Part shown: piece after piece, positions 1 to 45,668 of the stretch | How the letters are laid out: every line of letters starts with the position of its first letter | Position numbering within the stretch: the first letter of the stretch is position 1 | Source of the DNA: Bacillota bacterium | GTDB lineage: Bacteria; Bacillota; Sulfobacillia; JAJZYS01; JAJZLH01 | DNA length: 45,668 bases | Assembly: GCA_021827745.1 (NCBI GenBank) | Contig: JAKAUI010000029.1 | Location: forward strand, 1 to 45,668 | Direction of reading: 5' to 3' | Position numbers and translations under genes: made by a program | Notes under the pieces: generated by a model | Seen by the model: the letters and a program-made list of their open reading frames with translations, nothing else | What the model was told of the DNA's origin: nothing | Databases searched by the model: none

Positions 1-1
1 C

Positions 2-337
2 CAGGACCGAGCGGGCGCCCGCTGGGCGAGGCGGCTTCAGCCGGAAGAGGAATGGCTTTCGCTCGACCAGCTCTCGTCTGTGAGCACGATCCGCCGGGTC
101 AGGGCGCTCTCTCCTCGGCCAGGTGCGAAGGCGACCTTGGCCGGACGGGTCGTGCAGATCCTGTCCTGCACCCCGAGCGCCGTGCCGGCTCCACCCGGAG
201 CGATCCAAGCGAGCGACGGCCAGTTGATCGTTGGCACGGTCGATGGATCGGTGGCCGTCGACCGGCTGCGGCCGGCATCGGGGCGCGAGATGAGCGGGGC
301 CGACTTTCTGCGCGGCCTCAGGGGAGTGTGGCGGTGA
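2..337 (+). CDS. fmt: Methionyl-tRNA formyltransferase, C-terminal part (partial)
   Basis: This is the 3' end of a gene that begins upstream of the window; 111 codons are visible. The residues RALSPRPGA, followed about 25 residues later by APPGAIQ and near the end by GADFLRGLRG, match the C-terminal oligonucleotide-binding domain of Fmt, which formylates initiator Met-tRNA. The catalytic formyl-transfer domain is outside the window. Its TGA overlaps the GTG start of rsmB by three bases in the string GTGA, so the two are probably translationally coupled. The order fmt-rsmB-rlmN is the usual Firmicutes one and supports the call. Confidence 0.85.
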   Translation, partial: QDRAGARWARRLQPEEEWLSLDQLSSVSTIRRVRALSPRPGAKATLAGRVVQILSCTPSAVPAPPGAIQASDGQLIVGTVDGSVAVDRLRPASGREMSGADFLRGLRGVWR

Positions 338-1602
338 TCGACCAGGGCCGTCAGCTGGCGGTTCGGGCAGCGGTCCGGCTGGATTCGGGCGTGACCGCCG
401 AGATGGCTCTTGACCAGGAGCTCGGGGCGGTGGGCGCCGACCATCCGCAGCGCCGGCGAGCGACCGACCTCTTCTATCAGACGGTGCGCTGGCAGATTCG
501 GCTCGACCATGCCATCGGTCGTGCGCTCAACCGGCCGCTGCGCGACCTGCAGCCGGAGGTTCGGGCCATTCTGCGCCTTGGCGCCCTGGAGCTTCTGGTT
601 GAGCAGCACCCTGCCTATGCGGTGGTGGACACGTCGGTCAGCCTGACCGGAAAGCTGGCGCCGCCGGCCAAGGGCATGGTCAACGCCGTGCTGCGGCGGG
701 TGTCGCAAGAAGGAGACGGACCTGAGGAGGAGGACCCGGTCACAGCCTTGGCCATCCGCCATGCCCATCCCCGCTGGCTCGCCGAACGGTGGCTGGCAAG
801 ATTTGGCGAAGACGCCACCGTTGCGATGATGGAGTGGGACAACACCCGCCCGCCGCTCTGGCTGCGCATCAACCGGAACAAGGGCACGGCCGCTGCCTAC
901 GAAGATCGCTTCGACCTCACAGGACAGCACCACCCACTGGTGCCAGGCGCCCTCGCCGTCGGCGCCCAGCCGGTGCGCAGCCTGGCCGGGTTTGCGGAGG
1001 GCTGGGTCAGCCCCCAGGGCGTCGGCTCGCAGCTGGTGGCGAATTCCCTGAAGTTGGCCGCCGGATGGCGGGTGGCGGATGTCTGTGCCGGCCATGGCAC
1101 CAAGGCGCTGGCCCTGATCGAGCGGACGAGCAAGCTGGACCTTCTGGCCACAGATCTCAGACCCGAAGCGCTACGGGTCATCGGCCAAGAGGCACGGCGT
1201 CTGGGGGTGCCGGCGCCGAAGACCCGCTCGATGGATGCCGCCCATCCGCCCGAGGAGCTCTTTAGAAGTTTCCAGGCCGTGCTGGTCGACGCACCCTGCA
1301 GTGGGCTCGGCACCCTGCAGCGCCACCCCGAGCTGCGCCACCGCTGTCAGATGGCAGATGTGCGGCGTCTGGCAGAAAATCAGACCAGGATCCTCGCTGG
1401 TGCCGCACAGCTGGTGGCGGCGGGTGGAGTCTTGCAGTATGCGGTATGCTCTCTGGAGGCCGAGGAGACGACCGATGTGATCGCAAAGTTTCTCGGTCGG
1501 CACCCGGACTTTTCGGCGCCCGGCGCCGGGAGATGGCTCTCTCCGTGGGAAGAGGGGACCGAAGGCTTTTTCCTGATGACCCTGACCCGGCATGGGGCCT
1601 GA
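334..1602 (+). CDS. rsmB: 16S rRNA (cytosine-967-C5)-methyltransferase RsmB
   Basis: 422 residues, close to the family length. The N-terminal ~140 residues form the NusB-like RNA-binding domain (RRATDLFYQTVRWQIR, then LRLGALELL). The C-terminal half is the SAM-dependent methyltransferase: SAM motif VADVCAGHGTKA (usually CAAPGGKT, so slightly divergent), the catalytic motif VDAPCSGLGTLQRHPE and the second conserved cysteine in YAVCSLEAEE. The enzyme methylates C967 of 16S rRNA. I chose GTG 334 because AGGGGAG (320-326) lies 7 bases upstream and the start overlaps the fmt stop. GTG 328 is also in frame but too close to that site. The open frame reaches further back into fmt, which is not meaningful. 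Confidence 0.92.
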   Translation: MIDQGRQLAVRAAVRLDSGVTAEMALDQELGAVGADHPQRRRATDLFYQTVRWQIRLDHAIGRALNRPLRDLQPEVRAILRLGALELLVEQHPAYAVVDTSVSLTGKLAPPAKGMVNAVLRRVSQEGDGPEEEDPVTALAIRHAHPRWLAERWLARFGEDATVAMMEWDNTRPPLWLRINRNKGTAAAYEDRFDLTGQHHPLVPGALAVGAQPVRSLAGFAEGWVSPQGVGSQLVANSLKLAAGWRVADVCAGHGTKALALIERTSKLDLLATDLRPEALRVIGQEARRLGVPAPKTRSMDAAHPPEELFRSFQAVLVDAPCSGLGTLQRHPELRHRCQMADVRRLAENQTRILAGAAQLVAAGGVLQYAVCSLEAEETTDVIAKFLGRHPDFSAPGAGRWLSPWEEGTEGFFLMTLTRHGA

Positions 1603-1644
1603 TCTGATGCGTGTCTGATGCTGATGGGGGAAGAGGTGGGAGCG

Positions 1645-2751
1645 GTGTCGACGCTGGCCGAGCGCGATCTGGCGACCTTTGTCGACCTCGAGCCCGCAGA
1701 CTGGCGCCCCGCCTTCTCGGAGCTTGGAGTGCCCGCCTTCCGGGGATCGCAGGTGGGCGCCCAGGTGTACCACCGGCTGGCGCCGAGCTATGCGGCGATG
1801 ACCGACCTGCCGCAGCCGCTGCGGCAGGAGTTGGAAGAGCGGTTGCCGCTCGGGCTGGGTGCGGAGGTGGCGGTCCAGGCCGACAGCGACGGCGTCGTCA
1901 AGGCGCTGCTCAAGTTCGCTGACCAGGGAAGCGCCGAGTGCGTGCTCCTGCCGTACAGCTATGGCACCAGCGCCTGTCTCAGCTCTCAGGTCGGCTGCCG
2001 CCAGGGCTGCCTGTTCTGCGCCACCGGCGCCTCCGGCTTCAGCCGCTCCCTGCGCGCCGGAGAGATGATGGCCCAGTACCTGGCACTGGCCAGGAAGGCC
2101 GCCCCTGGGCGGGTGAGCCGAGTGGTGATGATGGGTGCCGGCGAGCCGCTCGACAACTATGTAGAGCTGGTCAAGTTCCTGCGCCGGCTGAACGACCCGG
2201 CCACCTTTGGCGTGTCCTTCCGCCGGATGACCGTCTCGACGGTCGGACTGGTGCCGGAGATCGACCGCCTGGCCGGCGAGGGGCTGCCGATTCGGCTCGC
2301 CCTCTCCCTGCATGCCACCACAGACGAGGTGCGCAGCCTCCTCATTCCGGAAAATCGGCGCTACCCGATCGGAGAGATCTTGGCCGCGGCCGACCGCTAT
2401 GCCGCTGCCAGCGGCCGGCGGGTCACCTACGAGTTCATCCTGATCGGCGGGCTGACCGACCAGGATGAGGAGGCGCACCGGCTGGCCGCCCTGGTGGGCC
2501 GCCATCCCGGGCATGTCAACCTGATCCCGCTGAACCCCACAGCCCACTTTCCCTATCAGCGGCCGTCCAAGAATCGGGTGCGGGCGTTCTCTGACATTCT
2601 TCAGGCCCAGGGCGTTGCCACCACGGTGCGGCGCACCATGGGCCAGGAGGTCGACGCCGCCTGTGGCCAGCTGCGCCGAAGGTACGATCAGAGGGGGGAC
2701 GTCATTGCGCCTGTCCGCGTTCAGTCGGCAGGGACGAAGCCGCTCCCATAA
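1645..2751 (+). CDS. rlmN: 23S rRNA (adenine-2503-C2)/tRNA methyltransferase RlmN
   Basis: Radical-SAM methyltransferase that makes m2A2503 in 23S rRNA and m2A37 in some tRNAs. The radical-SAM cluster motif is GCRQGCLFCATGASGF (C-x3-C-x2-C), followed by VVMMGAGEPLDN. The C-terminal reactive cysteine is in DAACGQL. GTG 1645 (368 residues) is preferred because GGGGGAAGAGG lies about 8 bases upstream. ATG 1618 and ATG 1624 are in frame but have no ribosome-binding site. After the usual end (GQL) there is a tail of about 24 residues that overlaps the next gene by 47 bases. It sits between rsmB and the PP2C phosphatase, as in most Firmicutes. Confidence 0.93.
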   Translation: MSTLAERDLATFVDLEPADWRPAFSELGVPAFRGSQVGAQVYHRLAPSYAAMTDLPQPLRQELEERLPLGLGAEVAVQADSDGVVKALLKFADQGSAECVLLPYSYGTSACLSSQVGCRQGCLFCATGASGFSRSLRAGEMMAQYLALARKAAPGRVSRVVMMGAGEPLDNYVELVKFLRRLNDPATFGVSFRRMTVSTVGLVPEIDRLAGEGLPIRLALSLHATTDEVRSLLIPENRRYPIGEILAAADRYAAASGRRVTYEFILIGGLTDQDEEAHRLAALVGRHPGHVNLIPLNPTAHFPYQRPSKNRVRAFSDILQAQGVATTVRRTMGQEVDAACGQLRRRYDQRGDVIAPVRVQSAGTKPLP

Positions 2752-3445
2752 CGAGGACAGCTTCCTGATGGTGCACCAGCAGACTGGGGCCCTGATGGCG
2801 GTGGCGGATGGAGTCGGAGGCTCGCAGGCTGGCGAAGTGGCGAGCCACCTCGCCACCCAGATCCTGAACGACCAGTTCTCGAGAGCCGCCCAGGGCGCGC
2901 CGCCGGAGGCATTGATGCAGGAGGCCTTCGTCGCCGCTCATCATGCCGTGATGGACACGAGAAGGCTTCCTGACACTCCTGGCCGCGATATGGGAACCAC
3001 TTTGACCTGTGCCTGGATCATTCAGGGGGAGGTGGTTGTCGGCCACGCCGGCGACTCCCGCCTCTATCTCCTGCGGCAAGGGGCGATCAGGCAGTTGACC
3101 GAGGATCATTCCGTGACCGGAGAGCTGGCGCGCCGGGGACAGATCACCAGGGCCCAGGCCCAGCATCACCCGCAGCGGCACGTGCTGACAAACGCCTTGG
3201 GCGACCGCTCGTTCTGGGTGGACGTGCGCACCTGGCCGCTTGAGGCCGCAGACCTCTTGTGTCTGTGCACAGATGGACTGATCGACGCCCTGGACACAGA
3301 AGAGGTGGCGCACATCATCCTGGAGGCTGGGGTGGAGGAGGGGCCGAGCCGCCTGATTGCCGCCGCCCTTGAGGCCGGCGCCCAGGACGACGTGACGGTC
3401 TTGGTGGCGGCCGTCGACCAGGAAGACGTGGAGGTGCGGGCATGA
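2705..3445 (+). CDS. stp: PP2C-family Ser/Thr protein phosphatase (Stp/PrpC type)
   Basis: 246 residues, the size of the stand-alone bacterial PP2C that reverses PASTA-kinase phosphorylation. Metal-binding and core motifs are all present: SHNEDSF, VADGVGGSQAGE, GTTLT, GHAGDSRLYLL, CTDGLIDAL and QDDVTVL. A TTG start at 2705 is chosen because GAGGGGGG lies just upstream and the protein then begins close to the first conserved motif. The longer frame to 2615 lies inside rlmN. It overlaps the kinase start by four bases (ATGA), so phosphatase and kinase are translated as a pair. Substrates cannot be read from the sequence; in relatives they include cell-wall and translation factors. Confidence 0.93.
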   Translation: MRLSAFSRQGRSRSHNEDSFLMVHQQTGALMAVADGVGGSQAGEVASHLATQILNDQFSRAAQGAPPEALMQEAFVAAHHAVMDTRRLPDTPGRDMGTTLTCAWIIQGEVVVGHAGDSRLYLLRQGAIRQLTEDHSVTGELARRGQITRAQAQHHPQRHVLTNALGDRSFWVDVRTWPLEAADLLCLCTDGLIDALDTEEVAHIILEAGVEEGPSRLIAAALEAGAQDDVTVLVAAVDQEDVEVRA

Positions 3446-5316
3446 TCGGGCGGGTGTTGGCCGGTCGCTACCGGGTGGAGTCCCTGCTGGGCACCGGCGG
3501 CATGGGCGAGGTCTACCGGGCGCAGGACCTGACCCTGGAACGGCCGGTCGCCATCAAGATGCTGCGCGCCGAGTTCGCAAACGACCAGGAGTTCATCCGC
3601 CGCTTTCGGCAAGAGGCCACGGCCGTGGCCTCGCTGTCTAATCCGCACATCGTGTCCGTCTTCGACGTCGGAGAGGACGAGGGCGAGCACTACATCGTGA
3701 TGGAGCTGGTGGACGGGCGCACGCTGAAGGACGAAATCCGCCAGCAGGGCCGTCTGTCCCTGCCGCTGGCTCTGACCATCAGTCAGGCCGTCGCCTCGGC
3801 CCTGGTCGCCGCCCACGCCAAGAAGGTGGTGCATCGGGACATCAAGCCGGAGAACATCCTGCTCACCGCCCGCGGCGAGATCAAGGTGGCCGACTTTGGC
3901 ATCGCTCGGGCGGCGTCCAGCCAGACCCTGATCCACACCAAGAGCATCGTGGGGTCGGCGCACTACATCAGCCCGGAACAGGCCAGAGGCGGCTTCATCG
4001 ACGAGAAGTCCGACCTCTATGCGCTGGGTGCCATCATGTACGAGATGCTGACCGGCAAGCCGCCGTTCGACGGGCCCTCACCGATCGCAGTCGCCCTGCG
4101 CCACATCCACGACGACCCGGCGCCGGTGCGCAAACTCCGGCCCGATGTGCCCCGGCCGGTGGAGGCGATCGTGATGCGCCTTTTGGCCAAGCCTCCCGAA
4201 GAGCGTCCGAGCAGCGCCCAGACTCTGGCCGCCCTGGGCCAGGCCCTGCAGGCTGCAGGCGGCCCGGTGCGTCTGACCGCCCAGGCAGCCGAGGCCGAGC
4301 AGCTGGTGCCGACCATCGCCGCCGAAAAGACGCCTGGCCGAAAGCGGCGCATCCCCTGGGGCTGGATCATCCCGATCTTCCTGCTGGTTGCCTTGGTCGT
4401 CGGGGGCTTCATGGCGCTGGCCGCCTGGGTCAACGTGCCGGTCGTGACCGTGCCGAACGTCGTCTCAAAGCCAGTGGCCGCCGCCATGGCCACCCTGCAG
4501 GCCAGCCACCTGACCGGTCAGGTGACCGGTCATGAGCTTTCGAAGTACCCGACCGGCGATGTGATCACCATGCTGCCCGCCGCCGGCGGTCAGGTGAAGG
4601 AAGGACGGACCATCGACCTCGTGGTTTCAAGCGGCCTGGAGCAGGTAAGCGTGCCGAACCTGATCCAAGAGCCGCTGCACACGGCGTACAGCGATCTGGT
4701 GGCGGCCGGACTGAAGCTGGGCCACATCACCTACATCCCCTCGATCGACCTATCGGGCACCGTGGTCAGCCAGACGCCAAGCCCGGGCACCCGCCTGGCC
4801 GTGGGGACGCCGGTGGCCCTTCAGGTGTCCAAGGGCAACGCCAATTTGGTGCTGACCATGCCGAACGTGGTCGGCGAGCCGGCGCAGACGGCCGCCAACC
4901 AACTGGGTGCGATCGGCCTGCAGATGCAGGTGACCGCCTTTGATCCCAGTTCGGCACCGGTCGGGACCGTGCTCGACCAGTCCGTGCCAGCCGGCTCCCA
5001 GGTCACATCGGGCCAGACCGTCGACCTGACCACGTCCACCGGCCCGCCGCCCTCCGGCGGCACCGGGGCGCCCTCCACCCAAAACGTCACCTTCACCTAT
5101 TCAGGTTCGCAGGCGGCCGAGGTGAAGGTGATGATCGTGGACGCCCAGGGTGTGGAGACGGCGTACGATCAGATCATCGCCCCCGGCACCAGCTTCCCCC
5201 TGACGCTGAACTGGGAGGGCAGCGGCAGGCTGGAGGAGTACATCGGATCCTCTCTGGTGTTTTCAGGCCCCCTGCCGCTCAGCTCCGGACAGCAGACCAT
5301 CTCGTCCACTCCGTGA
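3442..5316 (+). CDS. prkC: PASTA-domain Ser/Thr protein kinase (PrkC/PknB type)
   Basis: 624 residues. An N-terminal Hanks-type kinase domain has the glycine loop LGTGGMGEVYRA, catalytic Lys39 in VAIKML, HRDIKPENIL with Asp133, DFGIAR and the activation segment GSAHYISPEQARGG. A single membrane helix lies at about residues 307-330 (GWIIPIFLLVALVVGG). The outside part carries three PASTA repeats starting near VTVPNVV, VSVPNLI and LTMPNVV; PASTA domains bind muropeptides. A C-terminal beta-rich domain of about 80 residues follows a proline/glycine linker; similar tails occur in Firmicutes PrkC proteins. Kinase inside, sensor outside is the inferred topology. It is coupled to the phosphatase before it and to rsgA after it by ATGA and GTGA overlaps. 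Confidence 0.95.
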   Translation: MIGRVLAGRYRVESLLGTGGMGEVYRAQDLTLERPVAIKMLRAEFANDQEFIRRFRQEATAVASLSNPHIVSVFDVGEDEGEHYIVMELVDGRTLKDEIRQQGRLSLPLALTISQAVASALVAAHAKKVVHRDIKPENILLTARGEIKVADFGIARAASSQTLIHTKSIVGSAHYISPEQARGGFIDEKSDLYALGAIMYEMLTGKPPFDGPSPIAVALRHIHDDPAPVRKLRPDVPRPVEAIVMRLLAKPPEERPSSAQTLAALGQALQAAGGPVRLTAQAAEAEQLVPTIAAEKTPGRKRRIPWGWIIPIFLLVALVVGGFMALAAWVNVPVVTVPNVVSKPVAAAMATLQASHLTGQVTGHELSKYPTGDVITMLPAAGGQVKEGRTIDLVVSSGLEQVSVPNLIQEPLHTAYSDLVAAGLKLGHITYIPSIDLSGTVVSQTPSPGTRLAVGTPVALQVSKGNANLVLTMPNVVGEPAQTAANQLGAIGLQMQVTAFDPSSAPVGTVLDQSVPAGSQVTSGQTVDLTTSTGPPPSGGTGAPSTQNVTFTYSGSQAAEVKVMIVDAQGVETAYDQIIAPGTSFPLTLNWEGSGRLEEYIGSSLVFSGPLPLSSGQQTISSTP

Positions 5317-6146
5317 CCAAAGGCCGCGTCACCTCCGTGCACGGCGCCACCTTTGAGGTGGCGACCGACTCCGAGACCCTGGAGGTGCGGCCACGGGGCG
5401 CCCTGCGTCACGCCAAGCAAGAGATCCTGGTCGGCGACTTCGTGGAGGTCGAGCGGGAACAGATCATCTCGGTCACAGCGCGCAAGAATCGGCTGATGCG
5501 GCCGAGGGTGGCCAACGTCGATCTGGTCGTGCTCTTGACCACCCTCGACCGTCCGGCCCTGTCCGATCTCGATGTGGCCCGCCGCCTGGTGGCGATCGAG
5601 CTGACTGGTGCTGCCCCGCTCTTGGTGCTGGCCAAGGCCGACCTGCTATCGGACCAGGACCGCGAGCGCTTTTCGGCCACCTACCGTCGGGCGGCTCCGC
5701 TGATCGGCCTCTCATCGGTGACTGGAGCGGGCGTGGAGCAGATCCGCTCCGCTCTGGACGGCCATGTGGCCGTGCTGGCGGGGGCGAGCGGGGTCGGCAA
5801 GTCCACCCTATTTACCCGACTCACCGGCGCTGCGGCCCGCACTGGGACGCTGTCCGGCGCCGGCCGCGGCCGGCACACCACCAGACGAGCCGAACTGGTG
5901 GCACTGGGGAGGGGATATCTGGTGGACACGCCGGGCTTTGAGGCCTTGGACCTCGACCTGACCGACATCAGACAGCTTTCGGCCTGCTTTCCGGAGTGGC
6001 GAGAGGCGGCGCCCTGCCGCTTTCGGGACTGCACCCACCGCCTGGAGCCGGACTGCGCGGTCCAACAGGCAGTGGCTGAAGGCAGGGTACCAAGGGTGCG
6101 ATATGAAAGTTACCTGGCACTGGGGAAGGAGGTGGGCCTGGCGTGA
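5313..6146 (+). CDS. rsgA: Ribosome small-subunit-dependent GTPase RsgA
   Basis: 277 residues, GTG start overlapping the kinase stop (GTGA). N-terminal OB-fold (TKGRVTSVHGATFEV), then a circularly permuted GTPase: the specificity motif KADL comes before the P-loop GASGVGKST, followed by GRGRHTTR (switch I) and DTPGF (G3). The C-terminal zinc knuckle is CRFRDCTHRLEPDC (C-x4-C-x-H-x5-C). RsgA checks late maturation of the 30S subunit. All expected domains are intact and the length is slightly below the usual ~295. Confidence 0.95.
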   Translation: MTKGRVTSVHGATFEVATDSETLEVRPRGALRHAKQEILVGDFVEVEREQIISVTARKNRLMRPRVANVDLVVLLTTLDRPALSDLDVARRLVAIELTGAAPLLVLAKADLLSDQDRERFSATYRRAAPLIGLSSVTGAGVEQIRSALDGHVAVLAGASGVGKSTLFTRLTGAAARTGTLSGAGRGRHTTRRAELVALGRGYLVDTPGFEALDLDLTDIRQLSACFPEWREAAPCRFRDCTHRLEPDCAVQQAVAEGRVPRVRYESYLALGKEVGLA

Positions 6147-6802
6147 TCCGGATCCATCCCTCTTTGCTGTCAGCCGACCCGCTGAACGTTGGTCAGGCCC
6201 TCGCTCAGGCGTCTAGCGCCGATGGGGTGCACCTCGACATCATGGACGGCCACTTTGTGCCGACCCTGACCTTTGGGCCTTGGCTGGCCCAGGCGATCGC
6301 AGCCGCAAGCGCCCTGCCGGTCGAAGCGCACCTGATGGTGTCTAATCCGGAAGCGCATCTTTCGCCCCTGACGGATAGTCACGTGGGCCGACTGATCTTC
6401 CATCAGGAGGCGACCCATCACGCCCACCGACTGTGTGACGAGATCCGCCGCCTGGGGGCCCTCCCGGCAATGGCGATCAACCCGGGCACGCCGGTGGAGA
6501 CGCTTGGCGACCTCTTTTCGGAGCTGGACATGATCCTCGTCATGTCGGTCGACCCAGGATGGGGCGGCCAGGCCTTCTGGCCCGGGGCCGTGGCCAAGGT
6601 GGAGCGGCTCAGGCAGCTCGGGTATGCAGGCGACATCGAGGTGGACGGCGGCATCGACGATCAGACGGCCCCCTTAGTTGTGGCCGCTGGGGCAACGGTG
6701 TTGGTGGCCGGCTCGTACGTCTTCAGCGACCGGTCAGATCCGCCCAGTCGGATTGCCGCCCTGCGCCAGGCGGCCGAGCAGACGCAAAAAGGACGGCGCT
6801 GA
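6143..6802 (+). CDS. rpe: Ribulose-phosphate 3-epimerase
   Basis: 219 residues, full-length TIM barrel that interconverts ribulose-5-phosphate and xylulose-5-phosphate. Family motifs: HPSLLSAD, HLDIMDGHFVPTLTFGP (metal ligands His and Asp), HLMV, MSVDPGWGGQAF and EVDGGID. GTG start overlaps the rsgA stop (GTGA). Its 3' end contains a hairpin that acts on the opposite strand as the likely terminator of rpmB. Confidence 0.95.
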   Translation: MIRIHPSLLSADPLNVGQALAQASSADGVHLDIMDGHFVPTLTFGPWLAQAIAAASALPVEAHLMVSNPEAHLSPLTDSHVGRLIFHQEATHHAHRLCDEIRRLGALPAMAINPGTPVETLGDLFSELDMILVMSVDPGWGGQAFWPGAVAKVERLRQLGYAGDIEVDGGIDDQTAPLVVAAGATVLVAGSYVFSDRSDPPSRIAALRQAAEQTQKGRR

Positions 6803-6814
6803 AAGCGGCCGTCC
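6786..6814 (-). terminator. Rho-independent terminator of rpmB
   Basis: On the minus strand a hairpin with 7-bp stem GGACGGC/GCCGTCC (6791-6797 and 6808-6814) is followed by TTTTT (plus-strand AAAAA at 6786-6790). It lies 24 bases past the rpmB stop and overlaps the last codons of rpe. On the plus strand no T-run follows, so it is directional toward rpmB. Confidence 0.75.
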
Positions 6815-6838
6815 CTAAAGGTGCCCAGTCGACTCTGC

Positions 6839-7030
6839 CTAGACGGCGCGCTCGACCTTGCCGGAGCGAATGCAGGCCGTGCAGACGTACAGGCGCTTGA
6901 CCGCTCCGTCCACCTTGACCTTGAGCCGTTGGATGTTCGGCGAAAAGCTGCGGTTTGTCTTGATGTTCGAATGTGAAACCAGATGTCCCCGCACCACCGT
7001 CTTGCCGCAAACCTCGCACAGGCGAGCCAT
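6839..7030 (-). CDS. rpmB: 50S ribosomal protein L28
   Basis: 63 residues on the minus strand, typical for L28. It begins MARLCEVCGKTVVRGHLVSH and ends CTACIRSGKVERAV. The two Cys pairs (CEVC and CTAC) make this the zinc-binding form of L28. The start ATG has GGAAGGA 7 bases upstream on its strand. The longer open frame upstream is not meaningful. rpmB between rpe and recG, transcribed away from recG, is a common Firmicutes arrangement. Confidence 0.95.
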   Translation of the reverse strand: MARLCEVCGKTVVRGHLVSHSNIKTNRSFSPNIQRLKVKVDGAVKRLYVCTACIRSGKVERAV

Positions 7031-7066
7031 CAGGATGTCCTTCCTTTGCCACGCATCAGTTCGGCC

Positions 7067-7072
7067 ATTGTA
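7067..7072 (-). promoter_or_regulatory. Candidate -10 element for rpmB
   Basis: On the minus strand TACAAT lies 36 bases before the rpmB start, in the 165-bp divergent gap between rpmB and recG. No good -35 box is seen at 16-18 bases, so this is a weak call. Confidence 0.35.
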
Positions 7073-7195
7073 GCAGAAAGCGGGCGAGTGTGGGGACAAG
7101 GTGTGGGCGCACCCGGAAAACGCTGCTCGGGCAGAAGGCCGATCCCCCAGGCGCCGGAGCGAGCGGCGATCAGACAAAGAACGGAGGCAGCAGCC

Positions 7196-9022
7196 GTGCC
7201 GACCGCTGACCGAGAAGACGACCCAGGCCTGGCCACCCTGCCCGGGCTGGGCCCGGTCAGACTGAGCCACCTTGCCGAGATGGGGATCCGCAGCATCGAC
7301 GATCTGCTCTGGCACCTTCCCCGCCGCTACGAGGAGATCGTGCCATGGGATGGCCAAAGCGAGGGTCTGGCCGTGGTGCAGGGCCAGATTCGCTGGACCC
7401 GCCAGATCGGACACCGCCTGGAGGCCGAGCTGGACGGTTCGATCGGTTCTGTGCGCGCCACCTTTTTTCATAAGCCGTACCTGGCTACCCGCCTGCGCCG
7501 TCAGGATCAGGTGGCGTGGTGGGGTGAGGTGCGTCGGCTGGGCCGCGCCTGGGTGATGACCGAACCGGAGCTGCTCGATCCGCAGAGGCTCCTGTGGGGA
7601 CTGCGCCCGGTCTACCCTGCCCGAGCCGGACTCACTCAGACCGTGCTGCGCCAGGCGCTCAGGGGAGCGCTCACCAAGACGACGAGCCCGCATGGCGGCT
7701 CATTCCGAAAGGTCCATCTTCCCGTCTCCTCGGCTGAGGCCGAAGGCGGGCGTCTTGAACTGGCCAAGATCGAGGCGACCATGATGGCGGCGGCGGTCAA
7801 GGCTGCGCTGCCGGTCGTCCCTGGCTGGCCGATCAAGGCGCCGGCGGCGGATCCCAAGCCCTACCCGCTGCGTCCCGACCAGGTCCGGTCCCTCGCCGAG
7901 ATCCGGGCCGACCTAGAGGGGCCAGGGGCGATGCGCCGGATCCTGGTGGGCGAGGTCGGCAGCGGCAAGACCGCCGTCGCCATGCTGGCGGCGAGAGGTG
8001 TGCTGGCCGCGGGGCTTAATGCGTTGATGCTGGTGCCGACGGAACTGCTGGTGGCCCAACACGAGGCGGCGGCACGGCCTTATTGCACAGACGTGGGAAC
8101 GGTCTCGAGCCTGACCGGCGGCAAAAGGCCAGCACGGAGGTCGGGTCCGGAGCTGGTCGTGGCCACCAGCGCCGCCCTCTCCGAAGAGCAGCGGCTTGCA
8201 CCGCTCGGGCTCGTGATCGTGGACGAAGAGCAGCGCTTCGGGGTCCGCCAGCGGCAGGCGATGCTGGGTGGACGCCCGTCCCCCCATCTCTTGAGCCTGA
8301 CCGCCACGCCGATCCCGCGCACCTTGGCCCAGATGGTGAGCCAGCAGCTGGGTGTCTCCCTGCTCGGAAACCCGTATGGGAAGCTTGCCCCGGTGCGGCT
8401 CGTGGGCGCCCGTGAGCGGCCTGGTCTCTACCGGCAGGCGGTGGCCGAGGTGCGCTCGGGAAGGCAGGTGCTGGTCGTCTGCCCGAGACGGGTGACGGAG
8501 GGCCGTTCAGGCTGGCCCGCCGCCGAAGGCCTGGCCCGCTCGCTTGCTCAGCGATTTCCCGACCTTCCGCTGCACCTGCTGACCGGGGCGGTGCCGATGG
8601 CGGAGATGAGCGCCATGCTCGCTTCTCTGGGTCAGGGATCGCCAGGGCTGGTCGTGGGCACCAGCGTACTGGAGGTGGGGGTCGACCTGCCGGCGGCCAG
8701 CTTGGTCATCGTCGAGGGGGCGGGCGCCTTCGGCCTGGCCCAGTTGCATCAGATGCGAGGCCGGGTCGGCCGGCGGGGCCAGGCCGCCGAAGCGGTGTGG
8801 GTCGACGAAAGCGGCGATCCGGCGATCGGCGGTCGGCTGCGGAGGGCGGCTTCCGCCGAAAGCGGCGAAAAGGTGGCCGAACTGGATCTCGAACTGCGGG
8901 GCTGCGGACTCTTGGACGGCGTACTGCAGCATGGATTTGCACCCGTGCGGGCGTTGCGCCTGCCCGACGAGATGGACCTCTTGGCGGCAGCCTTTGCGTC
9001 GGCAGAGCGAGCAGGAGATTGA
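7196..9022 (+). CDS. recG: ATP-dependent DNA helicase RecG (short form)
   Basis: 608 residues; RecG is usually about 680, the shortening being mostly in the N-terminal part. N-terminal wedge domain begins LPGLGPVRLSHLAEMGI and continues HLPRRYE. Helicase motifs: Walker A GEVGSGKTAVA, Walker B VDEEQRFGV, SLTATPIPRTLA and the fork-reversal region EVGVDLP, FGLAQLHQMRGRVGRRG. The Walker B box reads DEEQ, as in Mfd, rather than the common RecG DEQH. Start GTG 7196 has AACGGAGG 8 bases upstream; the open frame extends back through the divergent promoter region. RecG reverses stalled forks and branch-migrates Holliday junctions. Confidence 0.88.
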   Translation: MPTADREDDPGLATLPGLGPVRLSHLAEMGIRSIDDLLWHLPRRYEEIVPWDGQSEGLAVVQGQIRWTRQIGHRLEAELDGSIGSVRATFFHKPYLATRLRRQDQVAWWGEVRRLGRAWVMTEPELLDPQRLLWGLRPVYPARAGLTQTVLRQALRGALTKTTSPHGGSFRKVHLPVSSAEAEGGRLELAKIEATMMAAAVKAALPVVPGWPIKAPAADPKPYPLRPDQVRSLAEIRADLEGPGAMRRILVGEVGSGKTAVAMLAARGVLAAGLNALMLVPTELLVAQHEAAARPYCTDVGTVSSLTGGKRPARRSGPELVVATSAALSEEQRLAPLGLVIVDEEQRFGVRQRQAMLGGRPSPHLLSLTATPIPRTLAQMVSQQLGVSLLGNPYGKLAPVRLVGARERPGLYRQAVAEVRSGRQVLVVCPRRVTEGRSGWPAAEGLARSLAQRFPDLPLHLLTGAVPMAEMSAMLASLGQGSPGLVVGTSVLEVGVDLPAASLVIVEGAGAFGLAQLHQMRGRVGRRGQAAEAVWVDESGDPAIGGRLRRAASAESGEKVAELDLELRGCGLLDGVLQHGFAPVRALRLPDEMDLLAAAFASAERAGD

Positions 9023-9212
9023 CCGCTCGTCAAGTAATACCTGCCGGTTGCCTAGGGATGACCAGGCGAACGGCTGGTCACCCATCATGCGGCTCCAGGG
9101 AAGGAGACGATGGGCGAACGATTGACGCCGGAGCAACGCGAAATGGCCTGTTGCACTGAGTGCGACCCGCCGTCCGGTTGGACACTCGAGGGTGGGCGTG
9201 AGGAGGACGATT
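9023..9212 (+). other. Intergenic leader of acsA with a strong hairpin
   Basis: 190 bases between recG and acsA. It holds a hairpin at 9055-9083 (GGG-bulged A-TGACCAG paired with CTGGTCACCC, loop 9066-9073) without a T-run. A strong ribosome-binding-like GGAAGGAG precedes ATG 9110, whose frame starts with a short Cys-rich peptide but then runs 290 bases into acsA. I regard that frame as doubtful. The region may be the acsA 5' leader; no clear promoter is seen. Confidence 0.4.
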
Positions 9213-11249
9213 GTGAGCGACGAGACAGGCAGTGTTTCCGAGGCAGAAATTGCGGTCCACTGGGGCGAGGAAGCTTATTTCACCCCGCCGGAGTCATTTG
9301 TGGCCCAGGCAAACCTGACCGACCGGGACATCCGCAAGCGGTACAGTCTGGAGAACTTCCCGAACTACTACGAGGACTTTGCCAACCTTCTGTCCTGGGA
9401 CAGAAAGTGGGACAAGCTTCTCGACTCCTCGAACCCGCCGTTTTACAAGTGGTTCGTCGGGGGGCGGCTGAACGTCTCCTACAACTGTATCGACCGTCAT
9501 CTTGAGAAGTATCGCAACAAGACAGCGATTCACTTCGTCCCGGAGCCGGAGAACGAGCACATCGAGCACGTGACCTATCAGGAGCTGTGGGTCAAGGTCA
9601 ACGAGTTCGCGGCCTTCTTGCGCGACAAGGTGGGCGTCAAGCAGGGCGACCGGGTGACCATCCACATGCCGATGGTGCCCGAACTGCCGGTCACGATGCT
9701 GGCCCTGGCCCGTCTCGGGGCCATCCACTCGGTCGTGTTCGCCGGATTCAGCGCCAAGGCGTGTGCCGGCAGAATCGTGGACTCGGAAAGCCGAGTCCTG
9801 ATCACGATGGACGGCTACTACCGAGCCGGGACCCTGCTCGACCACAAGGAAAAGGCAGACGTTGCCTGTGACGAGGCAAGCGCCGAGGGGCAGAAGGTGG
9901 AGACCGTCCTGGTCTGGCAGCGCTACCCGGGGCGCTACTCCAGCCCGACACCGCTCAAGGCTGGCCGCGACCTGGTGGTGAACGACGAGTTGCCCGCCTT
10001 TCGCGGCAAGCGGGTCGCCCCGGTGTCGGTGCCGGCCGAAGACCCGCTGTTTCTGATGTACACCTCTGGCTCGACCGGTCGGCCCAAAGGCGCCCAGCAC
10101 AGCACGGGCGGCTATTTGTCCTACGTCACCTGGACGTCGAAGATGATCCAGGACATCCATCCGGACGATGTGTACTGGTGCATGGCCGACATCGGATGGA
10201 TCACCGGCCACTCCTACATCGTCTATGGCCCGCTCGCACTCGCCGCCTCCACCGTGATCTACGAAGGTACCCCGACCTATCCGGACGCCGGGCGGCCGTG
10301 GCGGGTGGCGGAGGAGCTTGGGGTCAACATCTTCCACACGTCGCCCACATCGATCCGAGCGCTGCGCAAGGCCGGCGGCGGCAATCCTGAGAAATACAAC
10401 TACCACTTCAAGCACATGACCACCGTCGGCGAGCCGATCGAACCGGATGTCTGGAAGTGGTACCACAAGGTCGTGGGCAAGGGCGAGGCCGTGATCGTCG
10501 ACACCTGGTGGCAGACCGAAAACGGCGGCTTTCTGTGCAGCACGGTGCCGGCTGTCGACAAGATGAAGCCGGGCAGCGCCGGGCCGCCGATCCCGGGGAT
10601 CCACCCCATGATCCTGGACGAGGACGGCAACCGGATGCCGGCTGGCACCGGCAAGGCCGGAAATATCTGCATTGAAAACCCGTGGCCGGGCATGTTCCAG
10701 GGCATCTGGCATGATCCGGACCGCTTCGTGGCCACCTACTTCACCAAGTACAACAAGAACCCGAAGAGCAAGGACTGGCGGGACTGGCCCTACTTCGCCG
10801 GAGACGGCGCCATGCTGGCCGCCGATGGCTACTTCCGGATTCTGGGCCGGATCGACGACGTGATCAACGTCGCCGGCCATCGACTGGGCACGAAGGAACT
10901 GGAGTCCGCAGCCCTCACCGTGGCCGGCGTTGCCGAAGCGGCGGTTGTGGCGGCCAAAGACGATATCAAGGGCGTCATGCCGGAGATCTACGTGTCCTTG
11001 CAGCCCGGTGTCGAGGCCAACGCGGCGATGGCCAAGAAGGTCTCGGACGCCGTGGCGAAGGAGATCGGGCCGATCGCCAGACCGCGCAAGGTGTGGCTGG
11101 TGCCAGACCTGCCCAAGACGCGCTCTGGAAAGATTATGCGCCGCATTCTGGCGGCCATCTCAAACAACAACCCGGACACCGGGGACATCACCACCCTGGC
11201 CAATCCGGAGATGGTGGAGCAGATTCAGAAGATCCACCAGGCAGGCTGA
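9213..11249 (+). CDS. acsA: Acetyl-CoA synthetase (AMP-forming acetate-CoA ligase)
   Basis: 678 residues, the normal size for Acs. It activates acetate to acetyl-CoA through acetyl-AMP. Adenylate-forming motifs are clear: MYTSGSTGRPKGAQH (A3), WWQTENGG (A5), YFAGDGAML, GRIDDVINVAGHRLGT (A8 hinge) and PKTRSGKIMRRIL, whose lysine is the catalytic and classically acetylatable A10 residue. GTG 9213 is chosen because AGGAGG (9201-9206) is 6 bases upstream; an in-frame GTG at 9192 lacks this. The next gene is an acetate-transporter family protein, which supports acetate as substrate. An acetylation-regulating acuA or deacetylase is not in the window. Confidence 0.95.
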   Translation: MSDETGSVSEAEIAVHWGEEAYFTPPESFVAQANLTDRDIRKRYSLENFPNYYEDFANLLSWDRKWDKLLDSSNPPFYKWFVGGRLNVSYNCIDRHLEKYRNKTAIHFVPEPENEHIEHVTYQELWVKVNEFAAFLRDKVGVKQGDRVTIHMPMVPELPVTMLALARLGAIHSVVFAGFSAKACAGRIVDSESRVLITMDGYYRAGTLLDHKEKADVACDEASAEGQKVETVLVWQRYPGRYSSPTPLKAGRDLVVNDELPAFRGKRVAPVSVPAEDPLFLMYTSGSTGRPKGAQHSTGGYLSYVTWTSKMIQDIHPDDVYWCMADIGWITGHSYIVYGPLALAASTVIYEGTPTYPDAGRPWRVAEELGVNIFHTSPTSIRALRKAGGGNPEKYNYHFKHMTTVGEPIEPDVWKWYHKVVGKGEAVIVDTWWQTENGGFLCSTVPAVDKMKPGSAGPPIPGIHPMILDEDGNRMPAGTGKAGNICIENPWPGMFQGIWHDPDRFVATYFTKYNKNPKSKDWRDWPYFAGDGAMLAADGYFRILGRIDDVINVAGHRLGTKELESAALTVAGVAEAAVVAAKDDIKGVMPEIYVSLQPGVEANAAMAKKVSDAVAKEIGPIARPRKVWLVPDLPKTRSGKIMRRILAAISNNNPDTGDITTLANPEMVEQIQKIHQAG

Positions 11250-11340
11250 CACAACGGCAGGATCCTGGAGTGTCGCCCCCAAGGCCACCGCGCCTGGACT
11301 CACCGTGACATCATGATCTGCTAAGGAGTGTGTTGCGATC

Positions 11341-11901
11341 TTGAACCTGAAAGCGAATCCGGCTCCGCTGGGCCTTGCAGGCTTCGCCCTGACGACCTGG
11401 ATGCTCAGCATGATCAACGCCGGCTGGTACCCGGGTGCAGGCCTGGGGCTGGTGTTGGCCCTCGCCTTTGCCTACGGCGGTCTCGCTCAGCTGATCGCCG
11501 GCGTCATGGAATATTCGAATGGGAACACCTTCGGAACCGTGGCGTTCTTCTCATACGGCTGCTTCTGGCTGTCGTTCGCCTTCTTCGCCGGCTTCTTCGG
11601 CAAGGGCGTCCCCGGCCCGTTCGTCGCCTGGTACCTGCTGATGTGGGGCATCTTCACGTTCTACATGTGGATCGGCGCCATGAAGATCAACACCGCCTTG
11701 AACCTGGTGTTCTTGGCCCTGTGGCTGACCTTCGTCATCCTGGCCGCCGGTGCCTTCGGTGTGGGCAATCTGACGCAGATCGGCGGATACGTCGGTCTGA
11801 TCACGGCCATCCTGGCCTTCTACGCTTCGGCCGCTCAGGTGATCAACGAGGTGCACGGCAAGATCGTGCTGCCGTTGGGAGCGCCGAAGAAGGCAGCCTA
11901 G
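11341..11901 (+). CDS. satP: Acetate uptake transporter, GPR1/FUN34/YaaH (SatP) family
   Basis: 186 residues with six predicted membrane helices. The family signature is at the N-terminus: NPAPLGLAGFALTT; later YGGLAQLIAGVMEYSNGNTF and FFSYGCFWLSF match the second and third conserved blocks. The family transports acetate and succinate with protons. The first usable start in frame is TTG 11341, 12 bases after AAGGAG (11323-11328), slightly long spacing. It lies 91 bases after acsA in the same direction, so uptake and activation of acetate are probably made together. Confidence 0.9.
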   Translation: MNLKANPAPLGLAGFALTTWMLSMINAGWYPGAGLGLVLALAFAYGGLAQLIAGVMEYSNGNTFGTVAFFSYGCFWLSFAFFAGFFGKGVPGPFVAWYLLMWGIFTFYMWIGAMKINTALNLVFLALWLTFVILAAGAFGVGNLTQIGGYVGLITAILAFYASAAQVINEVHGKIVLPLGAPKKAA

Positions 11902-11957
11902 GCCAGACCCGAATCTTCAGCCGGGATCCTGCCGATCTAGCACCGATCCAGACTACA

Positions 11958-11990
11958 GGGGGCGGAGGCGGCATGAGCCACCCCGCCCCC
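11958..11990 (+). other. GC-rich hairpin downstream of satP
   Basis: An 8-bp perfect stem GGGGGCGG (11958-11965) / CCGCCCCC (11983-11990) encloses an inner GGC-ATGA-GCC. No T-run follows on either side. It could end the acsA-satP transcript or mask the ATG at 11973. Only the pairing is certain. Confidence 0.45.
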
Positions 11991-12014
11991 CTCGTCCGAA
12001 GGGGGCGATCTCTA

Positions 12015-12194
12015 ATGCTGGGCATCGGAGACGAGGTCTCTGACCCGAGGCCAGGTGTCGCCAGGGGCCGGCTGGGAACGGTCCTGGAGATTCAGCGCAA
12101 CCCCGCCTGTCTGATGCGGACCCTGATCGTGCGCTGGGCCGGCGGGGAGCTGGAAGAGGTCGAGGAGACGCTGTTCGGGCCGCTCGAGGACTGA
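12015..12194 (+). CDS. Small hypothetical protein, SH3/KOW-like
   Basis: 59 residues starting MLGIGDEVSDPRPGVARG and ending in GPLED. The pattern GDEV...G..GTVLEI....LIVRWAGG.LEEVEE resembles small SH3-like barrels (for example DUF1918- or DUF4926-type proteins), but I do not recognise a named family. AAGGGGG is 9 bases before ATG 12015. An in-frame ATG 11973 with GGAGG (11964-11968) gives 73 residues but its start would sit inside a hairpin. It stands alone between satP and the fdh operon; function unknown. Confidence 0.5.
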   Translation: MLGIGDEVSDPRPGVARGRLGTVLEIQRNPACLMRTLIVRWAGGELEEVEETLFGPLED

Positions 12195-12427
12195 ATCACC
12201 AGAGGTTGATCCGAGCAGGAAATGACCGAGCGAGAGAGAACGCAACTAACGAGGTTTAGTTGACCTTTAGGCAAGGTTCTTGGACGGAGCGCCGTCCAGG
12301 GTGGAGGTGGGCATCAGAGCGATGGCTGGCATGATGGCAGCGGAGGCGGGCGGCATCTTCGGCGCCCTGAGGGCTGCCCTGTCCAGCTTTGGGCCGAGAC
12401 GTCCGATCGACAGGAGGGAGAGCTGAG
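12195..12427 (+). promoter_or_regulatory. Structured leader of the formate dehydrogenase operon
   Basis: 233 bases before fdhA. Two clean inverted repeats: CAACTAA (12243-12249) / TTAGTTG (12256-12262) with a 6-base loop, AT-rich against the local GC-rich background, and TGGACGG (12281-12287) / CCGTCCA (12292-12298) with a 4-base loop. Neither has a T-run. The first is a good candidate operator; the second may be an RNA hairpin. No convincing -35/-10 pair is seen. The last part holds a small open reading frame. Confidence 0.45.
12322..12426 (+). CDS. Possible 34-residue leader protein of the fdh operon
   Basis: ATG 12322 is preceded by GGAGGTGG (12303-12310, spacing 11). The 34 residues begin MAGMMAAEAGGIFGALRAAL and end RPIDRRES: an Ala/Gly-rich, weakly hydrophobic helix followed by a basic tail. 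Its TGA is one base before the fdhA ATG, and the fdhA ribosome-binding site AGGAGGGAG lies inside it, so translation would be coupled. I do not recognise it. It could be a real small subunit, a leader peptide, or chance. Confidence 0.3.
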   Translation: MAGMMAAEAGGIFGALRAALSSFGPRRPIDRRES

Positions 12428-14398
12428 ATGGCGATTCCGATGACGGGGGCGGCACAGGGCCGACTCCTGCACCCCTTGGTTCGAGATGGCGACAAGCTTC
12501 GCCAGGCGTCCTGGGACGAGGCGCTCAGCCGAGCGGCCGCAGGGCTGGAACGGGTCAAGCGGCAGTACGGCCCGGACGCCATCGGCTTGTTCAGCTGCTC
12601 GAAGTCCAGCAATGAGCTGAACTTTTTGGCCCAGAAGTTCGTCCGTACGGCGATCGGCACCAACAACATCGACAGCTGCAACCGTACCTGACACGCCCCC
12701 AGCGTCGCAGGTCTTGCGACAGCGTTCGGCTCCGGTGGCGGCACGGTCTCGTACCAGGAGATGGAAGACACCGACCTGATCATCCTCTGGGGCTCAAACG
12801 CCAGAGAGGCCCATCCGGTCATGTTCCACCACATGATGAAGGCGGTGCGGCGGCGCGGCGCCAAGCTGGTGGTGGTCGACCCGCGGCGGATCTCCGGCAC
12901 CGAGTTCGCGAGCATGTATCTGCCGGTGAACGTCGGCGGTGACGTGGCGCTCGCCAACGCCGTCGGCCACGTGATCGTGGAAGAGGGACTTGCGAACACA
13001 GAGTTCATCGAAGCGGCAACCGATGGCTTCGATGCCTATCGGAAGACGGTTCAGAACTACCGTCCGGAGGACGTCGAGAAACTGACCGGCGTCGACGCCC
13101 GTCTGGTGCGGCAGCTGGCCCGCCTGTACGCCACCTCTGAGCGGGCGATCCTGTGCTGGACGCTCGGCATCACAGAGCACCACAACGCCGTCCAGAACGT
13201 GCACGCCCTAATCAACCTCGGACTGGTGACCGGTCACGTCGGCCGGTATGGCAGCGGGCTCGCCCCTCTGCGCGGACAGAACAATGTCCAGGGCGGCGGA
13301 GACATGGGCGCCCTGCCCAACCGCCTGCCAGGCTTCCAGAACCTGACCGACCCCGAGATAAGAAAGCGCTTTTCGGACGCCTGGGGCGTCGCCCTCCCGG
13401 CGAAGAGCGGCAAGCACCAGACAGCCATGTTCGAAGCGATGGCCGCCGGTGAGATGCGCGCCCTCTATGTGATCGGCGAGAATCCGATCCAGTCCGAAGC
13501 CAATCTCCACCATGTCCGATCCTTGTTTGACGGGCTCGACTTTCTGCTGGTCCAAGACATCTTCCTCACGCCGACTGGCGAGCGGGCCGACGTTGTGCTG
13601 CCGGCCACCGCCAGCTGGGCAGAGGGGATGGGGACCGTGACCAGCTCGGAGCGGCGGGTGCAGCGGATGCGCCCGGCTCTGAAGCCGCCTGGCGAGGCCA
13701 GAGACGACCTGTGGATCGTCGAGGAGCTGGCGATGCGGCTGAACGCTCCAGGAGGCTGGCGCCACCGCACAGCCGAGGAAACCTGGGACGAGCTGCGCTC
13801 GCTCTCGCCGATGCACCGCGGGATGTCGTACGCCCGTCTTGAGGAGCTCGGCGGCATTCAGTGGCCCTGCCCGAGTGAGGGACACCCAGGCTCGCCCTTC
13901 CTGCACGGAAGGCTGTGGGAGCGACCGATCAGCGGCATGCGGGCCCCGTTTGTGGTGGCCGACCATGAGCCGACCGCCGAGCAGGTGGACCAGGACTTCC
14001 CCTTCATGCTCACCACCGGCCGTCGACTGGCCGCCTTCAATACCGGCGTTCAGACCCGGCACTACGCCGCACCCCGCGGCCACCACGAGACGCTCGAGAT
14101 GTGCAGCGAGGACATGGAGGCACTCGGGCTGGAACAGGGAGATGTCTGCCGGATCAGCTCCAGGCGCGGTGCCCTCGAGGTGCAGGTGACGCGCAGCCGC
14201 AAGGTTCATCCGGGGCTCGTCTTCATGAGCCTGAACCACCCGGACGAGGTCGCCACCAACCTGCTCACCCTGGACGCCACCGACCCGGTGGCGGGCACGG
14301 CCGAGTTCAAGGCGACCGCCGTCCAGATCGAGCGGGTGCGTGCAGCCGTGCCGGTCGGGCACGCCATCAGAGAGGCGGTTGACAGTCACCATGCCTGA
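12428..14398 (+). CDS. fdhA: Formate dehydrogenase catalytic subunit, selenocysteine-containing, lacking its N-terminal Fe-S domain
   Basis: 656 residues including Sec88, encoded by in-frame TGA 12689-12691. The context is DSCNRT-U-HAPSVAGL, the active site of Mo/W-bisPGD formate dehydrogenases, where Sec binds Mo and the next His is catalytic. PLRGQNNVQGGGDMG carries the conserved Arg. The rest is the molybdopterin oxidoreductase domain and the C-terminal Moco-binding domain (from about FPFMLTTGR). It starts at GRLLHPLVRDGDKLRQASWDEAL, exactly after the point where other FDHs have their Mop [4Fe-4S] domain, which is absent here and present at the C-terminus of the 16080-16943 gene. It oxidises formate to CO2 (or the reverse), probably in the cytoplasm since no Tat signal is visible. 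ATG 12428 follows AGGAGGGAG. An apparent stop at codon 88 would make annotation pipelines split it. Confidence 0.92.
12704..12720 (+). promoter_or_regulatory. Bacterial SECIS hairpin in fdhA
   Basis: Directly after the TGA at 12689-12691, GTCGCA (12704-12709) pairs perfectly with TGCGAC (12715-12720) around the loop GGTCT. The E. coli fdhF SECIS has the same GCAGGTCT core at the same distance: 15 bases between the UGA and the GCA of the upper stem. This hairpin would be bound by SelB to decode UGA as selenocysteine. Confidence 0.85.
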
Positions 14399-14858
14399 AC
14401 CGGGCCGCGAGATCATGGACCGAGTCGGAGCGTTGATCGACGAGACCGGATGCGAACGCACCCAGCTGCTGGAGGTCCTGCACCGGGTGCAGGCGGAGTT
14501 CCAGCACATTCCCCGGGCCGCCGCCGAGGCCATCGAGCAGCGGATGAACGTGCCGGTCGCCGACACCTATGGACTGGTCACCTTCTACGACCTTCTGACC
14601 GAGCACCCGGTCGGGCGAAGCGTCCTGCGCATCTGCGAGGACGTGCCCTGTTGCCTGCACGGCTCCGACCAGATGGCCGAAGAGGCGGCCAAGAGATTGG
14701 GGCCGGAGGGTGAACCTTCTGCCGACGGCGGCGTGTCCTGGACCCGCTGTGCCTGCCTCGGCCTGTGCGACAAGGCACCAGCAGCGCTGTGGCGTGAGCA
14801 GCCCTTGGCACCGCTGAAGGTCCACGACATCGAGGGCATCGGTGACAGCCATGCATGA
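14391..14858 (+). CDS. NuoE-like [2Fe-2S] subunit of NAD-linked formate dehydrogenase
   Basis: 155 residues, thioredoxin-like ferredoxin of the NuoE/HoxE family. The four cluster cysteines are in CEDVPCCLHG (C-x4-C) and CACLGLC (C-x3-C). The N-terminal helical part has VLHRVQAEFQHIP and the typical TYGLVTFYDLL. ATG 14391 overlaps the fdhA stop by eight bases. Together with the following NuoF-like gene it forms the diaphorase module that passes electrons between the FDH clusters and NAD(H). Confidence 0.93.
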   Translation: MPEPGREIMDRVGALIDETGCERTQLLEVLHRVQAEFQHIPRAAAEAIEQRMNVPVADTYGLVTFYDLLTEHPVGRSVLRICEDVPCCLHGSDQMAEEAAKRLGPEGEPSADGGVSWTRCACLGLCDKAPAALWREQPLAPLKVHDIEGIGDSHA

Positions 14859-16068
14859 GGCCGTGCTGCTGAGACGGCGGGGGGCCAAGGCAGGCGATCT
14901 GAAGTCCTACATCGGCTCCGGCGGTCTTGCAGCGCTTAAGAAGGCCCGGGCGATCGGGCCGGAGGAGACCGTTCGCATCCTGACCGACAGCGGGCTCGTT
15001 GGCCGAGGCGGCGCCGCCTTCCCGGCCGGGCGCAAGTGGGAGTCTGTCCGCACCGCCAAGGATCCGATCCGCTACGTTGTGCTGAACACAGACGAGAGCG
15101 AGCCGGGGACGTTCAAGGACCGGGTGATGATCGAGTCGGATCCCTTCATGGTGCTGGAGGGTCTTCTGATCGCCTGCTATGCCGTTTCCGCCACCCGTGC
15201 CTACATTTACGTGCGGGGAGAGTATCGGCATGTCGCCGAGCTCTTGGCAAAGAGCCTGCGCGAGCTGCAGCAGGCAGGACATCTGGAGGCAGTTGGCCCG
15301 AACGGAGCGGCGCTTGAGGTGGAGATCCGCCGCGGTGGCGGTGCCTATATCTGCGGCGAGGAGACCGCCCTCTTCCGCTCGATCGAGGGCTATCGCGGCG
15401 AGCCGATGGCGAAGCCGCCCTTCCCGACCGTGGCCGGTCTGTTCCGCAAGCCGACCGTCGTGAACAACGTCGAGACTTTAGCGAACGTGCCGGACATCAT
15501 CGCCTTCGGGGCAAAGGCGCTGCGCAGCCGGGGAACCGAACGCTCGCCTGGGACCAAGCTGTTCTCCGTCTCCGGGAGCGTGGATCGACCGGACACCTAT
15601 GAGGTGCCGTTTGGCACGCGGCTGAGCGACCTGTTGGAGCTGGCAGGCGGCGGCAAGGACCTGCAGGCGGTCCTGATGGGCGGGGCGGCCGGGACCTTCG
15701 TCTTCCCCAAGGACTTCGATCTGTCGCTCAGCTACGAGGGCGTGGCGGAACGCCACACGACGCTCGGGTCCGGCGCCGTCATCGCCTTTGACCGCGAGAC
15801 CAATCTGTGGCAGGTGGCAGAGCGCCTGGGCCGCTTTTTCGCCCACGAGTCCTGCGGACAGTGCGTGCCCTGCCGGGTCGGCACCCGGCGGCAGCACGAG
15901 ATGCTGCAGGCGCTGGCAGAGGGCCATGGGCGAGGCGACGAGCGGGGGCTTCTGACCCGGCTCAGCCAGGTGATGACCGACGCCTCCATCTGCGGCCTCG
16001 GCCAGACGGCAGCCACAGCGGTGCGCAGCCTGCTGGAGGCCGAGTCTGCTGGTCTGCTCGCCAACTAG
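14842..16068 (+). CDS. NuoF-like NADH-binding (FMN, [4Fe-4S]) subunit of formate dehydrogenase
   Basis: 408 residues. NADH site GRGGAAFPAGRKW, FMN site NTDESEPGTFKDR, then GGGAYICGEETAL and a SLBB domain. The [4Fe-4S] ligands are ESCGQCVPCRVG plus the distal Cys in SICGLG. It gives the complex its NAD+ specificity. GTG 14842 overlaps the NuoE-like gene by 17 bases; ATG 14851 is an alternative start. No N-terminal thioredoxin-like extension of the HydB type is present, so there is no direct sign here of an electron-bifurcating complex. Confidence 0.93.
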   Translation: MTAMHEAVLLRRRGAKAGDLKSYIGSGGLAALKKARAIGPEETVRILTDSGLVGRGGAAFPAGRKWESVRTAKDPIRYVVLNTDESEPGTFKDRVMIESDPFMVLEGLLIACYAVSATRAYIYVRGEYRHVAELLAKSLRELQQAGHLEAVGPNGAALEVEIRRGGGAYICGEETALFRSIEGYRGEPMAKPPFPTVAGLFRKPTVVNNVETLANVPDIIAFGAKALRSRGTERSPGTKLFSVSGSVDRPDTYEVPFGTRLSDLLELAGGGKDLQAVLMGGAAGTFVFPKDFDLSLSYEGVAERHTTLGSGAVIAFDRETNLWQVAERLGRFFAHESCGQCVPCRVGTRRQHEMLQALAEGHGRGDERGLLTRLSQVMTDASICGLGQTAATAVRSLLEAESAGLLAN

Positions 16069-16079
16069 GAGGAATGGAC

Positions 16080-16943
16080 ATGGCAGAAGGGTTCACGATC
16101 CTGATCGATGGCAAGAGGGCCGAGGCCCGGCCGGGAGAGACCATCCTCGATGTGTTGCGCCGAGAGCAGGTGGAGACACCGACCTTGTGCAACCACCAGC
16201 ACCTGACGCCGGCCAAGACCTGCCGTGCCTGCGTGGTCGAACTCAAGGGCAGCCGGCCGCTGGTGGCGTCGTGCGAACGCAAGGCAGAGCCGGACATGGA
16301 GGTGCGAACCGACTCCGAGCGGGTGCAAAATGCCCGCCGCGGCGTCTTCGAGCTCTTGCTCTCTCAGAACGACGTGTCGACCGCCCCGGGACTGGTCAGC
16401 CAGGCCGAGCAGCTGGGTGCCGTTCCCGACCGCTACCGCGGCCAAAAGTACGAGCGCGGCTTCTTCGACGACAACAAGCTGTATGTGCGCGACTTCGACA
16501 AGTGCATCCTGTGCTACCGCTGCGTTGAGGCCTGCGGCCCGGACGTGCAGAACACGTTTGCCCTGACCGTGGCTGGCCGCGGCTTCACGGCAGGCATCTC
16601 GGCCGGCTTCGACGAGACGCTGGTCGATTCAGCCTGCGTGTTCTGCGGCAACTGCGTCGAAGTCTGCCCGACCGGCGCCCTGATGGATCGGCGCGAGCAC
16701 ACCCTGCGCGCACAGGGGCGCTACGACGAAAGCCAGCAGGACGTGGTGCAGACCACCTGCTCCTACTGCGGGGTCGGCTGCCAGCTCGACCTGCACGTCG
16801 ACCGTCGGCGCAACGAGATCGTGAAGGTGACCAGCCCAGACCAGCACCCGATCACGCTTGGCTTCTTGTGCGTCAAGGGCCGCTATGGGTACAGCTTCCT
16901 GGAGGCTGAAGACAAGCCGGAAGAAGCAGTCAAAGGGGCCTAA
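16080..16943 (+). CDS. Formate dehydrogenase Fe-S subunit: NuoG-like N-terminus fused to the Mop [4Fe-4S] domain of the catalytic chain
   Basis: 287 residues. Domain order: a [2Fe-2S] ferredoxin (TLCNHQHL, KTCRACVVE, ASCERK); a linker with no cysteines where NuoG has its His/Cys [4Fe-4S] site; a two-cluster ferredoxin (CILCYRCVEAC and CVFCGNCVEVCP); then TTCSYCGVGCQLDLHV and FLCVKGRYGYSF (C-x2-C-x3-C-x26-C), which is the N-terminal Mop [4Fe-4S] domain of formate dehydrogenases. The protein ends 17 residues after FLCVKGRYGYSF. That is where the 12428-14398 protein takes over in sequence terms. ATG 16080 is 7 bases after TAGGAGG; ATG 16074 is too close. It is the last gene of the operon, 11 bases after the NuoF-like gene. 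Calling it an ordinary ferredoxin or NuoG would miss the domain transfer. Confidence 0.9.
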   Translation: MAEGFTILIDGKRAEARPGETILDVLRREQVETPTLCNHQHLTPAKTCRACVVELKGSRPLVASCERKAEPDMEVRTDSERVQNARRGVFELLLSQNDVSTAPGLVSQAEQLGAVPDRYRGQKYERGFFDDNKLYVRDFDKCILCYRCVEACGPDVQNTFALTVAGRGFTAGISAGFDETLVDSACVFCGNCVEVCPTGALMDRREHTLRAQGRYDESQQDVVQTTCSYCGVGCQLDLHVDRRRNEIVKVTSPDQHPITLGFLCVKGRYGYSFLEAEDKPEEAVKGA

Positions 16944-16944
16944 A

Positions 16945-16982
16945 GGGCGCCTCGGCGACAGCGAGGCGTCCGCGTGAGTTTT
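16945..16982 (+). terminator. Likely terminator of the fdh operon
   Basis: A 10-pair stem (16945-16954 with 16962-16971; core CGCCTCG/CGAGGCG) begins directly after the stop codon. A run of four T follows 8 bases later (16979-16982), so it is an imperfect intrinsic terminator. It may allow partial read-through into the transporter gene. Confidence 0.5.
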
Positions 16983-17100
16983 GCTTCTGAAGGGAGGTGA
17001 GGCCGGCGCATTGAGCGGTGTCTGAGCGGACTTGGTGGGGTAATGGGACCGGATCCCGGACTTGTCTTCCGCCTTTATGTCACGATGGGAGGGCAACTCG

Positions 17101-17685
17101 ATGGTGCTGGCTCAGTCTCATTTCTGGCCAGTTGCAATCGGCTTCTTTGGTCTCGGTACCGGCTACTTCATCTGGGGCGGCCAGGCCCTGTTCGGCGTCC
17201 CGAAGGCCAGCCCCGAGGTCGACAAGACCATGGGCTACTGGGGCGTGTGGATGCCCGGCTTCTTGCAGTTGATCACTGGTGTCTATCTGATGGTCGGACT
17301 CAGCTGGTTCCCGGTCTACGCCTATGCCGCTCCGCTGTACATGGCGGCCGTGGCCTTTACGTCGTACGGCACACACTGGCTGGTTCTCGGCCGCAGACGG
17401 GCCGAAGGTGCCAGCGCGGCACCAGACGCCTGGATGGCGATCGCCTTCTTCTTCCTGTCCGTCCTCGGCGCCATGGTCTTCAGCGGCGCCGGCGACATCC
17501 CGGTGATGATCCTGTTCATCGGCCTGGCTCTCATCTATCTGTTCGAGATCCCGGCCCGTTTCGGTGCCCTGCCGGCCGGCGGGAAGATCGTCGGCCTGAT
17601 CCAGTTCATCCTCGCCTTCTGGCTGATGTACCTGACCTTCGGCGTGACCCTCAACACCGCCCTCGGCTACCACTGGTGGGTGTAG
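17101..17685 (+). CDS. Divergent GPR1/FUN34/YaaH-like membrane transporter next to formate dehydrogenase
   Basis: 194 residues with about six hydrophobic helices. It lacks the usual NPAPLG signature but keeps the family layout: MPGFLQLITGVYLMVGL matches the G-L-Q-L-I-A-G helix and AFTSYGTHWLVLG matches AFxSYGxFWLxL of YaaH. It is a distant paralogue of the 11341-11901 protein. ATG 17101 has GGGAGG about 8 bases upstream. Its position right after the formate dehydrogenase operon suggests that it moves formate, acetate or another short carboxylate; that substrate is inference only. Confidence 0.6.
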   Translation: MVLAQSHFWPVAIGFFGLGTGYFIWGGQALFGVPKASPEVDKTMGYWGVWMPGFLQLITGVYLMVGLSWFPVYAYAAPLYMAAVAFTSYGTHWLVLGRRRAEGASAAPDAWMAIAFFFLSVLGAMVFSGAGDIPVMILFIGLALIYLFEIPARFGALPAGGKIVGLIQFILAFWLMYLTFGVTLNTALGYHWWV

Positions 17686-17714
17686 GGGATCATAACGACC
17701 AACTGATTCGTGAC

Positions 17715-17750
17715 GGCAGAGGCTTGGGGACTGCCTCCCCGGCCTCTGCC
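17715..17750 (+). other. Very strong hairpin in the satP-like/trp intergenic region
   Basis: GGCAGAGGC (17715-17723) pairs with GCCTCTGCC (17742-17750), and inside it GGGGA pairs with TCCCC. There is no T-run on either strand. It lies 30 bases after the transporter stop and is likely a transcript end or RNA-stabilising structure. Confidence 0.5.
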
Positions 17751-17820
17751 GGACCGGGTGCCGTATCGCTCCGGGTCCTGCGGCGAGCGGCAGAAGCCGG
17801 ACACTCTTGAGTCTGGTCTG

Positions 17821-17851
17821 TTGACAGGCCGCATCTTGCTGTGACTATGAT
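17821..17851 (+). promoter_or_regulatory. Promoter of the trp operon
   Basis: TTGACA at 17821-17826 matches the -35 consensus. TATGAT at 17846-17851 is the best -10, with a 19-base spacer (a little long). It lies just upstream of the T-box leader, as expected. Confidence 0.65.
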
Positions 17852-17859
17852 CTCGCCAT

Positions 17860-18137
17860 AGCGTGAACGCCATGATCGGGGCGAGTACCCCTGTGGCCAC
17901 CCTCAGAGAGCCGGCGCTCGGTGTGAAGCCGGTGGGCAGAACAGGGCGAATGGACCCGGGAGCAGCGATCCGACCGGTCTGTGTGATCGGAAGGCGTCGT
18001 CGGCCACCTCCGCCGATATCGGGAGGCGGGTATCGGTCATTTCCCTGACCCGTACCCAGTGAGATGGGTCTTCGGACTCAACAAGGGTGGCACCGCGAAA
18101 GCACACTTTCGCCCCTCTGGGGCGGAGGTGTTTTTTT
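17860..18137 (+). promoter_or_regulatory. T-box riboswitch with Trp specifier, controlling trpEGDCFBA
   Basis: A tRNA-sensing leader. Stem I shows GAGTA (17883-17887), the AGAGAG bulge (17905-17910), CCGGC/GCCGG (17911-17915 with 17928-17932), and a specifier loop reading GAA-TGG-ACC with the Trp codon TGG at 17951-17953. The T-box sequence AGGGTGGCACCGCG is at 18084-18097. Its TGGC (18088-18091) would pair with a tRNA ending GCCA, which fits bacterial tRNA-Trp with discriminator G. Uncharged tRNA-Trp should stabilise the antiterminator and switch on trp transcription. Confidence 0.92.
18104..18137 (+). terminator. T-box-controlled intrinsic terminator
   Basis: A 12-pair stem (18104-18115 with 18119-18130, core CGCCCC/GGGGCG, loop TCT, three G-T pairs in the lower part) followed by seven T (18131-18137). 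This is the conditional terminator of the Trp T-box, 31 bases before the trpE start. Confidence 0.9.
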
Positions 18138-18168
18138 GTGGCTGATCCCGGTTTAAGGAGGCGTGGGC

Positions 18169-19601
18169 GTGCCAGAGCAGCTGGAGTCAGAGCGGGGTCT
18201 CCTATTCGGGTCCGAGCTGGTGGCGCTGAGTGACGAGCGGCCGGCGGACGAGGAAACCCCGATTGGGCTGTTTCGAACCCTGGGCGAGAGCGCTCCCGCC
18301 TTCCTGCTGGAGAGCGTGCCTGGCGGCGAGGGCCTCGGCCGGCACTCGTTGTTCGGAAGCGGTTCCCTGCTGCGGCTCACCTCGCATCAGGGCCGGCTGC
18401 GGCTGAGCCGAGAGCGCCAGGCCGTCGACGCCGGACCCGATTTGATCGGCGTCCTGCGCCGGCTGATGGCTGAGCTCGAGCCCCTGGCGGGCAGCGGTCC
18501 GGGTGGGGCGCTTCCCGCCGGGCTGGTCGGCTACATCGGATACGACGCTGTCCAGCGCTTCGAGCAGGTGTCACTCAGGCCCTCGGCTGAGACGATGCCG
18601 GAGGTCGACCTGTTCGCTCCCAGCCTGATCTATCGCTATGACCACCGCCACCAGATGCTGCGGGCGACCGTGATCGGGCCCGCAGCCGAGCGGACGGCGC
18701 TTGAAGGCCAGCTGAAGGCCGCCCTGACGCCGACCGCTGTCCCGGCTCAGCCAGAGAGCCCGGCCCGAGCCGTCCGGCTGATCGGCTGCACGCCCAGCCG
18801 GGACCAATACATCGAGGCCGTGACCCGAGTCAAGGACGCCATCCGCGAGGGTGAGGTCTTCCAGCTGGTGCTGTCGGTGAAGAGGCGGCTTGCCGGCGTG
18901 GGCGATCCCCTGTCCGTCTATCGTCGCCTGAGGCGGGTCAACCCGTCGCCCTACATGTTCTTCCTGAGACTGCCGGAGGCCACGTTGCTCGGTTCGTCTC
19001 CCGAGATGCTGGTGTCGGTTTCTGGCCGCCAAGTGGTGGTCCGGCCGATCGCCGGCACCCGGCCCCGGGGGCCGACGCCGGGCATGGACCGGGCCCTGAA
19101 AGAGGAGCTGGCGCTGGACGAGAAGGAGCGGGCAGAGCACGTCATGCTGGTCGATTTGGGCAGAAACGACGTCGGCCGGGTCAGCATCCCAGGAACGGTT
19201 GTGGTCGATCCCTTGATGGCCATCGAGTCGTACTCGCACGTCCACCACATGGTCAGCCAGGTGACGGGGCAACTCGTCCCCAACCAGGACGCCATCGATG
19301 CGCTTGCGGCCACCTTCCCGGCCGGGACCCTGACCGGTGCCCCCAAGGTGCGGGCGATGGAGCTGATCGACGAGATGGAACCGGAGCCGCGCGGCCCCTA
19401 TGGCGGCGCCGTCGGCTATCTGGCGGCTGGCGGCGACATGGACCTGTGCATCGCCATCCGCATGGCCTGCATCCAGGGCGATCAGGCCACCGTCCAGGCC
19501 GGGGCCGGTGTCGTGTGGGACTCGTCGCCGGAGGCGGAGTGGCAGGAGTGCAAGCGAAAGGCCGAGGCCGTCCTGGAGGCGCTCGGCGCCGAGGTGGGAG
19601 C

Positions 19602-19605
<4 letters not shown>
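18169..19605 (+). CDS. trpE: Anthranilate synthase component I
   Basis: 478 residues. Converts chorismate to anthranilate using ammonia from TrpG. The feedback site for tryptophan is intact (FLLESVPGGE, the LLES motif). The chorismate-binding domain has GTRPRG, ERAEHVMLVDLGRNDVG and FPAGTLTGAPKVRAMELIDE. GTG 18169 is 7 bases after AAGGAGG (18155-18161); GTG 18163 is in frame but only one base away from it. First gene of the T-box-controlled operon; its stop overlaps trpG as ATGA. Confidence 0.95.
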
Positions 19606-20170
<565 letters not shown>

Positions 20171-20174
<4 letters not shown>

Positions 20175-21196
20175 TTCAAGAGCAGCTCGCCAAGCTGGTA
20201 CGGGGTGACGCGCTGAGCGTTGTGGAGGCGGAGGCGGCCATGACGGCGATCATGACCGGGGAGGCGTCTCCGGCCCAGACCGGGGCCTTTCTCGCCGCCC
20301 TGGCGACCAAGGGGGAGACGGCCGAGGAGGTGACCGGCTGCGCACGAGCCATGCGCCGCCAGGCGACCACGGCCAGCGTGGGGCGCCGGCCGCTGATCGA
20401 CACCGCCGGCACCGGCGGCGATGGCTCGCAGACCTTCAACATCTCAACCGCCGTCGCCTTCGTCCTGGCCGGGGCCGGCCTGGCCGTGGCCAAGCATGGG
20501 AATCGCTCCGCCACCAGTCGCTGCGGGTCGGCCGACGTGCTGGAGGCGCTCGGCGTCGACGTGCAGCTGGCGCCACAGGACGCAGCCCGAGCCGTGGACG
20601 AGGTCGGCATCGGATTTCTGTTCGCGCCGGCCTGGCACGGGGCGATGCGCCATGCCGCCGGTCCGCGCCGGGAGCTCGGCGTGCCCACCGTCTTCAACAT
20701 GCTCGGGCCGCTGACCAACCCGCTGGGGGCTGAGTTCCAGCTCCTGGGAGTGGCCAGCCGACGGGTGCAGGGCCTGGTGGCGCCCGCCCTGGCGGAGCTG
20801 GGAACCAAGCGGTCGGTCGTCGTGCATGGCGAGGGCCCCTTGGACGAGGCCTCGCCGATCGGCACCACCTTCGTGGCCGAAGTGGCCGATGGCAAGATCA
20901 CCGAGTACACGCTCGAGCCGGAGGACGCCGGCATCGAGCGGACGACGATGCGCGACCTCAAAGGTGGGGACCCGCCCACCAACGCCATCTTGCTCAGAAA
21001 CGTCTTGGCGGGGGCAGCCGGACCGCACCGTCAGGCCGTGCTGCTCAACACTGCCCTCGGCTTTCGGGCGGCAGGGGTCGAGTCCGACCTGCGGCTTGGC
21101 GTGAAGCGGGCCGCCGAGGTGATCGACAGCGGTCGGGCCGTTGCCGCCTTGGAGACCCTGGCCGGGTTCTCCCGGCGGCTTGAGGCCAGAGCGTGA
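20171..21196 (+). CDS. trpD: Anthranilate phosphoribosyltransferase
   Basis: 341 residues, normal length. The PRPP-binding glycine loop DTAGTGGDGSQTFNIST and KHGNRSATSRCGSADVLE are intact, with GPLTNPLGA further on. GTG 20171 overlaps the trpG stop. Transfers the phosphoribosyl group to anthranilate. Confidence 0.96.
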
Positions 21197-21939
21197 AGGG
21201 AATCCTAGAAGATATCCTTACGGCCAAGGCCCGCCGCCCGCCTTATAGCGGTGCGGACCACTCTGACCTGCCGCGCCGCTCGCTCTTGGGAGCGATCAGG
21301 GCCAGCTCCGATCTGGCGGTGATCGCAGAGTTCAAGCGCCGCTCGCCGTCGGGCGGAGATCTTAAGCTTGGCGCCGACGCCCTCGACACGGCGAGCGCCT
21401 ATCAGGCGGCTGGGGCGGCGGCCCTGTCCATCCTGACCGAGCCGGATTTCTTCTTAGGCGCCCCGGCCGATCTGGCCCAGGTGCGCCTGGCCAGTCCGCT
21501 GCCAGTCCTGCGCAAGGACTTTCTGGTCGGCGAGTCGGACATTTGGGAGAGCCGGGCGATGGGGGCAGACGCCGTCTTGCTGATCGTTAGGCTCCTCGGC
21601 GAACGTCTGGGTCGGCTGCTTTCTGTGAGCCAGGAGGCTGGGCTGGAGGCGCTGGTTGAGGTCCACGATGCCACTGAGGTCAAGGCGGCACTGGCCGCCG
21701 GGGCCCAGATGGTTGGCATCAACAATCGGGACCTCGACACCTTGAACACCGACCTGGGCGTGAGCACAAGGCTCGCCCCCTTGGTCCGGGGGCAGGCCAC
21801 GGTGGTCAGCGAGAGCGGGCTCGGCCAGCGCAGCCAGTGCCTTGAGCTGAAGGACCTGGGAGTGGACGCCTTCTTGATCGGAGAGACCCTGCTCAGAGGG
21901 GGCTCTGCCGCCATCTTCGGCACGGCGCGGCCGTCATGA
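21193..21939 (+). CDS. trpC: Indole-3-glycerol-phosphate synthase
   Basis: 248 residues, TIM barrel. Conserved AEFKRRSPSGG (catalytic Lys), LRKDFLV, LVEVHDATEV, GINNRDLDTL and SESGL. GTG start overlaps trpD (GTGA). Closes the indole ring from CdRP. Not fused with TrpF, unlike the enterobacterial enzyme. Confidence 0.96.
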   Translation: MKGILEDILTAKARRPPYSGADHSDLPRRSLLGAIRASSDLAVIAEFKRRSPSGGDLKLGADALDTASAYQAAGAAALSILTEPDFFLGAPADLAQVRLASPLPVLRKDFLVGESDIWESRAMGADAVLLIVRLLGERLGRLLSVSQEAGLEALVEVHDATEVKAALAAGAQMVGINNRDLDTLNTDLGVSTRLAPLVRGQATVVSESGLGQRSQCLELKDLGVDAFLIGETLLRGGSAAIFGTARPS

Positions 21940-22553
21940 CCTGGGTCAAGATCTGCGGCATCTCGGATCAGGTTGCGCTGGAGGCAGCGCTCACGGCCGG
22001 TGCAGACGCCGTCGGCTTTGTCTTCCACCGGCCAAGCCGCCGCTACGTGCCGCCTGAGCGGGCCGCTGTCTTGGCCGACCAGGCTGCAGGGCGGGCGCTT
22101 CGGGTCGGGGTGGTCGTGGACCAGGGACGAAGGGCCGTGGACGACATCCTGACCACGGTCGCCCTAGACGCCCTGCAGTGGGCGGGCGGAGAGATCCCGA
22201 AGTGGGCCAAAGAGCTGGGGCAGCTGCAGCACATCGGCGTCATTCGGCTGCAGGACCATGCCTCCTGGCCCCTTAGGCTGCCAGAAGCCTGGGCCTACCT
22301 GCTGGACGCCTGGGGTCCGGCCGGGAGCTTCGGCGGCCTTGGCGAGCGGGCCCACTGGAGCCCACCGCCGGCGGAAGCCAAAGTCAACCGACTGATCCTG
22401 GCCGGTGGGCTCGGCCCCCGGACGGTGCGAGCGGCCATCCGCCGGATGAAGCCCTTTGGGGTCGACGTCTCGAGCGGCGTCGAGTCAGACGGTGTCAAGG
22501 ACCCGGCCAAAATCCGCTCGTTCGTAAAGGCGGCGAAGCACGATGCCCACTGA
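21936..22553 (+). CDS. trpF: Phosphoribosylanthranilate isomerase
   Basis: 205 residues. Begins TWVKICGIS with the catalytic Cys, then [10 protein letters not shown], a general-acid Asp region VDQGR, and [10 protein letters not shown] and [14 protein letters not shown] at the phosphate site. ATG overlaps the trpC stop. The 3' end overlaps trpB by 11 bases. Confidence 0.95.
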
Positions 22554-23742
22554 GCCAGACGCAGGCGGCCACTTCGGCGAGTTTGGCGGTCGCTTTGTGC
22601 CGGAGACCCTGATACCGGCACTGGACCAGCTGCAGGCGGCGTTTTCTGAGGCGATGGCAGACTCGACCTTCTTAGCCGAGCTGGAGTACTGGAATCGTAC
22701 CTACACCGGCCGACCGTCGCTGCTCTACCACGCGCGGGCGCTCACTGAGCGCATCGGCGGCGCCGAAATCTACCTGAAGCGCGAAGACCTCAACCACACA
22801 GGCGCCCACAAGATCAACAACACCATCGGCCAGGCCCTGCTCACCCGGCGCATGGGCAAGCACAAGCTGATCGCCGAGACCGGTGCCGGCCAGCATGGCG
22901 TGGCGACGGCCACCGTGGCCGCTCTGTTCCAGATGGAGTGCGAGGTGTTCATGGGGGCGGAAGACGTCCGCCGTCAGTCCTTGAACGTGCGCCGGATGGA
23001 ACTGCTCGGGACGCGGGTGACTGCGGTCGAGAGCGGATCTCGAACGCTCAAAGACGCCATCAACGAGGCACTCAGGGCGTGGGTGGCGTCGGTCGGCGAC
23101 ACCCATTATGTGATCGGCTCGGTGATGGGACCGCACCCATTCCCGAAGATGGTGCGCACCTTTCAGTCGGTGATCGGCCAAGAGGCGCGCAGCCAGATCC
23201 TAGAGATGACTGGCCGGCTGCCGGACCTCTTGGTGGCGGCGGTCGGGGGAGGGTCCAACGCCGCCGGACTGTTTCACCCCTTCTTGGACGATGCGGTGGC
23301 CATGGTCGGGGTGGAGGCGGCCGGCGAGGGGCTGGACGCCCGTCATGCTGCCACGCTCAGCCGGGGCCGGCCCGGCGTGCTGCACGGAGCCCGGAGCTAT
23401 GTGCTGCAAGACGAGGAGGGGCAGATCCTAGAGGCGCACTCCTTGTCGGCCGGGCTCGACTACCCGGGGGTGGGGCCCGAGCACAGCCTGTGGAAGGAGA
23501 GCGGCCGGGTCCGCTATGCGAGCTGCACCGATCAGCAGGCGGTGAGCGCCCTGATCCAGCTCAGCCAGACCGAGGGCGTGCTCTGCGCCCTGGAAAGCGC
23601 CCATGCCGTGGCCGAGGCGATCGAGCAGGCGAGACGGCTTGGCCCCAAAAAGACGATCGTCGTCTGTCTCAGCGGCCGCGGGGACAAGGACGTGGAAGAG
23701 CTGAACCGCTATCTGGAGGCACATAGAGATGGCCAGATCTGA
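22543..23742 (+). CDS. trpB: Tryptophan synthase beta subunit
   Basis: 399 residues, standard TrpB1. The PLP lysine is in [27 protein letters not shown] and the phosphate-binding GGGSNAAG are intact, and the Asp/Glu region [11 protein letters not shown] is present. Condenses indole with serine. Overlaps trpF and trpA, consistent with tight coupling of the alpha/beta pair. Confidence 0.97.
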
Positions 23743-24523
23743 GATCGGCTCCGTCTTCGCCAGGGCGGCGGCCGACCAGCGGCTGGCCGTGATGCCCTTC
23801 TTGGTCGCCGGCGACCCCAGCATCGAGGAGACGGTCCGTCTGGCCGAGGCCTGCGCCGCCGGCGGCGCCGATCTGATCGAGATCGGCTGGCCCTTTTCCG
23901 ACCCGATCGCCGACGGGCCGACCATCCAGGCGGCCTCGAAGCGGGCGCTCGACCGCCAGGTCGGCCGGGCCGAGGTGCTCGAGGTGCTGACCCAGGTCCG
24001 CAGGCGCACCGGCCTGCCGGTGCTGCTCTTGTCCTACCTGAACGTGCTTCTGTCGATGAACGATCTGGGTCCGCTGAAGGCGGCCGGCGTCTGTGGCCTG
24101 ATCATTCCCGACCTCGCCCTGGATGAGCCAGCGGCGATCCGAGTCCGGGCCAGAGCGCTCGACCTTCCCGTGATTCCCTTTGCCGCCCCTACCAGCACCG
24201 ACCAGCGCCTGTCTGAAATTGGGCGGACGATCGATCCCGATGCCTTCGTCTACTGCGTCTCCCTGCTCGGCGTGACCGGCCAAAGACAAGCGGTCTCCCA
24301 AGCGGCGCTGGGACTTCTGCAACGAGCCAGAGAGCGCATCGCGGCGCCCCTGGCGGTTGGATTCGGCATCAGCGGGCCAGACGCCGTCAGCGCCGTCTCC
24401 CGGCATGCCGACGGCGTGATCGTGGGCTCGGCCCTGATCGACCTCGTTCAGCGCCAGGGCAGGAAGGCAGCGGTCGCCGTGGAGCGTTTTGTGGCCGATC
24501 TCGTTCATGCCGGCCACAGATGA
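23729..24523 (+). CDS. trpA: Tryptophan synthase alpha subunit
   Basis: 264 residues. Catalytic Glu and Asp are in [19 protein letters not shown]; the phosphate site includes [11 protein letters not shown] 23729 lies inside the end of trpB (14-base overlap). Last of seven trp genes; the pathway from chorismate to tryptophan is complete in this operon. Confidence 0.96.
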
Positions 24524-24544
24524 TGCATGATAGGGCTGTGGGCG

Positions 24545-24560
24545 ATGAATGGACATTCAT
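24545..24560 (+). repeat. Perfect 16-bp inverted repeat between trpA and the DAHP synthase gene
   Basis: ATGAATG-GA-CATTCAT, seven-base arms with a two-base centre, 22 bases before the next start codon. It is AT-rich compared with its surroundings. Possible operator or RNA hairpin for separate control of the DAHP synthase. Confidence 0.5.
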
Positions 24561-24581
24561 TCTGAGACGAGGGGTGAGCAC

Positions 24582-25631
24582 ATGAGCCGTGAGCTGATCG
24601 TGGTGATGCGGGAAGAGGCATTGCCTCAGGAGGTCGAGGCGGTGCTCGAGCGCATCCGCCTGGACGGGTTCCAGCTGCACACGACCATGGTCGGGGAGCG
24701 GCTTTTGATCTCCGTGCTGGCCGAAGGAGACAGCGCCCAGCTGGAACAGATGCTGCCGCAGATGGACGGCGTCGTGCGCGCCCTGCCGGTGCAGTCTCCC
24801 TACAAGCTGGTGGCCAAGGAGGCCTCAGACCGCCCGTCGGCGGTTCCGATCGGTCCGACCGCTCTGATCGGAGACGGCCATTTCGGAGTGATCGCCGGCC
24901 CCTGCGCCGTCGAGGACCCAGACCAGCTCTTTGCGGCCGCCCGGGCAGTGCGCGAGGCCGGCGCGGTGGCGATGCGGGGCGGAGCCTACAAGCCGCGCAG
25001 CAGCCCGTACAGCTTCCAAGGGCTTGGCCCGGAGGGCCTGCGCCTGTTGGCCGAGGCCAAGGCCCGCACCGGGCTCGCCATCGTCACCGAGGTGCTCGAC
25101 CCGCGCCATGTGGAAGCGGTCTCTGCCGTGGCCGACGTGCTGCAGGTCGGGGCCCGCAACATGCAAAACTTCGCCCTCTTGCGCGAGGTCGGCCAGGGCT
25201 CGCGGCCGGTCATGCTCAAGCGGGGCATGAACGCCACCTACGAGGAGTGGCTGATGGCCGCCGAGTACATTCTTGCCTCCGGAAACCCGAACGTGATGCT
25301 GTGCGAGCGGGGCGTGCGCAGCTTCGAGACCTACACCAGAAACCTGTTTGACGTGGCGGCCATCCCAGCCGTGCACGAGCTGTCCCACCTGCCGGTGATC
25401 GCCGACCCCAGCCACGGCAGCGGCCGCTGGCGGATGGTCGAGCCGCTGGCCCTGGCGGCGGTGGCGGCAGGCGCCGATGGACTGCTGGTCGAGGTGCACC
25501 CAAATCCGGCACGCGCCCTCTCAGACGGGGCCCAGTCCCTCACGCCCGACCACTTCAGTCGGCTGATGACCGCTGTCACAGCGCTCCGCCGGGCCCTAAT
25601 CGGGCAAGAGACCATAGCGCCGAAGGCATGA
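24582..25631 (+). CDS. aroF: 3-deoxy-7-phosphoheptulonate (DAHP) synthase, type I-beta with N-terminal regulatory domain
   Basis: 349 residues. The N-terminal ~70 residues (ELIVVMREEALPQEVEAVL) are the ferredoxin-like regulatory domain seen in Thermotoga-type enzymes. The barrel has IAGPCAVED, RGGAYKPRSSPYSFQG, QVGARNMQNF, LKRGMNAT, DPSHGSGR and EVHPNPA. First step of the shikimate pathway. ATG 24582 follows GAGGGGTGA at 5 bases; an in-frame ATG 24549 lies in the inverted repeat and has no ribosome-binding site. The regulatory domain implies feedback control by aromatic amino acids, ligand unknown. Confidence 0.95.
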   Translation: MSRELIVVMREEALPQEVEAVLERIRLDGFQLHTTMVGERLLISVLAEGDSAQLEQMLPQMDGVVRALPVQSPYKLVAKEASDRPSAVPIGPTALIGDGHFGVIAGPCAVEDPDQLFAAARAVREAGAVAMRGGAYKPRSSPYSFQGLGPEGLRLLAEAKARTGLAIVTEVLDPRHVEAVSAVADVLQVGARNMQNFALLREVGQGSRPVMLKRGMNATYEEWLMAAEYILASGNPNVMLCERGVRSFETYTRNLFDVAAIPAVHELSHLPVIADPSHGSGRWRMVEPLALAAVAAGADGLLVEVHPNPARALSDGAQSLTPDHFSRLMTAVTALRRALIGQETIAPKA

Positions 25632-26935
25632 TCAAGATCGCGCCAACGCCGCCGATCTCCTTCTCAGGCGAGGTGCCGGGCGACAAGTCGATCTCGCACC
25701 GGGCGCTGATCTTGTCAGCACTGGCCAGCGGGGAGAGCGTGATCGAAGGGCTTTTGCACTCGGCTGACACCGATGCGACCTGGGCCTGCCTTTTGGCCCT
25801 GGGAGCCGGTCTGGAGGAGGACTCCCCGGGGAGGGTGCGGGTCACCGGAGTGGCGAGCCATCTGACGAGCCCGAAGGGCACCCTCGAGGCCGCCAACTCG
25901 GGCACCACCGCCCGTCTCCTGCTCGGTGTCCTGGCTCAAGCCGGGCTTTATGCCTCCTTGGACGGCGACGAGTCGCTGCGCCTCCGGCCGATGCGTCGGG
26001 TGATGGAGCCGCTTGGCCAGATGGGGGCCCGGATCACGGCACTGGCCAGAGACGGTCGGCTGCCCTTGAAGATTCAACCGGCCGCCCTGCACGGCGCCGA
26101 TCTGCAAACGGACGTAGCGTCTGCCCAGGTCAAGTCGGCGCTGCTTTTGGCCGCACTGGGCGCCGAGGGGCCAACCGCGGTGGACCTGCCCCGTCCCAGC
26201 CGCGATCACACCGAGCGGATGCTTCGCCACTTTGGTGTCACGGTCACGTCCGCAGTAGACGGCGCCGGTCATGAGCTGGTGGCGCTCACGGGGCCGCAGA
26301 CTCTTCTTGCCGACGGGGCGATTGTCGTGCCGGGAGATCCCTCCACCGCCGCCTTCCTGTGGGCGGCAGCGGCCGTCACCGGTGGCAGGGCCGAGGTGCA
26401 CGGCGTGTGCCTCAACGAACGCCGGATCGGGTTCTTGCGCCTGCTTGCCGACATGGGGGTGACGGTGGAGATCAGCGCCGATCAGATCGGCCTGGAACCG
26501 GTCGGCCGGGTGGTGGTGTCCGGGCGTCCGACCCGCCATGGGGAGGTGTCTCGGGCTGACGTGGTCGACCTGATCGACGAGTTGCCGCTTTTGGCCTGCG
26601 TGATGGCGATTGCCCCAGGCGTCAGCCGGGTGGAGGGGGCCGAGGAGCTGAGGGTCAAGGAGTCCGACCGCATCGCGGCCATGGGCCAGGGACTGCGCGC
26701 CCTGGGCGTGGCCTGCGCCGAGTCGCCCGGAGGCTGGCGGATCGAGGGCGGGCGAAGGATCGGGTCGGCGGAGCTCGATCCGTGCGGCGACCATCGGGTG
26801 GCGATGGCGCTTTCGGTTCTGGCCATGGCCGGGGCAAAGGAGAGCACGCTCTTGGGCGATCGGCTGTGGGAGGTGTCCTACCCGACCTTTGTTGAGCAGA
26901 TGCAGCTGGCCGGAGGTCGCCTGCAGGAGGCCTGA
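25628..26935 (+). CDS. aroA: 3-phosphoshikimate 1-carboxyvinyltransferase (EPSP synthase)
   Basis: 435 residues. GDKSISHRALILSALASGES at the start, NSGTTARLLLG, GDPSTAAFLWAAA, RVKESDRIAAM and CGDHRVAMALSVLAMA are all typical. ATG overlaps the DAHP synthase stop (ATGA). It continues the aromatic pathway toward chorismate, the substrate of TrpE in the same transcription unit. The other shikimate genes and tyrA/pheA are not in the window. Confidence 0.96.
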   Translation: MIKIAPTPPISFSGEVPGDKSISHRALILSALASGESVIEGLLHSADTDATWACLLALGAGLEEDSPGRVRVTGVASHLTSPKGTLEAANSGTTARLLLGVLAQAGLYASLDGDESLRLRPMRRVMEPLGQMGARITALARDGRLPLKIQPAALHGADLQTDVASAQVKSALLLAALGAEGPTAVDLPRPSRDHTERMLRHFGVTVTSAVDGAGHELVALTGPQTLLADGAIVVPGDPSTAAFLWAAAAVTGGRAEVHGVCLNERRIGFLRLLADMGVTVEISADQIGLEPVGRVVVSGRPTRHGEVSRADVVDLIDELPLLACVMAIAPGVSRVEGAEELRVKESDRIAAMGQGLRALGVACAESPGGWRIEGGRRIGSAELDPCGDHRVAMALSVLAMAGAKESTLLGDRLWEVSYPTFVEQMQLAGGRLQEA

Positions 26936-26975
26936 GTGCGAGCCGGTGCTATGCTTAGGGAAAGGGGCGAGATCA

Positions 26976-28061
26976 ATGGCGCTGGCCCGCTGGCTGGAGA
27001 AGGGGCGAAGCCGCTGGGCCAGGCCGTGGCGCCAGGCGCATCTTTGGACCATCCTGCTCACCTTGGCCGCTGCGCTGAGCGGCATTGTCATCACCTGGTC
27101 CGTGACCCACGCCCACCTGATCGGCCAGCTGATGGCGATCCGGGTCTGGCACTCGGCCCTTGGCCTCATGGTCGGCGGGCTGCTCCTGGGCGGTGCCACC
27201 GTCACCTTTCCCTACCGGAGAAACCTGCTCGACTGGATGCCGCTTGCCATCTTGATGGTGGTGCTGGGCTTGAGCGGCGCCCTCTTGCTCTATCCGGCCT
27301 ATAGTCCGAGTTGGCTCGCGGCCCTGGCGCTCCCGGCCCATCTGGTGGCCAGCTGGGCGCTTTTGGCATGGCTGGCGCTGCACGCCGCCCGCAAGATGGG
27401 CTGGCGCACCCCGTTCGAAGGTGCGGCCAAGGCCGAGCGGCGAGCGTTTCTGATCAGCGGCGCCAAGACCGTGGGCGGCGCCGTGGCGGCGGTTTTGGTC
27501 GGATCCTCCTTGTGGCGCCTGGTCTCAGGAAACGCCCAAGCGGCCCCAGCCGGCAACTGGCAGATCTACTCCATCACCGGCACCTTCCCGGATGTGTCGA
27601 CGGCGGCCTATCGGCTCACCGTTTCCGGCCTGGTGGCGGCGCCGCACACCTATCGCTTTCAGGAGCTGTTGGCAGTAGGGCCGATCCGGCGCCAGGAGCC
27701 GTTTCATTGCGTCACCGGCTGGGTGGTGAGTGGGGTGCAGTGGCAAGGAGTGAGCCTGGAGCGGCTCTTGGCCGACGTCAGGCCCCTCGCCTCTGCCCGC
27801 TACATCGTGTTCTTGTCGGCTGACGGGACCTACGTCGACAGCCTCTCTCTCTCGGAATTGAAGGCCTCCGGCGCCTTTTTGGCCACCGCCATGGACGGCG
27901 GTCTGGTGCCGATCGTCCACGGCGGCCCGGTGCGGCTCGTGGTGCCGGCCATGTACGGCTACAAGTCGGTGAAGTGGGTGAAGGAGATCCGGCTTGCCAC
28001 CGCTCGGCCGCTTGGCACCTGGGAGTCGTACGGGTACCCTGCAGAAGCGTGGATCAGCTGA
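26976..28061 (+). CDS. Membrane cytochrome b fused to a sulfite-oxidase-type molybdopterin domain
   Basis: 361 residues. The first ~165 contain four membrane helices with histidines placed as in cytochrome b561-like heme proteins (THAHLIGQL, VWHSALGLMVGG, LPAHLVASW, LALHAARKMG). A fifth hydrophobic stretch (KTVGGAVAAVLVGSSLWRLV) is followed by an Oxidored_molyb domain with the Mo-ligand Cys245 in FHCVTGWVVSGVQWQG and VPAMYGYKSVKWVKEI. This looks like a MsrP/YedY-type protein with its heme partner in one chain. Substrate unknown; sulfoxide reduction or sulfite oxidation are options. ATG 26976 follows AAAGGGGCGAG. Confidence 0.75.
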   Translation: MALARWLEKGRSRWARPWRQAHLWTILLTLAAALSGIVITWSVTHAHLIGQLMAIRVWHSALGLMVGGLLLGGATVTFPYRRNLLDWMPLAILMVVLGLSGALLLYPAYSPSWLAALALPAHLVASWALLAWLALHAARKMGWRTPFEGAAKAERRAFLISGAKTVGGAVAAVLVGSSLWRLVSGNAQAAPAGNWQIYSITGTFPDVSTAAYRLTVSGLVAAPHTYRFQELLAVGPIRRQEPFHCVTGWVVSGVQWQGVSLERLLADVRPLASARYIVFLSADGTYVDSLSLSELKASGAFLATAMDGGLVPIVHGGPVRLVVPAMYGYKSVKWVKEIRLATARPLGTWESYGYPAEAWIS

Positions 28062-28078
28062 TCTAAGGCGGTGGAAGG

Positions 28079-28678
28079 ATGGATCCGGATACCAGGAAGT
28101 ATTGGCGCGAACAGGCGAGACAGAGCCGCAAACAGGCTGGGAGGCCGATTGGCGGCGGGTTTGGCGGGTATCCGGTGACCGTCGGCCTGATCGTGGCCAA
28201 CGTCGTGATGATGCTGATCGGCGGCGGCGTGCTGCGGCTGCTTCTGGCCATCCCGGCAGTCGGCCTCTACCTGTTCGACCTCGCCACGGCCATCACCCCG
28301 GCCGGCCTGCTCGGGCTCGTGTTCAGCGGGATCTTCATCTGGCTGGTCGGCAGCCAGGTGGAACTCTTGGATCAACCCTGGAAATACCTGGTCATCTTCT
28401 TCGTCGCCGGCGGATTCGGCACCCTAGTGGCACAGACGATCGGCGGCTATCCGATCGCCTCCACCTTCGCCCCTTTCGCCCTGGCCGGCATCCTGGCCCA
28501 CACCATGAGCGGCCGGGGCATGCAGTTCAGCATGTCTAGCCCGCTCGGCTGGCTGGCCGGGCTGCTCGTCTTGAACATCGTTCTGTCCGGATTCAACCCA
28601 GTGGTGATCGGCGGGATGGTCGGCGCTCTGGCCATGGGCTGGGGCCTCGCCCTGGCCCTGCGCTACGGAGAGCGCTAG
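28079..28678 (+). CDS. Rhomboid-like membrane protein without the catalytic Ser/His
   Basis: 199 residues, about six membrane helices after a basic N-terminus (RKYWREQARQSRKQAGR). The layout GLLGLVFSGIFIWLVGSQVE...WKYLVIFFVAGGFGTL resembles the L1/TM2-TM3 part of rhomboids. The place of the GxSG motif reads STFAPFALAGI and the last helix has GGMVGALAMG with no His, so protease activity is not expected. Family membership is my inference from the pattern; it may be an unrelated membrane protein. 17 bases after the cytochrome b/molybdopterin gene, so probably co-transcribed. Confidence 0.5.
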   Translation: MDPDTRKYWREQARQSRKQAGRPIGGGFGGYPVTVGLIVANVVMMLIGGGVLRLLLAIPAVGLYLFDLATAITPAGLLGLVFSGIFIWLVGSQVELLDQPWKYLVIFFVAGGFGTLVAQTIGGYPIASTFAPFALAGILAHTMSGRGMQFSMSSPLGWLAGLLVLNIVLSGFNPVVIGGMVGALAMGWGLALALRYGER

Positions 28679-30027
28679 GGCCGCTCCGGTTCAGGAGCTG
28701 AGCCTTGTCCGCCCGCCTGGGGCCTCTGCTGCTTCAGGCGCGGCGCGTAGAAGGTGACATACAGCGTCGCCACCACGGCCACCGCAAAGAGCAGCGGCAC
28801 GGTCCAGGGGAAGTTGCCGGGCAGGCCGGCGGTGGCGGTGACGGCTCCCAGCGCCAGCACGCCGAACACCGGAATGGAGACCCAGGGGATGACCTTGCCA
28901 AAGGGCAGGCGAAAGGCCCGGGCGGCGTCTGGCAGGCGCCGCTTCAGGCCAAGAACGGCCAAGGCGGCCACCACGTACATGATCGCCTCGAGAGACGAGC
29001 CGGCGTAGATCAGGACCTGGTAGAGCCGGCTCAGGTAGACGAGAGCGGCCAATACGACCGAGATCGAAAACAGGGCGAACAGGGCGTTCGACGGGACAAA
29101 GCGCTGATTGAGCCGGCCAAACCAGGGCGGAAGCGTCCGCTCTCTGGCCATGGCGTAGAGCAGGCGGCTTGCCGACACGAAGCTTCCGTTGAAGGTGGTG
29201 CCGGCCGTGATCACCGTCACGAGCAGCATCCACCAGAAGCCGAAGGCGCCGAAGGCGGCCCTTCCGACCAAGAGCTGAGGCACCAGGCTTGAGCCAAGGG
29301 CGCGGTCGCCGAGCAGGTGGGTCATGGCCAGCATGAAGAGCCCGAAGGCGATGGCGATCAGGCCAAGCGCCGTGAACATGCCCCGCGAGATGGCCTTCGT
29401 GTCGGCCATCTCTTCGGCCAAAGGCGTCACCCACTCGAAGCCGACAAAGATGAACACGCCGACGGCGACCGCCTCGAAGAGGTTGCCGCGGGGCGAAAAC
29501 GGCGTGATGAAGGCGTGATGGACATGGACCAGCACCATGATCGAGATCACGGCCAGAGACAGCAAGAGCAGATAGGTGGTCAGATCCTGGACCAGCCCCG
29601 CCACCTTCACGCCGCGCAGGTTGGCGACCAGGGTGAGCAGCAGGAAGGCGCAGATCCAGAAAAAGCCGCTGACGCCGGGAATCGCAGCCTGGATGGCCGT
29701 GCCGAGCACGAAGCTGTCGGCGGCGATCACGGCCAGGATGGTGGTCAGGTAGACGAGCGTGAAGGTGAGGGAGAAGCGGTCGCCGATGCCCTGCCGGGTC
29801 CAGACCCGAATGCCGGCCGCCGACGGCAGCACGCCGTTTAACTCTGAGAAGTTGGCGGCGGAAAGCAGACACAGGACGCCGGCGATGACGAGGGCAATCC
29901 AGGCGCCGTCGCCCAACATGTAGCCGGCCACCTGCACAGCAGCCAGAAAGTTGATGGCGGCAAAGGCGAGACCGGCGCTGGTCGAAGTGGCGGTTCGATA
30001 GCCGAGCACCCGGCGCAGCGTGGACAA
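28675..30027 (-). CDS. APC-family amino-acid permease
   Basis: 450 residues on the minus strand with about twelve membrane helices. Helix 1 is broken as in APC transporters; SAAGIRVWTRQGIG, EEMADTKAISRGMF and SRLLYAMARERTLPPWFG are family-typical. It imports or exchanges amino acids or amines; substrate not readable. A TTG start at 30027 is supported by GGGAGGGGG about 8 bases upstream on its strand. It overlaps the end of the rhomboid-like gene by four bases (tail to tail). Confidence 0.85.
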   Translation of the reverse strand: MSTLRRVLGYRTATSTSAGLAFAAINFLAAVQVAGYMLGDGAWIALVIAGVLCLLSAANFSELNGVLPSAAGIRVWTRQGIGDRFSLTFTLVYLTTILAVIAADSFVLGTAIQAAIPGVSGFFWICAFLLLTLVANLRGVKVAGLVQDLTTYLLLLSLAVISIMVLVHVHHAFITPFSPRGNLFEAVAVGVFIFVGFEWVTPLAEEMADTKAISRGMFTALGLIAIAFGLFMLAMTHLLGDRALGSSLVPQLLVGRAAFGAFGFWWMLLVTVITAGTTFNGSFVSASRLLYAMARERTLPPWFGRLNQRFVPSNALFALFSISVVLAALVYLSRLYQVLIYAGSSLEAIMYVVAALAVLGLKRRLPDAARAFRLPFGKVIPWVSIPVFGVLALGAVTATAGLPGNFPWTVPLLFAVAVVATLYVTFYAPRLKQQRPQAGGQGSAPEPERP

Positions 30028-30098
30028 TGGAACGCCCCCTCCCGGCGGGCGCTTCCCGCTTCGAACTTGCGATTCCTGCCGCCGCCCTGCGAAGCGCC

Positions 30099-30104
30099 TA
30101 TAAT
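30099..30104 (+). promoter_or_regulatory. Consensus -10 element (TATAAT) for the SCO-like/ctaB unit
   Basis: Perfect TATAAT 21 bases before GTG 30126, in the divergent gap with the permease. No good -35 at 16-18 bases. Confidence 0.5.
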
Positions 30105-30125
30105 GCCAGCGGTGGAGGTGGGGCC

Positions 30126-30743
30126 GTGAGCATCCTCTCCAAGATCATCATCGGCCTGGTGGTGGTGCTGGCCGTGGCCTGGGTGGTGTCTCTCAGCCGC
30201 CCGGCGACCGGTCAGCAGGCGATGGCGCAGGCCCGCGCCGCCGCCACGATTCGCCAGCTGAACGGCCAGCTTTCGGGGCAGCTGGTCAGCTATGCCAGCC
30301 CTGGCGTCGCCCGTCGCCCTCTTGCGCCCGGGGCGACCGTGCTGGCCTTCCTCCCTGCGCCCACCTCTGCGGGTGCGAAGGCCATGGCCGCTGAGATCCT
30401 AGCGGCGGATCGCGTGAGCCGGGAACTCGCCCAACAGGTGCTGTTCATCGGCATCGACATCGAGCAGCCGACCGTGACTGCAGCTCAAGGAGCCAAGATC
30501 TCAGCCCTGCTGGGGCTGGCCAAGATCTCCAACTGGCAGATGGGCAGCGTCAGCGCCTCGGTGCTGGCAAGCTGGCGCACCATGCTCAGGATTCCCTCGT
30601 CGGCGCTTAGCTCCGGCTGGCTTCTGATCACGGGGCACACCGGTCAGCTGCACTGGCTTCTGATTGAACCCCCGAAGGCCTCCCTGGTCGACCCATACGC
30701 AGAGCTCGACTCCAGCTACGCCCTGGCCGTGGCCCTGCGCTGA
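30126..30743 (+). CDS. Membrane-anchored SCO/thioredoxin-fold-like protein without cysteines
   Basis: 205 residues. An N-terminal membrane anchor (IIIGLVVVLAVAWVVSL) is followed by an outside domain. ATVLAFLPAPTS, QVLFIGIDIEQPTV and GWLLITGHTGQLHWLLIE have the rhythm of SCO1/SenC proteins (VLVFFYTSCPD, FISVDPERD, YLIDxxGxL), which help assemble cytochrome oxidase. No cysteines are present, so the copper/thiol site is missing. Position directly before heme O synthase fits an oxidase role. GTG 30126 follows GGTGGAGGTGGGG. The SCO relation is inferred from pattern only. Confidence 0.4.
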   Translation: MSILSKIIIGLVVVLAVAWVVSLSRPATGQQAMAQARAAATIRQLNGQLSGQLVSYASPGVARRPLAPGATVLAFLPAPTSAGAKAMAAEILAADRVSRELAQQVLFIGIDIEQPTVTAAQGAKISALLGLAKISNWQMGSVSASVLASWRTMLRIPSSALSSGWLLITGHTGQLHWLLIEPPKASLVDPYAELDSSYALAVALR

Positions 30744-30802
30744 CCCCGATTGTGATACGCTTTGCCAGGCGCAAAACTTTTTGACACATCAGAGGCGAAG
30801 CC

Positions 30803-31726
30803 GTGAAGCAGCAGTTGGAGGCCGGCCAGCCATCGGCACCATCCGGTAGCCGATCTGGCCTGGGTACCCTGGTCGGCACCTACCTTGAGCTGACCAAGCC
30901 GCGCATCGTGCTCCTGTTGCTCGTCACCGGGCTGTGCGCCATGCTGCTGGCAGCCCACGGCTGGCCGAACAGCTGGATCGTGCTCTGGACGATGCTGGGC
31001 CTTGGTCTCTCCGCCGGCGGCGCCAACGCCGTCAACATGTGGTATGACCGCGACATCGACCCCCTGATGGAGCGCACGAAGGGCCGGCCGGTGCCCTCCG
31101 GCCGTCTGCCGGCAGCACGCGCCCTCGCCTTTGGCGTTTTGGCCGGCGTCGCCTCCACCGTCCTGCTCCTGGCGGCAGACGGCTGGGTGGCGGCGCTGGC
31201 CTCTTTGCTCGGCTATCTCTACTACGTCTTCATCTACACCATGTGGCTCAAGCGCAGGACGCCGCAGAACATCGTGATCGGCGGCGCCGCCGGCGCCTTT
31301 CCGCCGCTGGTGGGATGGGCGGCCGTCACCGGGCACATCGCCCTGGCGCCCGTACTCTTGTTCTTGATCATCTTCCTCTGGACGCCGCCCCACTTCTGGG
31401 CACTCGCCCTGTATCGGCAGGACGACTATCGGCGGGCGTCGATCCCGATGCTGCCTGTGGTGGCAGGAGACCGGACGACCAAGTGGCAGAGTCTGATGTA
31501 CGCCCTGGCGCTTCTCATCTCATCGTTGCTCCTCTACACCACCGGAACGGTCAGCGCCCTCTACCTGTGGGCGGCAGCCGTCTTGGGCGGCGGCTTCATC
31601 GTGGTGTGCGCCCTGCAGCTGTTCGAGCATCCGCCGGACTTTCGCTGGGCCCGGATCACCTTTCGCTATTCCCTGCTCTATCTGGTCGTCTTGTTCACCG
31701 CCATGGTGCTGAGTGTCAGGGCCTGA
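30803..31726 (+). CDS. ctaB: Protoheme IX farnesyltransferase (heme O synthase)
   Basis: 307 residues with about nine membrane helices (UbiA family). Conserved LTKPRIVLLLLVT, NMWYDRDIDPLMERTKGRPVPSG (first Asp-rich motif), LWTPPHFWALAL and DDYRRASIPMLPVV (second site). Adds the farnesyl tail to heme B for heme-copper oxidases, indicating aerobic respiration. GTG start preceded by GAGGCGAAG. The oxidase genes themselves are not in the window. Confidence 0.96.
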   Translation: MKQQLEAGQPSAPSGSRSGLGTLVGTYLELTKPRIVLLLLVTGLCAMLLAAHGWPNSWIVLWTMLGLGLSAGGANAVNMWYDRDIDPLMERTKGRPVPSGRLPAARALAFGVLAGVASTVLLLAADGWVAALASLLGYLYYVFIYTMWLKRRTPQNIVIGGAAGAFPPLVGWAAVTGHIALAPVLLFLIIFLWTPPHFWALALYRQDDYRRASIPMLPVVAGDRTTKWQSLMYALALLISSLLLYTTGTVSALYLWAAAVLGGGFIVVCALQLFEHPPDFRWARITFRYSLLYLVVLFTAMVLSVRA

Positions 31727-33263
31727 CCAAGAGGCATTTGGCCCAGAGCACCTAGAGGCATTGACGATCCGGCTCTGCCGCATCCCATCGGTCACCGCCG
31801 GCGCTGGCGAGGCGGCGGTGGTGGCGGCCTTGGCAGAGCACATCCGGCGGGCCGACGTCGCCTCGCGTATCCGCCTGCACACCGTGACGTCCGTCCCCGA
31901 TCGGCAGAAGAGGCCGAACCTGATCTGCCATCTGCCGGGCACCAGCCAAGAGGCGGTGGTGCTGCTCGGACACGTCGACACGGTGAGCACGGCCGACTAC
32001 GCGGCGCTGCGATCGCACGCCACCGACCCGCTCGCCCTCACCGAGCGCATCGGCCAGGGGGCGATGGGCCCGGCCATGGCGGAACTGGCCAACAGCGGGC
32101 AGTGGCTCTTTGGCCGCGGTGTGCTCGACATGAAGAGCGGCCTGGCCGTCGCGGCAGGCGTCCTCCTGCAGAGAGCGCGGGAGCGGGCGACAGGCCCGCA
32201 CCTTCTCTTCTGCGCTGTGGCAGACGAAGAGGCGACATCGTGCGGGGCGAGGACGGTCGGACCGTGGGTCGGGCGATTTCTGAAAGAACAGGGCCTGCAT
32301 CTGGCCGGCGTGATCAAGACCGACTTCACGGCCAACACGGAGCCCGGCCAGCCCCGGCGCATCTACACCGGAAGCGTGGGCAAGCTCCTGCTCGGGGTGT
32401 CGGTGTTCGGCATCCCGTCCCACGCCGGGGAGCCAGAGGCCGGCCTTGATCCCAACCGGCTTATGGCCGAGATCACGTCCGCTCTGACCTACCGGACAGA
32501 CCTGGCCGACCGCACCGAGGCGGGGGAGACCGCCCCGGTCGTCGTCACGCTGTCCCAATCTGACTACAAGCGCCGCTACGACGTGCAGACCGGGCGCTCT
32601 GCCCACGCCCTCTACAACCTGCTGCAGGTGCAGACACCGCCGAGCGAGCGGCTTCAGACCATGGTGGCCGAGATCAGAAGAGCGGTTGAGGCGGCGGTCG
32701 CCGAGATCGGCCCACTCAGTCGGGGCGGACCGGTCGATGTCGTGACCTGGGGCGAGCTGTGGCAGGCGGCTTCGCCCAGCGTCAAGCGATCGTGCGAGCG
32801 CCAAGGGGCGCGACTCGCCGCCCAGCCGCCCCATCGGCTGAACCGGCTCCTGGTTGAGGGACTGGTGGAAAGGGGCCGTCTTGCGCCTCTGGTCGTCGTC
32901 TACCTGGCGGCGGCGCCGATCCCGCGGGTGACCAGCAGCGAGGGATTGGCCGGGCGTCTTTCTGGCCTGCAGGCAGAGGGGCGGCCCATCCTGTTGGCCG
33001 GCCACTTTCCCTTCATCTCGGATCTCAGCTTCATGGTCTGCTCGCCGGACCAAGCCGACAGCGCGGTCTGCTCAGACCTGCCCCAGCTCTTCGGCCGCAC
33101 CCCAAGGCTGCCCGAGCTGCCGTCCGGCGAGGTGATCTTGGCCGGACCGTGCGGCGACGGCGCCCACCGGGCCGACCAGCGCCTGGATCGTGCCTATACC
33201 TTCTCGGTGCTGCCGGGCTTGGTCGACGCCCTGGTCGATCGCCTGGCGGCCGTAGGCAGCTGA
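31713..33263 (+). CDS. M20-family metallopeptidase, RocB-like
   Basis: 516 residues. Zinc-ligand motifs of the M20 family: LLGHVDTVSTADY, GRGVLDMKSGLAV, VADEEATSCGAR (catalytic Glu), KTDFTAN and the dimerisation-domain PSHAGEPEAGLDPN. The insertion pattern and length recall RocB of the arginine-utilisation regulon, but substrate is unknown; it should cleave a peptide or N-acyl amino acid. GTG start overlaps the end of ctaB by 14 bases. Its 3' end overlaps the convergent MoaD-MoaE gene by 70 bases. Confidence 0.8.
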   Translation: MSGPDQEAFGPEHLEALTIRLCRIPSVTAGAGEAAVVAALAEHIRRADVASRIRLHTVTSVPDRQKRPNLICHLPGTSQEAVVLLGHVDTVSTADYAALRSHATDPLALTERIGQGAMGPAMAELANSGQWLFGRGVLDMKSGLAVAAGVLLQRARERATGPHLLFCAVADEEATSCGARTVGPWVGRFLKEQGLHLAGVIKTDFTANTEPGQPRRIYTGSVGKLLLGVSVFGIPSHAGEPEAGLDPNRLMAEITSALTYRTDLADRTEAGETAPVVVTLSQSDYKRRYDVQTGRSAHALYNLLQVQTPPSERLQTMVAEIRRAVEAAVAEIGPLSRGGPVDVVTWGELWQAASPSVKRSCERQGARLAAQPPHRLNRLLVEGLVERGRLAPLVVVYLAAAPIPRVTSSEGLAGRLSGLQAEGRPILLAGHFPFISDLSFMVCSPDQADSAVCSDLPQLFGRTPRLPELPSGEVILAGPCGDGAHRADQRLDRAYTFSVLPGLVDALVDRLAAVGS

Positions 33264-33901
33264 CCGTCCTCATGCCAGACGCCCCCTTCGGCCGTCAGTT
33301 CCTGCTTCCAGATCGGCAGGCGGGTCTTGATCTCTTCGACCACCTGCGAGCAGGCGCTGAAGGCAGCCTGACGGTGCGGGGAGGAGACGGCCACGATCAG
33401 TGACGCCTCGCCGATCAGAAGCTCTCCGATGCGGTGGCGAGCGGCGATGCGCAAGGTGCCGTCCTTCGCTTCTGCTTCGGCCACAATCTCGGACAGGACC
33501 CGCTCCGCCATCTGGGCGTAGGCATGGTAGCGGACGGCCGCCGTCTTCGTGCCCAAAAACTCATCGCGCACCACCCCGACGAAGAGGGCGATGGCCCCGG
33601 CTCCGGGTCGGGCCACTGCCGCAATCAGCTGGCCAGGATCGAGCGGTTCGGTCGTGATCCGGGGTGCGCCGCCCGACACCGGCGGCAAGACCGCCACCTC
33701 ATCCCCGTCTTGCAGCGGGGTGGAGTCGTCGGCCCAGTCCTGGTTGCGGGCCAGGCCGAACTGGGCAAACGGGGCCCCGTAGCGCTCGGCGAGCTGCTGG
33801 CGAACGGTGGCCAGGGTGGCCCCCTCCGCAGTCTCCCACTCGGTCTCGCTCTGCCCAGCCAGCTGGGCGGCCTGGGCGAAGAACAACAGGCGAAGACGCA
33901 C
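33194..33901 (-). CDS. MoaD-MoaE fusion, molybdopterin synthase
   Basis: 235 residues on the minus strand. Residues 1-78 are MoaD (RLRLLFFAQAAQLAG ... EVAVLPPVSGG), with the Gly77-Gly78 that must carry the thiocarboxylate. From about 82 it is MoaE (TEPLDPGQLIAAVARPGAGA, FVGVVRDEF, HRIGELLIGEASLIVAVSS, IKTRLPIWKQEL). The fusion resembles mycobacterial MoaX, where cleavage after the Gly pair is needed. It makes molybdopterin, needed by the FDH and the sulfite-oxidase-like protein here. GTG 33901 has a G-run upstream. The 3' end overlaps the peptidase gene in antisense. Confidence 0.85.
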   Translation of the reverse strand: MRLRLLFFAQAAQLAGQSETEWETAEGATLATVRQQLAERYGAPFAQFGLARNQDWADDSTPLQDGDEVAVLPPVSGGAPRITTEPLDPGQLIAAVARPGAGAIALFVGVVRDEFLGTKTAAVRYHAYAQMAERVLSEIVAEAEAKDGTLRIAARHRIGELLIGEASLIVAVSSPHRQAAFSACSQVVEEIKTRLPIWKQELTAEGGVWHEDGQLPTAARRSTRASTKPGSTEKV

Positions 33902-33926
33902 ATGGACACCCCCCCAAGATGCGTCC

Positions 33927-33932
33927 ATTGTA
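33927..33932 (-). promoter_or_regulatory. Candidate -10 element for the MoaD-MoaE gene
   Basis: TACAAT on the minus strand, 25 bases before GTG 33901, in the 184-base gap after the alkaline-phosphatase-fold gene. No clear -35. The rest of the gap holds nothing I can name. Confidence 0.35.
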
Positions 33933-34085
33933 GCGGTTGGCAGAGTCGCTGGGGTTGCAGGCGGCGCACCGCCATTGCTCCGGCCCGCACAGGACGGATT
34001 AGACGCCAGCCAGGAAAACCGCCGCTGCGTCCCCAGGGCCAGACGAAGCGGGGTGGGCCGTTGGGCCAAGATGACATAAACGGTC

Positions 34086-36362
34086 CTAGGACGGGACCTC
34101 CGACCCGGCCTGAGGTTCGGGGTTTGCGGCCAGGGTCAGGGTCAGCGGCGGCTGCATCAGATCCAGCATCAGGATGGTGGCGATCGGGAAGATGATGCAG
34201 GTGGTGGCTGCGATCACGCCGGTGTCGTTGAACATCAGCCCGACGACTGAGCCGACGATGGCCCCGATGAATCCAGAGCCAAGGTACTTGTACCTGGCCT
34301 GGAACTGGCGCGAGGTGCCGACCAGTGCCGTGAGCACCGTGACCAAGATGGCCAGGGCCACCAAGAAGAGGAGCGTCCAGTAGCTGCCCTGGATCAAGGA
34401 CATGTCGGTGCCGAGCTTGCGGATGATCAGCAAGAACGCCTGCTGCGGGCCACCGGAGACGATCAGCAGGCCGGCCCGTCCGATGTCCGTCCGGCTGGCG
34501 GCGCTGTGCAGCGTGATGTCGCCGATCACCAAGAGCAGCAAGAGGGCGATGATCGATCCGCCGATCACCGCCACCTCTTTCAGGCCGACCTTGCGGCCGG
34601 TGATCAGGAGGATCAGAACGCCGAAGGCCGCGGTGGCCGTGATCGCCCCGCCGGCCTTGGTGCCGAGGTCGGGGGTGACCATGACGGCGATGATCGCCAC
34701 GAAGAAGACAATCACGACCGGGATCAGCCAACTCCGGCGGGCCCGGTCGAGCAGGGCGGTGAAGCCGATGCAGGCGGCGCCGATCCAGGCGCCCATGTAC
34801 TCGTTGCCGATTCCGTAGTAGCGGGCGCCGATCTGCGGATCGTAGCCGAGGGCGGAGTTCTTGATCAGGTGCGCCCCGGTCAGGAGATCGATCAGGAGCA
34901 CGATCGAGGTCAGGATGCAGGGTGCCCAGATCCGATCGAGGGCGTTTCGGGAGAGATAGACGGTGGCCAGGGTGGCGATGGCGGTGAAGCCGATGATGGC
35001 GGTGAAGGAGGCGTCAAGCGACATCGGGTTGGCCAGGGGTGCGAGCAGGATGGCCACCGGCAGATAGAGGACGGAGATCATGGTGGCGTTCAGCAGGGCC
35101 TTCAGCCGGGGCCGCGAGCGGCGGCTGAACAACACGTAGCCGATGGCCAATAAGAACACGGCCACGATGTAGTAGACGAGCGTCTTCAGCACCGGCAGGC
35201 GCTGGAAGGACTGAAAGGCCAGTTTGCTACCGAGGGCGGACAAAAAGCTGAGCGTGTGGGTGGCCGGAATCGAGAAGGCGGGACGGCCGAAGAAGTCGGT
35301 CGGCACGTGGACGCCGAGGAACTGCAAGATGGTCGGCGCCACGTCGACATTGCTGACGATCCCGTAGCGGTGGGTGGTGCCGGACGACAAGACGCCAGGC
35401 TGGTAGCCGGGTGCCACCACCAGGAGCGGGGTCAGCGACTCGTGCTCGGTCACTGCCAGATCGGACGGGGCGGCCGAGACCACGACGATCATCGTATTCT
35501 GTCGGTTGACATAAGGAAGCAGTTCGCCCATGAACGTGTCGAAGTGGTGCAGGGAGAAGGCGGTGGCGGCATTGGCCACGGCCGAGGAGACGGCGAAGTG
35601 CCGCCACAGGTTGGCCCGCACGGTGTCTCCGTAGTCGACCACGGTCATGGTGGTGGTGGGGTAGGCGGCCAAGACGTCCTGCAGCAGCAGCTGATTGTTG
35701 AGGGCGATGCCGAAGGGGGCGCCGGTGTACGCATGAAGCAGGTTGTCGCCGACGTTGCCGCGGGTGGCGATGCCTTGAGAATTCTCGGCGACCAAGGCGC
35801 CGGAGCGGTCGAAGACCCACTGGTCCGCGGTCAAGGAGAACGGCTGGTCGGCGTTTCCGAAGATGGCCGTCGTGCCGCCTGCCGCCATGATCTGCTGGGC
35901 CAGGGCGCCCATGGTGAAGGTATAGGGGTTGCCGGCGTTCAGGGTCTGGTTCTGTCCGGCGTCCAGCGACACAACGGAGCCTGTAGGCGGCAGGTGGCCG
36001 AACTCAGCCAGATACAGGCTGGCCACCGACAGACCGTGGTAGGTGCCGCTCGCATCCAGGCTCAGCTCCGGCCCGACCGTCTTCATGTGGGCGCTCGTGG
36101 CCAGGGTGAGCAGGCCGTTTGGCGGCACGCTCTGGCCGGAGGTGTTGGAGTTCATCAGCCCGAGCGACCCCTGGGCGACCAGAGAGCGCAGGACGGGCAG
36201 ATTGGTGAACGCCCAGTTCTGGATCGAGGTGTCGTTGACCAGGACGACGATCACATGCCGGGTGGGCGGCGCAGCGGCCGCGGCTTGGCGGGGAACAAAG
36301 CCAGCCAGCATCACGGTGGACACAGCCAGCAGGCCAAGGCGCCACAGCAGCTTCTTCAGAAT
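34086..36362 (-). CDS. Large membrane protein with an alkaline-phosphatase-fold outer domain
   Basis: About 758 residues on the minus strand. A signal segment (LKKLLWRLGLLAVSTVMLAG) is followed by an outside domain of ~360 residues with VIVVLVNDTSIQNWAFTNLP, LLTLATSAHMKTVG and late YGIVSNVDVAPTILQFLGV, which match the core of alkaline-phosphatase/sulfatase-like proteins. The usual catalytic Asp/Ser pattern is altered (VND). Then about nine membrane helices. Substrate unknown. GTG 36323 has no ribosome-binding site and cuts the charged part of the signal. GGGGAGGG lies before CTG-ATT-CTG at 36365-36357, so ATT 36362 or CTG 36359 is the likely start. A minus-strand TATAAT at 36395-36400 lies just upstream. 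Confidence 0.65.
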   Translation of the reverse strand: MLKKLLWRLGLLAVSTVMLAGFVPRQAAAAAPPTRHVIVVLVNDTSIQNWAFTNLPVLRSLVAQGSLGLMNSNTSGQSVPPNGLLTLATSAHMKTVGPELSLDASGTYHGLSVASLYLAEFGHLPPTGSVVSLDAGQNQTLNAGNPYTFTMGALAQQIMAAGGTTAIFGNADQPFSLTADQWVFDRSGALVAENSQGIATRGNVGDNLLHAYTGAPFGIALNNQLLLQDVLAAYPTTTMTVVDYGDTVRANLWRHFAVSSAVANAATAFSLHHFDTFMGELLPYVNRQNTMIVVVSAAPSDLAVTEHESLTPLLVVAPGYQPGVLSSGTTHRYGIVSNVDVAPTILQFLGVHVPTDFFGRPAFSIPATHTLSFLSALGSKLAFQSFQRLPVLKTLVYYIVAVFLLAIGYVLFSRRSRPRLKALLNATMISVLYLPVAILLAPLANPMSLDASFTAIIGFTAIATLATVYLSRNALDRIWAPCILTSIVLLIDLLTGAHLIKNSALGYDPQIGARYYGIGNEYMGAWIGAACIGFTALLDRARRSWLIPVVIVFFVAIIAVMVTPDLGTKAGGAITATAAFGVLILLITGRKVGLKEVAVIGGSIIALLLLLVIGDITLHSAASRTDIGRAGLLIVSGGPQQAFLLIIRKLGTDMSLIQGSYWTLLFLVALAILVTVLTALVGTSRQFQARYKYLGSGFIGAIVGSVVGLMFNDTGVIAATTCIIFPIATILMLDLMQPPLTLTLAANPEPQAGSEVPS

Positions 36363-36394
36363 CAGCCCTCCCCAGCGATCTAAGGGACAGGGTC

Positions 36395-36400
36395 ATTATA
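36395..36400 (-). promoter_or_regulatory. Consensus -10 element for the alkaline-phosphatase-fold gene
   Basis: TATAAT on the minus strand about 32 bases before the proposed start at 36362, in the divergent gap with the glycosyltransferase gene. No good -35 found. It supports the start upstream of GTG 36323. Confidence 0.5.
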
Positions 36401-36478
36401 GGCAAACGAAGCGGCCCAGTCGCCCCATTGGGCCCACAGGCGGAAGGAGGCGCCCGTTTCGGTGGGGAAGGGACCCGC

Positions 36479-37612
36479 ATGGAGACGGCGGAGAAAGACG
36501 GGCGGGCGCTGTTCTTGTCGGCGACGATGGGCGCAGGTCACCAGCGGGCGGCCGAGGCGCTGGCCGAGGCCTTCCGGCGACTGGCGCCTGCTGTGGCGAC
36601 AGACGAGATCGACTTCTTCGAGCAGCTCAGCCCGGCCATGAACAACCTGATCCGCTGGATGTACATCGTGAGCGTCCGGCACCTGCCGCAGGTGTGGAAC
36701 ACGTTTTATACAGGCACCAGCCGGGTGCGGCCGAACTCTGCCGTGCAGGCGTTCTTGAACAGCCTGGGGCGCGAGAAGCTTCTTGTCACGGTGCAAAAGG
36801 CCCATCCCAAGGTGCTGATCAACACCTTTCCCACTCCAGCCGGCGTCGTCTCCAGCCTGCGCCTCGCCGGTCGGCTGGACACGCCCAATGTGTCTGTCGT
36901 CACCGACCACACGGTGCACAGCCAGTGGATCCACCCGAACGTGGATCGCTACTACGTGGGATCGGAGATGGTGCGCCAAGGCATGGTCGCCCGCGGCGTC
37001 CCGGCCGATCGCATCCTGGCCACCGGCATTCCGGTCCACCCGTCTTTTGCCGATCCGGTCGATGCCAAGAGTGTCCGAGAGCGCCTCGGTGTCGGCAGCG
37101 ATCCGGTGGTCGTTCTGATGGCCGGCGCCTACGGCATGATCGGCGGCTTCGCCGAGATCATCGACCAGATCGTGACCAGAGGACCCAAGGTCACCTACCT
37201 CGCCCTTGCCGGCCATGACCAGGCCTTGGCTGAGTCCCTCAAGGAGGTGGCGTCCCGGGCACCGAATCGGTTGGTGGTCCAGGGATACCTCGAGGAAACC
37301 TGGGACGTGATGCGCATTGCCGACATTCTGGTGAGCAAGGCCGGCGGGCTGACCACCTCGGAGGCGATGGCCTGCGGCTTGCCGATGGCCATCTTCCGCC
37401 CGATTCCGGGGCAAGAGATGGCCAATGTCCGACTGGTAGTAGATGAGGGGGCCGGTTTTTGGGCGACGACAGTCGACGCACTGGTGGACGGGCTTCACCG
37501 CTTCTTTCGAGCGGCGGAGGAGCGGGCGCAGATGCAACAGGCGGCGAGCCGGGTGGGTCGACCGCAGGCGGCCAGGGACATCGTCCAGGATCTGCTGGCC
37601 AGATACTTCTAG
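36479..37612 (+). CDS. UgtP/MGDG-synthase-like glycosyltransferase
   Basis: 377 residues, GT-B fold, family 28. N-terminal MGDG-synthase domain: LFLSATMGAGHQRAAEALAE, VVTDHTVHSQWIHP. C-terminal nucleotide-sugar domain: MAGAYGMIGG and SKAGGLTTSEAMACGLPM. Members transfer glucose or galactose to diacylglycerol; some (B. subtilis YkoN) have unknown acceptors. ATG 36479 follows GGGGAAGGG. It is followed by an MFS protein and a deacetylase with a YkoP-like tail, which points to a glycolipid or envelope-sugar role. Confidence 0.88.
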   Translation: METAEKDGRALFLSATMGAGHQRAAEALAEAFRRLAPAVATDEIDFFEQLSPAMNNLIRWMYIVSVRHLPQVWNTFYTGTSRVRPNSAVQAFLNSLGREKLLVTVQKAHPKVLINTFPTPAGVVSSLRLAGRLDTPNVSVVTDHTVHSQWIHPNVDRYYVGSEMVRQGMVARGVPADRILATGIPVHPSFADPVDAKSVRERLGVGSDPVVVLMAGAYGMIGGFAEIIDQIVTRGPKVTYLALAGHDQALAESLKEVASRAPNRLVVQGYLEETWDVMRIADILVSKAGGLTTSEAMACGLPMAIFRPIPGQEMANVRLVVDEGAGFWATTVDALVDGLHRFFRAAEERAQMQQAASRVGRPQAARDIVQDLLARYF

Positions 37613-37629
37613 CCCTTCCCGTCCTGCTC

Positions 37630-38751
37630 TTGTTCCTGTCCGAGTTCGTCCGGGCCACAGTCCTGGTCAGCCTTTTGCCGGACCTGGTCACGGTGTCCTT
37701 CGGCCTGCCGCTGTCGATCGCCGCCTTTGCCATCTCGGCCCACTACCTGATGGACACCTTCGGACGCTCGCCGTCTGGCTGGCTGGTCGACCGCTTCGGC
37801 GCCAGGGCGGTGACCGGCACGGGCACCCTGATCTCGCTCTTTGCCCTGTTCATGGTCAGCCGCTCCACCGTCACCTCTCCCTTGTGGCTGTTTTTGGCCG
37901 TGTACGGCATCGGCACCTCGCCGCTTTGGCCGTCTGTGATCACGACCGCCACCCGCGGCCGCGAACAGCGGCGGGGCGGGGTGATCGGCGGCATCTTCGC
38001 CATCTGGATCGTGGCGATCGGGGTCGGCCCGGTCTTGATGAACTTCCTCTTGCCGGCTCACCTCAAGACCGGATTGATGATCATCCTGGCGGTGCAGTCC
38101 GTCGCCTTCCTGCTCGCCCTCTTGCTGCCGGCCCGGGCCGACCATCTCGGCGTGCCGCTGCCCAGCCTGGCCGTGTGGCGGCAGGTCGGCAAGGTGTCCG
38201 TGCTCTTCCCGGGCATGTTCGCCCAGACCATGACCATCGGCATCCTCTTGCCGGAGCTGAACCTGTTCTTGCACAACGTGCTGAATCTGATCGGCTTTCG
38301 CTACGGCGAGATGCTGGCGGTGGGCGGCGGGCTGGCCGTGCTGCTGATGGTGCCGCTCGGCCGTCTGGCCGATCGGGCCGGCGTCCGCCGGCCGCTCGTG
38401 ATCGGCTTTGGCCTAGCAGCCGTTGGCCTGGTGCTCTTGGGCCAGGCCCGCCAGTTCTGGCCGGCAGCCCTCTTGGCGGCCTTGATCGGGGTCGCCTACG
38501 CCCTGATTCTGCCAGCCTGGAACACGCTGCTGGCCAGCACCGTGCACCCCAGGGCGGAGGCCTCGCTCTGGGGCGTGTTCATGACGGTCGAGGGCCTAGG
38601 ACTGACCGTCGGTCCGGTACTGGGCGCCGCTGCCTGGGGCCTGATGAAGCCGGAGGGGCCGTTTTTGCTGGCGGCCATCATCCTGGCCGTGATGTGCGTC
38701 TTCTACGCCATCTACCCGCTGGAGCGGCTGAAGCTGAGGGATGAGACGTGA
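37630..38751 (+). CDS. MFS transporter
   Basis: About 373 residues with eleven to twelve helices. DTFGRSPSGWLVDRFGARAV is the MFS A-motif between helices 2 and 3, and GRLADRAGVRRPLVIG is its repeat in the second half. The start is unclear: the hydrophobic reading (ILLALPVLLLFLSEF) continues back to the end of the glycosyltransferase, but no ATG/GTG/TTG lies between ATG 37459 (154 bases inside that gene, Gly/Ser-rich translation) and TTG 37630. I list TTG 37630, which trims part of helix 1; ATA 37603 is possible. Stop overlaps the deacetylase (GTGA). It may move a lysolipid or sugar. Confidence 0.8.
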   Translation: MFLSEFVRATVLVSLLPDLVTVSFGLPLSIAAFAISAHYLMDTFGRSPSGWLVDRFGARAVTGTGTLISLFALFMVSRSTVTSPLWLFLAVYGIGTSPLWPSVITTATRGREQRRGGVIGGIFAIWIVAIGVGPVLMNFLLPAHLKTGLMIILAVQSVAFLLALLLPARADHLGVPLPSLAVWRQVGKVSVLFPGMFAQTMTIGILLPELNLFLHNVLNLIGFRYGEMLAVGGGLAVLLMVPLGRLADRAGVRRPLVIGFGLAAVGLVLLGQARQFWPAALLAALIGVAYALILPAWNTLLASTVHPRAEASLWGVFMTVEGLGLTVGPVLGAAAWGLMKPEGPFLLAAIILAVMCVFYAIYPLERLKLRDET

Positions 38752-39998
38752 ACGTGGTGCTCGGTGTCCTGGAGTGGATCGTGGTGCTGGCCGTGGTCTA
38801 CGTCGTCCTGCCGGAGCTCTTGGGCCACTACCTGGGCGTGGGGGCGGTGCACTCGGTGAAGACCGAGCGCCCCGAGCTGGCCCTCACCTTTGACGACGGC
38901 CCGGGGCCGCTCACGACCCAGATCCTCGACCTTTTAGCCCAGGCCGATGCCAAGGCCACCTTCTTCATGGTCGGCCGCCAGGCCGAGCGCTATCCGGATG
39001 TGGTCCGCCAGGTGCACGCCGGCGGCCATGAGGTCGCCAATCACTCGGAGACCCATCTCGGGCTGTGGTGGACCGGCCCGGTGGCCACCCTTCGCCAGTT
39101 CGAACAGGCGGCGGCGGTCTTGGCCAGCAACACCCACCAGCGGCCGCACCATCTGCGCCCCCCCTGGGGCCAGTTCAACCTGGCCTTGTGGTCCGCCGCC
39201 AGCCGGCTGGAGCACCGGGTGGTGCTGTGGTCGGTGAACGCCTTCGACTGGCGGCAGAAGGACACGCCAGAGGCCATCGCCGCCCGCCTTGTGCGGGCCA
39301 GACCCGGCGCCATCATCCTGCTGCACGACGCCGGCGGCGACGGCCGCCACAGGACCCTGGCGGCGCTCAAGATCGCCCTGCCCGAACTGCGTGCCAAGGG
39401 CATCCGGCTGGTCACGGTGGAGCGGCTGATCGCAAGAGGCGTCCCCAGCGTGCCGCTCAGAATGCGGATCTGGGACGTGTGGGAGGCGATCTACGACCGT
39501 CTCTACAAGGTAGACCCCTTAGGCGAGGACTCCATCTTCCGCCTGCAGCGCGGCGTGCTCAAGGAACCGATCGACCAGGCCGATGGCACCCAGCTGAAGG
39601 CAGGGACCGTCTACGGCGAGATCCACCTCAAGAACACGGCCCTAAGCCAGCTGGGGGCGATCCGCGGCCTCAGTTCTCTCCGCCACTCGCTGACCACATT
39701 GGCCGAGCGACTGAAGACGGAGCGGCGCTGGCAGGACATCGAGGTGTTCTTAGGTACCACCATCCTCGGCCGGCCGGCCGCCAGCCTCGGCTTCACGGTC
39801 AGTCCGGTGGCCGATAACCTGGGCGGCTGGTGGGCCAAGACGTACCGCAACTGGCTGATGCTGATCTACCATCCGCGGGGGATGCACCGGGCGGGCAGTC
39901 CTGAAAAGATGCAGCTGGTGTTCATCTCGATGAGCCGGCACGTGCTGCTCGAGCGATACGGACATTCGGGAGAGGAAGGGCGGGCGGACGATGACTGA
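38748..39998 (+). CDS. Polysaccharide deacetylase (NodB domain) with YkoP-like C-terminal domain
   Basis: 416 residues. An N-terminal membrane helix (VVLGVLEWIVVLAVVYVVL) anchors a NodB deacetylase: LALTFDDGPGP (metal Asp), HEVANHSETH (metal His), RPPWGQFN and ILLHDAGG. From about residue 235 a second domain (IWDVWEAIYDRLYKVDPLG, GTVYGEIHLKN) resembles B. subtilis YkoP. It should remove acetyl groups from an envelope sugar outside the membrane. GTG overlaps the MFS stop; the end overlaps selA by eight bases. Confidence 0.88.
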   Translation: MNVVLGVLEWIVVLAVVYVVLPELLGHYLGVGAVHSVKTERPELALTFDDGPGPLTTQILDLLAQADAKATFFMVGRQAERYPDVVRQVHAGGHEVANHSETHLGLWWTGPVATLRQFEQAAAVLASNTHQRPHHLRPPWGQFNLALWSAASRLEHRVVLWSVNAFDWRQKDTPEAIAARLVRARPGAIILLHDAGGDGRHRTLAALKIALPELRAKGIRLVTVERLIARGVPSVPLRMRIWDVWEAIYDRLYKVDPLGEDSIFRLQRGVLKEPIDQADGTQLKAGTVYGEIHLKNTALSQLGAIRGLSSLRHSLTTLAERLKTERRWQDIEVFLGTTILGRPAASLGFTVSPVADNLGGWWAKTYRNWLMLIYHPRGMHRAGSPEKMQLVFISMSRHVLLERYGHSGEEGRADDD

Positions 39999-41325
39999 GG
40001 ATCCAAGACGCCGCCTGCCGTCTGTCACCCGGCTGCTCGAGCTGACCGCGCTGCCGGCCAATCGTCTGACCGTGAGCCTGATCGAGGCCGAACTGGCCCG
40101 GGAGCGAGCCGCTCTCAAGGAGAACGCTAAGCCGCACTCCGAGCAGGAGCTGGTCCGGCGCGTTCAGAACGCCGTGGCCCGCTCCGGCCCGGGACTGACC
40201 GAGGTGCTGAACGGAACCGGGGTTGTGGTCCACACCAACATCGGGCGCTCGCCGCTCTCCGAACTGGCCGGGTCGATGGCGCTTCGGGCTGCGCTCGGCT
40301 ACAGCGACCTAGAGTTCGATCTCCTGGGCGGGCGGCGCTCCAGCCGCCAGGACCACCTGCAGTCCCTGCTCACCCTCCTGACCGGCGCCGAGGCGGCGGT
40401 GGTGGTGAACAACAACGCCGCCGCCGTCTTCTTGGCCCTGGTCACGCTGGCCCAGGGCCGCCAAGTGGTGATCTCCCGCGGCGAGCTGGTGGAGATCGGC
40501 GGCTCGTTTCGGGTCCCGGACATCATGGCGGCCTCTGGAACCGAGCTGGTCGAGGTGGGCACCACCAACCGCACCCGGCTCTCCGACTATGAGCGGGCGA
40601 TCGGACCGAAGACAGCGGCCCTGCTCAGGGTCCATCCCTCCAACTTCCAGATCCGGGGCTTCACCGAGCGGGCCGACCCGGTGGCTCTGGCCGAGCTGGC
40701 GCACGCCAAGGGCCTCGTGATGATCGACGATTTGGGCAGCGGCAGCCTGTGGCCCCTGCCGGGCGAACCCGACGTGGCGAGTCGGGTGCGTCAGGGAGCG
40801 GACGTGGTCACCTTCTCCGGAGACAAGCTGCTGGGTGGGCCACAGGCCGGGATCGCGGCCGGGCGCAGGCAGGTGATCGACCAGATGAAGCGCCACCCGC
40901 TGTATCGGGCGCTGCGGCCAGACAAGATGACGGTGGCGGCGCTGCGGGCCACCTTATGGCAGACCCTGGTCGAACCGGACAAGATCCCGGTGCGCCAGAT
41001 GGTGACGGCCGACCCGATCGCGCTCCGCCGCCTGGCCAGACGGCTCTTGGCCCAGCTGAAGCGGCGCGGCGTCAGTGCGTCGCTCAGGGCAAAGGGAGGC
41101 GTGGCCGGCGGCGGCAGCCTGCCCGATGTGGAGCTCGCCGGCGTGGCCGTCTCGATCGATCCTGGGGCGAGGTCCGCCGCAGATGTGCAGGCCCGCCTGC
41201 GCCAGGGCCCGGTTGCGTTGCTGGTGCAGGTCGAAGATGGCATGATCGTCGTGGACGTCAGATGCCTGCCCGCCAAGCGGATCAGCGAGGTGGCAGACAT
41301 TCTGGCCGCCTGCCTGTTGCACTGA
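39991..41325 (+). CDS. selA: L-seryl-tRNA(Sec) selenium transferase
   Basis: 444 residues, PLP enzyme that turns Ser-tRNA(Sec) into Sec-tRNA(Sec) with selenophosphate. The N-terminal domain has RLPSVTRLLEL; the core NGTGVVVHTNIGRSPL, VVNNNAAAV, ELVEVGTTNRT and the PLP Lys279 in FSGDKLLGGPQAG. It is followed 13 bases later by selD. selB, the usual neighbour, is not in this window. Its presence supports reading the in-frame TGA codons of fdhA and selD as selenocysteine. Confidence 0.96.
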   Translation: MTEDPRRRLPSVTRLLELTALPANRLTVSLIEAELARERAALKENAKPHSEQELVRRVQNAVARSGPGLTEVLNGTGVVVHTNIGRSPLSELAGSMALRAALGYSDLEFDLLGGRRSSRQDHLQSLLTLLTGAEAAVVVNNNAAAVFLALVTLAQGRQVVISRGELVEIGGSFRVPDIMAASGTELVEVGTTNRTRLSDYERAIGPKTAALLRVHPSNFQIRGFTERADPVALAELAHAKGLVMIDDLGSGSLWPLPGEPDVASRVRQGADVVTFSGDKLLGGPQAGIAAGRRQVIDQMKRHPLYRALRPDKMTVAALRATLWQTLVEPDKIPVRQMVTADPIALRRLARRLLAQLKRRGVSASLRAKGGVAGGGSLPDVELAGVAVSIDPGARSAADVQARLRQGPVALLVQVEDGMIVVDVRCLPAKRISEVADILAACLLH

Positions 41326-41338
41326 GGAGGATGGAGCG

Positions 41339-42397
41339 ATGGCCCAGGCGGTGCGCCTGACCACCTTGTCCAACAAGAGCGGCTGAGGGTGCAAGGTGGG
41401 TCCGGAGGACCTGCATCGCATCTTGGCCGGCCTCAACTTGAGCTTTGACGAGCCGCGCCTGATCGTCGGTGCCACCGACGATGCTGGAGTCTACGCCATC
41501 GACGACGACACCTGGCTGGTGCAGACGGTCGACTTCTTCACTCCGATCGTGGACGACGCATACAGCTACGGCCAGGTGGCGGCTGCCAACAGCCTGTCCG
41601 ACGTCTTCGCCATGGGCGCTCGGCCGATCACGGCCATGGCCCTGGCCGCCTTTCCGATCGAGGATCTTCCCACGTCGATCCTGCACGACATCATGCAGGG
41701 CGGACTGGACAAGGTCAGGGAGGCGGGCGCCGTGCTGCTCGGCGGCCACACGATCGACGACCCGATCCCCAAGTACGGACTCTCCGTCACAGGCGTGGTG
41801 CCGGCCCACCAGATCTGGACCAAAGAGGGCGCCAAGCCAGGAGACCAGCTCTATCTGACCAAGCCGATTGGCACCGGTATCCTGGCCAAGGCGACCAAGG
41901 ACGGACTGATCGATGCCGAGGTGGAGCAGAGCATGGTGGCCTGGATGGCCCAGCTCAACCAGGGAGCGGCCCGGGCGGCTCGGGCCGTCCCTGAGATCCG
42001 CTCTGTGACGGACATCACCGGATTTGGCCTGCTCGGCCACGGCCTTGAGATGGCGACCGCCTCCGGCGTCAGGCTGGTGATCGACGCCGGCCGGGTCCCC
42101 ATCCATCCCACGACCTTCGCCCATGCCAAGGCCGGCGAGGTGCCGGGCGGCAGCTGGGACAACATGCGCCATGTGGCTCCAGAGCTCGATGTGGTCGAGA
42201 CTATGACCGACGGAGAGATCGTGGTCTACGCCGACGGCGTCACCTCTGGCGGGCTCTTGATCAGCTGTCCGCGAGAGCGCTCGGCCGAGCTGGAGGCGCA
42301 GTTCGCGGCCGAAGACGTCCAGTTCTGGCAGATCGGCGAGGTGATGGCCGAAGGTGGCCACCGCCTGACCCTGACCGGAAGGAGCGAGCAGAGCTAG
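41339..42397 (+). CDS. selD: Selenide, water dikinase, itself a selenoprotein
   Basis: 352 residues including Sec16 (in-frame TGA 41384-41386). The N-terminus reads VRLTTLSNKSG-U-GCKVGPEDL, the active-site loop where other SelDs have Cys or Sec followed by GCK. The body has TDDAGVYAIDDDTWLVQTVD, SLSDVFAMGARPITAM, GGHTIDDPIPKYGLSVTG and TDITGFGLLGHGLEMA. Makes selenophosphate from selenide and ATP. ATG 41339 is preceded by GAGGAGG. An ordinary gene caller would start at GTG 41396 and lose the catalytic residue. Confidence 0.93.
41390..41415 (+). promoter_or_regulatory. Probable SECIS element in selD
   Basis: After TGA 41384-41386, TGCA-(A)-GGT (41390-41397) can pair with ACCTGCA (41409-41415). 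An alternative is GGTCC (41399-41403) with GGACC (41407-41411) around the loop GGA. The loop starts with G, 17 bases after the UGA, within the range reported for bacterial SECIS. The exact fold is not settled by eye. Confidence 0.55.
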
Positions 42398-42412
42398 CGG
42401 GCCATCGCCCGC
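42397..42412 (+). other. Hairpin after selD
   Basis: GCGGGC (42397-42402) pairs with GCCCGC (42407-42412), loop CATC, starting on the last base of the selD stop. No T-run; may mark the 3' end of the selA-selD transcript. The remaining ~135 bases to the convergent gene show nothing clear; no tRNA-Sec was found there. Confidence 0.4.
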
Positions 42413-42547
42413 CGAATCGGCCCCAGTGCAGGAGGGCCGGAGCGGAGCTGCGGCCGAAGGGTTTCGCCCGGTGCATCAACTTGTGATCTCTTTGGCAGAA
42501 AGGCGCCCAGGCGGACCACGGCGGCGCTGGCTGGAGATGGCGTTGAC

Positions 42548-44263
42548 TTAGGTCAGCGTGTAACCGGGCCCGGTGCCGCCTTCTGCCGGCGTGAGCTGGC
42601 CCCCCTTGGCGCTGATGGCGCCGCACTGGACGCAGTTGGCGGAGTTGACCCGGACCTCGACCAGGTCGGTCGCGGAGCCATTTTCTGCGATCTCGTACAC
42701 GCCGGCCGGGCACATCGAGCGCCAGGTCTCGGCGATCTGGCGCGGCACGTTGGTCTGGATCCTGATGTGGCTCGGTTCGTCGTCGCGGGTGTCCGTGCCG
42801 GAGAGATAGACAGACGACAGTTTGTCGAAGATGTAGGCGCCGTCTGGCTTGGGATAGCTGTCCTGGCTGTTGCCGACCTCCATCGGGCTTTCGGCGTCTG
42901 GGTGGTTGTGCCAGCGCCCGCCCGGGAAGGCGCCGCCTGTGGCCACCATCAAATTGGCGATGGCGCTCCCGGCGTAGAAGCCGCGATCGAAAGGCTGGCG
43001 CATGTTGCGGGCGACGTAGAGCTCTTTTGCGACCGCTGACTCGTGAAAGCGCGTCTCGTAGGCCGAGAAGTCGTTGCTGCCGCGTCCCAGCTCCTCGAAG
43101 ATGGCTTCGGCCGCATAGATGCCGGACAAGATGGCGTAGTGGATGCCCTTTAGCTGCGGCACGTTCACCATCCCCGCCGTGTCCCCGCACAGCACCATGC
43201 CCGGTGCCGTCAGCTTGGGAATGGCGAAGTAGCCCCCCTCCGGGATCACCTTGGCGCCCCAGGCCAGGCGCTCGCCGCCTTCCAGGATGCCGCGGGCAAG
43301 GGTTGACGTCTTGAACAGCTGGAGGAGGTCGTGGGCAGAGACGGTGGCGTCGGTGTAGCCGAGCCCCAGCACAAAGCCGATCGATACCTTATCCGCACCC
43401 ATCGGATAGATCCACGACCCGCCGAACTCGCGCCACTTGGCCGAATACCGTAGTGGCCAGCCGAGCGTGTGGATGACCCGGTCGAGCGGCTTTGGGACCT
43501 GCCAGACCTCCTTCACCCCCAAAGACCAAGTCTGCGGCTCGCACCCTTCGGCCAGGTCGAACACCTCGATTGCCGCCCGGCCCAGATAGCCCCAGGGCCC
43601 GTCGGCCAGGACGGTGGCCTGGGCCACGATGTCGGTGCCCGGCTCGAACCGGCCGGACGACTCTTGGTTGCGGGACCGGCCCTTGTCGCCGGAGCGGACG
43701 CCCCGGACCGCACCGTCCGTGACCAGCAGCTGGGCGGCGGCGGTTTCGGTCAGGATGTAGGCCCCAGCCTCCTCTGCTCGGCTGCCCAGCCAGCGGGCGA
43801 GTTCGGAGATGCTGACCACATGGTTGCCGTGGTTGCGAAAGGTCGGTGGCGTCGGGCGCAAGGCGAGCTGGGAATTCGGACCGCGCATCCAGTAGACGCT
43901 GTCATTGGTCACCGCTCCGTAGGTCGGCCAATCGGACGGATCGAGATCGGGGAAGAGCGCCTTCAGTCCCTCGGGCCGCATCACGGCGCCCGACACCTCA
44001 TGGCCGCCGCAGGACTTCGCCTTTTCGATCACCGCCACCGGCACCTCACCCAGCCGTCCCATCAGGTCAGGCGCACCTTCTAGCAGCTGGAGCAGGCGGA
44101 TGGCGCAGGCGAGCCCGGCCGGCCCGCCGCCGACGATGGCGACTCCGACCTCGATGCGGGCATCGGCCGGGTCGAGCGTACGCTTGATGGCGTCTTGGGC
44201 GGGGTCTGACGGCGGGGGATAGTGGGCGGGGCTGAGTGCGGTCCGGGGGTGCTCGGATGACAT
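42548..44263 (-). CDS. Electron-transfer flavoprotein:ubiquinone oxidoreductase (ETF-QO, FixC-like), altered Fe-S site
   Basis: 571 residues on the minus strand, normal ETF-QO length. FAD motif VAIVGGGPAGLACAIRL, SCGGHEVSGAVM, GVKEVWQVP, GLGYTDATVSAHDLLQLFK, CGDTAGMVNVPQLKGIHYAI and late PEGG-like PAEGGTGPGY. It passes electrons from ETF into the quinone pool. In the C-terminal [4Fe-4S] domain Cys518 (MCPAGVYE), Cys544 and Cys547 (ANCVQCGAI) are present, but the fourth ligand (Cys in CVHCKTC of other ETF-QOs) is Ile550. ATG 44263 has GGGGAG 11 bases upstream; ATG 44281 has none. ETF genes are not in the window. Confidence 0.9.
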   Translation of the reverse strand: MSSEHPRTALSPAHYPPPSDPAQDAIKRTLDPADARIEVGVAIVGGGPAGLACAIRLLQLLEGAPDLMGRLGEVPVAVIEKAKSCGGHEVSGAVMRPEGLKALFPDLDPSDWPTYGAVTNDSVYWMRGPNSQLALRPTPPTFRNHGNHVVSISELARWLGSRAEEAGAYILTETAAAQLLVTDGAVRGVRSGDKGRSRNQESSGRFEPGTDIVAQATVLADGPWGYLGRAAIEVFDLAEGCEPQTWSLGVKEVWQVPKPLDRVIHTLGWPLRYSAKWREFGGSWIYPMGADKVSIGFVLGLGYTDATVSAHDLLQLFKTSTLARGILEGGERLAWGAKVIPEGGYFAIPKLTAPGMVLCGDTAGMVNVPQLKGIHYAILSGIYAAEAIFEELGRGSNDFSAYETRFHESAVAKELYVARNMRQPFDRGFYAGSAIANLMVATGGAFPGGRWHNHPDAESPMEVGNSQDSYPKPDGAYIFDKLSSVYLSGTDTRDDEPSHIRIQTNVPRQIAETWRSMCPAGVYEIAENGSATDLVEVRVNSANCVQCGAISAKGGQLTPAEGGTGPGYTLT

Positions 44264-44393
44264 GCCAAAAACGCTCCCCATGGGCTGACTGTGGCCGGGC
44301 GGCAGTGAACGCTGGCTCTTACTTCTGCACGGCCAGTGGACCTCCCTATCGTCAGATCGCCTGTTGCGGCTTGGCCCGCAGGCCAGAGGCCGT

Positions 44394-45350
44394 TTAGTCG
44401 CGCCCGGGGTGGGCAGTGCCGAAGGCCTGGACCGGGGGGAGCGGCTCGAACCAGAACCCGTCCCGCCCGCTCAGGCGGTGGCGGGCTCGGGCCGCCAGGT
44501 AGGGCAGCACCAGCCTGAGCATGGCCTGATGGCGGGCGTGCCCCGAAAGGCGCGACAGGATCTGGCTGCAGGCCTCAACGCCGCCTGGATCCTTGTCCTG
44601 CTCGAAGTAGGTGCGATAGCGCAGCGCCGAGGCGGCCATCACCGTCTGCCAGACCTCGTCTCCCCAGTTCTGATCGACATAGGGGCGCATGTCCGCCATC
44701 AGGCGCTGACCTGCCTCAAAGCCGCGCCGCCGAAGCCGCGAGAAGCTGGTGGCCGTGCGGCGGTAGAGCCAGAGCGCCTCGGGATAGAAGAAGACTGGCC
44801 CGCGCTGGGCCAGCCGACACCAGAGGTCGCGGTCCTCGATGCCCTCTCGGTCCGGCCGAAAGCCGCCTGCAGCGAGAAGGGCCCGCCGGTCGGCGATCAC
44901 ACCGGTGGGTCCGAGAAAGTAGCCGAGTAGAATCTGGCGAAAGTCGAGCTTCTGGGCTGGCCGCTGCCGGGGCCGGGCGGGGGCGGAAGCTGGCGCCGCC
45001 CAGCCAGAGCCGATCATGACCACGGGGTCGGCAGCCGTCAGGGCTGACAGTTGAAGCTCCAACTTGGGTTTGAGCCACACATCGTCTGCATCCAAAAAGG
45101 CCACGAGGTCTCCTGTGGCGGCCTCGATGCCGGTGTTGCGAGCGGCCGCCGGCCCGCTCTGCGGCTGCTCGATCAGGCGGACTTTCGGATAGCGGGTGCG
45201 GACAAGTTCGGCTGTGTCGTCGGTCGAGCCGTCGTTCACCACCACGATTTCGTCTGGTGGGAGCGATTGGCTGACGGCAGAATCGATCGCCTCGGCGATG
45301 GTGGCGGCACCATTGTAAACTGGGATTACGGCGCTGATCCGGCTGGGCAT
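44394..45350 (-). CDS. Family 2 glycosyltransferase
   Basis: 318 residues on the minus strand. GT-A fold: SAVIPVYNGAATIAEAID, VNDGSTDDT, AARNTGIEAATGDLVAFLD with the DxD motif in LDADDVW, and the catalytic region IEDRDLWCRLA. No membrane helix is obvious, so it acts at the cytoplasmic face on a sugar-nucleotide donor; acceptor unknown. ATG 45350 has GGGGGAGGA 5 bases upstream; the longer frame to 45383 lacks this. It stands alone between the ETF-QO gene (112 bases or more away) and the tRNAs. Confidence 0.9.
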   Translation of the reverse strand: MPSRISAVIPVYNGAATIAEAIDSAVSQSLPPDEIVVVNDGSTDDTAELVRTRYPKVRLIEQPQSGPAAARNTGIEAATGDLVAFLDADDVWLKPKLELQLSALTAADPVVMIGSGWAAPASAPARPRQRPAQKLDFRQILLGYFLGPTGVIADRRALLAAGGFRPDREGIEDRDLWCRLAQRGPVFFYPEALWLYRRTATSFSRLRRRGFEAGQRLMADMRPYVDQNWGDEVWQTVMAASALRYRTYFEQDKDPGGVEACSQILSRLSGHARHQAMLRLVLPYLAARARHRLSGRDGFWFEPLPPVQAFGTAHPGRD

Positions 45351-45459
45351 GACATCCTCCCCCTGGCCACCAGGTCGGCACACTTTTCGGTACGGCGCTG
45401 CCGCACCCTCTGTCGACAGGGAGATTTGGCTCTTTGGACGAACCCTAAAATCGGGCTGG

Positions 45460-45489
45460 TTGTGGCGGGCTAATGACGGGTGGTATAAT
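45460..45489 (+). promoter_or_regulatory. Promoter of the tRNA-Val/tRNA-Asp unit
   Basis: TTGTGG (45460-45465) and a perfect TATAAT (45484-45489) with an 18-base spacer. The first tRNA starts 12 bases after the -10, a normal distance for stable-RNA promoters. Confidence 0.7.
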
Positions 45490-45501
45490 CCGCAACGCGT
45501 C

Positions 45502-45576
45502 GGGCGAATAGCTCAGCGGTAGAGCACCTCCCTTACAAGGAGGGGGTCACAGGTTCGAGCCCTGTTTCGCCCACCA
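45502..45576 (+). tRNA. tRNA-Val (anticodon TAC)
   Basis: 75 nt with encoded CCA. Acceptor GGGCGAA/TTCGCCC, D-arm GCTC/GAGC, anticodon stem CCTCC/GGAGG with anticodon TAC at 45534-45536, T-arm ACAGG-TTCGAGC-CCTGT. All arms pair. Confidence 0.97.
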
Positions 45577-45586
45577 TGGCGGAGTC

Positions 45587-45663
45587 GGAGGCGTGGTGTA
45601 GTTGGTTAACATAACGCCCTGTCACGGCGTAGATCACGGGTTCGAGTCCCGTCGCCTCCGCCA
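45587..45663 (+). tRNA. tRNA-Asp (anticodon GTC)
   Basis: 77 nt with encoded CCA, discriminator G. Acceptor GGAGGCG/CGCCTCC, anticodon stem CGCCC/GGCG with GTC at 45621-45623, T-arm CACGGG-TTCGAGT-CCCGT. Ten bases after tRNA-Val, same transcript; more tRNAs may follow beyond the window. Confidence 0.97.
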
Positions 45664-45668
45664 GAATT

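Follow-up and report, generated by a model that had tools for sequence, protein, structure and literature searches.

How a formate dehydrogenase can work when its catalytic gene lacks the domain that holds the cluster next to the active site is the question raised by a four-gene operon in the window analysed here, a 45,668-nucleotide stretch of DNA from a bacterium of the Bacillota. As far as we know, whenever a characterised bis-MGD enzyme has a proximal cluster, it is the catalytic chain that carries this cluster, beside the cofactor. In this operon the Mop [4Fe-4S] domain is instead encoded at the end of another gene. We put at roughly 85% the probability that the operon specifies a cytoplasmic selenocysteine (Sec) formate dehydrogenase of four subunits, most likely NAD+-dependent, whose proximal cluster is supplied in trans, and that this enzyme is a widespread variant of a known one.

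The genes, all on the forward strand, follow the order A-E-F-N and are tightly packed, with neighbours either overlapping or 11 bases apart. The open reading frame of the catalytic subunit FdhA (12428..14398; 656 aa) begins at an ATG at 12428 with a good Shine-Dalgarno sequence and ends with a stop at 14396-14398. Pfam (Molybdopterin, 12-435; Molydop_binding, 526-630), TIGR01591 and structure matches assign to it molybdopterin and C-terminal dinucleotide-binding domains only; Pfam detects no Molybdop_Fe4S4 domain in the 656-aa chain, and there is no Fe-S remnant upstream of 12428, where the open frame extends for only 19 codons. Domain searches identify the next two products as FdhE (14391..14858), a NuoE-like thioredoxin-fold [2Fe-2S] subunit whose start overlaps the catalytic stop, and FdhF (14842..16068), a NuoF-like FMN/NAD-binding diaphorase subunit with SLBB and NADH_4Fe-4S domains. 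The last gene encodes FdhN (16080..16943; 287 aa), for which Pfam and structure matches indicate a NuoG-N/HoxU-like part with a [2Fe-2S] and two [4Fe-4S] sites (Fer2_4 at 5-79, followed by Fer4 domains) and, at the C-terminus, the displaced Mop domain (16734..16940; Molybdop_Fe4S4, PF04879, residues 222-274, E 4e-17). Within the pattern CxxCGVGC...CVKG of this domain, Cys227, Cys230, Cys234, Cys264 and Lys266 are invariant in an alignment of 41 sequences.

The two chains fit end to end on models of the complete enzyme. Alone, the catalytic subunit scores 658.9 bits against TIGR01591 (Fdh-alpha, an NCBIfam equivalog), below the curated cut-off of 666.25, and the sole part of the model missing from its match, positions 1-50, is supplied by the N subunit: residues 225-279 of FdhN align with model positions 1-53 and residues 10-634 of FdhA with positions 51-672. 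On FdsA of Rhodobacter capsulatus (6tg9_A), FdhN 7-279 covers residues 27-308 and FdhA 9-635 covers 305-932, so that the two chains occupy abutting residues of the template. The first-pass annotation had described a catalytic protein that starts at the molybdopterin domain, without a [4Fe-4S] domain, and had recognised the missing domain at the C-terminus of 16080-16943. The former is borne out by Pfam, TIGR01591 and the upstream frame, the latter by Pfam and the complementary tiling, and its coordinates and its sum of 943 aa (656 + 287) are correct. The AF2 model of FdhA (pLDDT 87, pTM 0.87) has FDH1 of Methylorubrum (7vw6_A) as its top Foldseek match, with TMq 0.91. The same chain is the best match to the model of FdhN (TMq 0.70 over 279 columns), the ferredoxin part of which is weak, with pLDDT <50 at about 149-191. 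Because both models match 7vw6_A best, the Mop domain is expected to dock in the way seen within that one chain.

The catalytic subunit is a selenoprotein. An in-frame UGA (12689..12691, forward strand) encodes Sec88 in the motif NRT-U-HAPS, and the active-site residues U88, H89 and R282 align with U140, H141 and R333 of E. coli FdhF. Beginning 12 nt after the UGA is the apical hairpin of a bSECIS element, GUCGCA-GGUCU-UGCGAC (12704..12720, forward strand). Across 12 relatives a single base of this stem-loop, in the 3' stem, differs, against a background of varying silent sites nearby. Of the genes displayed, nearly all of those with UGA (45) retain the GGUCU loop and most of those with Cys (20), which come from Actinomycetota, have lost it. 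Members from Nonomuraea and Nocardiopsis are of the Cys type. Since single-sequence folding of the region was no better than that of shuffles (z -0.56), the evidence for the element is its conservation. Position 88 is Sec or Cys in 79/79 relatives of the split clade. The Sec machinery of the genome is complete (SelA, SelB, SelD and tRNA-Sec); SelA, the selenocysteine synthase (39991..41325), and SelD (41339..42397), which has its own in-frame UGA at 41384-41386 (SGUGCKVGP), are encoded on the forward strand of the same window. The first-pass annotation was silent on the TGA at 12689-12691, although the catalytic frame is open only if that codon is read as selenocysteine.

Other genomes show how general the arrangement is. 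When 84,980 genomes of named species were scanned, 573 relatives were confirmed, and the best 80 of these were analysed. Among these best 80 of 573, 10 loci from Bacillaceae have the Mop and catalytic domains fused and in 70 the catalytic gene encodes no Mop domain; a gene for N with a C-terminal Mop domain lies downstream in 59/59 split loci with enough sequence, the contigs of the other 11 of the 70 ending before the downstream N gene could be read. Looking for the split order in further genomes, a check that the first-pass annotation had called for, thus found it in every one of these split loci that could be read, and the arrangement is peculiar neither to one genome nor to Firmicutes: it spans at least seven phyla, including Bacillota, Actinomycetota, Acidobacteriota, Gemmatimonadota, Chloroflexota, Planctomycetota and Myxococcota. 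Carriers within Bacillota are Sulfobacillus and uncultured relatives. A split-type N subunit is encoded by 18/101 genomes drawn from the class of the host, and two congeners and most relatives in the order share the gene order where contigs are long enough. At one locus (L101) there are tandem copies of the catalytic subunit. The four Cys and the Lys are kept in 67/67 displaced Mop domains, and the Sec/Cys-His and RGQNN (Arg) motifs in 79/79 catalytic subunits. All parts are under purifying selection, with dN/dS between congeners of 0.07-0.16 for all five, the Mop part included.

These observations bear on whether the operon is real and whether its products belong together. Under the standard code the in-frame TGA breaks the catalytic ORF, as might be expected of an assembly or annotation artefact such as a frameshift, a misjoined contig or a pseudogene; that TGA, however, sits at the Sec position, together with a SECIS hairpin and the full Sec machinery, and the split arrangement is found in dozens of genomes, some of them assembled in one or two contigs. 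Because it recurs in independent genomes and dN/dS is so low, chance or assembly error is excluded, and the probability of an artefact is negligible. A second concern is that the two genes are unpaired, the N-Mop protein serving complex I or some other enzyme and the catalytic subunit being inactive or working without a proximal cluster. The pairing is deduced from sequence, which leaves this reading some room, but it is very improbable given the linkage in all 59 readable loci, the overlapping genes and the purifying selection. The Mop ligands and Lys are invariant even though the N chain has no molybdopterin domain, and in the N tree the split N subunits stand apart from NuoG of complex I, including the two NuoG of the host genome itself (support 100). 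A second full-length fdhA elsewhere, which the first-pass annotation had named as a possible alternative partner, was looked for and no other FdhA was found in the host genome (96.8% complete); a plasmid search returned only distant matches, to ordinary formate dehydrogenases. Its proposal that a neighbouring subunit provides the proximal cluster in trans is therefore supported indirectly, the complementary template residues, the invariant ligands and Lys, the clade-wide synteny and the lack of another FdhA all being consistent with such an assembly.

In composition the enzyme resembles the FdsABG/FDH1 type (R. capsulatus, 6tg9; Methylorubrum extorquens, 7vw6), with which it shares the NuoE/F diaphorase, the NuoG-like Fe-S part, the Mop [4Fe-4S] domain and a Mo/W-bis-MGD domain with Sec/Cys-His-Arg, and hence the same modules and the same expected electron path. 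The difference is that in FdsABG/FDH1 the N, Mop and catalytic parts form one chain, whereas here they make up two, with the boundary falling between the Mop domain and the molybdopterin domain, and the genes stand in a different order. Separate catalytic, NuoE-, NuoF- and NuoG-N-like subunits are also described for HylCBA-FdhF2 of Gottschalkia (Clostridium) acidurici, in passages of PMC5736913 and PMC6085437 that cite Wang 2013b for its being an electron-bifurcating formate dehydrogenase. This shared four-part composition, including a separate HylA-like N subunit, raises the possibility that the present enzyme likewise couples formate oxidation to the reduction of both ferredoxin and NAD+. 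In those same passages, however, FdhF2 has its own 4Fe-4S/Mop domain and HylB has extra ferredoxin domains (an additional 2Fe-2S and two 4Fe-4S, PMC5736913), whereas here the Mop domain is on N and the F subunit is plain: Pfam finds only Complex1_51K, SLBB and NADH_4Fe-4S in it, and no extra ferredoxin domain of the kind seen in bifurcating HylB/HydB. The F subunits of the clade also separate from HydB-type F in comparison. Many carriers, moreover, belong to genera known as aerobes, such as Nonomuraea and Streptomyces. Bifurcation is accordingly unlikely, and plain NAD+ reduction is favoured because the F subunit is without the extra ferredoxin domains of HylB.

The operon itself has been noticed before. 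Justice et al. (2014) recorded, for all Sulfobacillus genomes, Sec formate dehydrogenases that adjoin homologues of NuoEFG, and suggested coupling to NAD+ (PMC4378227), and in Chloroflexi from Lost City fdhA lies with nuoG, hoxF and hoxE, the same gene content (PMC7117926). The passages of these two papers on the clusters do not mention the position of the Mop domain. One Sulfobacillus locus (L076) belongs to the split clade, as probably do two further ones (G045 and G020). In the open-licence literature we found no account of the relocation of the domain.

The first-pass annotation had attributed the arrangement to fission of a NuoG-like FdhA between the Mop and molybdopterin domains. In the catalytic tree the split sequences are monophyletic (UFBoot 100 / SH-aLRT 98), and their sister is the single-chain Mop-cat FdhA of Bacillaceae (100/100), with the fused NuoG-like FdhAs outside; joining Bacillaceae with the group of the host window is rejected (p-AU 0.020). 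These Bacillaceae relatives (L070-L072, L074, L075, L090, L096, L106, L107 and L135) are of the single-chain FdhF type, as is E. coli FDH-H, in which, unlike in the split clade, the Mop domain is fused to the catalytic domain. Their catalytic domain is 54% identical on average and they too have a UGA and a similar SECIS hairpin; NuoEF/N genes are absent beside them in the four loci read, and the remaining six yielded none. In the N tree the split sequences likewise form one clade (95), and the sister is the stand-alone N subunit of locus L171 (99); a topology that unites the split N and the fused NuoG-like N to the exclusion of L171 is rejected (p-AU 0.018). Both trees rest on few close outgroups, the stand-alone N being represented by one genome, L171. 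The split N also retains the tail of a stand-alone N (E..R..G.W), with the Mop domain placed after it, and is without the extra NuoG [4Fe-4S] motif seen in fused chains.

Because the nearest relatives of the two halves do not come from one N-Mop-cat chain, a change of partner fits better than plain fission, and it is most likely, judging from the trees and domain features, that the Mop domain exchanged one partner for another. It would have left the catalytic gene once, in the ancestor of the clade, and become attached to the end of a gene for a stand-alone N, and the clade would later have spread through at least seven phyla. Simple fission, in which the break in a fused N-Mop-cat FdhA fell between its Mop and its molybdopterin domain and the catalytic half was shifted to the operon's front, is a less probable course that still deserves weight, since in the catalytic tree one N-Mop-cat fusion (L054) branches close to the base of the group formed by split and Bacillaceae sequences and a single genome represents the stand-alone N. 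A possible route would be tandem duplication of E-F-[N-Mop-cat] followed by loss of the outer halves. Split Mop domains are also closer on average to fused NuoG-like ones (45% mean identity) than to those of Bacillaceae (39%), although at ~60 aa the domain is too short for such mean identities to decide its origin. Against fission, a contiguous N-Mop-cat chain is seen in neither sister: that of the catalytic half is without an N part, and that of N is without Mop. The p-AU of 0.018, the retained tail and the missing NuoG motif point the same way. Two other schemes drawn from L171, where E-F-N is followed by a separate Mop-cat gene, were rejected. Operon-level circular permutation of a fused chain, an idea that arose when N-Mop was listed in one L171 frame with TGA, does not hold, as a genuine stop codon closes the L171 N gene and the start of Mop-cat follows a few bases downstream. 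Nor does the whole L171 operon represent an ancestor-like form, its catalytic domain grouping elsewhere, away from the split catalytic subunits.

In the proposed four-subunit enzyme, the catalytic subunit would oxidise formate at its Mo/W-bis-MGD site (Sec88, His89 and Arg282), and electrons would leave through the [4Fe-4S] cluster of the Mop domain at the C-terminus of N. By homology, this domain is predicted to dock on bis-MGD from outside, with Lys266 between cluster and pterin. Electrons may then travel by way of N, through its two [4Fe-4S] clusters and its [2Fe-2S] cluster, to the FMN/NAD site of the NuoF-like subunit and its NuoE-like partner, with NAD+ as the presumed acceptor. A more speculative idea is that the Mop domain acts as a detachable lid, bis-MGD being loaded via FdhD, which the host genome encodes, into an open catalytic subunit that is afterwards closed and wired by N-Mop. 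If so, insertion of the proximal cluster would be a separate and possibly regulated step of assembly, and catalytic subunits such as the tandem copies in L101 could share one diaphorase.

The chemistry and the modules of this enzyme are ordinary; its partition between chains is unusual and widespread. For automated annotation the finding is a correction, the catalytic gene falling just under the Fdh-alpha cut-off and being truncated where ordinary gene callers meet the UGA. Formate dehydrogenases that reduce CO2 have applied interest, and the clade offers a ready-made route to expressing catalytic and wiring modules apart. It is also a natural experiment on how far cofactor insertion, oxygen tolerance and electron transfer depend on the cluster domain.

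The FDH operon is flanked on one side by genes for an acetyl-CoA synthetase and a GPR1/FUN34/YaaH acetate transporter (9192-11901) and on the other by a gene for a second, Pfam-negative membrane protein (17062-17685), which is 28-29% identical to that transporter. Both flanks are kept in L039, the locus of a congener of the host. Further along the window, a T-box leader (17863-18119) lies upstream of what looks like an anthranilate synthase/tryptophan operon, and SelA (39991-41325) is encoded directly upstream of SelD (41339-42397), itself a selenoprotein with an in-frame UGA at 41384-41386 (context SGUGCKVGP). The host genome also holds two NuoG-like loci, G000:C57:2480-4562 and G000:C1:23390-25162, and a TGA falls within the former match.

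In L101 (Actinoallomurus, 4978-8875), two split-type catalytic genes in tandem, apparently a UGA and a Cys version, are followed by a fused E-F gene and N-Mop. A stretch of ~2 kb separates the catalytic gene from E in L077, L078, L095, L104, L105, L108, L110, L128 and L136, loci comprising the Acidimicrobiia group and Nocardiopsis potens. The MAG contigs carrying L091, L104 and L110 are titled Bifidobacterium breve; their FDH genes are of the Acidimicrobiia type and cluster with Acidimicrobiaceae, and these titles look wrong.

L171 (7388-11868), in a single-contig genome of 3.6 Mb, combines an E-F-N operon with a separate gene encoding Mop and catalytic domains in one chain. Its N is sister to the split-type N and its catalytic gene belongs to another group; the modules have therefore recombined.
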